53,832 nt of DNA, taken from assembly GCA_903861005.1 (NCBI GenBank), contig CAIOSP010000154.1, positions 1-53,832 on the forward strand, written 5' to 3'. The position numbers were made by a program, and so were the translations under genes. The DNA comes from an uncultured Pseudomonadota bacterium (GTDB lineage Bacteria; Myxococcota_A; UBA796; GCA-2862545). Below, piece by piece: positions 1 to 53,832 of this stretch (positions are counted from its first letter, which is position 1; every line of letters starts with the position of its first letter). The notes under the pieces were generated by a model. That model made no database searches. It worked only from the letters and a program-made list of their open reading frames with translations, and was not told where the DNA came from.

Positions 1-1
1 C

Positions 2-502
2 GCGCTGACCATCAACGCGCTGCTCGACAAGACCAGCCCGCGCGACGTCGCCCAGATGGTGCGCGTGGGGCTGGCGGACGCCGGCGTGTCGCGCAATCAC
101 CCCGTGCTCAACCTCGCGCAGCAGCTCGCCGACACGTCGGATGGCGTGAACCAGGCCCGCTACCTCCTGTCCTCACCGCAGCCGGGCAGCACCGCGCGCT
201 CGGTGCTCCAGATCTACGGCGTGGGCGACACCTACAGCCCGGACAGCACGCAGTACGCGCTGACCCGCGCGCTGGGCCTCGGCCAGGTCGCGAATGGGAG
301 CACGCCGCTGCAGTACATCACGCAGGAGTCCTTCCCGGTGTCGTCCAACCTGGCGGGCGGCTTGACTGGCGTGGCGGTCCTGTACGCCAAGCCCCCCACG
401 ACCGACGCGCACTTCGTGCTGTTCGCGCGGCCGGAGGCGCAGGCCACCGTGCGCGACTTCCTGAGCTCGGCGGCGGTCGACGGCGTGCCCACCGCGCAGT
501 GA
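2..502 (+). CDS. C-terminal part of a secreted alpha/beta-hydrolase-like protein (5' truncated)
   Basis: The frame is open to the left edge, so the true start lies outside the window; 166 residues are visible. Within these, the segment GVGDTYSP followed by about 60 residues and then a DAHF segment before a terminal helix is the arrangement of the Asp loop and His loop at the end of alpha/beta-hydrolases. The helix ahead of it (NLAQQLADTSDGVNQARYLL) resembles the lid segment of large bacterial lipase-like hydrolases. No nucleophile elbow can be checked because it would lie upstream. The gene ends 19 bases before the stop of the convergent glycosyltransferase. The hydrolase fold is an inference; substrate unknown. 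Confidence 0.6.
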   Translation, partial: ALTINALLDKTSPRDVAQMVRVGLADAGVSRNHPVLNLAQQLADTSDGVNQARYLLSSPQPGSTARSVLQIYGVGDTYSPDSTQYALTRALGLGQVANGSTPLQYITQESFPVSSNLAGGLTGVAVLYAKPPTTDAHFVLFARPEAQATVRDFLSSAAVDGVPTAQ

Positions 503-521
503 CGTAGGCCGCGCCGACCGC

Positions 522-1205
522 TCAGCGCGGGTTGCCATACCAGGCGGCCAAGCGCTCGGCGGGCACGCCTGCGCGCCACAGCACCGGCAGCACGTTCATC
601 CACACGACCGCGCGCAGCGGGCCGCGCGTGAAGCGGCGACCCGACACCGTGACCTCGGCGGGCACCGTGACCAAGCGGCCCTGGCGGCGAAGCGCGAGCG
701 AGAGCGCCAAGTCCTCGAACAGCGCGAGCTCGGGCACACCACCGGCGCGCTCGAGCGCGTCCCGACGGCAGAAGATCGCCTGATCGCCGTAGGGTGCGTG
801 GGTGTAGCGGCTGCGCACGTCGGCGAGACGGACGATCGGCCCGAGCGGCGCGCCGTCACCCTCATCCACGGTGCGCAGCAGGAACGCACCGCCCACCACG
901 CCCGGGCGTGCGAGCGCGACCCGGATCTGCGCGACGGCGTCCACGGGCGGCGTGGCGTCGGCGTGCACGAACCACAGCACGTCGCCGGTCGCGATCTTCG
1001 CCCCCGCGGCGAGCTGACGCCCCCGACCGCGCGGCGCGTCCGCGATCACCCGGACCCCGCGCGCGGAGGCCACCACCGCCGTGCCGTCCGGGCTGGAGGC
1101 GTCGGCGACGATCACCTCGTGCAGCGGCATCCAACGCAGCGCGTCGAGCAGCGCGGGCAGCCGATCCGCCTCGTTCAGCGTGGGGATGATCACGCTCACC
1201 CGCAT
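522..1205 (-). CDS. Family 2 glycosyltransferase, TIGR04283-like
   Basis: The 227-residue protein opens with RVSVIIPTLNEADRLPALL, the nucleotide-sugar-binding start of GT-A fold family 2 enzymes, and has an HADATPP segment near residue 86 in the place of the metal-binding DxD. Compact length and a C-terminal WYGNPR-type ending fit the TIGR04283 subgroup, sometimes labelled arsenosugar glycosyltransferase. The ATG at 1205 shares one base with the TGA of the upstream FAD oxidoreductase (TGATG), so it is the last gene of a coupled four-gene operon. An ATG 99 bases upstream is rejected because it lies inside the preceding gene and yields an unlikely Pro/His/Arg extension. Acceptor and sugar are unknown. 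Confidence 0.85.
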   Translation of the reverse strand: MRVSVIIPTLNEADRLPALLDALRWMPLHEVIVADASSPDGTAVVASARGVRVIADAPRGRGRQLAAGAKIATGDVLWFVHADATPPVDAVAQIRVALARPGVVGGAFLLRTVDEGDGAPLGPIVRLADVRSRYTHAPYGDQAIFCRRDALERAGGVPELALFEDLALSLALRRQGRLVTVPAEVTVSGRRFTRGPLRAVVWMNVLPVLWRAGVPAERLAAWYGNPR

Positions 1206-2719
1206 CAGGCGGTCCCGAGCCAGAGGCGGATCCATCGCCGGATCCAGGCCGCGACCGTGGGCGTCAGGCGGGTGCGGTTGTGCATGTCGGCCAGGCGCTT
1301 CCAAGCCTCGGCGCGCGTCGGGTACGCGTGGATCGTCGCGCCGATCTGTCCCAGCGTCAGGCCTTGGGTCATGGCCAGCGTCACCTCAGCGATCGACTCA
1401 CCGGCGCCCGCGCCCACCGCCGTCGCCGCGACGATCCGCCCGCGACGATCGACGTGGACGCGCGCGAACCCGCGGGTGTCGCCGTCGGTGATCGCGCGGT
1501 CGAGTCCGGCGAACGGCGCCGTGTAGGTCGTCAGGCCGGGCATGCGCGCCAGCGCCGGGAAGGCTGGCCCGACGTGCGCCAGCTCCGGGTCGGTGTAGGT
1601 CACCCACGGGATCACCAGGCCGCTGACCCGCTTGGTCAGGACGAAGAGCGCGTTCTGTACGACCACCCGCGCCATCGCGTCCGCGGCGTGCGTGAAGGCC
1701 GCGCCGCCGATCACGTCGCCCGCGGCGAACACGTGCGGGTTGGTGGTCCGGAGGAAGTCGTCCACGATCACGCCGCGCTCGCCGGTCCGGATCCCGGCAG
1801 CCTCCAGCCCGAGGCCCTCGACGTTTGGCGCCCGACCCGCCGCCACCAACACACGTTCAGCCCGTACGGCGATCGGCCCATCTTCGCCCGTCGCGCGCAC
1901 CTCAACCCCGTCGTCGCGAAGGACCTGGGTGACGGTGGCGCCAAAGTGCAGCGTCACCGCGTCGCGCCGCAGCGACGCTGCCACCACCGCGGCGGCCTCC
2001 GGATCGTCCTTGGGGAGCAGCGAGGGGCTCGACGCGAACAGGGTGACGTGCGAGCCCAGGCGCGCGAAGGCCTGCGCCAGCTCGACACCCACCGGTCCGC
2101 CGCCGATCACCACCACCGACGCGGGGCGCTCCGTCAGCGAGAACACGGAGTGCGAGGTCAGCGGCGAGACCTCCGCCAGCCCAAGGATCGGCGGCAGGAC
2201 GGGGCGGGCGCCCGTCGCGATCAGCGCCCGCGCGAAGCGAAGCACGGCCCCTTCCACCTCCAGGCTGTCGCGGCCCGTGAAGCGCGCGTCGCCCAGGAAC
2301 ACGTCGATCCCGGCGGCCTCCAGGCGCGCCACCGAGTCGTGCGGGGCGATGTCCGCCCGCAGCCCGCGCATTCGCGCCATCACCGCCGCAAAGTCGACCT
2401 CGACCGGCCCCGCGCCGACCCCGAGCCCGCCCGCCTCACGCGCTGCACCCGCTGCGTGCGCCGACGCCAGGAGCGCCTTGCTGGGCACGCAGCCGGTCAC
2501 CAGACAGTCGCCGCCGAGCAGGCCGCGCTCGACGATCGCCACCTTGGCGCCAAGGCCCGCCGCACCGAACGCCGCCACCAGCCCGGCAGGCCCGCCGCCC
2601 ACCACGACGAGGTGGTAGCGCGGCGCGGGGGGCGGGTTGCGTCGCCCGACCGGGTGCGTGTGGGCGACGAGCCGGTCATCGTGCGGATCGGCAGGCAGCA
2701 CCGGCAGGTCGTGGCTCAC
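1205..2719 (-). CDS. Mercuric-reductase-like FAD/NAD(P) disulfide oxidoreductase
   Basis: The 504-residue protein belongs to the class I pyridine-nucleotide disulfide oxidoreductases. It shows the FAD dinucleotide fold VVVGGGPAGL at about residues 38-47, the redox pair GGDCLVTGCVPSK with Cys72 and Cys77, a second dinucleotide fold VVIGGGPVGVELAQAF, an AGDV FAD motif, and the HAYPTRAE catalytic His-Glu pair of the dimer domain. It has no N-terminal heavy-metal domain and no C-terminal Cys pair as MerA has, so mercury reduction is not supported. The GTG start overlaps the TGA of the TVP38 gene (GTGA). Members of this subgroup are often next to, or fused with, TVP38-type proteins, which favours a joint membrane-redox role. 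Confidence 0.88.
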   Translation of the reverse strand: MSHDLPVLPADPHDDRLVAHTHPVGRRNPPPAPRYHLVVVGGGPAGLVAAFGAAGLGAKVAIVERGLLGGDCLVTGCVPSKALLASAHAAGAAREAGGLGVGAGPVEVDFAAVMARMRGLRADIAPHDSVARLEAAGIDVFLGDARFTGRDSLEVEGAVLRFARALIATGARPVLPPILGLAEVSPLTSHSVFSLTERPASVVVIGGGPVGVELAQAFARLGSHVTLFASSPSLLPKDDPEAAAVVAASLRRDAVTLHFGATVTQVLRDDGVEVRATGEDGPIAVRAERVLVAAGRAPNVEGLGLEAAGIRTGERGVIVDDFLRTTNPHVFAAGDVIGGAAFTHAADAMARVVVQNALFVLTKRVSGLVIPWVTYTDPELAHVGPAFPALARMPGLTTYTAPFAGLDRAITDGDTRGFARVHVDRRGRIVAATAVGAGAGESIAEVTLAMTQGLTLGQIGATIHAYPTRAEAWKRLADMHNRTRLTPTVAAWIRRWIRLWLGTA

Positions 2720-3462
2720 GGCCTGCACCCCGTGGCCATGTGCTCGTCCAGGGCCCGCCGCGCAGCGCGGGTCAGCAGGATGGTGGCCGCGAGGGTCGCT
2801 ACGAGGCCCACCCAGAACATCGGCCCGACGCCCTGCCCGTCCGTTGGCCGACCGCTCGCCAGCGAAGACAGGCTGTCCACGGTGGAGCCAAAGTACACGT
2901 ACAGCAGCGTGCCTGGCAGGATCCCGACCGCGGTGGACCACAGGTAGGGAACCCAGCCGATCGAGGTGACGCCCAAGCCAAAGTTCGTCAGGTTGAACGG
3001 CATGGCTGGCGAGAGCCGCAGGAGCATGGCGAGGCGCCCACCCTCTTCGTGGACCGCGGCGTCGATCGCCCGGAACCGCGGATCCTTGGCCACGCGCGCC
3101 GCCACCACGTCGCGCAGGAGCGTTCGGGTCAGCGCAAACGCCCCCATCGCGCCGATCACCGCGCCCGGCCAGACCAGGAGCGCGCCCTTCCAGGGCCCCC
3201 ACGCGAACCCCGCCGCCAGGGTGAGGAAGGTGGCGGGGACACCCACGACCGTGCTGATCGCGTACACGACCACAAACGCGGCCATGCCCAGGGGGCCGGC
3301 GTCGCGGGCGGCGGTGACCCAGGCGCCGACCAGCCCGGACTCCTGACGGATCCAGACGGCGCTCCCCACCATGACGACCGCCAGCGCCGGCACCGCGACC
3401 CACCGGAGCGGGTGCATCTGCGTGGGGACCTGGGGGGCCCCGCCCCGATTGGCGCCGCTCAC
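2716..3462 (-). CDS. TVP38/TMEM64 (DedA-related) membrane protein
   Basis: The 248-residue protein has about five hydrophobic segments and the family core: a PATFLTLAAGFAWGP helix hairpin, then RLSPAMPFNLTNFGLGVT and a PGTLLYVYFG segment. These are the re-entrant-loop features of the SNARE-associated/VTT superfamily, whose characterised members act in lipid movement or ion transport. The GTG at 3462 is chosen because it overlaps the TGA of the acetyltransferase gene (GTGA), matching the junction downstream; an ATG at 3417 would give a form 15 residues shorter that still keeps all membrane segments. It sits directly before the FAD oxidoreductase. Substrate unknown. Confidence 0.88.
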   Translation of the reverse strand: MSGANRGGAPQVPTQMHPLRWVAVPALAVVMVGSAVWIRQESGLVGAWVTAARDAGPLGMAAFVVVYAISTVVGVPATFLTLAAGFAWGPWKGALLVWPGAVIGAMGAFALTRTLLRDVVAARVAKDPRFRAIDAAVHEEGGRLAMLLRLSPAMPFNLTNFGLGVTSIGWVPYLWSTAVGILPGTLLYVYFGSTVDSLSSLASGRPTDGQGVGPMFWVGLVATLAATILLTRAARRALDEHMATGCRP

Positions 3463-4424
3463 CGGACGACCAGCGCCACGGACTCGACCCGTCGCTCGGC
3501 CCAACGCAGCTTGTACTCCATCTCGGAGCCCAGATCGTAGTGGGCGATCCCTTCGTCGCACAGCGCGCGGATGGTCGCCCACTGCATGAGGTTGCCCACC
3601 GAGAGCTCCGCGTACGTGGCGTCAAAGCTGAACTGCAGGCCACGGTAGCTGTCGCCGAACACGCCGCCGAGCACGTAGCCCACCTTCACGCCCTCCACCG
3701 TGGCCCAGGTCACGCGCAGCCGCCCGGCGGCCGCCAAGCGCGGGATCATCTCACCATAGAACACACGCATGGGCCCGTCCGTGATGCCCACGCCCTCGCG
3801 GCCCTTCCAGCTCAACGCCTCGATCGCCAAGATGGCGGCGTAGATCTCGGCTGCGCGGGCGGGGCCCACGTTGCGCTCCACCAGGAACGCGATCCGCCCG
3901 TCGTTCGCGCGCTCAGCCTGCCGCAGCGACTTGCGGAACTTGGGCGAGCGCCGCGCCAGGAACCCGTCCGCGCCGCCGTCCAGCGAGGCCACGCACCGAG
4001 CTGAGGGCGACGAGGCGCCGAGCCGGAACCGACCGTGCAGGCGCCGGACCAGCCCCTGAAAGGCCGCGCCGTGCCGGGCCAGCCCCGACAAGAAGAGCGC
4101 GTCCCAGTCGGCGCGGCGGGCCAACAGCTCGTCCACCACGTCGCCGGCGAGGCGGTCCATGTCCGCGCCCACCATCGCCGAGGTCAGGCCCCAGCTCGCC
4201 TCCCAGGGCGCCACCCACCGCAGGCTGCCCGCGCGCAGCGCGAGCGGCGCAAACCCCGAGTCCGTCTGGATCACGAACGGGAGGGCGTTCGGCGCGAACG
4301 CGGTCAGGGCAGCGTCGATCCACGGCAGCGACGAGCAGTAGGTGTCGACCACGCCGCCGGCCGCGACGGATGCCTCGTAGGCGTCCGCGCTCAAGACAAG
4401 CTGCTCTCGCGTGATCACGCCCAT
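3459..4424 (-). CDS. GNAT-fold acetyltransferase, CelD/BcsL (BioF2-like) family
   Basis: The 321-residue protein has the signature of the CelD/BcsL-type N-acyltransferases: two GNAT-like halves joined by a basic segment with FRKSLRQAERA, followed by a C-terminal half with VGYVLGGVFGDSYRGLQFSFD and HYDLGSEMEYKLRW. Such proteins are commonly encoded in surface-polysaccharide and lipid-modification loci. It is the first gene of the coupled block 4424-522, with the TVP38 gene starting inside its stop codon. The ATG at 4424 has no obvious ribosome-binding site, and a 48-base gap separates it from the small gene upstream. The acyl donor and target cannot be read from the sequence. Confidence 0.75.
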   Translation of the reverse strand: MGVITREQLVLSADAYEASVAAGGVVDTYCSSLPWIDAALTAFAPNALPFVIQTDSGFAPLALRAGSLRWVAPWEASWGLTSAMVGADMDRLAGDVVDELLARRADWDALFLSGLARHGAAFQGLVRRLHGRFRLGASSPSARCVASLDGGADGFLARRSPKFRKSLRQAERANDGRIAFLVERNVGPARAAEIYAAILAIEALSWKGREGVGITDGPMRVFYGEMIPRLAAAGRLRVTWATVEGVKVGYVLGGVFGDSYRGLQFSFDATYAELSVGNLMQWATIRALCDEGIAHYDLGSEMEYKLRWAERRVESVALVVR

Positions 4425-4472
4425 GCCAAAGCGGCCTACACGCGCGCCCCGCGTGCGTCCAACCCTCCGCCC

Positions 4473-4748
4473 CTAGTGGGGACGGTTGGCGACGTCGCCC
4501 GCGCGGGCCCGATGCGGGGCGCACGCCGCCACGACCGCGCGCACGACGGCGTCTGCCTCGGCGAACGCGCCCGACGCGCGCAGGGCCGCCGCGATCGACA
4601 GCGCCTCGTCCACGTCGGTGTCCTCCCACAGCAACTGCACGCGGGCCCCGGAGATCTGCTCCCGGGACACGCCGATCAAGCTGGCGGCGTCTTCTCCGCC
4701 GGTCACCACGCGGTCCAAAAGGGTCGTCGCGTCGAGCAAGGCCAACAT
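4473..4748 (-). CDS. Small acidic helical protein of unknown function
   Basis: A 91-residue protein with no family I recognise: predicted all-helical, Ala/Asp/Glu/Val-rich, one Trp, no signal peptide or membrane segment. I place the start at the ATG at 4748, not at an in-frame TTG 24 bases upstream, because a strong AGGAGG lies 5 bases before the ATG. Third codon positions are almost all G or C, as in neighbouring genes, which supports it as real. It reads in the same direction as the acetyltransferase operon, 48 bases upstream, and may be its first gene. Confidence 0.6.
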   Translation of the reverse strand: MLALLDATTLLDRVVTGGEDAASLIGVSREQISGARVQLLWEDTDVDEALSIAAALRASGAFAEADAVVRAVVAACAPHRARAGDVANRPH

Positions 4749-4753
4749 CCAAT

Positions 4754-4759
4754 CCTCCT
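4754..4759 (-). promoter_or_regulatory. Ribosome-binding site deciding the start at 4748
   Basis: AGGAGG on the minus strand, 5 bases before the ATG at 4748. It makes the ATG more likely than the upstream in-frame TTG, which has no such site. Confidence 0.7.
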
Positions 4760-4775
4760 GGCGCTCGGTCAAACC

Positions 4776-4787
4776 GACCCGCGGGTC
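4776..4787. repeat. Perfect 12-base palindrome GACCCGCGGGTC
   Basis: A perfect palindrome about 28 bases upstream of the small gene at 4748. It is embedded in a direct repeat GGTCAAA (4767-4773 and 4784-4790) spaced 17 bases. A dimeric repressor or activator site is possible; nothing shows which protein would bind. Confidence 0.3.
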
Positions 4788-4874
4788 AAATGAGTGTACG
4801 GGAGGCGAGCCCCCGACACAAGGGGGGAATCGGTCAAGGCGGGGCGAAATGCGAGGCTGTCACACGGGGGAGGC

Positions 4875-4902
4875 ATGACCGGGCCGTATTCTGTGGTACA
4901 AC
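4875..4902 (+). promoter_or_regulatory. Candidate sigma70-like promoter for the gene at 4933
   Basis: ATGACC and TACAAC separated by 16 bases, about 30 bases before the ATG at 4933. The -10 matches the consensus at four of six positions. It is the only AT-richer stretch in this intergenic region. Confidence 0.35.
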
Positions 4903-4932
4903 TCATGCGTAGCCGCTTCCCAGAGGACGCCA

Positions 4933-6162
4933 ATGCCGGGGTACGCCCAAATCCTGCCCTGCTCCATTCCGGGCGCCCTGCCCTTGTTGGCCGCGCACCC
5001 GCTGTTCTCGGTGGGCATGTCGAGCGTTGCGCTGGGGTTGGCGTTCGTGCTCCTGATGGCGGCCGCCGGCTTCGTGCTTGGCCGCTTCATGGGCAGCCAA
5101 GAGCGGCTCATCGACCAGGTCAACGCCGGTCGTCAGGCCGCGAGCAACGAATCGCGTGACTTCGTCCAGGGCGTGATCGCCGCCATCGCCACCGGCGGCA
5201 CGAGCGACGACGTCTCGGAGGTCCTCAAGGCCCTGGTTGGCCCGTCGTCCGTGGACGACGTCGTTGGCGAAGAAGCGTTCTCCAGCCTGCTTAGCGCGGT
5301 CTCCACCCTGCGCAGCGGCGACGAGGCCGCCCGCATGAACCGCGAGCAGGTCCTTCGCGTGCTCGCCCGCATCGCGGTGATCGGGTCGGACAACACGCGC
5401 ATGCGCGTGCTCGGCGCCATGGTGCGCGCCCTCCCCCGCAACCGCCACGTCACGCCCTTCCTGATCGAGATCTGCAAGCGCGTCCCGGAAGCCTGGAACG
5501 ACGTGCAGCCCGCCCTGGAAGAGGCGCTCGCCTCCGACCCGTCCGTCGCCAAGTACATGCGCGATGCGGCCGGTCCTAAGGAGCCCTTCGTACGTCAGGC
5601 CACCGAGCTGTACATGACGTCGATGGTCCGCTTCCGTCGCCTGTGCGAGGATCGCGCGGCCGGCAGCGCCGTGGACTCCGAGCTCGCGCCCATCCTGGAG
5701 CGTGAGTTCACCTTCCTGCACTTGGCAGGGACGGTGTCGCGCCGCTTCGTGTGGCTGTCGGCGCAGGCGCGTCGCTTCCACCCGATGATCGACGACGAGC
5801 GCGTGGACATCCTGCTGGGCGAGGCCGCCTCCGGCCAGTCCGAGGTGCACGCCCTGCTTGGCCAACTGGCGCTGACCTGGGCGCTCGAAGGCCTGCACGA
5901 GGCCCGCGTCCGCCGCATCCTGTCGGGCCTGGAAGACGCCGCCAAGCACCACCCGTCCGCGGGTGACGCCCTACTCGACGTGTTCCTGGGCCTGAAGTCC
6001 AACGACGTCGGCAACACGCGCCCGGACCGCGAGTCCGTTCGTCGCCGCGCCTACTTCGCGCTCATCGCCGCCGCAGACCACAGCTTCGAAGTGATCAAGC
6101 TGCTGGGCACGCACGGCATCCCGCGTGACCTGTACCAGGGCGGCCGCGACAGCGTCCTCTAG
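4933..6162 (+). CDS. Membrane-anchored helical-repeat protein, unknown function
   Basis: The 409-residue protein has one clear hydrophobic helix near residues 30-50 (VALGLAFVLLMAAAGFVLG) followed by an entirely helical, charged domain with a repeat-like pattern (residues 60-400), suggesting a HEAT- or TPR-like solenoid on the cytoplasmic side of an N-terminal anchor. I do not recognise a family. AGAGGA lies 5 bases before the ATG, supporting this start over the in-frame ATG at 5017, which would begin right at the membrane helix. It is monocistronic: the next gene is convergent. A scaffold role is only a guess. Confidence 0.7.
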   Translation: MPGYAQILPCSIPGALPLLAAHPLFSVGMSSVALGLAFVLLMAAAGFVLGRFMGSQERLIDQVNAGRQAASNESRDFVQGVIAAIATGGTSDDVSEVLKALVGPSSVDDVVGEEAFSSLLSAVSTLRSGDEAARMNREQVLRVLARIAVIGSDNTRMRVLGAMVRALPRNRHVTPFLIEICKRVPEAWNDVQPALEEALASDPSVAKYMRDAAGPKEPFVRQATELYMTSMVRFRRLCEDRAAGSAVDSELAPILEREFTFLHLAGTVSRRFVWLSAQARRFHPMIDDERVDILLGEAASGQSEVHALLGQLALTWALEGLHEARVRRILSGLEDAAKHHPSAGDALLDVFLGLKSNDVGNTRPDRESVRRRAYFALIAAADHSFEVIKLLGTHGIPRDLYQGGRDSVL

Positions 6163-6239
6163 TCGTCGGGCGCTGGATCCTCGGCGCGGGCGCGCGTCGA
6201 CAGACGCGGACGCCCCCGCGCGACGAGCGACCGCGCCGG

Positions 6240-7289
6240 CTACTCGATCGGGATCCAGGGCGGGATCGTCGTGCTCACCACGCCCGGGCGGGCGACCACG
6301 CGGGTGGGGCCCACGTCCACCTTGGCGTCCAACTCCACCTTGGCCAGACGGCCGGTGTGGAAGAAGAGCGGGTCCGTGCGACCCTGCGCAAGCCAGGATC
6401 CGGCCGTGGTGTAGCCGTGCATGGCCCAGACGCGCTCCGTCATGATGCCAGCCTCGTCATAGATGGCGACGCCGTCGAAGCGGACCTTGAAGTCGCTCCG
6501 CATGTCCTCGGTGGCGGTCTCCTCGCCGATCTCGATGGTGCCCTCGCCCAGGCTCTGCACGACGTTGTGGCCCTGGTAGCGGTCCAACTGGTGGATGATG
6601 TAGGAACCACCCATCGAATTCACGATGACCGGGGCGCGGCCGTCCTGCTGGCCGTCGGCGCCCTGCACGGCGGGGATCTCGAACAACGTGGAGTTGTACT
6701 CGACCCACTGACCCTTGCGGATGCTGCCGTCAGGCGGGAGGCGCATGTGGAAGCCGGCCATGGCGCGGACGAGCAGCATACGGGCCTGCTCATGGATGGC
6801 GCGCTGGCGGATGCTGTCGTTCTCCACGCCCTCCAGGTCGATGTTCGTCAGGCGGCCGTCGTCGGCGACCAGCAGCTGGAGCCTGGCGTGCGTCAAGCGC
6901 GCGTCCAGCTCGTCCAAGATCTCCGGCGCGTGCTCGTCCTTGGGGCGCCAGCCCGCCGCTTGCAGGCCGATGTCCTGGATCTCGCAGCTGACCTCGAAGC
7001 GCTTCGGGCCGCGGCGCCAGGTCTTCTCGCACGCGATGGTCGTGCGGATCTGCATGGCGATTGGCTCGAACTCGTAGTTCTTCTCGGCGTACAGCAGGTA
7101 CGGGATCGGCATGCCGATCTGGGTCTGGAGGAACCAGCGGGTGCCGTCCCAGCGGGCGAAGTGGTCACCGATGACCGTGATCGTGGTGGGCTCGCCCGGA
7201 TCGGTCGCGATCGTGTCCGCGTCACCGCCGATCGCGGGCGCGAACGGCCAGAGAGACGCAAGCAAGCAAGCAGTGGCGACACGCCGCAT
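6240..7289 (-). CDS. Exported protein of unknown function
   Basis: The 349-residue protein begins with MRRVATACLLASLWPFAPAI, a typical Sec signal peptide, and continues as a soluble, mostly beta protein with two Cys (ACEKTW and SCEIQD) that could form a disulfide. I recognise no domain. The start at 7289 is chosen because it yields the signal peptide and has GAGG 7-10 bases upstream; an in-frame start 60 bases further upstream would bury the signal. The gene is convergent with the helical protein and 77 bases downstream of the carbonic-anhydrase-like gene, which reads the same way. Location is probably the periplasm. Confidence 0.7.
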   Translation of the reverse strand: MRRVATACLLASLWPFAPAIGGDADTIATDPGEPTTITVIGDHFARWDGTRWFLQTQIGMPIPYLLYAEKNYEFEPIAMQIRTTIACEKTWRRGPKRFEVSCEIQDIGLQAAGWRPKDEHAPEILDELDARLTHARLQLLVADDGRLTNIDLEGVENDSIRQRAIHEQARMLLVRAMAGFHMRLPPDGSIRKGQWVEYNSTLFEIPAVQGADGQQDGRAPVIVNSMGGSYIIHQLDRYQGHNVVQSLGEGTIEIGEETATEDMRSDFKVRFDGVAIYDEAGIMTERVWAMHGYTTAGSWLAQGRTDPLFFHTGRLAKVELDAKVDVGPTRVVARPGVVSTTIPPWIPIE

Positions 7290-7366
7290 AGAGACCTCGA
7301 CACGGCGCGCGATATCGCCCGGGACCCGCTCCCCGCACGCGCCAAACACCGGAAGTGACAGGGATC

Positions 7367-7903
7367 CTACCGGAAACCCGGGTCCTGCCAGTCCGCGGCG
7401 AGGAACGCACGCGACGCGTCCACGTAGTGCCGCGCCGAGTCGATCACGTCGGCCAGTTCGGCCTCAGTGAGCTTTCGAACGGCCTTGGCAGGGCTGCCGA
7501 GGATCAGGCTGTCCGCTTCAAACTCGCGCCCCGTCGTCAGCAGCGCGCCCGCCCCGATCAGGCAGCGAGGGCCGACCTTCACGCCGTTCATCAGGATGGC
7601 GCCCATGCCCACCAGCGTCTGAGCGCCAATCTGCGACCCGTGCACGATGGCGCGGTGCCCGATGGTGACGTCGTCGCCGATCCACGAGGGGAACCCGGGG
7701 TCCGCGTGCACGACCGCGCCGTCCTGGATGTTGGAACGCGCGCCCACCCGGATCGACTCGGTGTCGCCTCGGACCACCGCCGAGAACCAGACGCTGGCCT
7801 GCTCGCCGACAACCACGTCGCCCACGACCACCGCGCCGCGCGCGACAAAGGCCGAAGCCGCCACAACCGTCGGATGACTCTTCAGTCGAAACTCTTCTGA
7901 CAC
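7367..7903 (-). CDS. Gamma-carbonic-anhydrase-like hexapeptide-repeat protein (YrdA/PaaY family)
   Basis: The 178-residue protein is made of left-handed beta-helix hexapeptide repeats (VVVGDVVVGEQASVWF, VRGDTESIRVGARSNIQDG) and ends in a helix. His66, His83 and His88 sit at the positions that bind metal in the gamma-carbonic-anhydrase family (VVHADPG and IGHRAIVHG). Length and order match YrdA/CaiE/PaaY proteins, which are trimers of often unproven activity. The start is GTG with AAGGGGG about 8 bases upstream. It is divergent from the protease gene, with 79 bases between them. Confidence 0.9.
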   Translation of the reverse strand: MSEEFRLKSHPTVVAASAFVARGAVVVGDVVVGEQASVWFSAVVRGDTESIRVGARSNIQDGAVVHADPGFPSWIGDDVTIGHRAIVHGSQIGAQTLVGMGAILMNGVKVGPRCLIGAGALLTTGREFEADSLILGSPAKAVRKLTEAELADVIDSARHYVDASRAFLAADWQDPGFR

Positions 7904-7982
7904 GAATCAACCCCCTTCAGGCCAGCGGATCGCCCCGCTGTCCGATACCCTGGCCCCGCCGAGTCCTCCAAGGGAGCGCGCC

Positions 7983-9236
7983 ATGTTCGTCGCCGTCTGG
8001 TTCCTGTCTTCGCTCGCCGCGACGCCTGTGAGCGCGCCCGTCAGCTTGCCCGACGCCGCCGACACCGCGTCGTTCGACGCGCTCCCCGTGGTCGAGGGCC
8101 CCGCGCCGGTCGTGAACGGCAAGCCGGTCCCCGCCGATCGCTGGCCGGACGCCGCGTTTGTGTTCGGCAATTCCGGCCAATGCTCCGGCACGCTAATCGC
8201 GCCCAAGTGGGTGGTCACGGCGGCGCATTGCGTCCCGGGCATGAGCTACGTGCTGCTCAACACCAACTCGAACACCATGGCCTACGGCCCCGACAGCCGC
8301 CTGGGCGACGCCGAGCGCATCGAGGTGGTGAGTGAGCACTACCAGCGCTCCAACTCGTACGACGGCTACGACTACGACATCGCGCTGCTCGAGCTCGCCC
8401 GCCCGGCCAAGCTCGCCCAGCCGCGCGTCATCGCGCAGGACTGCGTCCTCGACGACTTCCTCAAGAAGGGCGCCACGGTGGACATCGTCGGCTGGGGCGC
8501 CACCCGCGAGGACGGCAACGGCTACACGGACGTGCTGCTCCAGGGCAAGACCTTCGTGGAGACGCCCGACTGCTCGGCGAACGTCGTGAAGGGCATGTCG
8601 TCGGGCTGCAACCCGTCCATCAACCCCGGTGGGGAGATCGGCGCGGGCGGCAACGGCGTGGACGCCTGCTTCGGCGACTCAGGCGGGCCGCTCTACCTGC
8701 CGACCCCGCGCGGCACGTTCCTGATCGGCGTGACCAGCCGCAGCTATGACGGCGCCAACCCGTCCTACCCGTGCCGTGATGGCGGCATCTATTCGCGCCC
8801 CGACGCCAGCATCGTGTGGATGGAGAAGGTGATCGGCGCGCCGCTGGAGCATCCGCAGTGCGGCGAGCCCCCCGCGCCCTTGGCCGATCCGATCCACGCG
8901 ACGTCGTCGGGCGGCCACTCGTCGATCGACGCGAACGACCCGGACGGCGGCAAGCACACTTACGAGATCGTCGACGGCCCCGCGCACGGCACCGCCACCG
9001 TCGATGCCGACGGCAAGGTCGAGTACACGCCGGGTGCGGACTACGTCGGTGCCGACACGGTCACGGTCCGCGTCACGGACAATGGCACGCCCAAGTACCC
9101 CAAGTCCGCGCCGTCCTCGGCCACGGTCGAGATCCCGATCGACGTCACCGCCTGCGGCTGCAGCACCACCAGCAGCGCCTCGTCCGCCTGGAGCATGGCG
9201 CTCGTCCTCGCGATGCTGCGCCGCCGTCGCGCGTAG
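7983..9236 (+). CDS. Secreted trypsin-like serine protease with MYXO-CTERM tail
   Basis: The 417-residue protein has an N-terminal signal peptide, a chymotrypsin-fold S1 domain with His82 (TAAHC), Asp132 (YDIALLEL) and Ser233 (GDSGGP), then an Ig-like Big/cadherin-type module at about 300-385 (HGTATVDADGKVEYTP). The end is a MYXO-CTERM-type signal: ACGC, a Ser-rich stretch, a hydrophobic helix and RRRRA. In Myxococcota such tails are thought to be cleaved by a rhombosortase-like enzyme, leaving a Cys-anchored surface protein. AAGGGAG stands 6 bases before the ATG. All three catalytic residues are present, so it should be active. Confidence 0.93.
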   Translation: MFVAVWFLSSLAATPVSAPVSLPDAADTASFDALPVVEGPAPVVNGKPVPADRWPDAAFVFGNSGQCSGTLIAPKWVVTAAHCVPGMSYVLLNTNSNTMAYGPDSRLGDAERIEVVSEHYQRSNSYDGYDYDIALLELARPAKLAQPRVIAQDCVLDDFLKKGATVDIVGWGATREDGNGYTDVLLQGKTFVETPDCSANVVKGMSSGCNPSINPGGEIGAGGNGVDACFGDSGGPLYLPTPRGTFLIGVTSRSYDGANPSYPCRDGGIYSRPDASIVWMEKVIGAPLEHPQCGEPPAPLADPIHATSSGGHSSIDANDPDGGKHTYEIVDGPAHGTATVDADGKVEYTPGADYVGADTVTVRVTDNGTPKYPKSAPSSATVEIPIDVTACGCSTTSSASSAWSMALVLAMLRRRRA

Positions 9237-9294
9237 CGCGTCGGGCGCGGCGCGCGTGCCCGTCTGCGCGTCGTGGGGGACGCGCGAGGCTCAA

Positions 9295-9360
9295 AGAGCG
9301 CGCGAGGCGCGAGCGCACGTCTGACGTGAAGCGCGCGCGGCGCGAAGAGCGCGCAAGGCG
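9295..9360. repeat. Degenerate 15-base direct repeat
   Basis: AGAGCGCGCGAGGCG at 9295-9309 recurs as AGAGCGCGCAAGGCG at 9346-9360, 51 bases apart with one mismatch. A partial copy (CGCGCGAGGC) stands at about 9281-9290. Confidence 0.4.
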
Positions 9361-9427
9361 CCATTCGTCGCGCCGCGTCACGTGTTCATCACCGTCGCGC
9401 ACCGTCCGTCGCGGTTCGTCACCACGC

Positions 9428-9455
9428 TTGCCCGTGCGGAGCGTGTGCCTAGATT
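9428..9455 (+). promoter_or_regulatory. Candidate sigma70-like promoter for lon
   Basis: TTGCCC, a 16-base spacer and TAGATT, about 90 bases upstream of the lon start. Both hexamers match the consensus at four positions. The resulting leader would contain the hairpin at 9485-9502. Confidence 0.4.
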
Positions 9456-9484
9456 CTGGGCGTGGCGACGACCGGGCATACTTC

Positions 9485-9502
9485 TCGATCCCTCTGGATC
9501 GA
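9485..9502 (+). repeat. Seven-base-pair hairpin in the lon leader
   Basis: TCGATCC, loop CTCT, GGATCGA: a perfect stem 45 bases before the lon start. It could be an operator or an RNA leader structure; it is not the CIRCE heat-shock element. Confidence 0.4.
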
Positions 9503-9546
9503 AGGGGCGATCCACGCCTGCGGCTCACGGTCGTCCAGAGGTGATC

Positions 9547-11940
9547 ATGTCCGACACCAACCCCTCGTTTGACCTCCCCTCGCCCATCCCCCGCGAGCTA
9601 CCGGTGATGGCCCTCCTCCGTGGTGTGCTCTTTCCTGGATCGGTCGCGTCCTACCATGTGGGCCGCGCCGCCTCTCTGTCTGCGGTCGACGCCGCGCGCG
9701 ATGGCCTGATCCTCGTCGTGCCGCAGATCGACGCGACGCGCGAGCCGTCGCCGTCGGACCTCCTCGGCATCGGCACCTTGGCGCGGGTGCTCCGCGATGA
9801 GCGCCGCAACGGCGGTCGCCAGGTCGTCGTGCAGGGGCTCGCCCGCGTACACGTCGACGCGATCCCCAGCGGGTCTCCGCACTTCGTCGCCCATTTCACG
9901 CCGATCGTCGAGGTCTGGTCCGACGCCCCCGATGCGGTCGCCGCGCGTGAGGTGTTCATCGAGACCGTGAAGGAGACCAGTGAGGCGCTCGGCGAGCAGG
10001 GCCGCGCCCGCGCGCTGATCGGCGCGCTCGGGGATCGGCCCATCCTGGTCGACGCCGTGGCCGCCGCGCTCGAGCTGACCGAACAGGAGCAGCGCAACCT
10101 GCTGTTCACCACCGACTCACTCGCCCGCGCCGAGCGCGTGCTCGAGTTCGTGCACCGCGCACGCGACGTGATCGACGCCAAGAGCAAGCTCAAGGATCGC
10201 CTGCAGTCCGACACGCGCGGCAAGCAGCGCGAGATGTTCCTGCGTCAGCAGCTCGACGCGATCAAGAAGGAGCTCGGCGAGTCGGGCGACGACGATCTAA
10301 ACGTGCTTCGGGCGCGTCTAAGCGAGCGCGAGCTTCCGCCCGAGGCCCGCGAGGCCGTGGACAAGGAGCTGTCGCGCCTGGACCGCATCTCCGAGCAGTC
10401 GCCGGAGCGCGGCGCGTCGGTCGACTGGCTCACGCGCCTGGCCGACCTGCCGTGGGGCACCTACAGCGCCACGGACCTCGACTTCGACAAGCTCGAGGCC
10501 ACGCTCGACGACTCTCACTTTGGGCTGGTCGACGTGAAGCGTCAGGTGCTGGAGCACCTGTCGGTCCGTAAGCTGGCGGGCTCCGGTCGCGCCGACGTGC
10601 TCTTGCTCGTCGGCCCCCCCGGCGTCGGCAAGACCAGCATCGGCACGGCGATCGCCGAGGCCACCGGCCGCAAGCTGGTGCGCGTGGCGCTCGGCGGCGT
10701 GCGTGACGAGGCCGAGCTGCGCGGTCACCGTCGCACGTACATCGGGTCGCGGCCGGGCCGAATCATCGAGGGCTTCCGCCGCGCGGGCACCGCTGACCCG
10801 GTCGTGCTGCTCGACGAGATCGACAAGCTCAACCGTGGCGTCCTGGGTGACCCTGCTGCGGCGCTGCTCGAGATCCTGGATCCCGAGCAGAACCACACCT
10901 TCGTCGACCACTACCTTGAGGTCCCCTTCGACCTGTCGCGAGCGCTGTTCATCGCTACCGCGAACGACCTGTCGGAGATCCCCGCGGCGCTCCGCGACCG
11001 CATGGAGGTGATCGAGATCGCCGGGTACACGCCCGCCGAGAAGCGCACGATCGCGCGTCGTCACCTGCTGTCGAAGGCCGCGGAGAACGCGGGCATCTCC
11101 ACCGCCGACGTCGAGGTGGAGGACAAGGCGATCGAGTCGATCATCGACGGGTGGACACGGGAGGCCGGCGTGCGCCAGCTGCAGCGCGAGCTGGGTCGTC
11201 TGTACCGCGCCGCGGCGGTCGAGAAGGCGCGCGGTCGGCTCAACGAGCCGCTGCACATCGGCGAGGCAGACCTGACGCGCTTCCTCAAGCGTCGTCCGTT
11301 CCGCGAGCACGCCCACGTCGCACCCTCGCGGCCGGGCATCGCGGTCGGACTCGCCTGGACCCCGGTGGGCGGCGACGTGCTGCACGTCGAGGCCTCCACG
11401 CTCCCTGGCCGCGGCGCGCTCGTGCTCACCGGTCAGCTCGGCGACGTCATGAAGGAGTCCGCCCGCGCGGCGCTCACCTACGTGCTGTCGCACCGCGAGC
11501 TGCTCGGCGGGGCCGCCGACCTGGGCGACCGTGACGTGCACATCCACGTCCCGGCGGGTGGCATCCCCAAGGACGGACCGTCCGCGGGCGTGACCATGTT
11601 CACCGCGCTGGCCTCGCTTCTGTCGAACCGCGCCGTGCGCGCCGACACCGCGATGACCGGTGAGGCCACGCTCTCGGGCCGCGTGCTGCCGGTCGGCGGC
11701 ATCAAGTCCAAGGTGCTCGCCGCCGATCGCCTGGGCCTGACGCGCATCCTGCTCCCCAAGGGCAACGCGTCGGATTTGGAGGAGCTGCCGCAGGACGTCC
11801 GTGACCGCGTCGAGTTCATCCTCGTCGATCACATGGACGAGGTGCTCCGCGAGGCGCTGGTCGATCTGGTCGATCTGGTCGACGACCCGATCGTCACCCA
11901 GGTCGTGGCGCCGACGGCCACGGTCGTGCTCGACAGCTGA
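9547..11940 (+). CDS. lon: ATP-dependent Lon protease
   Basis: The 797-residue protein has all Lon domains: an N-terminal substrate-binding domain (about 1-210), a coiled helical region (to 310), an AAA+ module with Walker A GPPGVGKT at 356-363 and Walker B VVLLDEID, and a C-terminal protease with the dyad Ser679 (PKDGPSAG) and Lys722 ([10 protein letters not shown]). It degrades misfolded and regulatory proteins in the cytoplasm. The start at 9547 follows AGAGG by 5 bases; a longer in-frame form from 9382 would add 55 residues of non-Lon sequence. The C terminus carries an extra acidic [10 protein letters not shown] stretch. Myxobacteria often have two Lon proteins; whether this one is the heat-inducible or the developmental type cannot be told. 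Confidence 0.97.
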
Positions 11941-11942
11941 CC

Positions 11943-11957
11943 GGCGCCCGGGGCGCC
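11943..11957 (+). terminator. Possible terminator hairpin after lon
   Basis: GGCGCC, three-base loop, GGCGCC, immediately after the lon stop. There is no T-tract, so the call is weak. Confidence 0.25.
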
Positions 11958-12012
11958 CACAACACGGGGGCTGTCCGCGGTCGGCGGTCGGCGGGCGGCC
12001 CCTCGTCGCGTC

Positions 12013-13218
12013 CTACTCCTGCTCCCACGCCATGTCCGACGTCCCCGTCAGCCACGCCCGGTCCTCCTCGCGACCGAGCAGGTTGACGCGGATGTGGGCC
12101 AGGGTCCGAGAGTCGACCAGCTCGCGGACGCGCAGGGTGTCCATGTAGCCGCCAGCCGTGCCTGCGCAGTCGTCGAACGGAATCAGGTCGCACATGTTGG
12201 AGAAGCCCCAGTGTCCGGCGCCGTCCAGGCTGCCGAAGGACTTGGGCGCGCCGAGCGCGGCGTAGGTGCCGACAGCCTCCGCCTCGTACGGCATGTCGGA
12301 GTCTCTGGTCCCGCCGAGCACAAGCGGCGTCCGAACGCCCGCCAGTCCGGACCCGTCTGGCGAGAACGCGTACCAGGCGCCGGGCGCCAGCATGACCGTC
12401 ACCGTGGCCCGGACGTCCGGCTTGGCGTAGCGTGCGGCGTCCTCCAGGTTGAAATGCTGGCCCTCGAAGAACGCACACGCGGCGTGGTGCTCGGTGGCGC
12501 ACACCTGCTCGAACCCGGCCCCGTCGATCAGACCGCCGCCCACCGCGAGCGCGGTCCAGGCGCCAAAGCTGTGCCCCACCACGGCGAACGGGTCGGCGTC
12601 GGCCTTCAGCCCGTCGATCACCCCGTCCCGTACAGCGTCTACCGCGTCGGAGATGTCGCGCGGCCGACGGACCGCCACGTCGGCCGTATGGTCGACGTCC
12701 AGGTCCATCAGCGTGCTCCCCTTGTGGTCGGGCGCCACGACGACGAGGCCGTGCGAGGCGAGGAACTCAGTGAGATACGAAGATTGGAAGCGAATTCCGC
12801 CGAAGCCGTGCGAGAACGCGACCAGCGGGTATGGCCCCCCTCGGTCGTCCACGGGCGCGTCGCGGAAGGCGCCGGACTCCAGTTGCAGCACGCCCTCCTG
12901 GTAGGGGTCCGTTGTGTCGTCTGCCGCCGGCGCGGCCGGGTACCAGACCTCCATCACCAGATTACCGAGGTCTGCCCGAGGGATTGTGACGGTAGCGAAG
13001 CCGACGGTGTACGGCCCGACCTCGTCCGGAGTCCGGGTAGCAGGGGGTTCCGGGTTTTGAGAGTCGACCGTGCCGTCAGGGACGACGGGTTCGGTACATG
13101 CACCGCCGAGTCCAGCGAGGAACGACAGCGAAACGCCGAGGCGAATACGGGAACGGCCCGATCTCCGCGAAAAGACTTTCCACAGGCTGCTTCGCCTTGT
13201 AGAGTGCAGCTGCATCAT
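12013..13218 (-). CDS. Lipoprotein alpha/beta-hydrolase, PAF-acetylhydrolase/dienelactone-hydrolase-like
   Basis: The 401-residue protein starts with a basic, then hydrophobic stretch ending GLGGAC, a plausible though non-canonical lipobox with Cys41, followed by a Pro/Asp-rich spacer. The body is an alpha/beta-hydrolase: oxyanion segment FSHGFGG near 135-141, nucleophile elbow GHSFGAW with Ser217, and a late GAGHWGF with the probable catalytic His. The layout resembles plasma-type platelet-activating-factor acetylhydrolases, so an ester of a small acyl chain is a reasonable substrate. AAGGG lies 6 bases before the ATG at 13218; a second ATG follows at once. Divergent from the lamin-tail lipoprotein. 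Confidence 0.82.
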   Translation of the reverse strand: MMQLHSTRRSSLWKVFSRRSGRSRIRLGVSLSFLAGLGGACTEPVVPDGTVDSQNPEPPATRTPDEVGPYTVGFATVTIPRADLGNLVMEVWYPAAPAADDTTDPYQEGVLQLESGAFRDAPVDDRGGPYPLVAFSHGFGGIRFQSSYLTEFLASHGLVVVAPDHKGSTLMDLDVDHTADVAVRRPRDISDAVDAVRDGVIDGLKADADPFAVVGHSFGAWTALAVGGGLIDGAGFEQVCATEHHAACAFFEGQHFNLEDAARYAKPDVRATVTVMLAPGAWYAFSPDGSGLAGVRTPLVLGGTRDSDMPYEAEAVGTYAALGAPKSFGSLDGAGHWGFSNMCDLIPFDDCAGTAGGYMDTLRVRELVDSRTLAHIRVNLLGREEDRAWLTGTSDMAWEQE

Positions 13219-13292
13219 GTCCGGCCCTTACCGGACCCGATCCGATCTCCAAGCATCCTGTCCTCTCTTGTCCTTGCCCATTCGGGGGTTCC

Positions 13293-15821
13293 ATGCGCTT
13301 GAACGGCCTTCGCCTCGTCCCTATCCTCGTTGTCGTCGCCGCTGGGTGCAACAACGGCGGCAAGTCGGACGACACCGACCTCGACACCGACATCACGAAC
13401 GTCGACGACTCCGACACCGTCGACACCGACATCTCGCAGGACACGGATGACTCGGACACTCTCGGCGACACCGACACCGGCCTCGCGCCGCTGACCGTGG
13501 CCGACCTCGGCGTCGGTGACCTGGTCATCACCGAGTTCATGGCCGATCCCCTCGCCTGCGCCGACCCGAACGGCGAGTACGTCGAGGTCTACTACAAGGG
13601 CACCCGCGCGGTGGACCTCAAGGGCCTCGTGCTGACCAACGCCGCCGGCAACACGGTCACCAACCCGAACACCACGATCGTGCAGCCGGAGTCGTACGCC
13701 CTCCTGGTCCGGCAGACCGCCGCCGCCAACTGCTACGGGCTGACCGGCGACTGGACCTACCCGACGCTGTCGATCGTCGAGGGTGGTGACGACATCAAGA
13801 TCAGCTACGGCGCAACCACGTTCGACGAGGTTGACTTCCGCGGTGGAGATTGGCCCGAGCGCATCCCCGGCTACTCGCTCGGCTTCGGGTACGCCCCCGA
13901 CGCCGCGCTCAACGACGACCCCAACACCTGGTGCCCCTCCAGCGAGACGGACCTGCTCGGCGCCACGTCAGACTACGGCCATCCTCGCGAGCCCACGAGC
14001 TGCCGCCTCGAGGGGTCGGACACGGCCGCCACGGAGGCGCCGGTCGACCTGATGCTCACCGAGGTCATGGACTACGGCCCTGACGACGGCATCCGCTACG
14101 TCGAGATCTACAACCCCAACAACACCGCGGTGTCGTTGGACCACTGGCAGATCATCGTCTACAACGACGGCAACCCCACCCGTCACGTCATCCCGCTCAC
14201 CGCGTCGGGCCTCCTCCAGCCCGACCACACCTGGGTCCTCGCGGCGACGTCCATGACCTCGCCGGTGCTCGGCGGCGCCGCCTCCGCCCCGATCGACCCG
14301 CTGCTCGTCAGCGACGGCTGCAGCGCCGATCAGTACGACGTGGCGATCAACGGTGACGGCAACGACGCCATCGTCTTGGCTTACAACGGCTTCGCGGTCG
14401 ACGCCTACGGCGTGCCGGGCACCCAAGACACCACGGGCTGGGAGTACACGGACAAGGTCGCCTACCGCCACGACAACCTACGCTCGCCCAGCGCCGTGTG
14501 GAGCGCCGCTGAGTGGACCGTCGTCGGCACCGGCCATTGGAACGAGGCCTCAATTTGCCGCTTCGACGAGCCCTACGTGCCGCCGGCGACGACGGACACC
14601 GGGGACAGCTTCCATGACTCGACGCCGCTGTTCACCGGCGACACGTTCGACACGTCCTCGCCGGGCGACACCGACCTCCCCATCGTCTACGACTCGCTGA
14701 CCACGCTCTCCCCCGGCGAGCTGATCATCAACGAGGTCATGATCGCCCCGACCTGCGGCGACGAGAGCCAGTACATCGAGGTCACGCTGCTCGCGAACCA
14801 CAACGTCTCGCTCAACGGGCTCACCCTCCTGATCGACGCGTCCAGCTTCACGTTCAGCGACCTGATCGGCCTCCGCCCCGGGGAGAGCACGCTCCTGTGG
14901 CGCACGCCCAACGCGCAGCCCTTCGCCAACTGCTACTTCGGCGCCCTGACTGACGGGCTGAAGTACAGCGGCCTCAACATCCTTCACTCCGGCAGCCTGA
15001 TCAAGATCAAGAGCGGCGCTGTCATCCTGGACTCGGTCAACACAACCGGCCTGACCGACACCATGGGCGTGTCCTGGCAGTTCAATCCTGACTTCATCGA
15101 CGCCAACCTCACGATCGACCCGCCCGGCACGGTGAACAACGACATCGTCAACTGGTGCCTGTCGGCCGACCCGATCGCCGGCACCAACGACCTCGGCACC
15201 CCGCTCGCGTCCAACAGCTGCGCGCCCATCGTCATCGACACCGACCTGCCGCCGGACACCGACGTCGTCCCGGACACGGACGTGCCGCCTCCGCCGAAGA
15301 ACGTCACCGACCTCGTGGTGGGCGACCTCGTCATCACCGAGTTCATGGTCGATCCGTCCGCGCCGTGCGCCGACGAGAACGGTGAGTACATCGAAGTGCT
15401 GAACCACTCGGCGTTCCAGGTCGACCTGCAGGGTCTGGTCGTCGCTTCGGGCTCGGGCTCGGGCACCATCGGCTCGTCGCTCGTCCTCAACTCGGGCGGC
15501 TACGCCATGCTGCGCCGCACCCCTGCGGCCACCCAGTGCTTCGGCAACGGCTCGGCCGTCCCCACGGCGAACTACCCGGCGACCGTCGCGCTCGCGCAGG
15601 CTGGCGACTTCGTCAGCATCGGCAACGGCCTGACCACGCTCGACCTCGTCGACTTCACCGGCTGGAGCCCCATCTCCTTCACCGGTGAGGCGTGGAGCCT
15701 CGCGCTGGGCAATGTCACGCCGACCAGCAACGACACGCAGGCCAACTGGTGCCACTCGGGTACGACCATCGGCTCGGGCAACCAGGGCTCGCCGGGCCTG
15801 CAGCTCTACTGCACGCCGTAG
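13293..15821 (+). CDS. Lipoprotein with four lamin-tail-domain repeats
   Basis: The 842-residue protein has a lipoprotein signal ending VVAAGC (Cys19), an Asp-Thr-rich linker at about 25-62, then four lamin-tail (LTD) Ig-like modules. They open with DLVITEFMADP (near 75), DLMLTEVMDYG (near 252), ELIINEVMIAP (near 475) and DLVITEFMVDP (near 677). Modules one, three and four close with a recurring Trp-Cys ... Gly-x-Pro ... Cys pattern (WCPSSETD, WCLSADPI, WCHSGTTI). Asp/Thr-rich linkers near 435 and 650 separate the modules. Bacterial LTD proteins are cell-surface or secreted; carbohydrate or nuclease association is known for some. The acyl-CoA dehydrogenase gene starts 6 bases after the stop. 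Confidence 0.88.
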   Translation: MRLNGLRLVPILVVVAAGCNNGGKSDDTDLDTDITNVDDSDTVDTDISQDTDDSDTLGDTDTGLAPLTVADLGVGDLVITEFMADPLACADPNGEYVEVYYKGTRAVDLKGLVLTNAAGNTVTNPNTTIVQPESYALLVRQTAAANCYGLTGDWTYPTLSIVEGGDDIKISYGATTFDEVDFRGGDWPERIPGYSLGFGYAPDAALNDDPNTWCPSSETDLLGATSDYGHPREPTSCRLEGSDTAATEAPVDLMLTEVMDYGPDDGIRYVEIYNPNNTAVSLDHWQIIVYNDGNPTRHVIPLTASGLLQPDHTWVLAATSMTSPVLGGAASAPIDPLLVSDGCSADQYDVAINGDGNDAIVLAYNGFAVDAYGVPGTQDTTGWEYTDKVAYRHDNLRSPSAVWSAAEWTVVGTGHWNEASICRFDEPYVPPATTDTGDSFHDSTPLFTGDTFDTSSPGDTDLPIVYDSLTTLSPGELIINEVMIAPTCGDESQYIEVTLLANHNVSLNGLTLLIDASSFTFSDLIGLRPGESTLLWRTPNAQPFANCYFGALTDGLKYSGLNILHSGSLIKIKSGAVILDSVNTTGLTDTMGVSWQFNPDFIDANLTIDPPGTVNNDIVNWCLSADPIAGTNDLGTPLASNSCAPIVIDTDLPPDTDVVPDTDVPPPPKNVTDLVVGDLVITEFMVDPSAPCADENGEYIEVLNHSAFQVDLQGLVVASGSGSGTIGSSLVLNSGGYAMLRRTPAATQCFGNGSAVPTANYPATVALAQAGDFVSIGNGLTTLDLVDFTGWSPISFTGEAWSLALGNVTPTSNDTQANWCHSGTTIGSGNQGSPGLQLYCTP

Positions 15822-15827
15822 CCTCCG

Positions 15828-16979
<1,152 letters not shown>

Positions 16980-17016
16980 TTGGCGGCGCGGTGCGCGCAC
17001 GTGGAGCGACCCAGCC

Positions 17017-18675
17017 TTGAGTGAGCCCCAGGATCCACGCCCGTCGGCGACGTCGCTGCGCGACGGGGACAAGGTCGGCGCCTACGTGCTGGAGCGCCGG
17101 GTCGGCGGCGGCACGTTCGCGGATGTGTGGCTCGGTCGCCACGCCGTCTTGCGCAGCCGCCACGCCATCAAGCTCCTCGACCCTCAGTGGGTCGCGCACC
17201 CCATGATGCGCGAGCGCTTCCTGTCCGAGGGGCGCATCCTCGCGCAGCTTCGGCACCCCGCGCTGGTCGCCGTGACCGACGTCCTGGACGTCCCGCCCGA
17301 CCGCATCGGGCTGGTCATGGAGTTCGTCGAGGGAGGCACGCTCGCCGATCGGATCGCGCGCGGCGCGCTGCCGCTGCCGCTCGCCCTGGCGCTCGCCACC
17401 GACGTGCTCGACGGCATGCAGCACGCGCACGAGGCTGGCGTCATCCACCGCGACCTCAAGCCCGAGAACATCCTGATCGTCGACCGCACGGATCGCGCGC
17501 ACGCGATCGTCGTGGACTTTGGGATCGCCAAGGTGGTCGCTGGCGCCGAGGTCGACGCGTCCCTGTCGGTCGGCACCCGCGCGCAGACCCGCATGGGCAC
17601 ACCCCGCTACATGAGCCCGGAGCAGATCGAGTCGAGCCACGCGGTCGATCCGCGCAGCGACGTGTTCTCGATCGGGGCCATCCTCTACGAGATGCTGCTC
17701 GGCCGCGTCGCGTTCCCCGGCGAGACCGCGACCGACGTGATGTACCACGTGACCCGCGGCAACATGAACCCCGCGCCTGAGCTGTCCGCGCCGCTGCGCG
17801 CGGTGGTCGAGCGCGCGCTGGCCGTGTCGCCCGCGGCCCGGTTCGAGAGCGCCGCCGCCTTACGCGACGCGCTCGCCGCCGTCGAGAAGGACGCCGTGCT
17901 CGCGCCGCCGCCGGTGGTGGCCGCGAGCACCGCCGTCCCCACCACACGCCCAGGCACCGAGCCGACGTTCACGTCGCGCCAGGACCCGACCATGGCCACG
18001 CCGGGCACGGCTCTTCCCGCCTCCGCGCCTCCCGACCCGCCGCGCTCCCGCCCCACCAGCCTGGCTTGGATCTTGATCCCCCTCGGCTTGGCAGGCCTCG
18101 TCGGGGCCGCCGGGCTCGCGTTGGGGCTGTCCTTCCTTCGCAGCGAGATCGGCGCCGACGGCGGCACCCCGCTGTCGCGCGACGAGATCGTGCCGATCGC
18201 GCCGACGCCGACTCCGGTCGCGCCGGTGGTCGCGCCGCCCCAGACCACGACGGCGACGACGCCCGCTCCGGCTGACCCCGCCGCGGCGCCGTCGTCGCAC
18301 GAGCCCGCCCCGACGCCCGACAGGCTGCCGGCCCCTGGCACGCCGTCCGCCGCCACGACTCACGGGGCCGCGCTCACGCCTGCGCACGCCCCCAACGCCC
18401 CCACGGCGCGCGCCAAGCCGGGCCCAACCGACGCCCAGCGCATCGACGGCGCCTGGGCCAAGTCCCGCGGCGCGGCCACCACCTGCACCCGCGGCGCCAA
18501 GACCGTGTGGAAGCTCTCGGTCGGGTTCGCGGCCAGCGGCGAGCCCACCAAGGTCGCCGCCAACGCCAGCCCGCGTGACGCCACGGTCGCCACCTGCCTG
18601 GAGGGCGTCGGCCGTAAGCTGCGCGCGGGCAAGCTCGACGACGCGGGAACGCGGGTCTTCACGCTCGCCCCCTGA
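17017..18675 (+). CDS. Membrane-spanning Ser/Thr protein kinase with C-terminal extracytoplasmic domain
   Basis: The 552-residue protein has a complete Hanks-type kinase domain (about 20-290): glycine loop VGGGTFADVW, Lys52, HRDLKPEN at 144-151, DFG at 167-169 and an MSPEQ in place of APE. A long Pro/Ala/Thr linker surrounds one membrane helix near 350-375. The last 75 residues, with two Cys, resemble the AgmX/PglI- or TonB-C-like ends seen on myxobacterial proteins. The start is TTG at 17017, 9-10 bases after GTGGAG; the nearby GTG at 17021 is out of frame. The nitroreductase gene follows 9 bases later. The sensed signal is unknown. Confidence 0.93.
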   Translation: MSEPQDPRPSATSLRDGDKVGAYVLERRVGGGTFADVWLGRHAVLRSRHAIKLLDPQWVAHPMMRERFLSEGRILAQLRHPALVAVTDVLDVPPDRIGLVMEFVEGGTLADRIARGALPLPLALALATDVLDGMQHAHEAGVIHRDLKPENILIVDRTDRAHAIVVDFGIAKVVAGAEVDASLSVGTRAQTRMGTPRYMSPEQIESSHAVDPRSDVFSIGAILYEMLLGRVAFPGETATDVMYHVTRGNMNPAPELSAPLRAVVERALAVSPAARFESAAALRDALAAVEKDAVLAPPPVVAASTAVPTTRPGTEPTFTSRQDPTMATPGTALPASAPPDPPRSRPTSLAWILIPLGLAGLVGAAGLALGLSFLRSEIGADGGTPLSRDEIVPIAPTPTPVAPVVAPPQTTTATTPAPADPAAAPSSHEPAPTPDRLPAPGTPSAATTHGAALTPAHAPNAPTARAKPGPTDAQRIDGAWAKSRGAATTCTRGAKTVWKLSVGFAASGEPTKVAANASPRDATVATCLEGVGRKLRAGKLDDAGTRVFTLAP

Positions 18676-18684
18676 GGTCCCGAC

Positions 18685-19236
18685 ATGGACGTCCATCACG
18701 CGCTGCTCACCCGGCGCACCATCCACAGCTTCCTGCCTGATGCCGTCGATCAGACCGTGCTGGACCGCGCCGTCGAGGCCGCGCACCACGCGCCGAGCCA
18801 CCGCATGGTCTGGCCCTGGCGTTTCACCCAGCTGGGCCCGGTCGCCCGCGAGGCGATCGCCGCGCGCGCCGTGACGATCAAGTCCAAGGGCAGCGCGCTC
18901 CCCGCCGAAGAGGTCGCCGCGATCCGCCAGAAGTTCTTCGACGTGCCGGAGCTCTGGGTCGTGAGCCAGGTCGTCCACCAGGACCCCGCGCGCCTGCTTG
19001 AGGACTATGCGGCCGTCTCCTGCGCGATCGAGAACCTGTCCCTCTCACTGCACGCGGACGGGATCGGTTCGAAGTGGTCGACGGGCGTCATCACCACCGA
19101 CGGCGTGACCTACACGGCGGCGGGCATCGACCCGACCGTGGAGCGCATCGTCGGGTTTGTCTGGATCGGCCGCGCGCGCGAGACCCCGCAGGTCAAGCGT
19201 CCGGCTTGGTCCACCGTGCTTCGCACCACCGCCTGA
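18685..19236 (+). CDS. Nitroreductase-family flavoprotein
   Basis: The 183-residue protein starts ALLTRRTIHSFLPDAVD, the FMN-binding opening of the nitroreductase family, followed by HHAPSHRMVWPWRF and, near the end, a WIGRA segment before a short tail. Such enzymes are FMN-dependent NAD(P)H oxidoreductases acting on nitroaromatics, quinones or enones. GAGGT lies just upstream of the ATG, and the gene follows the kinase gene by 9 bases, so they are probably cotranscribed. Its stop and that of the convergent ArsC-like gene meet back to back in TGATCA. Confidence 0.9.
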   Translation: MDVHHALLTRRTIHSFLPDAVDQTVLDRAVEAAHHAPSHRMVWPWRFTQLGPVAREAIAARAVTIKSKGSALPAEEVAAIRQKFFDVPELWVVSQVVHQDPARLLEDYAAVSCAIENLSLSLHADGIGSKWSTGVITTDGVTYTAAGIDPTVERIVGFVWIGRARETPQVKRPAWSTVLRTTA

Positions 19237-19593
19237 TCAGGCCGTCAGCGTCGACTTCAACTCGTCGTCGGTCCCGCGAAAGCCCACCTGCACCGGCGCG
19301 CCATCGCGCTCGATCACCGGACGCTTGATCAGCATGGGGTCGACGGTGAACGCGTCGATCCAGCGCGCCGCGTCCCAGGCATCCTTTTCGGCCGGGAGCG
19401 CCCGGTAAGACCCGCCGCTGGTGTTGCGCATGGCGCGGTCGCCAAAGGCCGCGACCCAGGCGCTGACCTGCGCGCGCGTAGGCGGCGTCGCGCGAAAGTC
19501 GACGAACTCGGCGGGGACACGCTGCGCCTCCAGCCAGACCAGGGCCTTCTTGACCGTCCCGCAGCTAGGGATCCCGTAGACTCGCAGCGCCAC
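19237..19593 (-). CDS. ArsC/Spx/YffB-family thioredoxin-fold protein
   Basis: The 118-residue protein opens with LRVYGIPSCGTVKKALVWL, the thioredoxin-fold start of the ArsC family with a single Cys11 in the active loop, and later has an LIKRPVI segment, the cis-Pro region. A CxxC as in Spx is absent (only Cys-Gly-Thr-Val). Length and motif fit YffB-type arsenate-reductase homologues, whose role is often glutathione-dependent thiol reduction rather than arsenate. The GTG start at 19593 is set by GGAGGT 4 bases upstream. It is divergent from the CHASE2 sensor, sharing a 144-base promoter region. Confidence 0.88.
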   Translation of the reverse strand: MALRVYGIPSCGTVKKALVWLEAQRVPAEFVDFRATPPTRAQVSAWVAAFGDRAMRNTSGGSYRALPAEKDAWDAARWIDAFTVDPMLIKRPVIERDGAPVQVGFRGTDDELKSTLTA

Positions 19594-19682
19594 GCACACC
19601 TCCGCAGACCTCTTCACCAATCCGTAGGCCTCGGTCCACTCCAAGGGGCCTGCAGCGCCTCGCTCCACAAGGCCACAAGGGA

Positions 19683-19712
19683 TCGACAGGGACGGCTCGT
19701 TGCGGGTACAAT
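19683..19712 (+). promoter_or_regulatory. Sigma70-like promoter for the pgs-like operon
   Basis: TCGACA and TACAAT, each five of six to the consensus, with an 18-base spacer. Transcription would start near 19719, leaving a leader of about 19 bases before the ATG at 19738. It is one of the two best promoter matches in the window. Confidence 0.65.
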
Positions 19713-19737
19713 CGGCCCGACACCAGACCGGGGTCCT

Positions 19738-21774
19738 ATGGTCGACGAGAGCCTCAAGCCGACCCGCCCCGAGGGGCCGTCGCGACGAAGTTGGAGACTG
19801 CGCGGTCTCTGGGCTTTCCTCGTGCACCCGTTCGCGCTCAGCGTGGTGCTCCTCACGGTCGTCGCGCAGACCACCGGCGCGCTGGAGCCGCTCGATCGCA
19901 TCGTCTGGCGGGCGATCCTCGCGTCCCGCGGTCCGCTCTCGCGTTCGCTTGCGCCCACCGTACTCGCGGTCGACTCCGCCACCCTGGATCGGCTGGGTCC
20001 GCCGCCATGGAGCCCCGAGACCTGGCTGACGGTGACGGACGCGCTGCACCGGCAGCACCTCGATCACGTCGTGCTCGCCGACCCGTGGACGCGGCTGATC
20101 GCGCCGGGTCCTGCTCCCACTCGCGTGCCGGCGGTGTCGCTCTCTGCCCCCACCATCACCTGGAACGGCCAGCACACCCCCACCCTCCCTGCGTCGGTGC
20201 GCGGTCTGGTCTCCATGCTCCCGTCGCGCCTGGACGTGCCCGATCTGGCGCGCGTGGAGAGCGTGCCGGTGGTGTCGGACGGCTTGCCGCACCTCGGCTG
20301 CGTCGCACCCGCACGCTGCCCCGCACGCGGCGCCATCGCCCTGCCCGAGGTCGACATCCCGGTGGTGTCGCTCTCCACGCTGCTCGACGCGCCGGATGGC
20401 TTCCTGACGATCGGCTCGCAGGGCGCGCTGCTGGGCCTCACGGCGCCTCCATTCTCGGACGGCGTCCGCACCGCCATCCACCCCGCCAGCCAGCCGTACG
20501 TGCTGGTCGAGGCCGCGTCGCTCGCCGCCGCGCATGGCGAGGTGTTCATCCAGGGGCTGCCGCCCGGGCCCGCCGCCGTGTGGCTGCTCGCGATCCACCT
20601 GATGGTCACGAGCGCGCTGCTCTCCCGCTCCTGGCGGCGCTGGATCGTGCTCGGACCGCTGGTCGGCGCCACGGCCGCGCTGGTCGCCTGGGACGCGTCC
20701 ATGCTGGAGGCGCCGCTCCTCGGCGGTGTGCTGGTGGGCGCCGCCGCCCCGCTCGGTCGCGCGGTAGCGGTGTCGTCGACCGCGCTGTCCACCGTACAGC
20801 GGCTTGGCCTGCTGATCGTCCGCGCATCGTCTCGCGCAGGCACGCTGCGTCGCCGGATCTCCTCCGCGGATGAGCTGCTGTCGGTGTGCGCCGACGTCAC
20901 CCGCGGCCACGCCGAGGGCGCCGACGTGGTGCTCCTCACCGGCAGCAGCCGCCGACGCGCGCTGCGCTTCCACGGCGGGTTCGGCCTGACCGGCGCCGAC
21001 GTGCCTGAGGAGACGCTCAAGGCACGCCACCGCGCCATCCGCGCCGCGTGGGACACCTGGCAGCCCGTGACCGCGACGGGCGTGCTGGCGGACCACGGTC
21101 GTGAGGTCCTCATCCTCCCGCTGGTGCAGGCCGGTCACGTCGTCGCGCTCTGGATCATCGCGCCCAAGAACCGCGAGCCGGCGCCGTCAAGCCGCCGCAT
21201 GGCGCCGATCGCGCGCTGGATCGGCGAGCGCCTGGCGCTGCCCCAGGTGTCCGGCGCCCCCAGCCGCTTGGCCGACGTGATGCCCGCCGACCTCGACGAC
21301 GAGGCCCTCGACACCATGTTCGTCGCCGCGGACGAGGAGCGTCGCCGCTGGGTGCTCGCGGTGCGCGGCCTCGGTCACCCGGTGTTGGTCGCGGACACCA
21401 GCGGCGCCGTCAGCCTGATCAACCCGGAGATGGAGCGTCGCCTGGACGCCGCGGGGCTGCCTCGCGCGCGTTCGGTACGCGAGATCGTGTTCCGCTTGGG
21501 CGGCGAGTCTGCGCTTCGCGGCCGTATGGCGTCACTCTTCGCCGACGGTCGCCCGCTGGTACTCCCTTGGCCCAACCGGCCCAACGCCCGCCTCGTGATC
21601 CGTCCGATCGGAGGCGGCTCAAGCGCGATGGGAGACGAGCCGATACTCGGCTTCCTGGGTTGGATCGAAGAGCGGTACGTCTCCGCTTTCAGCGTCGACG
21701 ACACAGGGCTGATCCCAGAGGATCTACTCGACCCCGGCACCGACGACGAGACGCAGAAGGTGGACGCCTCCTAG
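19738..21774 (+). CDS. CHASE2-type membrane sensor with GAF- and PAS-like domains, no output domain
   Basis: The 678-residue protein has a membrane helix at about 29-46, an extracytoplasmic region (47-280) that starts like CHASE2 (LEPLDRIVWRAILASRG, then TVLAVDSATLDRLGPPPW), and three closely spaced membrane helices (about 281-350), the usual CHASE2 arrangement. Inside the cell follow a GAF-like region (385-500) and a PAS-like region (548-650, HPVLVADTSGAVSLINPEM). No kinase, cyclase, GGDEF or DNA-binding domain is visible, so it should signal by contact with a partner. It is the first gene of the operon, 3 bases before the PgsC-like gene, which suggests control of polymer synthesis or export. 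CHASE2 is my reading from pattern, not a search. Confidence 0.75.
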   Translation: MVDESLKPTRPEGPSRRSWRLRGLWAFLVHPFALSVVLLTVVAQTTGALEPLDRIVWRAILASRGPLSRSLAPTVLAVDSATLDRLGPPPWSPETWLTVTDALHRQHLDHVVLADPWTRLIAPGPAPTRVPAVSLSAPTITWNGQHTPTLPASVRGLVSMLPSRLDVPDLARVESVPVVSDGLPHLGCVAPARCPARGAIALPEVDIPVVSLSTLLDAPDGFLTIGSQGALLGLTAPPFSDGVRTAIHPASQPYVLVEAASLAAAHGEVFIQGLPPGPAAVWLLAIHLMVTSALLSRSWRRWIVLGPLVGATAALVAWDASMLEAPLLGGVLVGAAAPLGRAVAVSSTALSTVQRLGLLIVRASSRAGTLRRRISSADELLSVCADVTRGHAEGADVVLLTGSSRRRALRFHGGFGLTGADVPEETLKARHRAIRAAWDTWQPVTATGVLADHGREVLILPLVQAGHVVALWIIAPKNREPAPSSRRMAPIARWIGERLALPQVSGAPSRLADVMPADLDDEALDTMFVAADEERRRWVLAVRGLGHPVLVADTSGAVSLINPEMERRLDAAGLPRARSVREIVFRLGGESALRGRMASLFADGRPLVLPWPNRPNARLVIRPIGGGSSAMGDEPILGFLGWIEERYVSAFSVDDTGLIPEDLLDPGTDDETQKVDAS

Positions 21775-21777
21775 ACC

Positions 21778-24588
21778 ATGCTGCCCATCTTCCCCGAGCA
21801 CGTCCTCGACAACTCGCTTCACACGGCCATCCTCGTTGGTCTGATCGTGACGTGGGGCATGTTCGAGCTGTTCGGGTGGGTGTTCGCGGGCTTCGTGGTG
21901 TCCGGCTACCTCGCGGCCCTCGCCATGGTCTCGCCCACCACGCTCGTGGTGGTGCTCGTCGAGGCGATCCTCTGCTACGGCTTGGTGTGGATCCTGGCGA
22001 CCGGCCTGTCCGCCGCGGGGATCTACAGCCGCGTGTTCGGGCGCGAGCGCTTCATGCTCTTTGTCCTGGCGGCGATCCCCATCCGCCTGGCCGTGACCGG
22101 CGCCGCGATGCCGCGCCTGGAGTCGCGGCTGATCACCTGGGGCTGGGAGCCCGAGCAGCTGGGCCTCGGCCTGTTCGCGATCGGCGTCGTCCTGGTGCCG
22201 CTGACGGCCAACACCTTCTACAAGACCGGCTTGTCGCGCGGGCTGATCCAGCTCTCGGTCAACGCCACGCTCACCTGGGTCGTCATCAGCCAGGTCCTGG
22301 CGCGGCTCACCAACTTCGGCTTCGGTGACCTGACCCACACGTTCGACGCGATGGCGATCAACGCGTCCGAGTCGTCGCGCGTCGTGCTGGTCCTGGTGTG
22401 CACCGTGTTCATCGCCGCGCACAACAACCTCAAGTATGGCTGGGACTTCGGCGGCATCTTGGTGCCCGGCCTGCTGGCGATGCTGATCTTCACGCCCATG
22501 AAGATGCTGGCCACCGTCGCGGAGATGGTCATCCTCTTCTACGTGTACCGCACCGTGATGCGCATGCGCTTCGTCGCCTCGCTGGACCTGGAAGGCCCGC
22601 GCCGCATCGTGAGCATCTTCGCCGTCGCGTGGCTGTGGAAGTTCTGCATCGCCTGGATCGTGGACCTGTTGGACCTGCGCGTGTCCGTGTCGGACCTCTA
22701 CGGGTTCGGCTACCTGCTGACGAGCTTGGTGGTGTCGCGCTGCCTCAAGCAGGGCGGCGTCGTTCGCACCCTGGTCCCGCTGCTCGCGACCTCCTTCCAA
22801 GGGATTGCGCTCGCGCTGCCGTTGGCGGCCGCGCTGGCGTGGTGGCCGCACCCCGAGGACGCCCAGGACGCGCCGCGCGAGGCCCCCGCGCAGATCGCGG
22901 CCGCTGTGCCCGCGATCGCCTCCGCGTCCGACACCTCCGCGAGCGACCCGCTCGGCGAGTGGAGCCCGTGGACCGCGGTCGGCACGGCCGACGGCCGCGT
23001 CACCACCCTCCAGCGCGAGGGCGGCACGGCGTGCACCATGCCCACGCCCGGCCCGGTCCACGGCGAGGACGACCTGATCCAGATCGACTGCGGCGGCGAC
23101 GGTCCGGTCCTCGTGGTCAGCTCCCCGCTCGGCGACCCGGACTCCGCGTGGATCGTCGGCTGGATGGCGACGCACGGGCGCCCCTCCACCGTGCTCCTCG
23201 CGCGCGTCGACCCGTCCCGGCACCCCACGCGGCAGACCAAGGCGCCCGAGGTCGAGCGCGCCGTCGTCCGCGCCGCGATCGCCGCCGCAGGAGATCGCCC
23301 GATCCTCGTCGTTCGAACTGAGGAGCGCGCGACCGGCACGCGGCTGCACCTGCGCGACGCCACGGACGTGGATACGCTCGTCAACAGCCTCGGACTGAGT
23401 CTGGTCACGCTCGACACCGGCCCTCTGCCTGTCGGCGCCGACGCGATCTGGTCCGAGCTCCGCCCCAGCGACGGCGTGATCGTCACCTCGCGCGACCTCG
23501 TACCCCCAGGCGCGCCGGCCCCCGTCCTGCCCCTCGACGACGCCGTGGACGCCCCCGTCACCGCCGCGCCCGTTGAGCCCGATTTGCTCGTCGACACCGT
23601 GCTGCCCGCGGTAGTCCGCGCGCTGGAGGCCGGCGCGACAGGACCGTCCCCAGCCTGGCTGCACCACTTCGCCGCGTTGGTCGGCGCCGAGGTGCGCGAC
23701 AGCGTCGACCCCGAGACCGGAGCGCCGCTGTGGGTGCTCGTGCGCCGGGCCGACGGCGCCGACGCGGTCGACCGCTGGATCTTCCGTCCCGGCGGCGCGC
23801 CCTGGCTGGTCGCGACCGGCGCTGCCTGGCGCTGGCCCGGCGTGGAGGACTTGGCGCTCCACCACGGGCTCGCGCTGCGCGCTCGCGTCACCTGGATCGG
23901 CGCGTACCCGCCGCACGCTCAGGTGCGCGTCCGCCTGCTGGGCGACCCTCGCCGCGCCTTCCTCGATCGCATGATGCGCGCCCTGCTCCGGCCGACCGAA
24001 AGCTGGCGAGCCCAGGATCTGACCGCGCCGCCCACGCGCCTGCTGCTGCTCGAGACGGCCGCGGGAGACGGCGGCCCGGTGCGCCTGTCGCGCGGCGACG
24101 AGGGCAACGCCGCGGACGTGGACGCGCCGCTCGACGCGTCCGTGCTGGACGCCTTCTCGCCGTGGCCGGGCACGCGCGACGTGGTCCCAGGCAGCCTGGA
24201 GGCCTCCTGGCAGCCGACGCTGCCCTACGCGGTGAACTACGCGACGTCGATGAACCCGAACGGCGTGGTGATCGCGTGGTACCCGACCGACCTCCTCCGC
24301 GAGACGCCCCGGGCCCCTGAGCGCGCCGCGCGGCTGGGTTGGTACCAGGCGCACCGCGTGCCGGTGCTGCCAGGCCAGGATCCAAACAGCACGCCGGGCA
24401 GCGGCGGGCTGTGCGACCAAGCGCTCGCCCACGCCAACTCCCCGACCGATCTGTCGCTCGCGGCGGCGCGCGCGGGTGGCGTGCAGATCACCGTGCTCGC
24501 CACGCCGCTGCGCCTTGGCGTCCTCGCCAACCGCGGACTCGATCACTGCGCGGCGTGGGCGGCCGAGACCGCGCCGGTGTCGCCATGA
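21778..24588 (+). CDS. Tandem PgsC/CapC-like membrane protein with large C-terminal domain
   Basis: The 936-residue protein starts with about 350 hydrophobic residues. Residues 25-180 match a whole CapC: FAGFVVSGYLAALAMVSP, then GRERFMLFVLAA, then FAIGVVLVPLTANTFYKTG. Residues 205-352 repeat the pattern: FGGILVPGLLAMLIFTP, GPRRIVSIFAVA and a KQGG segment. CapC/PgsC, normally about 150 residues, is the membrane partner of the CapB ligase in poly-gamma-glutamate synthesis and export. After a Pro/Ala linker (355-395) comes a soluble domain of about 540 residues with no family I know, probably periplasmic. The stop overlaps the next gene (ATGA). The start is 3 bases after the sensor gene. Confidence 0.8.
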   Translation: MLPIFPEHVLDNSLHTAILVGLIVTWGMFELFGWVFAGFVVSGYLAALAMVSPTTLVVVLVEAILCYGLVWILATGLSAAGIYSRVFGRERFMLFVLAAIPIRLAVTGAAMPRLESRLITWGWEPEQLGLGLFAIGVVLVPLTANTFYKTGLSRGLIQLSVNATLTWVVISQVLARLTNFGFGDLTHTFDAMAINASESSRVVLVLVCTVFIAAHNNLKYGWDFGGILVPGLLAMLIFTPMKMLATVAEMVILFYVYRTVMRMRFVASLDLEGPRRIVSIFAVAWLWKFCIAWIVDLLDLRVSVSDLYGFGYLLTSLVVSRCLKQGGVVRTLVPLLATSFQGIALALPLAAALAWWPHPEDAQDAPREAPAQIAAAVPAIASASDTSASDPLGEWSPWTAVGTADGRVTTLQREGGTACTMPTPGPVHGEDDLIQIDCGGDGPVLVVSSPLGDPDSAWIVGWMATHGRPSTVLLARVDPSRHPTRQTKAPEVERAVVRAAIAAAGDRPILVVRTEERATGTRLHLRDATDVDTLVNSLGLSLVTLDTGPLPVGADAIWSELRPSDGVIVTSRDLVPPGAPAPVLPLDDAVDAPVTAAPVEPDLLVDTVLPAVVRALEAGATGPSPAWLHHFAALVGAEVRDSVDPETGAPLWVLVRRADGADAVDRWIFRPGGAPWLVATGAAWRWPGVEDLALHHGLALRARVTWIGAYPPHAQVRVRLLGDPRRAFLDRMMRALLRPTESWRAQDLTAPPTRLLLLETAAGDGGPVRLSRGDEGNAADVDAPLDASVLDAFSPWPGTRDVVPGSLEASWQPTLPYAVNYATSMNPNGVVIAWYPTDLLRETPRAPERAARLGWYQAHRVPVLPGQDPNSTPGSGGLCDQALAHANSPTDLSLAAARAGGVQITVLATPLRLGVLANRGLDHCAAWAAETAPVSP

Positions 24589-27110
24589 ACGTACGCGTCG
24601 ACGTGCTGGGGACGCTGGTATGGCTGGCCGTGGTGCTCGGCGTCGGGGCGCTCCTGTGGGTGCCACCGCCCTTCGAGTCGGACGACCGGCGTCCGCTCCA
24701 GACCTTCGTCGTGCGGCCCGACGCGCCGGTCGAATTTGTCCTCCCGCCCGCCACGCACCTGATCAAGCTGGTGACGATCGCCGAGGCCCCGTGCGGGCCC
24801 CAGGTCGACGCCACGCTCGACCAGGCCTACTCCGTCGACGTCAGCTGGCTCGACGCCAACGGCGCGCCGGTGAAGGTCGACCACCTCGACCTGGACAGCA
24901 GCGTCACCGTGTCCAACGACGAGGATGATGGCGGTGAGGTCGCGCTCCCGGTGCTCGCCCCGCGTACCACCCGCCTGGCCGTGCCCGACGAGGGCGGCGA
25001 CGTACGCACCGTTCGGGTCACCGTGCCGAAGGACGGCGCGGTCCGGGTCCGCATGTACCGTGCCGAGCCCGCGCCCTTGGGTAGGCCCGAGCTCGCGCTG
25101 CTCAAGACGAACGAGCGCGACGCGGCCTCTCTCGCGCACCAGATCGGCCTCGCGAGCTGGGACGAGGTGACGCTCGACGAGGCGCTGGCGCTGGCTGAGG
25201 TGCGCTGGCGAGGCCTCAACGCGGTGCGCGGCACGGTCTCCAAGGAGAACACCACCGTCACGCTGCTGCCGAACGCGCCGCTGCCCGAGTCGATCCGCCG
25301 CGCGACCGGCGTGGCGATCGAGCCGAGCCGCGCGGTCGCGTGGACGCTGAACGGCCCGATCGACGTCACCCTCGTGGGAGACGGCGACCTGGGCGGCCTC
25401 GCCCTGGACGCGATCACCGAGGACCTTGGCCGCGTGGACGTGCGCGCGGAGGTGGTCACTGCGCCCGAGTGGCGCGTAGGCGCTCGCGCGCTGCGCATCC
25501 GCACGGACTTCGCAGGCGAGACCACGCTGCACGTCCGCAACGACGGTCTGGAGCCCGTGCTCGGCGCGTTGGCGCTGCTCAACACCGACGCGCGCCCGGC
25601 GGTCCCCGCGGGTGTCGAGGCCTTCCCCGTCGCCTCGTTCCTGCGCGATCAGGCTGACCCCAACCTGCTCTCGGTCGCGCCGCCGCGCGCCGAGTACCAC
25701 TTCGGCCGAACGCGGCCGGAGCGCCCGATCCGGTTCGCGCTCCCCGCGGCGCCCTCGTCGGGCGTCGTCCGCGTCGCGCTCCGCGCTTTGTCGCCCACCG
25801 CACCCGTCGCCTCGCTCGACGTGGATCTGGTCGTGACCTACGCGGATCACGAGGCGGTGTTCCCGGTGCACGCCGACGCCACGTGGAGCGCCTACGAGCG
25901 CGTGCGACCTGACCCGGGCTCGCTCGACGTCGCCGTGGGCGAGGTCCGCGTCGCCGAGCCGATCGAGCGCTACCTGCCCGTGGGCGCCGGCGCGAACGCG
26001 ATCGAGATCCGCACCACCACCGGCTGGCCTGATCCGGCGGACGCCAAGGCCGTCGGCGTGCTGGTCAGCGCCGCGCTGCTCGGCCCCACGCGCGGCGCCG
26101 TGCCTGCGTCCGACCTCCTCGGCCGCACCACCGTTCGCTACGTGCGCGAGGGATTCAGCCGCTGGACGCCGCTCGACGCCAGCGTGGAGGGCACGCCCGG
26201 CCTGCCCGAGCCCACCTGGCTGCTCCGGGCGAACCCGCGCCGCGAGCTCACCGGCGAGAGCTGGGGCAGCGACGACGACGAGGGCGCTGATCTCACGCGC
26301 CACTACACCTTCCTGGACCCGGTGCGCTCAGCGGCGGGCCTGGCAGGCGAGTCTTGGCTCTTCCCACGGGTGCCCGGCGCGCCGAACGACGGCCTGGTCT
26401 GGTGCGGCTACGACGCGGGCGAGAGCGACGCCTCGCTGCCCTGGTCACCCGCCGCCACGATGCACCTGGACGGCACCCTGTCCGCGGTGGTGTGGGCCCC
26501 AGGCGCCGCGTCGCGCCCCACGCTCGGCGACACGTGGTCGCTCGAGGTCGACGGCGCCGCGTGGGCCACCCAGCGCTTCCAGAGCGGCGTCGCCGGCTTC
26601 AGTGGCCGACATGACCCAGCCTCCCGCGTGTCCTTCGTGGCCCCCGCCGGCGCGCGCGCGTGGCTCCGCGGCTTCCTGCGCGGCGCCGACTGCCCAGACT
26701 CGCGCTGGCAGCGCAGGCTCGTGATGCTCCAGCCCGGCGCGTCGATGACGTGGCGCGTGCACCGCGACGGCAGCCCGCAGCGCGTGCTGATCGGCGGCGC
26801 GGCCTCCAACCCCGCGCAGCTGTGGGTGTCGCTCACCTCACCCGCGCCCGATCACCTGCTGGACGCGTGGACCACGCGCGACCGCGTCGTGTCGCTGCCG
26901 CAGCTCGCCGCCACCGCCATCGCGCTGGAGTCGCCGTGGATGCGCGACACGGCCCTCGACTCCACGTCGATCACCCTGCACGACGATCTCGCGTCCGCGG
27001 TCGACGTGACGGTGAGCAACGTCGGAGCCGAAGCGGTGCGCGTGTTCCTTGGCGTCGAGGTGCTGGAAGCGCGTGAGCGCGATCGCGCGCCGCTGCGGAT
27101 GCCCCAATGA
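24585..27110 (+). CDS. Membrane-anchored, beta-rich periplasmic protein of the pgs-like operon
   Basis: The 841-residue protein has one N-terminal membrane helix (VLGTLVWLAVVLGVGALLWV, about 7-26) and no cleavage site, so it should stay anchored with the rest in the periplasm. The remainder is Val/Asp/Arg-rich and predicted mostly beta, with Ig-like stretches (RTVRVTVPKDGAVRVRMY) and four Cys in total. I recognise no family. The ATG overlaps the stop of the PgsC-like gene, and its own stop overlaps the next start (ATGA both times), so the four proteins are made together. A bridging role between the inner-membrane synthase and the outer-membrane protein is my inference. Confidence 0.8.
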   Translation: MNVRVDVLGTLVWLAVVLGVGALLWVPPPFESDDRRPLQTFVVRPDAPVEFVLPPATHLIKLVTIAEAPCGPQVDATLDQAYSVDVSWLDANGAPVKVDHLDLDSSVTVSNDEDDGGEVALPVLAPRTTRLAVPDEGGDVRTVRVTVPKDGAVRVRMYRAEPAPLGRPELALLKTNERDAASLAHQIGLASWDEVTLDEALALAEVRWRGLNAVRGTVSKENTTVTLLPNAPLPESIRRATGVAIEPSRAVAWTLNGPIDVTLVGDGDLGGLALDAITEDLGRVDVRAEVVTAPEWRVGARALRIRTDFAGETTLHVRNDGLEPVLGALALLNTDARPAVPAGVEAFPVASFLRDQADPNLLSVAPPRAEYHFGRTRPERPIRFALPAAPSSGVVRVALRALSPTAPVASLDVDLVVTYADHEAVFPVHADATWSAYERVRPDPGSLDVAVGEVRVAEPIERYLPVGAGANAIEIRTTTGWPDPADAKAVGVLVSAALLGPTRGAVPASDLLGRTTVRYVREGFSRWTPLDASVEGTPGLPEPTWLLRANPRRELTGESWGSDDDEGADLTRHYTFLDPVRSAAGLAGESWLFPRVPGAPNDGLVWCGYDAGESDASLPWSPAATMHLDGTLSAVVWAPGAASRPTLGDTWSLEVDGAAWATQRFQSGVAGFSGRHDPASRVSFVAPAGARAWLRGFLRGADCPDSRWQRRLVMLQPGASMTWRVHRDGSPQRVLIGGAASNPAQLWVSLTSPAPDHLLDAWTTRDRVVSLPQLAATAIALESPWMRDTALDSTSITLHDDLASAVDVTVSNVGAEAVRVFLGVEVLEARERDRAPLRMPQ

Positions 27111-28015
27111 TCGCGTGGGCCATCAGCGCTGCGCTCGCCGCGGGGCCCGGTGAGGACGCCGCCGCCCTCGACGCGTGGCTCGCGCGTCGCCACCGTGACG
27201 TGGTGTCGGACAGCGCCTGGGTCAGCCCGACCGAGCCCGAGCGCGCCGCCTCCGCCGTGGGAGCGGCTGCGTTGATCGCGGCCCTGCCCGCCTGTGATTC
27301 CGCCGAGATCGCCCGCGCCTCCGCCCTGCTCGCGGCCGCCGGATGGGGCGTGGACGCGGCGCCCGACGGCGGCGGCGGCGTGGTGCTCGTGGTGACTGAG
27401 CACACGCCCCACGGCGGCGGCATGAGCGCATGGCGCTGCGGTGACGCGCCCGAGATCGTCGCCTTGGCCCCGCACGCCGACTACGACCTCGGCACCGACG
27501 ACATCGTCCGGCACGCGTTCACCGACGGTCACCTGCGCGGCGTGATGTGGAGCACCACGCGCCGCTACCGCGCGCTGCCCGGCGAGCAGGAGGTCGATCC
27601 GATCCACCCTGGAGACGTCGCGCATCAAGCGGCCAGCTTGTTCCAGACGTGGTCGCTCGCGGCGCTTGTCGCCAACCCGCGCGCGCGCCTCGTCCAGATC
27701 CACGGCTTCGCGGCGGGGACCGTCGACGCCGACGCGGTGATCTCGTCGGGTCAGGTCGACCACCCGCCCATCCCCCTGCTCAAGCCGACCGCCGCGGTCC
27801 TCGGTCCGGAGGCCCCCAAGATCAAGCTGTTCGGGATCGACGCCGACGTGCTCGGCGCCACGACGAACGTCACGTCGCGCGCCGTCGATGGGCTCGACAG
27901 CCCCCGGTTCGTGCACATCGATTTGTCCCCGCGCGCCCGCGCGCTGCTGACTGACGACCCCGCGCGCGCCACGCGCCTGCTGCTCGCGCTCGGAGGGACC
28001 CCATGGTCCTTCTGA
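27107..28015 (+). CDS. Possible periplasmic metallohydrolase of the pgs-like operon
   Basis: The 302-residue protein begins MIAWAISAALAAGPGEDA, a short signal-like stretch. The core has conserved-looking polar motifs: TEHTPHGGGMSAW, ALAPHADYDLGTDDI, STTRRY, HPGDVAHQ and QIHGF. The many His/Asp/Glu next to Gly and the order PH...D..T, R..., QxHGF recall zinc-dependent hydrolases such as poly-gamma-glutamate hydrolase (PghP) or N-formylglutamate amidohydrolase, but no match is certain. In this context it could trim or release a gamma-glutamyl polymer, the job done by CapD or PgsS elsewhere. The start overlaps the previous stop by ATGA and the stop lies 13 bases inside the next gene. Confidence 0.7.
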   Translation: MIAWAISAALAAGPGEDAAALDAWLARRHRDVVSDSAWVSPTEPERAASAVGAAALIAALPACDSAEIARASALLAAAGWGVDAAPDGGGGVVLVVTEHTPHGGGMSAWRCGDAPEIVALAPHADYDLGTDDIVRHAFTDGHLRGVMWSTTRRYRALPGEQEVDPIHPGDVAHQAASLFQTWSLAALVANPRARLVQIHGFAAGTVDADAVISSGQVDHPPIPLLKPTAAVLGPEAPKIKLFGIDADVLGATTNVTSRAVDGLDSPRFVHIDLSPRARALLTDDPARATRLLLALGGTPWSF

Positions 28016-31000
28016 TGCTCGCCGCGGCCCTGGGCGCTGAGCCCGCGTTTGAGGCGAGCTGGGAGCGCGCCGAGGTGATCGGCGACAGCGTGAGCGCCGA
28101 CGGCGCAACCTGGCGCATCGTCGACGTCGGCGGACACCGCATGGTGCGGGCGCGCTGCGAGGACACGCTGACCCCGCCCGCGGTGCAAGCGCTCGTCGAC
28201 GACGGCGACGCGGCGATCCGTGTGGTCAGCGCGTGGCCCGCACCCACCCAGGACGGCAACGCCTGGCTCTACGATCTGACCGGCAGCGACGCGCGCTGGT
28301 GGGCGTTTCAGGGCGACTGCACGTTCGAGCGACGCAGCGTGTCGACCGCGCCGACCTGGCTCGACCGCGCGGAGCGCCTCGCCGACGATCCCGCCGATCT
28401 CCGCGCGCGCCTGATCGCCTCCGCCGCGATGACTGAGCGCGTCGACCTGCGCGACCTGCTCGCCACCGCGCCCGACGACGCGACGTGGTGGTCGACCTGG
28501 GTCGCGGTGCGGCCGATCGGCGGCCTGGTGTCCACGCGCACGCTGCTGCGAACGCACGCGACGCCGCGCAGCCGCGATCCCGATGTCGACGCGCCGTGGC
28601 CTCTCCGTGTCGACGACGCGTTGAAGATCCACGGCCCTGCACGAGTGCACCTCGTCGCGCGCTCCACCAACCCCGGCCTCGATCTGTGCGCGCTCGTGGA
28701 CGACGTCGAGGTCTGCCAGGGCACGCGCGTCGACCGTGCGCCTGTGGTGCTGGCCGATGGCGCGCTGCGCTTCACCACGCTGGATTGCGCGCAGAGCCCC
28801 GAGTCCTGCCTCGACGGCGCAGCGCTCTCGGCCCCTGTCCGCTGGGAGGTCTACGTCCCGCGCGGGGTGCACACGCTGCGCTTCGATCAAGACGTCACGC
28901 TCGGCGGCCGCGTCGCCGACCCGCCGTCCATGCGCACCGTCGCGCCGCTCCCCACCACCGTGACGCTGATCTCCGCGAGTGGCGCCGATCCGCAGACGCT
29001 CTCCCGCGTGCTGGCCGTGCCCGATCGAACGGACGCGCCCGAGCGGCTGCTCTTTGGTCCGGCGCAGCGCGCGCCCGTCCGCGCGAATGAGGCGAGCTGG
29101 ATCGCGCCCGGCGACTTTGCCGCCACTGGCCTCGCGCGCTGGTGGGACGAGGACGGCACCGGGCAGCTGCGCGTGCTCGCCGGCGACGGCACCTGCCGCC
29201 TGGGCTTCGACGACGACACGGCGTGGGTGTCGCGCGGCGTGTCCGGCCTGATGCGCCTGGAGCGCTTCGGCGACAACCCAAGCTGGACCGCGGGCCCCCA
29301 GGTCGAGGGCTGCGACGTGCGCCTGCGCGTGGTCGGCACGTTCGCCGACGAGACCATCCCCCGCGAGGTGGCGCGCCCGTTCACCGTGGTCCACGGCGAG
29401 CAGTGGACGGGCTTTGGTTGGCCTTCGACACCGGACGACGCGTCCACGCTGCGGATGGCGTTCGCGTCTGGCGCTCCGCTGGTCGCGCGCGTGAAGACCA
29501 CCGACGGCGTCGATCACCGCTGGACGCTCAGCGCCGACGACGCCACCGGCGGCTGGGCCAGCGCCGACGGCCGCGAGCGCGTGCACACCATCGACCTGCC
29601 GCTCGACGGCGTGCGCGGTCCGTTCACCGTGTGGCTCTCGCGGGAGGCCTACGTCAGCGCGTCCGCGCCTGGCACACCCGCCGACGCCGCGCCGCCTGCG
29701 CAGGCCGGATCCGACGATCCGACCGACGCCCGCGCGCTCGCCGCGGCGGTGCGCGACGCCCCGGACGACGCGGCCCGCGCGAAGGCGCTGGACGCGCTCG
29801 CCGCGCGCTGGGCCAGCGTGGGCGACGTCCGCGCCGCCGCGCGGGACCGTGTGCTCGCGGATCCGCTTGGCCCGGGAGACCCCGCGCTGCAGCGGGCGCT
29901 GATCGACGACATCCTCGGCGCGTGGGTGGAGGGCGCACGCTGGGTGCCGCTCGGTGCGTCGTGGGTGCCCGTGGTGAAGGGCCTCGACGAGGCGGCCCTG
30001 GAGCAGGCCGCGGTGGACGCGCAGCGCGGTGACGCCGTGGCCGTGGCCCGCGCGCTCGCGACACACCCCGAGGCCATCCCATGGTGGATCCTGGCGGCGC
30101 GCACCCAGATCCTCGACGAGCCGACCGCGCTGCGCGCGTGGCTCGCGACCTCCGCCACGCCGACGCCGTCTGCGGCCACCGGCCCCGTGCGCGCATGGAG
30201 CCGTTGGGTGGGCGTGCGCAGCGCGCGCGGCACGGAAGGATGGCGCGCCCCGTGGCCGACCGCCCCGTCGACGGACACCGATCCCTTCCCCGACGCGTGG
30301 CCCGACGGAGCGCGCGCGCGCGTGGGCGATGGCTGGGTCGTCCGCCTGCCACCCAACGGACGCGGCGCGACGCTGCCGGTGCGGTGCCGCGCCCTGAGCG
30401 CGCACGCGGCCGAGGTCGGCTGCACCTTCACCCGTGTGTCGGCGACCGGCGTCGAGCTGGCGCGGTGGGAGGTCGCCCCGTGGGGCGGCGTCGTCACGCT
30501 CACCCTCGATCCCTCAGGCCTCGCCAGCTTCCTGCAGCTTGAGGACTCCGGCGACGCCTGGGCCGAGGTCCGCCTGCCCGCGCGCACCGGCTCCGACGCG
30601 GCGCTGCGTGACGTGCGGCGCGTCACCGACCGCGACGGCGCCACCCTGGATCTGCTCGGCCCCACCGGCCTCCGCGTCGACGCGTGGTCGCCCACCGAAG
30701 GCACCCTCACGATCGAGGCCCGCGACGCCAGCGGCGCGCGGATCGCGACCGACAGCGCCCCAATCGGCGCCACCCCGATCACGCGCATCCTCGCGGTCGA
30801 CCACGACGGCGTGGTTCAGGTGACCGTGCGCGCCCCCGTCGGCGCGATGCTGCGTATGGCCACCCGCGCCGCCACGCAGGCCAGCCTGGAGCCTCCGACC
30901 CACCGCGCGCTCATCGCCGCGCTGCGCAAGCCATGGACGGCGCCGCTGCCCACGGAGGACGAGGGTCGCCTGCCATCACGCCTCGCGACCGTGCTCCCGC

Positions 31001-31905
31001 AGCGCGATGGCCGCCCGATCAGCGTGCTCACGTCGCTGCGCGGCGGCGTCACCCACGCGACCGACACCACCATCCGCGTCATCCCCTCCGTGACCGCGCT
31101 CAGCCGCCCCACCGCCAAGCCCTGGTGGTTCAGCGCCGGGATGGCCGTGTACGGCGAGTCCCGCACCGCGCCGGTGATCGAGGGCCACGTCTCCGCCGAG
31201 GGCTGGATGATCCGTCAGCCCCTGCGCGGCTGGGTGCGCATCGACGGCAACGTGCGCGGCGCCACCGACCCCGAGGAGCCGGCGGCGCTGCGGGGCTTGG
31301 TCGAGTTTGGCGGCGTCTGGCGTCCGCGCAGCGTCGTCGAGGCGCGCCTGTCGATCGCCGCGCTCGGCGCCGTGGTGATGGGCGAGTGGCCATCCCCCGC
31401 CGCGGACACCACGTCGAGCGTGCTCTGGTCCGACTACCGCCACAGCCACCGACTGGGCGTCGACACCCGCGCGGAGCTTCGCGTGTTCCCCTCGCCGTGG
31501 GTGCTCACGCGCCTGTGGGGCGATGCTCGGACCAACCGTCCCGGCGATTTGGCCATGTTCGACAGCCTCTCCACCGGCCTCGACGCGCGCTTCTCCATTC
31601 CCGGCGCGCGGTTCCTCGTGGGCGTCGCCGTCGAGCACAAGCCCGCCGATCTGGACCGCGACACGCCGTGGACCTCACCTGTCGCACAGCTCACGGTCGA
31701 CGGCATGCTGTGGGGCGGGCCGCGGCTGGGCGTCATGCTCGGCAGCCGCGTCAGCTACGTCGTGGCCGACCGACGCGTGGCCGCGGAACTCACGCTGAGC
31801 GTGCTGTGGTCGGGCCGACCCGCGCTGCGCGACCTGCCGCCGAGCGCCATGGACGCGCGTCAGGCGCTAGATTGGAACGAGCCGGGGCGGTACATCACCC
31901 CTTGA
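28003..31905 (+). CDS. Large exported protein with C-terminal outer-membrane beta-barrel
   Basis: The 1300-residue protein has a signal peptide (MVLLMLAAALGAEP). Residues 20-560 are beta-rich, about 560-730 is a helical, Ala-rich TPR-like segment, 770-1010 is beta again, and 1040-1275 shows alternating amphipathic strands rich in Trp, Tyr and Arg (KPWWFSAGMAVYGES, GWVRIDGNVRG, RVAAELTLSVLW), as in an outer-membrane barrel of about 12-16 strands. A tail ending RYITP follows, not the usual terminal Phe. GGAGGG lies 5 bases before the ATG at 28003; a second ATG at 28015 is possible. As last gene of the coupled block it is a good candidate for the outer-membrane exit of the polymer. Confidence 0.78.
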   Translation: MVLLMLAAALGAEPAFEASWERAEVIGDSVSADGATWRIVDVGGHRMVRARCEDTLTPPAVQALVDDGDAAIRVVSAWPAPTQDGNAWLYDLTGSDARWWAFQGDCTFERRSVSTAPTWLDRAERLADDPADLRARLIASAAMTERVDLRDLLATAPDDATWWSTWVAVRPIGGLVSTRTLLRTHATPRSRDPDVDAPWPLRVDDALKIHGPARVHLVARSTNPGLDLCALVDDVEVCQGTRVDRAPVVLADGALRFTTLDCAQSPESCLDGAALSAPVRWEVYVPRGVHTLRFDQDVTLGGRVADPPSMRTVAPLPTTVTLISASGADPQTLSRVLAVPDRTDAPERLLFGPAQRAPVRANEASWIAPGDFAATGLARWWDEDGTGQLRVLAGDGTCRLGFDDDTAWVSRGVSGLMRLERFGDNPSWTAGPQVEGCDVRLRVVGTFADETIPREVARPFTVVHGEQWTGFGWPSTPDDASTLRMAFASGAPLVARVKTTDGVDHRWTLSADDATGGWASADGRERVHTIDLPLDGVRGPFTVWLSREAYVSASAPGTPADAAPPAQAGSDDPTDARALAAAVRDAPDDAARAKALDALAARWASVGDVRAAARDRVLADPLGPGDPALQRALIDDILGAWVEGARWVPLGASWVPVVKGLDEAALEQAAVDAQRGDAVAVARALATHPEAIPWWILAARTQILDEPTALRAWLATSATPTPSAATGPVRAWSRWVGVRSARGTEGWRAPWPTAPSTDTDPFPDAWPDGARARVGDGWVVRLPPNGRGATLPVRCRALSAHAAEVGCTFTRVSATGVELARWEVAPWGGVVTLTLDPSGLASFLQLEDSGDAWAEVRLPARTGSDAALRDVRRVTDRDGATLDLLGPTGLRVDAWSPTEGTLTIEARDASGARIATDSAPIGATPITRILAVDHDGVVQVTVRAPVGAMLRMATRAATQASLEPPTHRALIAALRKPWTAPLPTEDEGRLPSRLATVLPQRDGRPISVLTSLRGGVTHATDTTIRVIPSVTALSRPTAKPWWFSAGMAVYGESRTAPVIEGHVSAEGWMIRQPLRGWVRIDGNVRGATDPEEPAALRGLVEFGGVWRPRSVVEARLSIAALGAVVMGEWPSPAADTTSSVLWSDYRHSHRLGVDTRAELRVFPSPWVLTRLWGDARTNRPGDLAMFDSLSTGLDARFSIPGARFLVGVAVEHKPADLDRDTPWTSPVAQLTVDGMLWGGPRLGVMLGSRVSYVVADRRVAAELTLSVLWSGRPALRDLPPSAMDARQALDWNEPGRYITP

Positions 31906-31937
31906 GGCCGCCGACGCGTGCGACCCAGGATGCTGCC

Positions 31938-33464
31938 GTGCGATCGATCCACGCCCTGACCGCGCTGCTGCTCACCGCCTGTAGGACCGGGGAGCCCGAT
32001 CAGGCGTGCCCGACCCCTGACATGACCGACGGGTCCCCGCGCCCGCTGTGGCACTTCACGCCTCCGGACGGCTGGATGAATGATCCGGCGGGTCTGGTCT
32101 GGCTGGACGACACGTTCCACCTGTTCTATCAGCGGGACCCGCACGACGTGTTCGTCGCCGACACCCGCTGGGGCCACGCCACCAGCCACGACCTCCTTGG
32201 CTGGGGAGACCAACCTGAGGCGCTCGTCGCAGACCCCGTGCTCGGCGTGCCGTTCACCGGGAGCGCGGTGGTGGATGACTCCGGCCAGCTGTGCGCGCCG
32301 GGAAAGGACTGCCTCGTCCTGATCTTCACGCACGCGTTGGGTGAGGACGGCGCGCAGAAGCAGAGCGTCGCGTGGAGCGAGGACAGCGGCCAGACCTTCA
32401 CGCCCTACCCCGGCAACCCGGTGCTCCCGCCGATCGACGCGGCGGACTTTCGCGATCCCAACGTGCGCTGGCACGCAGCGCTGTCGCGATGGGTGATGAC
32501 CGTGGGCGTGCGTGACGCCGTGCGCTTCTACACCTCTCAAGACCTGCGCACGTGGACCCAGACCGGCGCCTTCACGCCCACGGGGGTGACGCCAGGCGCC
32601 TATGAGTGCCCCGACCTGTTCAGCCTGCCCGCGCCCGACGGCGCCGCCCGCTGGGTGCTCAAGCTGGACGTGAACCCGGGCCTGCTTCAGGCCGGCCCCA
32701 GCCGCTATTGGGTCGGAGACTTCGACGGCGCAAGCTTCGTGCCCCAGACCGCGGCCGACGGGCTGTGGGCGGACGGACCCGATCTCTACGCCACTCAGAC
32801 CTTCGCGAACGTGCCAGACGGGCGGACGATCTGGCTCGGCTGGATGAGCGCGTGGTCCTACGCCAACGCGACGCCCACGCACGGCTACCGCGGACAGCAG
32901 AGCGCCCCCCGCGAGCTGTCGCTGGTCGACACCGCCGACGGCCTCCGCCTGGCCCAGCGGCCCGCGCGGGAGCTCGAACACGCCGTGGACCCCTGCCCGT
33001 TGATTGAGCGTGCGCGGGTGGAGGTAGACGATCTCACGCCGCTCCTCGACGACGCAGGCCCCGCCTACCTGCTCACCGCGACCGTGGCTCCCGGTCCGCA
33101 GGGCGTCGCCGGGTTTGAGCTGGTGCGTGGCGCGAACGAACGAACCGCCGTCGGGTTCGACGCCGCGCGCGGCGTGATCTTCCTCGACCGGAGCGCGTCT
33201 GGCGCGGTCGACTTCTCGAGCGCGTTCGCGGGTCGCTTTGAGCAACCGGTGCCCGGCGCGGGGGCGAGCGTATGGCTGACCGTGCTCGTCGATCGCACGT
33301 CGGTCGAGGTGTTCGCGGACGACGGCGTCGCCGTGATCTCAGCGTCGATCTACCCGACAGAGACCGTGCACGGGCTGGCCGCGTTTGCAGAGCGCGGCCC
33401 CGCGACCCTCCAGGACCTCCGCGTCCAACCGATGGGCCGCGCGCTGCGCGGATCGAGCCCTTGA
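31938..33464 (+). CDS. GH32 glycosidase lipoprotein (levanase/inulinase/invertase type)
   Basis: The 508-residue protein has a lipoprotein signal ending LLTAC (Cys15) and a complete GH32 enzyme: WMNDPAG with nucleophile Asp49, FRDPN with Asp173 as transition-state stabiliser, ECPDLF with acid/base Glu223, and the C-terminal beta-sandwich with TSVEVFADDGVAV. It hydrolyses beta-fructofuranosyl bonds in levan, inulin or sucrose at the cell surface. The GTG start at 31938 has AGGA 7 bases upstream. It follows the beta-barrel gene by 32 bases, so it may be the sixth gene of the operon. No fructose transporter or kinase is nearby. Confidence 0.93.
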   Translation: MRSIHALTALLLTACRTGEPDQACPTPDMTDGSPRPLWHFTPPDGWMNDPAGLVWLDDTFHLFYQRDPHDVFVADTRWGHATSHDLLGWGDQPEALVADPVLGVPFTGSAVVDDSGQLCAPGKDCLVLIFTHALGEDGAQKQSVAWSEDSGQTFTPYPGNPVLPPIDAADFRDPNVRWHAALSRWVMTVGVRDAVRFYTSQDLRTWTQTGAFTPTGVTPGAYECPDLFSLPAPDGAARWVLKLDVNPGLLQAGPSRYWVGDFDGASFVPQTAADGLWADGPDLYATQTFANVPDGRTIWLGWMSAWSYANATPTHGYRGQQSAPRELSLVDTADGLRLAQRPARELEHAVDPCPLIERARVEVDDLTPLLDDAGPAYLLTATVAPGPQGVAGFELVRGANERTAVGFDAARGVIFLDRSASGAVDFSSAFAGRFEQPVPGAGASVWLTVLVDRTSVEVFADDGVAVISASIYPTETVHGLAAFAERGPATLQDLRVQPMGRALRGSSP

Positions 33465-33484
33465 GCGGTCGCCGACGCCACGAA

Positions 33485-33835
33485 TCAGTGCGCGCCGAGC
33501 AGCTCGACGTCGAACTTGAGCGTGGCGTTGGGCGGGATCACGCCGCCCGCGCCGCGAGGGCCGTAGCCGAGCGCCGCCGGGATGATCAGCGTGCGCTTGC
33601 CGCCGATCTTCATGCCCGCCACGCCCTCGTCCCAGCCGCGAATGACCATGCCCGCGCCAAGGTTGAACTCAAAGGGACGGCCGCGATCCACGCTGGAGTC
33701 AAACTTCTTGCCCTGGACGCCATCATTGTACAGCCAGCCCGTGTAGTGAACATGCACGTGCTGCCCCACCTTTGCTTCGTCGCCCACGCCCACGTTGGTG
33801 TCTTCGTACTGTAGGCCGGACGCGGTGCTGATCAT
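33485..33835 (-). CDS. FKBP-type peptidyl-prolyl cis-trans isomerase
   Basis: A complete 116-residue single-domain FKBP with VHVHYTGWLYNDG, GKKFDSSVDRGRPFEFNLG, VIRGWDEGVAGMKIGGKR and GYGPRGAGGVIPPNATLKFDVELL, including the active-site Tyr, Asp, Phe and Trp. No signal peptide, so it acts in the cytoplasm on proline bonds. AGGAG lies 6 bases before the ATG. It is convergent with the GH32 gene (20-base gap) and downstream of the Cys-rich lipoprotein; an inverted repeat (33861-33912) lies between the two. Confidence 0.96.
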   Translation of the reverse strand: MISTASGLQYEDTNVGVGDEAKVGQHVHVHYTGWLYNDGVQGKKFDSSVDRGRPFEFNLGAGMVIRGWDEGVAGMKIGGKRTLIIPAALGYGPRGAGGVIPPNATLKFDVELLGAH

Positions 33836-33860
33836 CGAGGGCTCCTGGTGACGCCGGGTT

Positions 33861-33912
33861 GTGCGCTTGGCGCCTGTGGCCCACCATTATTGCATGTCGC
33901 GGGCAAGCGCAC
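33861..33912. repeat. Nine-base inverted repeat flanking an AT-richer core
   Basis: GTGCGCTTG at 33861-33869 and CAAGCGCAC at 33904-33912 are perfect reverse complements, 34 bases apart. Between them on the minus strand is TGCAATAAT, which looks like an extended -10 element for the FKBP gene. It may be an operator, or a long-loop terminator for the lipoprotein gene that ends at 33916. Confidence 0.4.
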
Positions 33913-33915
33913 GCT

Positions 33916-34380
33916 CTAACCCCCACAACAATCCGACTGATCGAGGTTGTCTCCACCGCAGACGTTGGTGCTGCACACGCAGCCCGTGGAATCGCAGTTC
34001 AAGGGGTGTCCTTCGCCGCTCGCGTTCACCACCGGAGACACGCACTCGCTGCGGGAGATCCTGGCCCCCACGTGGCTCCCGCCGCTCGGATCGCTGTCGC
34101 GGAACAGGCTCCACACCGTCTCGCCGTCGCTCGCGAGCGCGGTCGAGACCTGGCTGTCGATCCCCTGGAGATCGTAGACCGCGAAGAAGGCCTCGTGCGC
34201 CTCAAAGGCCGCCACCACGCACGCGTCGACCCCGCCTGAGTCCGCGCCCAACCCGACCGTGCCGCAGTCCGTCGCGCCCGCACCGGCCAGCGCCGACAGC
34301 TCGACGGGAAGAACACAAGGTGGTGCTGGGCAGCCGGCTAGAGCGCAGAGACAGAACAAGGCGATGAGTCTTACATGCAT
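33916..34380 (-). CDS. Small Cys-rich lipoprotein, unknown function
   Basis: The 154-residue protein begins with a lipoprotein signal ending CALAGC (Cys17). The mature part is acidic with a Cys-dense end (LNCDSTGCVCSTNVCGG and a final DCCGG), suggesting several disulfides. I recognise no family. AGAGGA precedes the ATG by 7 bases, and a good promoter (34402-34431) stands just upstream. It lies between the FKBP gene and the PgsB-like gene, all reading leftward, but its own promoter and the 426-base gap suggest separate expression. Confidence 0.72.
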   Translation of the reverse strand: MHVRLIALFCLCALAGCPAPPCVLPVELSALAGAGATDCGTVGLGADSGGVDACVVAAFEAHEAFFAVYDLQGIDSQVSTALASDGETVWSLFRDSDPSGGSHVGARISRSECVSPVVNASGEGHPLNCDSTGCVCSTNVCGGDNLDQSDCCGG

Positions 34381-34401
34381 GGGGAGATCCTCTCAAGATC
34401 C

Positions 34402-34431
34402 AGTGTCGCCGCTTCGCAATGGCTCTGTCAA
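34402..34431 (-). promoter_or_regulatory. Sigma70-like promoter for the Cys-rich lipoprotein
   Basis: Minus strand: a perfect TTGACA (34426-34431), 18-base spacer, GACACT (34402-34407, three of six). The leader would be about 15 bases and carries the AGAGGA ribosome-binding site. Confidence 0.6.
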
Positions 34432-34528
34432 CTGCCGTTCCTGGCAGGATGAGGGTGGGCGCAACCGCGGCCGGACGCCTCCCACGGATCCGCTACGGAT
34501 CGATCGGTCCTGGGAAGTGGAACACGAT

Positions 34529-34657
34529 TCACTGCTCGCCGTCGGCGAGGCCGTCGACCTGCCATCCGTTCACGGGAACCAGGATGCACTCTGCGAGCTG
34601 CGCATCGCCCGTCGTGTCTCCGGAGAGGTAGGCCGAATCCACGCACCCGCACGCGGA
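34529..34657 (-). pseudogene. Probable remnant of a secreted-protein gene (C-terminal 42 codons)
   Basis: Immediately after an in-frame TGA (34658-34660) a 42-codon frame reads ACGCVDSAYLSGDTTG then AECILVPVNGWQVDG and stops at 34529. Amino-acid use is that of a genuine secreted protein, with three Cys, unlike the Arg/Pro-rich shadow frames here, but there is no start codon with a ribosome-binding site and no sensible upstream part in any frame. I read it as the end of a decayed gene. A short unknown gene with an unusual start cannot be excluded. Confidence 0.35.
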
Positions 34658-34806
34658 TCACCACGCTCCCCTGGGTGCGCGCGTCTCGTTGAAGCGCCCC
34701 TCGTTCACATGACCCAATCGCCGGCGCGTCCGCCTCGCGCGCCGCCGCCAGCGCAGCGGGTGGCTCACCTTCCTCCGGCCGCTCCTTTGCAGGCGGAACC
34801 CGAGCC

Positions 34807-37800
34807 TCAATGCTTCTCCCCGTCCACCAGGTGCTTCGCCTCCTCGTTCGCACGCGCCAGCCCAACGCGGTGCAGCGACAGATCCCGGTAGAGTCGATCC
34901 GCCTTGCGCCGCCGCTGGACGCTGCCGACGAGATCCGCGGAGCGCACCAGCGCCAGCACGCGGTCGAACGCGGTCACGGTCTTGCCGGTGCCTGCGGCGG
35001 CCTTGGCCTGACACGCGGCCCGCGCGGACTCCACGGACGCCAACGTGGTCTCCAGATCTTCCTCGATCCCAAGACGGATCGCGCCGCCCGCCTCGCGCAC
35101 GTCGCGCAGGGTCTTGGCGGCAAGCTGGGCGTCGAACACCCCCCACCCTTCGTATGCGGTGAGCTTGCTGAGGGCGTCTCGCGCGGTGGCGGCGTCGTCA
35201 CCCTTCAACGTCGCGAGCCAGCCCATCACGCGCTCGGAGGACACCCAACGGTACACGTAATCCAGGCCCGTGCCCTTGATGTTCTCAGCGCCCAGCACCA
35301 GGCAGGTCGACGTGCGCGGGATCAGCTCCGCCATCTTCGCCATGATCTGATCGCCTGACATCGCGGTGTCCTCGAACGGGACGATCCGACGCGCCAGGAA
35401 GCGGACGCAGCCGTCCACCGCCTCGTCGATCGACCACGCCTCCTGGTCCTCCACCTGCTTGAGCCACAGGACCTCTTCGCGCCATGCGGCGGCGATCGGA
35501 TCCCACTCCGCGGCGTCCACGTCCGCGGGCCAGTGCTTCGCGATCACCGCGTCGGCCTGCTCGGCGCTCATCGGGTCCCGCCGCAGCCGTCGACGGAAGG
35601 TCGCGAACAGCTTGGCGCGTCCATCCGTGCCGTGGCCAATCTCGCGCAGCAGCGGGCCCAGCTCCTTCTGGAACGCCGTCTTGATCTGATCCGCCATGGG
35701 CACGACGTTGGTGCCGATGATCACGGTCCGCTCCGCGCTCACGTCCTCGGCGGTGATCTTGGCGAAGATCGCCTGCCGCGCCAGGCGGTCCGCGCGGTTG
35801 TTGAGCACGACCATCAGCCAGTCGGTCAGCCCGCTCTCGGGGTGGTAGTCGCTCAGGTTCGCGCGGTCCCAGTTGGACAGAAAGGACGCGCGGTCATTGG
35901 CCGAGTTGCCGCACAGAAACGACATCTGGGTGCCGCGCACGTCCAGCGGGCCGTAGCGCTTGTAGGCGCCCAGATCGACGAGCACGTGGTCCGCCATCGT
36001 GCGGATCGCCACATCACGGGCGATGCCAAGCCCCACGCCGACCGACACCACCAACGCGACGTTTCGATCGTAGGCCTGATCCGGGAAACGCAGCAGCAGG
36101 TCACGCGGGAGCAGATCCCAGTGCTCGGCGCGGCACGCGTGGAACGCGGTGCCGTTGGCGGCGGCCTTGCGCTGGACGACCGGCGTCATCTGCTGCTCCG
36201 AGGTGAACACCCGACCGCGTGTCGGCACGAACACGCTGATTACGTCCGCGACGTCGCGTCCGGACGGGCCCTGGATGTCCTCGTGATCCGGGTAGGTGTT
36301 CGTGATCGTGGTCAGGTCGTCGCGCATCCACTCATGCTGCAGCAGCTGCGTGTACATCGGGTTGAGCGCCATGCACTCGTAGAGCGTGACCTGCGCCTTC
36401 ATCGTCGACGCGATGCGCATGATGTTCTGCTGCTCGACGATCGTGGCCTTGTCGCGCGCCCGGTACAGGAAGACCTCAGTCGCCTCCACGCCCGGCATGC
36501 CGACGAGGATCATCGCCTCGCAGCCGGTCGACTTGCACAGCACGGTGTAGCCAAGCCCATGAAACATCGCGGCCTTGAGCCGCTCGACGCTCGACTTTCC
36601 GCGGGAGCCCCAGCCGCCGACGACCAGCGGAAGCGCGCGACGCCAGCGCCGCGTCTGCACCTCGCGCACCACCTTGGTGGCGCCCCACCACGCGAACGCG
36701 CCGATCGAGATCGCGGTCAGCTCCGCGGTGCTGTGCGCGTCGGACACACCCGCGCTCGACAGCCACGCGCCCAGCGCACCCAGCGACCCGACCCACGACG
36801 CGCGCCGGGTCACCGAGAAGCCGGCCTCGGCCAGCTTCTCGTCGTACACCGGCTCTGCCTCAGCGCGTGGGAGCGCACCCAGGCGTGTGCGCAGCCCTGC
36901 GAGCGCCACATAGCGACGGTTCGCGCGCCAGCCCGCCCACGCGCGCTCGGCCGTCAGCGTGATCACGCTGTCGGGCGTGCGCAGGTGGACCATGCGGTGC
37001 TTGGCGGCGACCAGCAGGTTCGCAGGCAGCGGCAGGTGCTCGTCCCAGGCCACGCTGACGGGCGTGGACACACGGCGCCCCGGCACCTCGGTCGCCACCA
37101 CCTCGGTCATGCGGCCCGACCAGGCGATCAGCTCACCGGGCGGCAGCTCGTCGACGGTGTGGGCGTGCGCCTGTCGCTTGTCGTTCCGCGGGTGGGCCGC
37201 CTCGTGCCAGATGCGCCACGGCGTGCGCACCTTCTGAAGGCCCAGGAACACGGTCCAGCCGCGCCGCGGCGCGCGCTCCAGCAGGTCGGCGGCGCCGCGC
37301 TCCCTGATTGGGCTGGCCGACAGGTCCAGCTCCTCGTGAGACAACACGAACAGCACGTCGAGCAGCGCGCGGCCCGTGAGCGACGCGACCGGGCCTGACG
37401 AGAAGCGCTTGCGCGCGCCCTCCGCGCTCGACGCGACCCACGCCTCCAGCGCGTCGAGCGCGGCCGACTCCGGACCACCCACGAGGCGCGCCCAGGCCTG
37501 AAGCACCAGCGCCAGGCGTCGGGTGTCCGCGTGCGCGCCATCGGCCGTCGACCAGCGCGCGAACACAGGCGCCCACGCGGCCGCAATGGCCTCCCCGTGC
37601 ACGCGCAGCCGCGCACGCCGAGCCCACGCGGCGTCCAGCAGCACCAGCACCACCTCACGCGCGGGGTTCGCGGTCAGCGCCGTCGCCAGAAGGTCCAGGC
37701 AGCCGGTGTCGCCGTCACAGGCGCGGTCCAGCAGCACGACCGCGCCCGCGCCCGCCACGCGCCAACCGTCCGGGTGCACGGCGTCGCCGAGGCGCTCCAC

Positions 37801-38697
37801 GACGCACGCCATGTCTTCGGGCTCACGGCTGCGGGCCAACGCGCACAGCCACGCCATGCGCACGTGCTCGCTCGGCTCGTGCGCGGCGATGAGGGCACGC
37901 AGCAGCTCCCACCGCTCCAGATCGGCGCACAGCCCCATCATGCGCGCGCGGGCGAACAGGTGATCGCGGTGCTTTCGCGTCGAGGCCGACGGCCACAGCG
38001 CCGCCTGCAGGGGGTCGCTTCGGGAGCTCACCCGCGCCGCCACCACCTTGAGCGCGGCCGCTTGGACCCACGGGTCATCGGCCGCGTCCAGCGCCACCTT
38101 CTCCAGCGCGACCCGCACCTCACCCACGCCCGGGTCCGGCAGCGTGGGGTGGACCAACGCGCCGAGGAGCTGGGCCGCCGCCACGCGGACCGGCCAGCGC
38201 GTGGTGCGATCGGTCAGCACATCCTTGGCGTTGCGACGCAGGGCCTCGCGGTGCGTGACGTCCACGCCGTCCAAGCGCAGCGTCGAGAGCGCCGCGGCCA
38301 GCAGCTCCCAGCGCTGATCCACCTCGGCGCGCTGCAGGACCATCCGGTCCTCGATCGCCGACGCGTCCAGCCAGCGCCCCAGCGCGGCCTGATCGGCGCG
38401 GCTCACCCCGCCCGACCCCGTGCGCCTGAGCAGGTCCTGGACCGCGCGGCCGGACTGCCCGGTCGCCGCCGCCGCGCGCAACACCGCCGCTTCTCCGTCG
38501 GTTCTCCGCCGGACGTGGCTTCGTTCCTGACCCAGCGCCACCAGCACCGCCGACATGCCGGTCGCGGGATCTGCGCCGGGGCCCGCCACCGCCGCCACAC
38601 GCGCCGCGATCTCCGCCAAGCGATCGCGGCCCGCCAGCCGGGCCAGCTCCGGGAGCGCGCCGTGCAGGATCTCGAGGACGTCAGCAGGTCGGGTCAT
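34807..38697 (-). CDS. PgsB/CapB-like poly-gamma-glutamate ligase with long N-terminal helical region
   Basis: The 1296-residue protein has a helical, HEAT-like region (about 1-620), two membrane helices (about 630-672), then a CapB-type Mur-ligase-related domain (690-1010): P-loop GGWGSRGKSSVERL near 692-705, KSTGCEAMI, ECMALNPMYTQLLQHEW, NTYPDHEDIQGP and NNRADR near 965. CapB/PgsB uses ATP to join glutamates through the gamma-carboxyl. The last 280 residues are helical and unfamiliar. CapB is normally about 400-460 residues, so this is a much enlarged form. ATG at 38697 is preferred to a TTG 30 bases upstream. It converges on the PgsC-like operon, 2.9 kb away, with the FKBP and lipoprotein genes between. 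Confidence 0.85.
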   Translation of the reverse strand: MTRPADVLEILHGALPELARLAGRDRLAEIAARVAAVAGPGADPATGMSAVLVALGQERSHVRRRTDGEAAVLRAAAATGQSGRAVQDLLRRTGSGGVSRADQAALGRWLDASAIEDRMVLQRAEVDQRWELLAAALSTLRLDGVDVTHREALRRNAKDVLTDRTTRWPVRVAAAQLLGALVHPTLPDPGVGEVRVALEKVALDAADDPWVQAAALKVVAARVSSRSDPLQAALWPSASTRKHRDHLFARARMMGLCADLERWELLRALIAAHEPSEHVRMAWLCALARSREPEDMACVVERLGDAVHPDGWRVAGAGAVVLLDRACDGDTGCLDLLATALTANPAREVVLVLLDAAWARRARLRVHGEAIAAAWAPVFARWSTADGAHADTRRLALVLQAWARLVGGPESAALDALEAWVASSAEGARKRFSSGPVASLTGRALLDVLFVLSHEELDLSASPIRERGAADLLERAPRRGWTVFLGLQKVRTPWRIWHEAAHPRNDKRQAHAHTVDELPPGELIAWSGRMTEVVATEVPGRRVSTPVSVAWDEHLPLPANLLVAAKHRMVHLRTPDSVITLTAERAWAGWRANRRYVALAGLRTRLGALPRAEAEPVYDEKLAEAGFSVTRRASWVGSLGALGAWLSSAGVSDAHSTAELTAISIGAFAWWGATKVVREVQTRRWRRALPLVVGGWGSRGKSSVERLKAAMFHGLGYTVLCKSTGCEAMILVGMPGVEATEVFLYRARDKATIVEQQNIMRIASTMKAQVTLYECMALNPMYTQLLQHEWMRDDLTTITNTYPDHEDIQGPSGRDVADVISVFVPTRGRVFTSEQQMTPVVQRKAAANGTAFHACRAEHWDLLPRDLLLRFPDQAYDRNVALVVSVGVGLGIARDVAIRTMADHVLVDLGAYKRYGPLDVRGTQMSFLCGNSANDRASFLSNWDRANLSDYHPESGLTDWLMVVLNNRADRLARQAIFAKITAEDVSAERTVIIGTNVVPMADQIKTAFQKELGPLLREIGHGTDGRAKLFATFRRRLRRDPMSAEQADAVIAKHWPADVDAAEWDPIAAAWREEVLWLKQVEDQEAWSIDEAVDGCVRFLARRIVPFEDTAMSGDQIMAKMAELIPRTSTCLVLGAENIKGTGLDYVYRWVSSERVMGWLATLKGDDAATARDALSKLTAYEGWGVFDAQLAAKTLRDVREAGGAIRLGIEEDLETTLASVESARAACQAKAAAGTGKTVTAFDRVLALVRSADLVGSVQRRRKADRLYRDLSLHRVGLARANEEAKHLVDGEKH

Positions 38698-38765
38698 ACG
38701 CCTTGTGGGTGCAAGAAGGCGGCGCAAGGATACACCACCCCGGCCCTTTTGTCCGGGAGCGCTTG

Positions 38766-39431
38766 ATGTCGCACGAACACCCCGCCAGCGTGGGTACGGT
38801 GCAGGAGCGGATCGACTACGCCTCGATCGTCGCCAGCCTCGCAGCGGTCGATGAAGACGTCACTCCTGACGAGCTGGAGGCCATCCACGACCTCTGTCGC
38901 TTCCTCGACCTGCCGCCGCACACCACCCAAGTGGTCCAGCAATTCGCGATGGAGCCCGATCACATCGCCGTGCGTGAGGCGCTGATCCGCCTGCGCGACT
39001 CCTCGCTGCGCTTCACGCTCGTGATGGACATGGTCTCGCTCGCCTACGCCGACGGTCGCTACGACCTCGACGAGCGCCGTCAGGTTCGCGGCCTCGCCGC
39101 CGTCATGCTTGTCACGGAGCGTGAGGTCGAGGAGGCCGAAGATCGCGTGCGCGCCTACAACGCCGAGGTCGCCGACGAGGACGCCGGACCGCCGATCGCG
39201 GACTCGTCCGTCGAGACGATCGCGCAGGTGGTGGCCGCCGGCGTGCCCACCGCCACCGTGCTGGCGCTCGGCGCCGCTCAGGGCGGCTCCATGGTGACCG
39301 CTGGCTTCAGCGCGCTGGCCTTCGGCGCGGGCACCGTGCCCGGGATCGGCGTGGCGGTGGGCTTGGGCTTGGGCACCTACTACGGCGTGCACTACCTCTT
39401 CCGCCGCGTGGTCGAGGGGAGCGACAGCTGA
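38766..39431 (+). CDS. TerB-like protein with glycine-rich C-terminal segment
   Basis: The 221-residue protein has a TerB/DUF533-type helical domain (about 15-125) with repeated acidic loops (AAVDEDVTPDELEAI and SLAYADGRYDLDERR), the metal-binding pattern of TerB. The C-terminal third is a Gly/Ala-rich hydrophobic stretch that may associate with or cross the membrane. GGGAG lies 6 bases before the ATG. It is divergent from the PgsB-like gene with only 68 bases between starts, and its TGA is embedded in CTGA where the radical SAM gene may begin, so the two are probably coupled. TerB proteins usually act as membrane-linked stress adaptors. Confidence 0.75.
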   Translation: MSHEHPASVGTVQERIDYASIVASLAAVDEDVTPDELEAIHDLCRFLDLPPHTTQVVQQFAMEPDHIAVREALIRLRDSSLRFTLVMDMVSLAYADGRYDLDERRQVRGLAAVMLVTEREVEEAEDRVRAYNAEVADEDAGPPIADSSVETIAQVVAAGVPTATVLALGAAQGGSMVTAGFSALAFGAGTVPGIGVAVGLGLGTYYGVHYLFRRVVEGSDS

Positions 39432-39457
39432 CCTCCCCCGCTCCCGCACCGGCGCGC

Positions 39458-41284
39458 GTGCTCACGCTGCTGCCGCCGATGACGCAGCTCAACGGCAGCT
39501 ACCCGTCTACCGCATACCTCACCGGGTTCCTGCGGTCGGTCGGCGTGGACGCGCAGCAGGACGACCTGTCCATCCGCCTGGCGCTTCGGCTGTTCTCGCG
39601 CGACGGCATCACGGAGATCGGACAGGTCGCGGGGCTCGACCTGTCGCGACACGCGTCGGTGGTCGACGCCGCGGTGCGCTTCCTTCAAGGCCGAGACCCG
39701 AGCCTCGCCTACCGGATCGTCGGCCGTGAATTGCTGCCTGAGGGCAAGCGCTTCGCCATCCTCGAAGAGTTCGTCGCCGAGGAAGGCGCCGACCCGCTCG
39801 CGTGGGCGTTCGGCGGCCTGGGCCTCACCGATCGCGCGCGTTGGCTCGCCACCTTGTTCCTCGAAGATCTGGCGGACGTCGTGCGCGAACACGTGGATCC
39901 GCGCTTTGAGCTGGTGCGCTACGGCGAGTCGCTCGCGGCCAGCCAGCCCTCCTTCGACCCCATCGCCGACGCGCTCGCCGCGCCGCCCACCTGCCTGGAC
40001 CGCTGGCTCGACGAGCTCGTCGTCGCAGCACTCGAACGCCACCGCCCCGCGTTTGTCGGCGTGAGCGCGCCGTTTGCGGGTAACGTGTACGGTGCGTTCC
40101 GCGTCGCGCGAGCGGTGCGCGCCTACGACCCGACGATCCGCCTGGCGCTGGGCGGCGGCTACCCGTCGACTGAGCTGCGCGAGCTGTCGGAGCCGCGCGT
40201 CTTCGACCTGTTCGACGCCGTGATGCTGGACGACGGCGAGCTGCCCTTCCTGCGCTGGATCACCGGCGGCTCGCCCGTGCGCACGTTCCGCCGGGTCGAC
40301 GGCGTCGTGGTCTACGAGGACGACAAGGCCGCCGTCCCGCCCACCTTCGACGCCCTGCCCGCGCCCATGTGGGAGGGCATCCCGGTCGGCCTCCACTTGG
40401 GCGTGCTCGACACGCTCAACCCGATGCACCGCGTGTGGTCCGACACCCGCTGGAACAAGCTCACCGTGGCGCACGGCTGCTACTGGAAGCGCTGCACGTT
40501 CTGCGACACGTCGCTCGACTACATCGCCCGCTACGAGCCCGCCGCGGCCCGCACGCTGGTCGACCGGATGGAGGCGCAGATCGCCCAGACCGGGCAGACC
40601 GGCTTTCACCTGGTCGACGAGGCCGCCCCGCCGCGCGCGCTGCGGGCGCTCTCCGAGGAGATCCTGGCGCGAGGGCTGATGGTCACCTGGTGGGGCAACA
40701 TCCGCTTCGAGAAGGCCTTCACGCCCGAGCTGTGCGCGCTGATGGCCAAGGCCGGCTGCGTGGCGGTCACCGGCGGCCTGGAGGTGGGCCACGACCGGGT
40801 GCTCACGCTGATCGACAAGGGCGTGACGGTGGAGCAGGTCGCGCGGGTCACCCAGGCCTTCAGCGGCGCCGGCGTGATGGTCCACGCGTACCTAATGTAC
40901 GGCTTCCCCACGCAGACGGTGCAGGAGACGGTCGACGCGCTGGAGTGCGTTCGGCAGCTCTTCACGGCGGGCTGTCTGCAGTCGGCGTTCTGGCACCGCT
41001 TCAGCGCCACCGCGCACAGCGCCGTCGGCCAGGATCCGGCGCGCTTTGGGATCGAGCTCGTGCCCGACACCCACACCGGCCCGCGGTTCGCGCGCAACGA
41101 TCTCGCCTTCGTCGACCCCACCGGCGTGGACCACGAGGTGCTCGGTGAGGGCCTGCGCAAGGCGGTCTACAACTACATGCTCGGCATCGGCCTGGACCAG
41201 GACGTGCGCGGCTGGTTCCCCTTCCGCGCGCCGCGCTCCCGCACCCGGCCCGACCGCGTCGATCGCGCGCTGGGTCTGACCTAG
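39458..41284 (+). CDS. B12-binding-type radical SAM protein
   Basis: The 608-residue protein (from GTG at 39458) has a Rossmann-like N-terminal region typical of cobalamin-binding radical SAM enzymes (HRPAFVGVSAPFAGN, then ALGGGYPSTELREL) and the iron-sulfur motif HGCYWKRCTFCDTS near 343-356, a C-x4-C-x2-C form also found in this subgroup. The usual DxHxxG cobalamin loop is not evident, so B12 may not bind. A CTG at 39428 overlapping the TerB stop (CTGA) would add ten residues and fits the coupling style of this genome. Its substrate is unknown; its place beside the ligase gene is the only clue. Confidence 0.85.
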   Translation: MLTLLPPMTQLNGSYPSTAYLTGFLRSVGVDAQQDDLSIRLALRLFSRDGITEIGQVAGLDLSRHASVVDAAVRFLQGRDPSLAYRIVGRELLPEGKRFAILEEFVAEEGADPLAWAFGGLGLTDRARWLATLFLEDLADVVREHVDPRFELVRYGESLAASQPSFDPIADALAAPPTCLDRWLDELVVAALERHRPAFVGVSAPFAGNVYGAFRVARAVRAYDPTIRLALGGGYPSTELRELSEPRVFDLFDAVMLDDGELPFLRWITGGSPVRTFRRVDGVVVYEDDKAAVPPTFDALPAPMWEGIPVGLHLGVLDTLNPMHRVWSDTRWNKLTVAHGCYWKRCTFCDTSLDYIARYEPAAARTLVDRMEAQIAQTGQTGFHLVDEAAPPRALRALSEEILARGLMVTWWGNIRFEKAFTPELCALMAKAGCVAVTGGLEVGHDRVLTLIDKGVTVEQVARVTQAFSGAGVMVHAYLMYGFPTQTVQETVDALECVRQLFTAGCLQSAFWHRFSATAHSAVGQDPARFGIELVPDTHTGPRFARNDLAFVDPTGVDHEVLGEGLRKAVYNYMLGIGLDQDVRGWFPFRAPRSRTRPDRVDRALGLT

Positions 41285-42351
41285 GGCGCAGGCTTCAGGC
41301 TGTCGCACTCGAGGGCGCCCGTGACGACGCCGACCGCGCCCACCCACCTCGACCCGTCTGCCATGGCGGACCAGCGGTCCTGGCTCAGGTCGCAGGTGAA
41401 CGCCCCACCTTTGGGGTCGGTCAGCGCGACGACATTGTGCTCGGTGCGCGCGCCCTCGCGGCCGCAGCCCAGGCAGGCGCCCGGCTGCGGGATGGCGGCG
41501 GCGGGCCAGCTGGGCGCCAGATCCGCGCCCTTGGCCACGGCGGCGTCGATCTCGTGCCAGCGGGGCACCTGGTAGGTGCACTTGGTGTCGTAGACGGGCT
41601 CGCTGCGGGTGCGTGGAGTGCACTCCTGCTGCACCGAGAACGTGCCGTCGCCCTTGTCGACGCGCTTGTCGTGGCAGTCCTCACCGTCTGGCACCGAGCG
41701 CGTGCTGCGCTGCTCCTCGTGGCAGGTCACCATGGTCGCGTCGGCGGGGACGCTGTCGCGCCACGCTGAGTCCGACGTCATCTCCAGCCGCTCGATGCCG
41801 ATCCGGCGCTCCCAGGTGTGCCCGGTGACGGACAGCGCAGACTCCTGCTTCCAGAACAGCAGGCTCAAGAGCCCGCCGCAGATCACCAGCACGAGGGCCA
41901 CGCCCACAAACCACGGCCAGCGCGCCGGGGACGCGGCTTCCTGCGCCTTCAACCCGGCCGCCGTCGCCGCGGCCAAGGACCGCGACGCCTCGTCCGCGGA
42001 CTTGCGCTCGGTCGCCTCTCGCGCCGCCACGCTGGCGTCGTCCGTCGCGAAGCCCGCGGCCCCCGCGTGCTGCTCGGCGCGCACCGTCACCGCCTTGGCT
42101 CCGTCCAGCACGGAGCCGCAGCCAGTGCAGAACGTGCAGGCCGCGCTGTTGGGCGTGTCGCACGCCGGACAGACCTTGTCGGCGCCCTGGTAAGGGCTGT
42201 CCTCGACGGCCACCTCCGCCCCGGCCTCCGGGTAGTACCGGCGCTTGGGGTCCTGGGCGGCGCCGCAGGTCGGGCAGTGCCGGTGCGTCAGCCCGAGCAG
42301 GCCCTTGGTGCCGCACTGCCCACAGTCCCAGAGCATCTGGTAGCGTTCCAT
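41281..42351 (-). CDS. Zinc-ribbon membrane protein, unknown function
   Basis: The 356-residue protein starts with two zinc ribbons: CGQCG ... HCPTCG (about 9-34) and CPACD ... CTFCTGCG (about 60-78). A helical Ala-rich stretch follows, then one membrane helix (WPWFVGVALVLVICGGLLSLLFW, about 142-164) and an extracytoplasmic domain with several Cys, including CLGCGREG near 310. It may be an envelope stress or redox sensor, but I know no family. GGAGGAG lies 5 bases before the ATG. It converges with the radical SAM gene, and both stop codons are the two strands of one CTAG (41281-41284). Confidence 0.82.
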   Translation of the reverse strand: MERYQMLWDCGQCGTKGLLGLTHRHCPTCGAAQDPKRRYYPEAGAEVAVEDSPYQGADKVCPACDTPNSAACTFCTGCGSVLDGAKAVTVRAEQHAGAAGFATDDASVAAREATERKSADEASRSLAAATAAGLKAQEAASPARWPWFVGVALVLVICGGLLSLLFWKQESALSVTGHTWERRIGIERLEMTSDSAWRDSVPADATMVTCHEEQRSTRSVPDGEDCHDKRVDKGDGTFSVQQECTPRTRSEPVYDTKCTYQVPRWHEIDAAVAKGADLAPSWPAAAIPQPGACLGCGREGARTEHNVVALTDPKGGAFTCDLSQDRWSAMADGSRWVGAVGVVTGALECDSLKPAP

Positions 42352-42462
42352 GGTGGCTCCTCCCGACAGGGTGCCCGCCTGCTCTCTCACGCCTGCGACG
42401 CCCGCGCCACGAGGGGCAGGCCGCGCCGACCGTGCTAACGTCGGCGTCCACGGGGGCCTGGA

Positions 42463-43953
42463 ATGGAGCACAAGCGCGGCTGGATCACGACGATCGAGCG
42501 GATCGGGAACCGCCTGCCGGACCCGGCGACGCTCTTCCTGCTCGCATGTGTTGCAGTGGTGGCGATCTCTTCCGTGGTCGCGGGCGCCGGGCTGTCCGTC
42601 GCCGACCCGCGAACACCGGGCGCCATCGCGCACGCCACGTCGCTCACCGATCCGGGGCAGCTCACGTGGATCGCCACCCACCTGGTCCGAAACTTCCTCG
42701 ACTTCCAGCCGCTCGGCGTGGTCCTCGTCGCCATGCTGGGCATCGGCGTCGCCGAGCGCGTCGGGTTGTTCGCGGCGGTCATGCGTACGCTCGTGCTCGC
42801 CACCCCTGCGCGCCTGCTCACGCCCGCGGTGGTGTTCGCGGGTGTGTCCGCCAGCATCGCCGCGGACGCGGGCTACGTGGTGCTCCCGCCGCTGGTCGGC
42901 GGCATGTACGCGCGCGCGGGGCGCTCGCCGCTCGTCGGCATCGCCGCCGTGACGTTCGGGATCGCCGGTGGGTTCAGCGCGAACGTGCTAATCACGGCGC
43001 TCGATCCGCTGCTCGCGGGCATGACCGAGCAGGCCGCGCGGCTGACCGATCCGGCGGCGATCGTCCCGCCCACCTGCAACTGGGCGTTCATGGCGTCGTC
43101 GGCGCTGGTGCTCACGCTCGTCGGCTGGTTCATCACCGAGCGCGTCGTCGAGCCGCAGGTGGCGGTGTCCGACGCCGCCGCTACCGCGGTCCCCGAGCAC
43201 GTGCCGGGCGAGCGTCGCGCGCTGGTCGCGGCCGCGATCGTGGGCGCGCTGGTGCTGGCCGCCTACGCCGCGATGGTGATGGTGCCGGGCGCGCTGCTGG
43301 CAGGCACCGTCGAGCGCACGCCGGGTCACCCCGTGCCCGCGTGGAGCGAGGCGATCGTGCCGCTGCTGCTGGCGGTCTTCCTGCTCCCCGCGCTCGTCTT
43401 CGGCGGCATGACCGGCTCCATTCGCAGCGACAAGGACGTGGCCCGGGCCATGGGCGAGGCCATGTCCGGGATGGGCTCGTACCTGGTGCTCGCGTTCTTC
43501 GCGGGGCAGTTCATCGCGCTCTTCCAGCGCAGCGATCTCGCCGTGCTGATGGCGGTGTCGGGCGGCGACGCGATCGGCCACCTCGGGCTGGCGAAGCCGG
43601 TGCTGCTCGTGGCGATCGTGCTCGCGACGGCGGCGCTCAACCTGCTGATCGTCAGCGCGAGCGCGAAGTGGGCGCTGCTGGCGCCCGTCATGGTGCCGCT
43701 GTTTGGACAGCTCGGCCTGGCGCCGGATCTGGTGCAGGCGGCCTACCGGGTGGGCGACTCAGTCACCAACCCCATCTCGCCGCTCAATCCGTACCTCATC
43801 GTGGTGCTGGTCACGATCCGCAAGCACCAGCCCGACGCCGGCCTCGGCACCGTGCTCGCGCTGCTGCTCCCGTACAGCGTCGCGGCGCTCGTCGTGTGGA
43901 CGATCTGGCTGCTTGTGTGGGTAGGCTCTGGCCTTCCGCTCGGTACTTTCTGA
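42463..43953 (+). CDS. AbgT-family transporter
   Basis: The 496-residue protein has 11-12 membrane segments and AbgT hallmarks: IERIGNRLPDPATLFLL at the start, FQPLGVVLVAMLGIGVAERVG, GVSASIAADAGYVVLPPLV and GQLGLAPDLVQAAYRVGDSVTNPISPLNPYL near the end. Known members take up p-aminobenzoyl-glutamate (AbgT) or export sulfonamides and antimetabolites (MtrF, YdaH). AbgT proteins are inner-membrane, cation-coupled. It starts 111 bases from the divergent zinc-ribbon gene with a weak ribosome-binding site. A link to gamma-glutamyl chemistry nearby is possible but not shown. Confidence 0.95.
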   Translation: MEHKRGWITTIERIGNRLPDPATLFLLACVAVVAISSVVAGAGLSVADPRTPGAIAHATSLTDPGQLTWIATHLVRNFLDFQPLGVVLVAMLGIGVAERVGLFAAVMRTLVLATPARLLTPAVVFAGVSASIAADAGYVVLPPLVGGMYARAGRSPLVGIAAVTFGIAGGFSANVLITALDPLLAGMTEQAARLTDPAAIVPPTCNWAFMASSALVLTLVGWFITERVVEPQVAVSDAAATAVPEHVPGERRALVAAAIVGALVLAAYAAMVMVPGALLAGTVERTPGHPVPAWSEAIVPLLLAVFLLPALVFGGMTGSIRSDKDVARAMGEAMSGMGSYLVLAFFAGQFIALFQRSDLAVLMAVSGGDAIGHLGLAKPVLLVAIVLATAALNLLIVSASAKWALLAPVMVPLFGQLGLAPDLVQAAYRVGDSVTNPISPLNPYLIVVLVTIRKHQPDAGLGTVLALLLPYSVAALVVWTIWLLVWVGSGLPLGTF

Positions 43954-43972
43954 GCCTGTTTTCGGCGCGCCG

Positions 43973-43988
43973 TGGCACGCCCGGTGCT
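43973..43988 (+). promoter_or_regulatory. Sigma54-like promoter for the host-attachment-type gene
   Basis: TGGCACG, four bases, GTGCT: GG and GC are ten bases apart, with 11 of 12 positions of TGGCACG-N4-TTGCW matched. Predicted start near 43999, which leaves a very short leader that begins at the AGGAGG (44000-44005). Confidence 0.45.
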
Positions 43989-44011
43989 TCCTTCAGAGCA
44001 GGAGGTACACG

Positions 44012-44422
44012 ATGAACACAGCAGACACGATGGTCGTAGTCGCCGACGGTAGCCGGGCGCGCTTCTTCACCACGGACGCGGAGATGGTGGAGTTGGTGGA
44101 GCTGCCTGAGATGCACAACAAGCAGCACACGATCCACCGCCACAAGGCGACGGGCGCGGGAGACTCGGGGCACCACTCGGAGGAGGCCAAGTTCGCCACT
44201 GAGATCGCGACACACCTGGGCGTCCAGGGCGGCAAGCACGCGTTCCGCGATCTGGTGCTCGTCGCGCCGCCGCACATGCTCGGTGATCTGCGCAGCGCCC
44301 TCCCCAAGCAGGTCGCGCTGCAGGTGACGGCCACGGTCCCCAAGGACCTCGTCGGAGACGAACGGCACACGCTGGCCAAGCACCTACGCACGTTGCTGAC
44401 CAGCAAGCCGCTGCCGCCGTAG
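44012..44422 (+). CDS. Host-attachment-type protein (Host_attach family)
   Basis: The 136-residue protein matches the family named for an Agrobacterium protein needed for attachment to plant cells: VVVADGSRARFFTTD at the start, a His-rich loop (HRHKATGAGDSGHHSEE) and LVLVAPPHMLGDLR before a helical end. It has no signal peptide, so the named role is questionable; the fold is eRF1/RNase H-like. AGGAGG precedes the ATG by 6 bases, the strongest translation signal nearby. A sigma54-like promoter and a strong terminator delimit it as a one-gene unit. Confidence 0.9.
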   Translation: MNTADTMVVVADGSRARFFTTDAEMVELVELPEMHNKQHTIHRHKATGAGDSGHHSEEAKFATEIATHLGVQGGKHAFRDLVLVAPPHMLGDLRSALPKQVALQVTATVPKDLVGDERHTLAKHLRTLLTSKPLPP

Positions 44423-44445
44423 CGGCCGTCGGCGCGAAGGGCACG

Positions 44446-44484
44446 GTCGCCCGGGGCTCACCGCCGCCGGGCGACGCTTCTTTT
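44446..44484 (+). terminator. Intrinsic terminator after the host-attachment-type gene
   Basis: A perfect 9-base-pair stem, GTCGCCCGG (44446-44454) with CCGGGCGAC (44467-44475), followed by TTCTTTT at 44478-44484. It is the clearest intrinsic terminator in the window. Confidence 0.65.
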
Positions 44485-44623
44485 GCACGTCGAAAAGGGA
44501 CGTTGCGGTCTGATTTCCTGAAAGTTGGGGAATACCCCTACACGCGCCGCCTCGTTTCGCCGATTGCCGGGTGTACCTTGCGGGTACCGCGCGTGGGCCC
44601 ACGCGTGCGCGTTCGGAGTGACG

Positions 44624-45595
44624 ATGAACCTGCGCCTGGCGACTGCCCTGCTCTCCCTGACCGTGGTGGGCTGCGCTCCCGTAGACGGCGATCCGTCGCA
44701 GCCGCTCCCCGACAGCGCGTCCTCGGATCTGGGGTCCTCTGCCCCCGCGTCCACGGAGGCGTCGCTGGCGGACTCCGTCGACGGCGTGGCGAACCAGGCG
44801 GTGGACGACACCGTCATCTACGAGCGCGACTGCGGCACCTACATCCGTCAGGACGAGGTCGACGCCGTCGAGGCGATCAACCAGCAGCTCCTTCAGACGG
44901 AAGATCCCGAGGGCCAGGACCTTGAGACGTCGTTCGTCGGAGGCGTGATCAACGTCTACTTCCACTCGATCCAGAACGGCACCGCCGGCGCGATCTCCGA
45001 CGCTCAGGTCCGCAGCCAGATTGCGGCGCTCAACACCGCCTACGGCCCGGGCGGCTGGACCTTCGTGCTCGCCGCGACCGACCGCACGAACAACTCGTCG
45101 TGGTACCGCGCCGGTGACGGCACCACCGCCGAGCGCTCGATGAAGTCCACGCTGCGCCGCGGCACGGCCGACGACCTCAACCTGTACGCGATCAACTGCC
45201 CAAACAGCCTGCTCGGCTGGTCGACCTTCCCGTGGGACTACCGCACGGATCCGGTCGACGACGGCGTGGTGTTCCTCTACTCCAGCGTGCCTGGCGGATC
45301 GGCCGCGCCCTACAATCTGGGCCAGACGGCGGTGCACGAGGTCGGGCACTGGCTCGGCCTGTACCACACGTTCCAGGGCGGCTGCTACGGCAGCGGCGAC
45401 TACGTGAACGACACGCCCGCCGAGGCGTCTGCGGCCTACGGCTGCCCCACCAACCGCAACACCTGCTCGTCCACGGGCAAGGATCCGGTGTGGAACTACA
45501 TGGACTACTCGGACGACTCTTGCATGATCACGTTCACCACGGGTCAGGGCAACCGCATGGACTCGATCTGGGCCACCTACCGGTACGGCAAGTAG
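44624..45595 (+). CDS. Pappalysin-like zinc metalloprotease lipoprotein (M43 type)
   Basis: The 323-residue protein has a lipoprotein signal ending TVVGC (Cys17), a Ser/Asp-rich spacer, and a metzincin domain with HEVGHWLGLYH: zinc ligands His238, His242 and His248, catalytic Glu239. A YMDYSDDSC segment after it supplies the Met turn. The Cys pattern (GGC ... CPT ... CSS ... SCM) fits the pappalysin/ulilysin-like M43 family, extracellular proteases with calcium sites. GGAG lies 6 bases before the ATG at 44624. It is preceded by a terminator and ends 40 bases from a convergent methyltransferase gene. Confidence 0.92.
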   Translation: MNLRLATALLSLTVVGCAPVDGDPSQPLPDSASSDLGSSAPASTEASLADSVDGVANQAVDDTVIYERDCGTYIRQDEVDAVEAINQQLLQTEDPEGQDLETSFVGGVINVYFHSIQNGTAGAISDAQVRSQIAALNTAYGPGGWTFVLAATDRTNNSSWYRAGDGTTAERSMKSTLRRGTADDLNLYAINCPNSLLGWSTFPWDYRTDPVDDGVVFLYSSVPGGSAAPYNLGQTAVHEVGHWLGLYHTFQGGCYGSGDYVNDTPAEASAAYGCPTNRNTCSSTGKDPVWNYMDYSDDSCMITFTTGQGNRMDSIWATYRYGK

Positions 45596-45606
45596 CCCAC
45601 ACCGGC

Positions 45607-45629
45607 GGCGCGCCCCTTGGCGGCGCGCC
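45607..45629. terminator. Bidirectional hairpin between convergent genes
   Basis: GGCGCGCC at 45607-45614 and again at 45622-45629 pair as an 8-base-pair stem with a 7-base loop; the 11-mer GGCGGCGCGCC is also directly repeated. It sits between convergent stops at 45595 and 45636 but has no long T-tract. Confidence 0.4.
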
Positions 45630-45635
45630 TTCGCC

Positions 45636-46664
45636 TCAGCCTTCGCGCACCGCGACCACGAACACGTCGCGCCGGTTCGACGGCAGCTGAGTCGCGCGCA
45701 CGACGCCGAAGCCGAGCCCGCGCACCTGCTCCAGCAGCCGCGGCAGCGCGGCGACCGTCTCCTCGTCGTTGAGGTTGAAGGTCAGCAGCATGCCGCGGAC
45801 GGTGCGGCGCCAGCGCGGGAGCAGCCGACGCAGCCCGCGGATCATCGCTGCGGGCGGCACGTTGGCATCACAGGCGATCCACGTTGCGTCCACCGGGAGC
45901 GCGTCGGGCGACACCTCGCCCAGCGTCGAGCGCACCCAGGACACGGACGGATTGCTCGCGAGCGACTCGGTCAGTGGGCGCGGATCGACCGCCACCACGC
46001 GCAAGCCCAGGTCGACCAGAGCGCGCGTGCTGCCGCTCGACATCGACCCGATCTCGATCACGGTCTGGCCCGGACGCAGCGGTATCTTGGACCACGCGAT
46101 CCCCTCCCGCATCTTCACCCAAGCGCGAGACGGCGCGTCGGCCGGCGCGACGATCTCAAGCCGACCGCAGGCGGTCAGGTGTCGGGTGAGCGCGTGCGTG
46201 TGCCAGCCAACGGCGCTCGTCTCCCCGGGTGCGGTGACCACGTCCAGCACGACCGCGCCGGGCACCACGCCGCCGTTCACGCGGAGCCCACGCGCGGTCA
46301 GTGCGGCGCCAACCTCGGCCGCATGCACAGCGGCCGCCTGGAGCACCGGGTCCGGCGCCTCGCCGAACTGCCCGACGTCTCGCGGACCGACCCACGCGTC
46401 GCGCGCGCCCACCCGCGTAGCGACCTCGAGCACCGCGTCCACGTCCACGCAGGGGCCCGCCGAGCAGGCCCACATGCGCGCGAACACGGACGAGACCACC
46501 TCGTCGGCCCGAAACGGCGCCTCCGTGGCCTTGAACGACACCAGGCCTGGGCGCTGGAAGCCAGGGTGCAGGTCCGGGCGCTTGCGAGCGACCTCGGCCT
46601 TGAGCCAACGTTCGGCCCCCACATGACACACGGCGAGCGCGAATGAACTGTCTGGCGTGACCAC
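45636..46664 (-). CDS. RlmM/FtsJ-like SAM-dependent methyltransferase
   Basis: The 342-residue protein has an N-terminal THUMP-like region (AERWLKAEVARKRPDLHPGF, then LVSFKATEAPF) and a C-terminal Rossmann methyltransferase (SKIPLRPGQTVIEIGSMSSG, LGLRVVAVDPRPL, DATWIACDANVPP). The order matches RlmM, the 23S rRNA ribose-2'-O methyltransferase. However, the usual GASPGGWT loop is GSMSSGSTRAL, an altered SAM loop. The GTG start at 46664 has GGAGG 4 bases upstream. It lies 22 bases downstream of the membrane-anchored unknown and reads the same way. Confidence 0.8.
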   Translation of the reverse strand: MVTPDSSFALAVCHVGAERWLKAEVARKRPDLHPGFQRPGLVSFKATEAPFRADEVVSSVFARMWACSAGPCVDVDAVLEVATRVGARDAWVGPRDVGQFGEAPDPVLQAAAVHAAEVGAALTARGLRVNGGVVPGAVVLDVVTAPGETSAVGWHTHALTRHLTACGRLEIVAPADAPSRAWVKMREGIAWSKIPLRPGQTVIEIGSMSSGSTRALVDLGLRVVAVDPRPLTESLASNPSVSWVRSTLGEVSPDALPVDATWIACDANVPPAAMIRGLRRLLPRWRRTVRGMLLTFNLNDEETVAALPRLLEQVRGLGFGVVRATQLPSNRRDVFVVAVREG

Positions 46665-46686
46665 CGTGCCTCCAAGGCGCGGCCCT

Positions 46687-47874
46687 CTATTCCGGCGCGG
46701 GCTCAGGGGTGGGGTCATCCTGCGAAGGGGGCGCCGCGGGGGCGTCCGGCGTCGCCTGTCCGTCGCCCGCAGCCGGGTTCTGAATGCGGGTCGGCTCGTC
46801 CACCAGGCACTCTTCGGTGGACGCCTGACCGTCCGAGGACTCCGCGGCGTCGATCGCCGCGTCGACAGGATCCTCGGGCGGCGCGGGCGGGCCGTCCTTC
46901 GCCGCGTCCGCCGGGGTCTTGGCGTTGGGCGCGGGAGCGGGCGGGAGCGGATCGTCCTGCAGCCCAAACTTCATGCCGTCCAGGTAGGCGTCACGCACCT
47001 CAGACGGCAGGCCGGTGGCGGCGAGCATGTCGGCCATGCGCTCTTGGAGGCTGTCGTAGACCTCGGGCGTCTGGAGCCGGACCGCCTCACCGGCCGCGCC
47101 CGACATCCCACCCGACAGCCCCTTCATGCGGTCCGCGAAGAAGCCCACAAGCTCGGAGCTGGGCGGCGACGCGACCGACGCCCACTCGGCCAGCGAGGCC
47201 TCCGCGTCCAGGTCGGAGGTGAGCTGCTTGGCCAGGGTCGCCGCGCCCATCAGGTCCTGAAGGTAGGGCCCAAAGCCCAGCGCATCGGAGGCGTTGTACG
47301 ACGCCAGCCGCGCCTCCACCCCCTGCTGGATCGCCTCGACGTCGAGCGTGGCGGGTGCTCCGTCCGGGCCGGGCGGCACGTCCGGCAGCGCCGCCGCCAT
47401 GTCCTTGCCGTCCTGGTCCGACAGGCCCTTGTCCTGGGTCGCGAAGCAGTCCCAGACCTCGTCGACGTGGCTGGCCAGATCCGGCGAGCTGCCCGTGCGG
47501 CGAAGGACAGCCGCGCTCGCCGACGCGCAGTCGCCGCGGGCCAGGCTCTCGCGGGTGTCACGCACGGCGGGCGGCTCGGCCGCGGGCAGCGGCGGCATAT
47601 CCGGCGGCGCCTTGGCGAGGTCCTTGAGGCCGTCGACCTTCTCGCTCAGCTCCTTGGCGGCCTGGACGACGCTGATCCCCGCGCCAGACCCTTGCTGGGT
47701 CTCCGGGGCGAACTCGCGGACCTCCTCGATGAGCGTCGAGGCGTTCTCGGTCTCGGGCAGCACGTCCGGCGCGCGCAGCGTCTTCACCATCACGGTGAGG
47801 CCGCCCCACAGCACCCCCACAAAGACCAGCAAGGCCACGACCACGATGGTCGACAGCACGCTCCGTGCGTTCAT
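46687..47874 (-). CDS. Membrane-anchored helical protein with Pro-rich acidic tail
   Basis: The 395-residue protein has one membrane helix at about 8-30 (STIVVVALLVFVGVLWGGLTVMV), a helical, acidic, Ala-rich middle with two short Pro-rich spacers, and a low-complexity Pro/Ala/Asp tail (from about 320). Four Cys are present, including DCASAS and WDCFAT. I recognise no family. GGGGG lies 6-10 bases before the ATG. The tail looks like a linker or interaction segment. Probably a periplasmic envelope protein. Confidence 0.68.
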   Translation of the reverse strand: MNARSVLSTIVVVALLVFVGVLWGGLTVMVKTLRAPDVLPETENASTLIEEVREFAPETQQGSGAGISVVQAAKELSEKVDGLKDLAKAPPDMPPLPAAEPPAVRDTRESLARGDCASASAAVLRRTGSSPDLASHVDEVWDCFATQDKGLSDQDGKDMAAALPDVPPGPDGAPATLDVEAIQQGVEARLASYNASDALGFGPYLQDLMGAATLAKQLTSDLDAEASLAEWASVASPPSSELVGFFADRMKGLSGGMSGAAGEAVRLQTPEVYDSLQERMADMLAATGLPSEVRDAYLDGMKFGLQDDPLPPAPAPNAKTPADAAKDGPPAPPEDPVDAAIDAAESSDGQASTEECLVDEPTRIQNPAAGDGQATPDAPAAPPSQDDPTPEPAPE

Positions 47875-47921
47875 GGACTTCCCCCGGCCGATCGCTAACG
47901 ACCTAGAGGGGATCAGCCATC

Positions 47922-47939
47922 AGTCCGGATTCGCGGACT
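47922..47939. repeat. Hairpin between the EthD-like gene and the next leftward gene
   Basis: AGTCCG, six-base loop, CGGACT. A second stem, CGGTCC/GGACCG (47954-47959, 47965-47970), covers the stop of the EthD-like gene. Together they may end the operon, though there is no T-tract. Confidence 0.3.
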
Positions 47940-47961
47940 TACACACCGCCCATCGGTCCGC

Positions 47962-48669
47962 TTAGGACCGGATGAACCACTCGCTCGCCATGAAGGTGCG
48001 GACCTTCCAGATGCGCGTGAACGCCGTCACCGCCGCCAGGATCTGCAGGCTGTTCCACACCATGGTGACCGGGTTGGACGCCCCGTAGAACAAGAACGGG
48101 TTGGAGACGTGCTTGGGCGACGGCCAGCACTCCTCGACGATCGCGGCCCACGGGGGCGCGTCCGGCGTGACCGCACGGACCACGCGGTTGCGGACGTAGC
48201 GGGTGCGCGGCTGGATCCGCTCGCTGACCGGCGACATGCGCCCGTGCCAGCGCTTCATCCACTCCTCGTAGGACAGCCCCGGGTGCTGCTCGATGAGCGA
48301 CACCGCCGTCACCCCGCGCGAGCGGACGCCGTCCGGCCAGTCGCGGGGCGCTGCGTGCCGGTTGTCGCCGTAGGTGGTGGGCACGGTCTCGTCGACCTCG
48401 TAGGCGGCGACCTTGAAGCCGGCCTCGGCCACGCGCGCGACCAGCGCGTCCGGCCCGCCGTCCGTCCAGACGTTGACCAGCGCGACGGGCAGGCCCTTGG
48501 TGACGAACGGGTTCGGACCCGGCACATCGGCCGCCTCGTCGGCGACGGTGACGGTCAGACGGACCGCACCCAGCGCCAGCAGCGCGGGTGACACCTGCTC
48601 GATCAGCGCCACGCGGCGCGTCGCGCGATCGTCGGGCCCGCCGTGCAGCACCATCACGAACTTGGTCAT
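47962..48669 (-). CDS. EthD-like dimeric alpha/beta-barrel protein
   Basis: The 235-residue protein appears to be two ferredoxin-like (dimeric alpha-beta barrel) units; the second has SYEEWMKRWHGRMSPVSERI, the EthD-type motif. Such proteins bind small hydrophobic molecules or act as cofactor-free isomerases, cyclases or monooxygenases. It ends in a hydrophobic, Trp-containing segment. Its ATG overlaps the stop of the 3-beta-HSD-type gene (ATGA), so it is the last gene of the coupled block from 51316. Confidence 0.75.
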   Translation of the reverse strand: MTKFVMVLHGGPDDRATRRVALIEQVSPALLALGAVRLTVTVADEAADVPGPNPFVTKGLPVALVNVWTDGGPDALVARVAEAGFKVAAYEVDETVPTTYGDNRHAAPRDWPDGVRSRGVTAVSLIEQHPGLSYEEWMKRWHGRMSPVSERIQPRTRYVRNRVVRAVTPDAPPWAAIVEECWPSPKHVSNPFLFYGASNPVTMVWNSLQILAAVTAFTRIWKVRTFMASEWFIRS

Positions 48670-49736
48670 GCGCCCGCCTTGCGCGCGTCGACGTAGGCCT
48701 TGTAGTCAGCCAGGTGCGCCGCGATGCCCTCGGGGCTGGTCCACAGCGGTCGCCAGCCAAGCACGCTGCGCGCGCGCGACACGCTTACGCTGCTGGTGCG
48801 GATCAGCTTGAGGATGCCGATGCGCGTGAGCGTGGGCTCAGGCACGCCCAGCAGCGTGGACACCTCGGCCATCCAGGCGATCGCGTACATCAGCTTGCCG
48901 GGCAGGCGCACCGTGGGCCAGCGGTAGCCCAGCCCGTCCACGATCGGCTTGAACCACACGATGCCGTTGAGGCGCTCGTCGTCGGTGATGAAGAAGGCCT
49001 CTCCGGCCACGCCCTCGGGCGACTCCAGCAGCCGTCGGGCGGCGAGCAGCTCGCCGAACACCAGCGTGTCGACGTGGGTGTTGTCGACCACCGCCTTGCC
49101 GTCGCCGATGGTGGCGACGAAGCGCCCTGCCGCGAGCTGATCGAGGAAGGCGCGGATCATGAACCCGCCTTCGCCCGGGCCCCAGATGCCGCCGGGCCGG
49201 ATGACCGCGGTGCGGAGCTGCCCGATGCCGTTGGCCAGCCGCACGTGCTTCTCAGCCTGCACCTTGGTCTTGCCATAGATGTCGACGAAGGTGGTGGCGA
49301 ACGGCGCCGACTCGTCCTCGTCGGTGACCTCACGGTCGAGCACCACGTTGGCGCTGCTGGTGCTGACCAGCGCGCGCACGCCGCCCTGCACGCACGCCTC
49401 GACCACGCGCTCGGTGGCGGTGACGTTGATGCTCCACACCAGGTCGTGCACCTTCTTGGGCGCGATGCCGAGCAGGCTGACGATGGCCGCGGTGTGAAAG
49501 ACCACATCGCAGCCCTCCACCGCGCGCGCGACCAACGCCGCGTCGCGCAGGTCGCCCGTGATGACCTCCAGGCCCTCCACGTCGCGCGGCGTCACCACGT
49601 CGATGACGCGCACCGTGGCGCCCAGGTGCCGCAGCGCCTTGGTGAGGTGGCGGCCCAGGTAGCCCGCACCGCCCGTCACCAGGACCTTGCGGCCCGTCCA
49701 ATCTCCAAGCTCGTCCCAAGGCATCCGCATGGTCAT
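48666..49736 (-). CDS. NAD(P)-dependent 3-beta-HSD/C4-decarboxylase-type dehydrogenase
   Basis: The 356-residue extended short-chain dehydrogenase has the nucleotide-binding loop VTGGAGYLG at 20-28, STSSANVV, the catalytic YGKTK pair, and RPGGIWGPGE. The C-terminal half (WFKPIVDGLGYRWPTVRLPG, then a hydrophobic segment AIAWMAEVSTLLG) is that of 3-beta-hydroxysteroid dehydrogenase and sterol C4-decarboxylase (Erg26-like) enzymes. ATG at 49736 overlaps the stop of the next gene upstream (ATGA). Two later in-frame ATGs exist; coupling favours the first. The neighbours support a sterol or similar lipid substrate. Confidence 0.87.
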   Translation of the reverse strand: MTMRMPWDELGDWTGRKVLVTGGAGYLGRHLTKALRHLGATVRVIDVVTPRDVEGLEVITGDLRDAALVARAVEGCDVVFHTAAIVSLLGIAPKKVHDLVWSINVTATERVVEACVQGGVRALVSTSSANVVLDREVTDEDESAPFATTFVDIYGKTKVQAEKHVRLANGIGQLRTAVIRPGGIWGPGEGGFMIRAFLDQLAAGRFVATIGDGKAVVDNTHVDTLVFGELLAARRLLESPEGVAGEAFFITDDERLNGIVWFKPIVDGLGYRWPTVRLPGKLMYAIAWMAEVSTLLGVPEPTLTRIGILKLIRTSSVSVSRARSVLGWRPLWTSPEGIAAHLADYKAYVDARKAGA

Positions 49737-50536
49737 CCCTCGTACATCAGGCGGGTCTGCTTGCTGATGAAGCGCACGGCCCAGCGGCGCGGCATGCGGC
49801 TCATCACACCAAAGACCATCCGGTTCATCCGTCCAGGCACGAAGGTCGGGCCCTGCTTTCCGAGGGCGTCGAGGCCCTCCCACGCGACGTCGGCGGGCAC
49901 CATCGGGTAGGCGCCCGCGCGCTTGGACTCGGGCGTGATGCCCTCGAAGTTGGGCGTCAGCGTGGCGCCGGCGGCGACGACCAGGACGTCCACGCCCTTG
50001 GGGCCCAGCTCCTCCCACAACGTCTCGCCGAGCACGATGTCGAAGGCCTTGGTCGACGCGTACACGCCGACCATCGCCGAGCCCTGGAAGGCCGACATGC
50101 TGCTCACGATCAGGATGCCGCCGCGACCGCGCGCGACCATCCGCGGCGCCCAGGCGTCCGCCATCATCAGCGGGCCGCGCGCGTTCACGTCGAGCGTGCG
50201 CAGCTTGTCCTCGAGCGACACGTCCATGAAGGCGCCGACCACCGAGTGGCAGGCGTTGTAGATCACCAGGCCCACGTCGAGGCCGTCGACCGCGGCGGCG
50301 AGCGTGATCTGCGCGTCGGGGCGCACCAGATCCAGCGACAGGGTGCGGACCTGCCGACCGAGGCCACGCAGCTCCACCGCCAGCTCCTCCAGCTTCTCTG
50401 CGCGGCGGGCGACCAGCACCACGTCCACGCCGCGCCGGGCGAGCTCACGGCTCCACGCCGCGCCCAGCCCCTCGCTCGCCCCCAGCACCACCGCCCACGG
50501 CCCGTAGCGTCCGACGAAGTCCAACCTAGCCTCCAC
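49733..50536 (-). CDS. Short-chain dehydrogenase/reductase
   Basis: The 267-residue classical SDR has GASEGLG at 19-25, NA(C)H near 94, a catalytic Ser at 145-146 and YASTK with Tyr159 and Lys163. The C-terminal extension (GKQGPTFVPGRMNRMVFGVMSRMPRR) is that of the 17-beta-HSD12/3-ketoacyl-reductase-like subgroup. Possible jobs are reduction of a 3-ketosteroid or a 3-keto-acyl chain. The GTG start directly abuts the TGA of the 5-alpha-reductase-type gene, and the stop overlaps the next start. Confidence 0.9.
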   Translation of the reverse strand: MEARLDFVGRYGPWAVVLGASEGLGAAWSRELARRGVDVVLVARRAEKLEELAVELRGLGRQVRTLSLDLVRPDAQITLAAAVDGLDVGLVIYNACHSVVGAFMDVSLEDKLRTLDVNARGPLMMADAWAPRMVARGRGGILIVSSMSAFQGSAMVGVYASTKAFDIVLGETLWEELGPKGVDVLVVAAGATLTPNFEGITPESKRAGAYPMVPADVAWEGLDALGKQGPTFVPGRMNRMVFGVMSRMPRRWAVRFISKQTRLMYEG

Positions 50537-51316
50537 TCACCAAACGAACGGCACCAGCGCGCGGCGAGAGGCCGGGTAGTCCGAGAAGGTCGACTTGTAC
50601 CATGCGTGCGTGGCCGCGGCGCGCGGGACGAGGTTTCCGAGGGTGACGCACAGCACGAACAGGCCGCCCGGCGCGCCGGTCGCCACCATCAGTCCGAGCC
50701 AGGCCAGGATCTCGCCCAGGTAGTGCGGCGAGCTGACCCAGCGAAAGCCGCCGCCTTGGGGGATGTGGTAGCGCGTGTCGCCCGGCGGGCGCAGGTTGCG
50801 CAGGATCGACTCGCTCGACGTGATCAGCGCAAACCCGAGCGCCCAGGTCACAGCCCCCAGCACAAAGCCCGGCGTCGCCAGGCTGGCCCAGGTCACGTCC
50901 GGCGCGAGCCGTCCCAGCCAGCTGGCGTAGAGCCACGCGTGCACGGTCGCCACGCCGCTGCCCATGCCCGCCACCATCACCGCCATGCGCCCATCGGGGC
51001 GCGCGCGCATGGTGAGCGGAAAGTAGAGCGCTCGGTTCAGGTAGTGGATCGTCCAGATCACGCCGCCGGCGATCGCTAGCGGTGACGCGAGGTGCGGGCT
51101 CACCCCGAGCGTGCCCCAGAACGCCGGCAGCGCGGGCGCCTCCATCACCAGCCAGCCCTGGCGGATCGGCATGCTGGGGCCCCAGGTGGTCGACGCGAAG
51201 CGGCCATAGGGCGTCTTCACCAGCGAGGACCCGATCACCGTGAACAGCGCGAACAGCAGCCCGCCGATCAGCGTGCGGTCGTAGGAGGGGTCGCCAGTGA
51301 GGTGCAGCGGCGTCAG
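50537..51316 (-). CDS. Steroid 5-alpha-reductase-type membrane enzyme (DUF1295-like)
   Basis: The 259-residue protein has about six membrane segments and the family core: KTPYGRFASTTWGPSMP, then HYLNRALYFPLTMR, and a late HIPQGGGFRWVSSPHYLGE NADPH-site segment. The match to 3-oxo-5-alpha-steroid 4-dehydrogenase is good. The reading frame clearly continues past a GTG at 51238 (PSYDRTLIGGLLFALFTV is coding), and the best start is a CTG at 51316 with GGGAGG 4 bases upstream; this gives the usual family length. No ATG is available. First gene of the coupled block of four. Confidence 0.85.
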   Translation of the reverse strand: MTPLHLTGDPSYDRTLIGGLLFALFTVIGSSLVKTPYGRFASTTWGPSMPIRQGWLVMEAPALPAFWGTLGVSPHLASPLAIAGGVIWTIHYLNRALYFPLTMRARPDGRMAVMVAGMGSGVATVHAWLYASWLGRLAPDVTWASLATPGFVLGAVTWALGFALITSSESILRNLRPPGDTRYHIPQGGGFRWVSSPHYLGEILAWLGLMVATGAPGGLFVLCVTLGNLVPRAAATHAWYKSTFSDYPASRRALVPFVW

Positions 51317-51320
51317 GGCG

Positions 51321-51326
51321 CCTCCC
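51321..51326 (-). promoter_or_regulatory. Ribosome-binding site deciding the CTG start at 51316
   Basis: GGGAGG on the minus strand, 4 bases before CTG. It restores the N-terminal membrane segment of the 5-alpha-reductase-type protein, which a GTG start at 51238 would cut off. Confidence 0.55.
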
Positions 51327-51367
51327 GTGATGGAGTTCGCCCCTACCCCGCCCGCGTCACGCGCACC

Positions 51368-52126
51368 CTACGCGCGACGCAGCATCCACAGCGCGACGCC
51401 CACGCCGTAGGTGATGACCGCGGCGCGCATCACGACCGGCGGCAAGCGTCGGGCGACGGACGCCCCCACCCAGCCGCCCGCGAGCGACGCCACCGCCATC
51501 AGCGCCGCCTCAGGCACGCGCACCGCGCCCGACATCAGGAACCACAGCGCGGCGATCCCGTTGACCAGCAGCGCCGTCAGCACCTTGAGCGCGTTCGCCG
51601 CCTGCAGGTTGAACGGCATGAACACCCCCAGCGCGGCCAGCGTGAGGATCCCCTGCCCCGCACCAAAGTACCCGCCGTAGACCGCGATCAAGAGCTGCGC
51701 GACCCACATGCCCACCGGCACGCGCCCCGTGGGCGCCCCGCCACGCGCCGCCACCCAGGCCGCCACGCGCGTCTGGAGCGCGAGCATGGCGCACGCGAAC
51801 AGGATCAGCCACGGCACGATCGCGTCGAAGACCCGCTGCGACGTGGCCAGCAGGATCACGCTCCCCGCCAGCCCGCCGGCCAGGGCAGGCACTGCCAGCA
51901 CGCTCGCCGTCTTCTTCTGGGCGCCCACCTCGCGACGGTAGGCCCACAGCGCGGACACCGTGCCCGGCCAGACCGCGACGGTGTTCGTGGCGTTGGCGAT
52001 CACCGACGGCAGCCCGGCCCACACCAGCGCCGGGAACGACACCAGCGAGCCGCCGCCGGCGATCGCGTTGATCACGCCGGCGGCGAAGGCGGCCGCGGCG
52101 AGCACGGCGATGTGGGTGAGGTCCAT
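51368..52126 (-). CDS. TauE/SafE-family membrane transporter
   Basis: The 252-residue protein has eight membrane segments in two repeats, with the family signature AAGVINAIAGGGSLVSFPAL in the first and GGYFGAGQGILTLAALG in the second. Family members export sulfite, sulfoacetate or related organic anions. AGGAG lies 6-7 bases before the ATG. It reads in the same direction as the lipid-enzyme block, 51 bases upstream of it, and may share its transcript. Confidence 0.93.
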   Translation of the reverse strand: MDLTHIAVLAAAAFAAGVINAIAGGGSLVSFPALVWAGLPSVIANATNTVAVWPGTVSALWAYRREVGAQKKTASVLAVPALAGGLAGSVILLATSQRVFDAIVPWLILFACAMLALQTRVAAWVAARGGAPTGRVPVGMWVAQLLIAVYGGYFGAGQGILTLAALGVFMPFNLQAANALKVLTALLVNGIAALWFLMSGAVRVPEAALMAVASLAGGWVGASVARRLPPVVMRAAVITYGVGVALWMLRRA

Positions 52127-52198
52127 GCGCGCTCCTAGCGCGACGGGCGCGGTCCGCGCGAGGTCGAACGGCCGCGCGACCGCAAGCCCGCGCCGACG

Positions 52199-53832
52199 CT
52201 ACGGGGTCGCCGAGTCAGGCGGCGTCGCCGAGTCAGGCGGCGTGCTCGTGTCCGGCGGCGGCGTGGCACCGGGTGGGAGCTGGTCGTCGGGGCTCCCGGT
52301 GCAGGTGTACTGGTACCGCACCTCAAGAGACCCGCCGACGATCAGCTCGGCGCTGGGGACGATCACGCTCTCTGAGCCCGCGTCATAGCTGCCCGAGCTG
52401 ACCAGATCCGTCCGGTGGCCCTGTGCGTCGATCGCCGTGAGGTCGAGGTTGGTCGCCGGACGCCCCAGCGCGAAGTGCCACGGCAGGCCGACGGCGTCCG
52501 CCGCGAACGCGGTCATCGTCGAGTCGAGCGGGCCCGCGCACGCGGACCGGTAGGTGCCGCGCACGCGCTTGAGGATGGAATCGAACGCACCTGGCACGTC
52601 AAACGCGCACCAGCTGGTCGGGGCACCAAACATCAACAGGCGCCCGTCGATGTCGGAGCGGCTCCACCGCTGCTCAAGCGGAGTGACGATGTTGGAGGCG
52701 TTGTAGTACGACGACACCGACGGCGGGCTGACCCACAGGAACACGACGCGGTCCCCGGCGCGGAAGAAGCCTGCGTTGTCCGTGGACGCGAGCGGCTCGG
52801 CGACCGCCTTCAGCACAACGCCCAACGTGTCTTGGGACGTGCCGCGCACGCCCACCTGAACCAACGCGGCCAAGGTGAGCACGGCGTCGGTCGTCTGGCG
52901 ATCGACGTAAGGGAGGCCCGCCGGCGTGCGCGCCAAGCGGCCGCCCGACGACGCGGGCAGCACGCCTACACGGTAGTCGACGTTTGCCTGGTCCAGCGCG
53001 TTGAGCAGGCTGGGGACCGCGTCGGCGAGCAGCGGCTGCACATCCGCCATGCTCGTGCGATCGTCGATCACGATCAGCAGCTCGGTCGGGCCCGGCCCGG
53101 TGACCGGGAAAGTCTCCACCCCGGCACCATTGCCAACGGTGACCGACGCGACGCCAGGCGTGCTGGTCAGCGCCCCAGACGTGGAGGTGTAGGTGCACGT
53201 CCAGACGTCGCCGGACTCCACCGCCCAGGCGGGCACCGCACCGAACATGGTCATGGGGCCATCCCACACGACGCCGTTGCGCCGCCACACCCTCTCGGTC
53301 TGCACGTCGGTGCCGTCAGGGTCCACGGATGGGACGACGTCGTCGCAGACCAAGTTGTCGCACGGCTGGGGACGCGACGGCGTGATGGTCACCAGCGCCT
53401 GCGTGGGAGGCAGGTCTTCAATGTGGACCGGGTTGGACGCCGTCGGCCCGGAGCTTGTCGTGCCGTCGGTCGCGGTGATCTCCGCGGTCCACGTGTCGCC
53501 GAGCGCGGTCGCGGCGGGCAGCAACACAGGGTCGGTGCCCGTTCGGTAGAGCGTGCCGTTCTGGAAGAAGGACCAGGTCGTGGTGACGGCGTCACCGTCC
53601 GCGTCCACCACGTCGGCGTAGGCGGTGAGCGTCTGTTTGTCCCCCGCGGGCGACGGAGACAGCCGCACGTTCGTGATCGTCGGCGCGCTGTTGAGGATGG
53701 TCGCGTCGAGCGCGGCGGTGCTCACGCCATCGTGGCCGTCGTCCGCGGTGACCACCACGTGCCAGATCTGCCCTGGGGCGAGCACCAACGCGCTCACGGT
53801 GTCGGTCGCCTCGGCGAAGGGTACGCCGTCCA
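52199..53832 (-). CDS. Secreted protein with Ig/PKD-like repeats and a von Willebrand A-like domain (5' truncated)
   Basis: The frame is open to the right edge, so the N terminus is missing; about 544 residues are visible. They show at least two PKD/Ig-like modules (ITNVRLSPSPAG ... DADGDAVTTTWSF; VTITPSRPQPCDNLVCDD ... WRRNGVVWDG), then a vWA-like domain opening LLIVIDDRTSMADVQ, with Asp-x-Thr-Ser in place of the usual DxSxS metal site. The end is a Pro/Asp/Ser/Thr linker without a visible anchor. Cys are paired along the chain. Probably a surface or secreted binding protein. Confidence 0.8.
   Translation of the reverse strand, partial: DGVPFAEATDTVSALVLAPGQIWHVVVTADDGHDGVSTAALDATILNSAPTITNVRLSPSPAGDKQTLTAYADVVDADGDAVTTTWSFFQNGTLYRTGTDPVLLPAATALGDTWTAEITATDGTTSSGPTASNPVHIEDLPPTQALVTITPSRPQPCDNLVCDDVVPSVDPDGTDVQTERVWRRNGVVWDGPMTMFGAVPAWAVESGDVWTCTYTSTSGALTSTPGVASVTVGNGAGVETFPVTGPGPTELLIVIDDRTSMADVQPLLADAVPSLLNALDQANVDYRVGVLPASSGGRLARTPAGLPYVDRQTTDAVLTLAALVQVGVRGTSQDTLGVVLKAVAEPLASTDNAGFFRAGDRVVFLWVSPPSVSSYYNASNIVTPLEQRWSRSDIDGRLLMFGAPTSWCAFDVPGAFDSILKRVRGTYRSACAGPLDSTMTAFAADAVGLPWHFALGRPATNLDLTAIDAQGHRTDLVSSGSYDAGSESVIVPSAELIVGGSLEVRYQYTCTGSPDDQLPPGATPPPDTSTPPDSATPPDSATP
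52206..52241. repeat. 18-base perfect tandem repeat, two copies
   Basis: GTCGCCGAGTCAGGCGGC twice in a row at the end of the vWA-like gene; it encodes the PPDSAT repeat of the C-terminal linker. A third, diverged copy follows. Confidence 0.85.

Follow-up and report, generated by a model that had tools for sequence, protein, structure and literature searches.

The uncultured, myxobacteria-like bacterium examined here encodes a protein in which two CapC units follow one another on a single chain and are fused to two hydrolase-like domains, and the gene lies in the window (the whole stretch of DNA analysed, 53,832 nucleotides) in a cluster with a giant PgsB-like ligase and a predicted outer-membrane β-barrel. 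We think it probable that this double CapC is the inner-membrane exporter of a machine that spans two membranes and makes poly-gamma-glutamate or a polyamide much like it. A more specific reading, to which we give slightly better than even weight, is that of a dedicated diderm exporter of the poly-gamma-glutamate type, in which the catalytically dead domains fused to CapC hold the chain en route to the outer-membrane barrel. The genes and domains concerned are listed in Table 1.

Table 1. Positions of the cluster genes and their domains in the window (nucleotides; approximate residues in parentheses).
Feature	Position	Strand	Description
UP	19738..21774	+	Sensor-like membrane protein, 678 aa, about 4 TM; ends 3 bases before double CapC
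Double-CapC fusion protein	21778-24588	+	ATG start, 936 aa; two PF14102 matches; 25-member alignment A1
CapC unit 1	21817..22308 (aa ~14-177)	+	VVSGYLA motif (family VVPGYLA), basic FGRERF loop, VLVPLTAN motif
CapC unit 2	22375..22842 (aa ~200-355)	+	GWDFGGILVPGLLA motif, basic loop with GPRR, GFGYLL motif
Domain C1	22999..23532 (aa ~408-585)	+	Fold of hydrolase type, modelled as similar to M17 aminopeptidase; weak relationship to C2
Domain C2	23566..24516 (aa ~597-913)	+	HYD homologue with putative metal ligands lost
SCAF	24585..27110	+	One N-terminal TM, then ~780 aa presumed to be periplasmic; 4-base overlap with double CapC
HYD	27107..28015	+	Predicted metal-dependent hydrolase, ~300 aa, predicted exported; overlaps SCAF by 4 bases; alignment A2
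OMP	28003..31905	+	1300 aa; N-terminal signal-like segment, C-terminal predicted barrel; family conserved in order
OMP β-barrel	31018..31809 (aa ~1006-1269)	+	14 predicted strands, AlphaFold model pLDDT 72.5
Giant PgsB-like ligase	34807..38727	-	At most 1306 aa, depending on an uncertain TTG start; ~640-aa N-terminal region, then Mur-ligase-type domain

The first-pass annotation had placed two tandem CapC units at residues 25-180 and 205-352, and the family model agrees, with the bounds given in Table 1. PF14102 (Caps_synth_CapC; curated family cut-off 27 bits) scores 109 bits in total on the 936-aa protein and matches it twice above that cut-off, at nt 21835-22239 (64.4 bits) and nt 22405-22755 (61.5 bits); the PgsC equivalog TIGR04011 likewise matched two stretches, at 67.6 bits against a cut-off of 96.45. 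The halves also align with each other: BLASTP paired 36 residues (E=7e-5), and the profiles of their respective homologues were matched with a probability of 96.5 (E=7.8e-10), where the best of 59 column shuffles of one side reached E=0.011 and a probability of 3.7. The duplication of CapC within one chain is real. Whereas CapC/PgsC is a stand-alone protein of one ~150-aa unit, two units and two further domains are joined here in 936 residues. No relative of the whole protein with a solved structure was found by sequence, and plasmid records gave no match.

A FastTree phylogeny (unrooted, and short at 160 columns) of 30 single CapC proteins and 36 sequences of each half resolved these into three pure clades with support values of 0.976, 0.982 and 1.0. 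One old duplication-fusion is therefore likely, with divergence of the halves afterwards as the simplest reading of the tree. First halves across the family carry VVPGYLA, FGRDRF and VLVPLxAN, and second halves GWDFGGILVPALLA, a GPR loop and GFGYLL; since these motifs have diverged, the halves are not interchangeable. The earlier suggestion of a pseudo-dimer in one chain thus stands as far as the duplicated units go, but with non-equivalent halves in two clades such a dimer would be asymmetric at best.

The architecture, described as new in the first-pass annotation, belongs to a family that spans several phyla. CapC was matched in 64/284 genomes of the phylum, and in 25 of the 284 two matches fell in one frame of at least 765 aa (one of these genomes encodes two such genes); the other CapC-bearing genomes of the phylum have mainly the classic ~150-aa form. 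A scan of GTDB species genomes with the single sequence returned no locus, and a profile built from the alignment was needed to recover 109 related loci, 80 of which were kept. These come from Corallococcus, Myxococcus, Pyxidicoccus, Sorangium, Polyangium, Nannocystis, Plesiocystis, Enhygromyxa and Lujinxingia, from Marinibacterium profundimaris, and from MAGs of Planctomycetota, of Wallbacteria (one) and, in some cases, with a gammaproteobacterial label, the taxonomic labels of MAGs in this set being unreliable. M. profundimaris is an alphaproteobacterial isolate, and its locus (L151) carries the operon from UP to OMP, which suggests horizontal transfer.

The double CapC is accompanied by its own kind of ligase. 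The genome has one PgsB-like gene, which lies inside the window on the strand opposite to the operon, ~2.9 kb past OMP and beyond a gene for a probably secreted GH32 glycoside hydrolase (31896-33464). Its match to the PgsB equivalog TIGR04012 (35677-36672, minus strand) reaches 198 bits, below the cut-off of 222.7, and its P-loop, GGWGSRGKS at aa ~707, has the Mur-ligase-type GxRGKS form. The region that precedes this domain (aa ~1-640) has no family match and looks helical. Divergent PgsB of this form, scoring 175-221 bits in open frames of 936-3134 aa (~400 aa in Bacillus), is present in 24/25 double-CapC genomes, so that the mandatory pair of CapB and CapC is found in these as it is on one contig in the window; the exception, G147, is 83% complete and in 890 contigs. 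Among the 259 other genomes of the phylum it occurs only in G003, which has fragments of both PgsB (217 bits in a 755-aa frame) and CapC, the latter cut at the end of a contig that also carries HYD and UP. With G003 counted as neither and genomes treated as independent despite their kinship, the association has a Fisher p=5.6e-34. In the classic single-CapC systems of the phylum (L004-L033) CapC also adjoins PgsB, but there it is the ~150-aa form in a separate clade of the CapC tree, and its partner is a strong PgsB match above the curated cut-off. Two genomes (G058 and G214) have both systems. The CapC/PgsB family thus comprises two types, and in the genomes sampled the CapC and PgsB of one type go together.

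Because both PgsB and CapC score below their equivalog cut-offs, the polymer may differ from poly-gamma-glutamate. Homology to these two proteins speaks for amide ligation and a membrane step rather than for glutamate, and a different poly-amino acid or peptide-like product would agree with the low scores, which are as expected for a diverged substrate, and with the large additional N-terminal region of PgsB. Set against this are the G[ST]RGKS P-loop, kept in 29/29 giant PgsB proteins examined, and the CapA/PGA_cap homologue near several clusters, neither of which fixes the substrate. We regard a different polymer as unlikely, though deserving some weight, and retain poly-gamma-glutamate or a close relative as the probable product.

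What had been annotated as one C-terminal domain of 540 residues is indeed a region of about that length, but it consists of a linker and two tandem domains. In an AlphaFold model of the double CapC based on 25 homologues (mean pLDDT 77.2, pTM 0.71), helical membrane units extend to aa 355 and are followed by a poorly predicted linker (aa ~356-407) and two alpha/beta domains. Comparison of the separate double-CapC and HYD profiles by hhalign related C2 (aa ~597-845 in the alignment) to the HYD family (E=5e-17, prob 98.8) and C1 to C2 (E=3.6e-6, prob 87.5); the best shuffled controls gave E=0.35 and E=0.66, and reversed controls likewise gave nothing. Among PDB structures, C1 and C2 come nearest to the folds of N-formylglutamate amidohydrolase, succinylglutamate desuccinylase and the M14 and M17 peptidases; the Z scores, about 7-8, are middling and of the size that common arrangements reach with such models. 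The nearest fold to C2 in the VIA comparison was N-formylglutamate amidohydrolase (2odf, Z 8.2), a value usual for models that match nothing clearly.

HYD itself gave no usable match in Pfam or NCBIfam, nor did its profile match PDB sequences. Across the 58 proteins of its family H123, R153, D170 and H199 are invariant, D127 is kept in 57/58 and a Glu stands at 272 in 56/58. The resulting pattern (H123xxxD127, H199, E/D272) resembles that of M14 enzymes, and we take these residues to be putative metal ligands. The corresponding columns of C2 have largely lost them: among 79 double-CapC sequences, and with column matching that rests on a profile alignment of distant sequences, H123 (aa 682) is His in 7, D127 (aa 686) is Asp in 6 and Glu in 56, and H199 (aa 759) is His in 2 and Arg in 53. 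It follows that C2, the fused copy, is probably no longer a HYD-type enzyme. It had been considered that the fused domains might replace CapA, which we rejected: the genome has PF09587 matches of its own, on contigs C75 and C76, and CapA adjoins the cluster in several relatives. On C75 (32811-35038; L181:6936-11089) a second HYD paralogue, distant from the window, is immediately followed by a 760-aa CapA/PGA_cap lipoprotein-like gene.

In the window neighbouring genes from UP to OMP either overlap or have 3 bases between them, and so UP, double CapC, SCAF, HYD and OMP likely form one operon. Family profiles applied to 150-odd loci recovered the order UP-CapCx2-SCAF-HYD-OMP-PgsB(-CapA) from many families and from different phyla, although in some loci PgsB or UP is turned round; SCAF and OMP are divergent, and parts are not recognised in every locus. 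UP homologues lie upstream of the double CapC in many loci. The window copy matches CHASE2 and GAF weakly, below cut-off, and its homologues yield CHASE2 at 23.7 bits (L151) and a degenerate histidine-kinase similarity, with a PhoR-like match in L035. SCAF, which had no match in Pfam or NCBIfam, is kept as a family immediately downstream of the double CapC. In Corallococcus and relatives (L095-L107) the double CapC often has HYD on both sides, with a PgsB match upstream on the other strand. Elsewhere in the window, positions 13293-15821 encode an 842-aa protein that looks secreted and has four lamin-tail-domain stretches as well as linkers rich in Asp and Thr. Long antisense open reading frames across the region were taken as high-GC artefacts.

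OMP, too, had no usable match in Pfam or NCBIfam. Its middle part looks helical by eye, and its last 361 residues, folded from 19 homologues, are predicted to form 14 long antiparallel strands, an even number. Foldseek matched this barrel model to OmpG (E=3.9e-9), and VIA gave Z scores of 19.3 for OmpG, 18.5 for CymA, 15.5 for PelB and 14.9 for BcsC. Such likeness of a modelled fold to OmpG, PelB and BcsC is by itself no proof of polymer export; 14-strand barrels also act as plain porins. The barrel and the hydrolase could accordingly belong to another pathway, the double CapC serving a common type of capsule that lacks an outer-membrane exporter of its own, and it fits this that OMP goes unrecognised in a number of loci and that HYD also occurs without CapC, for example in G118 and on contig C75. 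Yet the order CapCx2-SCAF-HYD-OMP-PgsB is kept in distant families, the genes overlap in the window and in several relatives, and C2 is itself an HYD-type domain, and we consider two unconnected pathways improbable. The reading we prefer remains that of one machine spanning both membranes.

The periplasmic placement of the fused domains put forward in the first-pass annotation is favoured by several lines of evidence. Cysteines of the C-terminal region occur in co-occurring pairs of columns: 419 and 438 in the same five sequences, 464 and 469 in another five, 475 and 496 in four, and 907 and 911 in the same four, while three sequences have no cysteine in this region. The pairs are arranged clade by clade, and as the sequences of a clade are related they represent only a handful of independent events; the pairing suggests disulfides and hence the periplasm. 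Averaged over 26 homologues, charge is basic in the loops at 81-91, 148-155, 263-275 and 323-331 but acidic in the N-terminus and at 178-199 and 356-370, which by the positive-inside rule would fit an N-out to C-out course for each CapC unit. Many proteins of the HYD family, homologous to C2, look exported, having a signal-like or lipobox-like segment at the N-terminus (lipobox-like in 27/58). We infer a periplasmic location from this strong indirect evidence. Lysine content was set aside as a marker: the C-terminal region is very poor in lysine, but secreted and cytoplasmic proteins of the genome overlap in this respect. A cytoplasmic C-terminus acting on PgsB as scaffold or regulator would follow if the VPG segments were re-entrant, with four TMs per unit and the C-terminus on the side of the basic loops, as the half-helices permitted by the AlphaFold model would allow, but the disulfide-like, clade-by-clade cysteine pairs, the acidic tails and linker as opposed to four basic inner loops, and the export-type starts of many HYD homologues make it very unlikely.

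For the two-membrane machine we propose the following course, in which the polymer, the direction of flow, polymer binding and the parts played by SCAF, HYD and OMP are our interpretation. The giant PgsB would polymerise an amino acid in the cytoplasm at the expense of ATP, and the paired, asymmetric CapC units would serve as its membrane partner and as the path through the inner membrane. In the periplasm the two fused, ligand-less hydrolase-like domains and SCAF may receive or hold the polyanionic chain, HYD, which has kept its putative active-site residues, may trim or release it, and OMP would be the outer-membrane pore. The idea that the C-terminal region guides the chain through the periplasm had already been raised in the annotation; it draws on context only, namely a hydrolase-like region with putative ligands lost and a predicted outer-membrane barrel in the same operon.

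The core of the cluster is that of PgsBCA/CapBCADE of Bacillus, namely CapC (PF14102) with a PgsB-type ligase and often a CapA (PF09587) homologue nearby. It differs in having a doubled CapC joined to two pseudo-hydrolase domains, a much longer PgsB (frame of 1300-1700 aa against ~400) and, in addition, SCAF, HYD and the predicted outer-membrane barrel, and its hosts are diderm. Synthase-dependent exopolysaccharide exporters are often encoded with a periplasmic hydrolase, and the cluster shares with those of BcsC, PelB, AlgE and PgaA a large outer-membrane protein with a C-terminal barrel encoded with the synthase; no sequence relation to these was found, however, and the synthase here is a Mur-ligase-type amide ligase rather than a glycosyltransferase. 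In a capsule survey the presence of CapB and CapC is what defines a PGA system, CapA and CapE being accessory, and such systems are reported from most phyla, Planctomycetes included (PMC5542703); in Cloacimonadota an ordinary capB-capC-capA operon is described (PMC13082233). A paper on lipocone domains was discarded as a precedent, its "CapCone" domains not being CapC. In the open-access literature, judged mostly from titles and abstracts, we found neither the tandem CapC fusion nor its cluster described, which is weak evidence that they are new.

Poly-gamma-glutamate synthesis has been studied mainly in Gram-positive bacilli, where there is one membrane to cross; in diderm bacteria the polymer would also have to pass the periplasm and the outer membrane. 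The cluster offers a concrete parts list for such a route in culturable bacteria, among them Corallococcus, Pyxidicoccus, Nannocystis and Marinibacterium. It also appears to be a case in which a domain of an enzyme type, having lost its putative active site, has been reused as a fixed part of an exporter.
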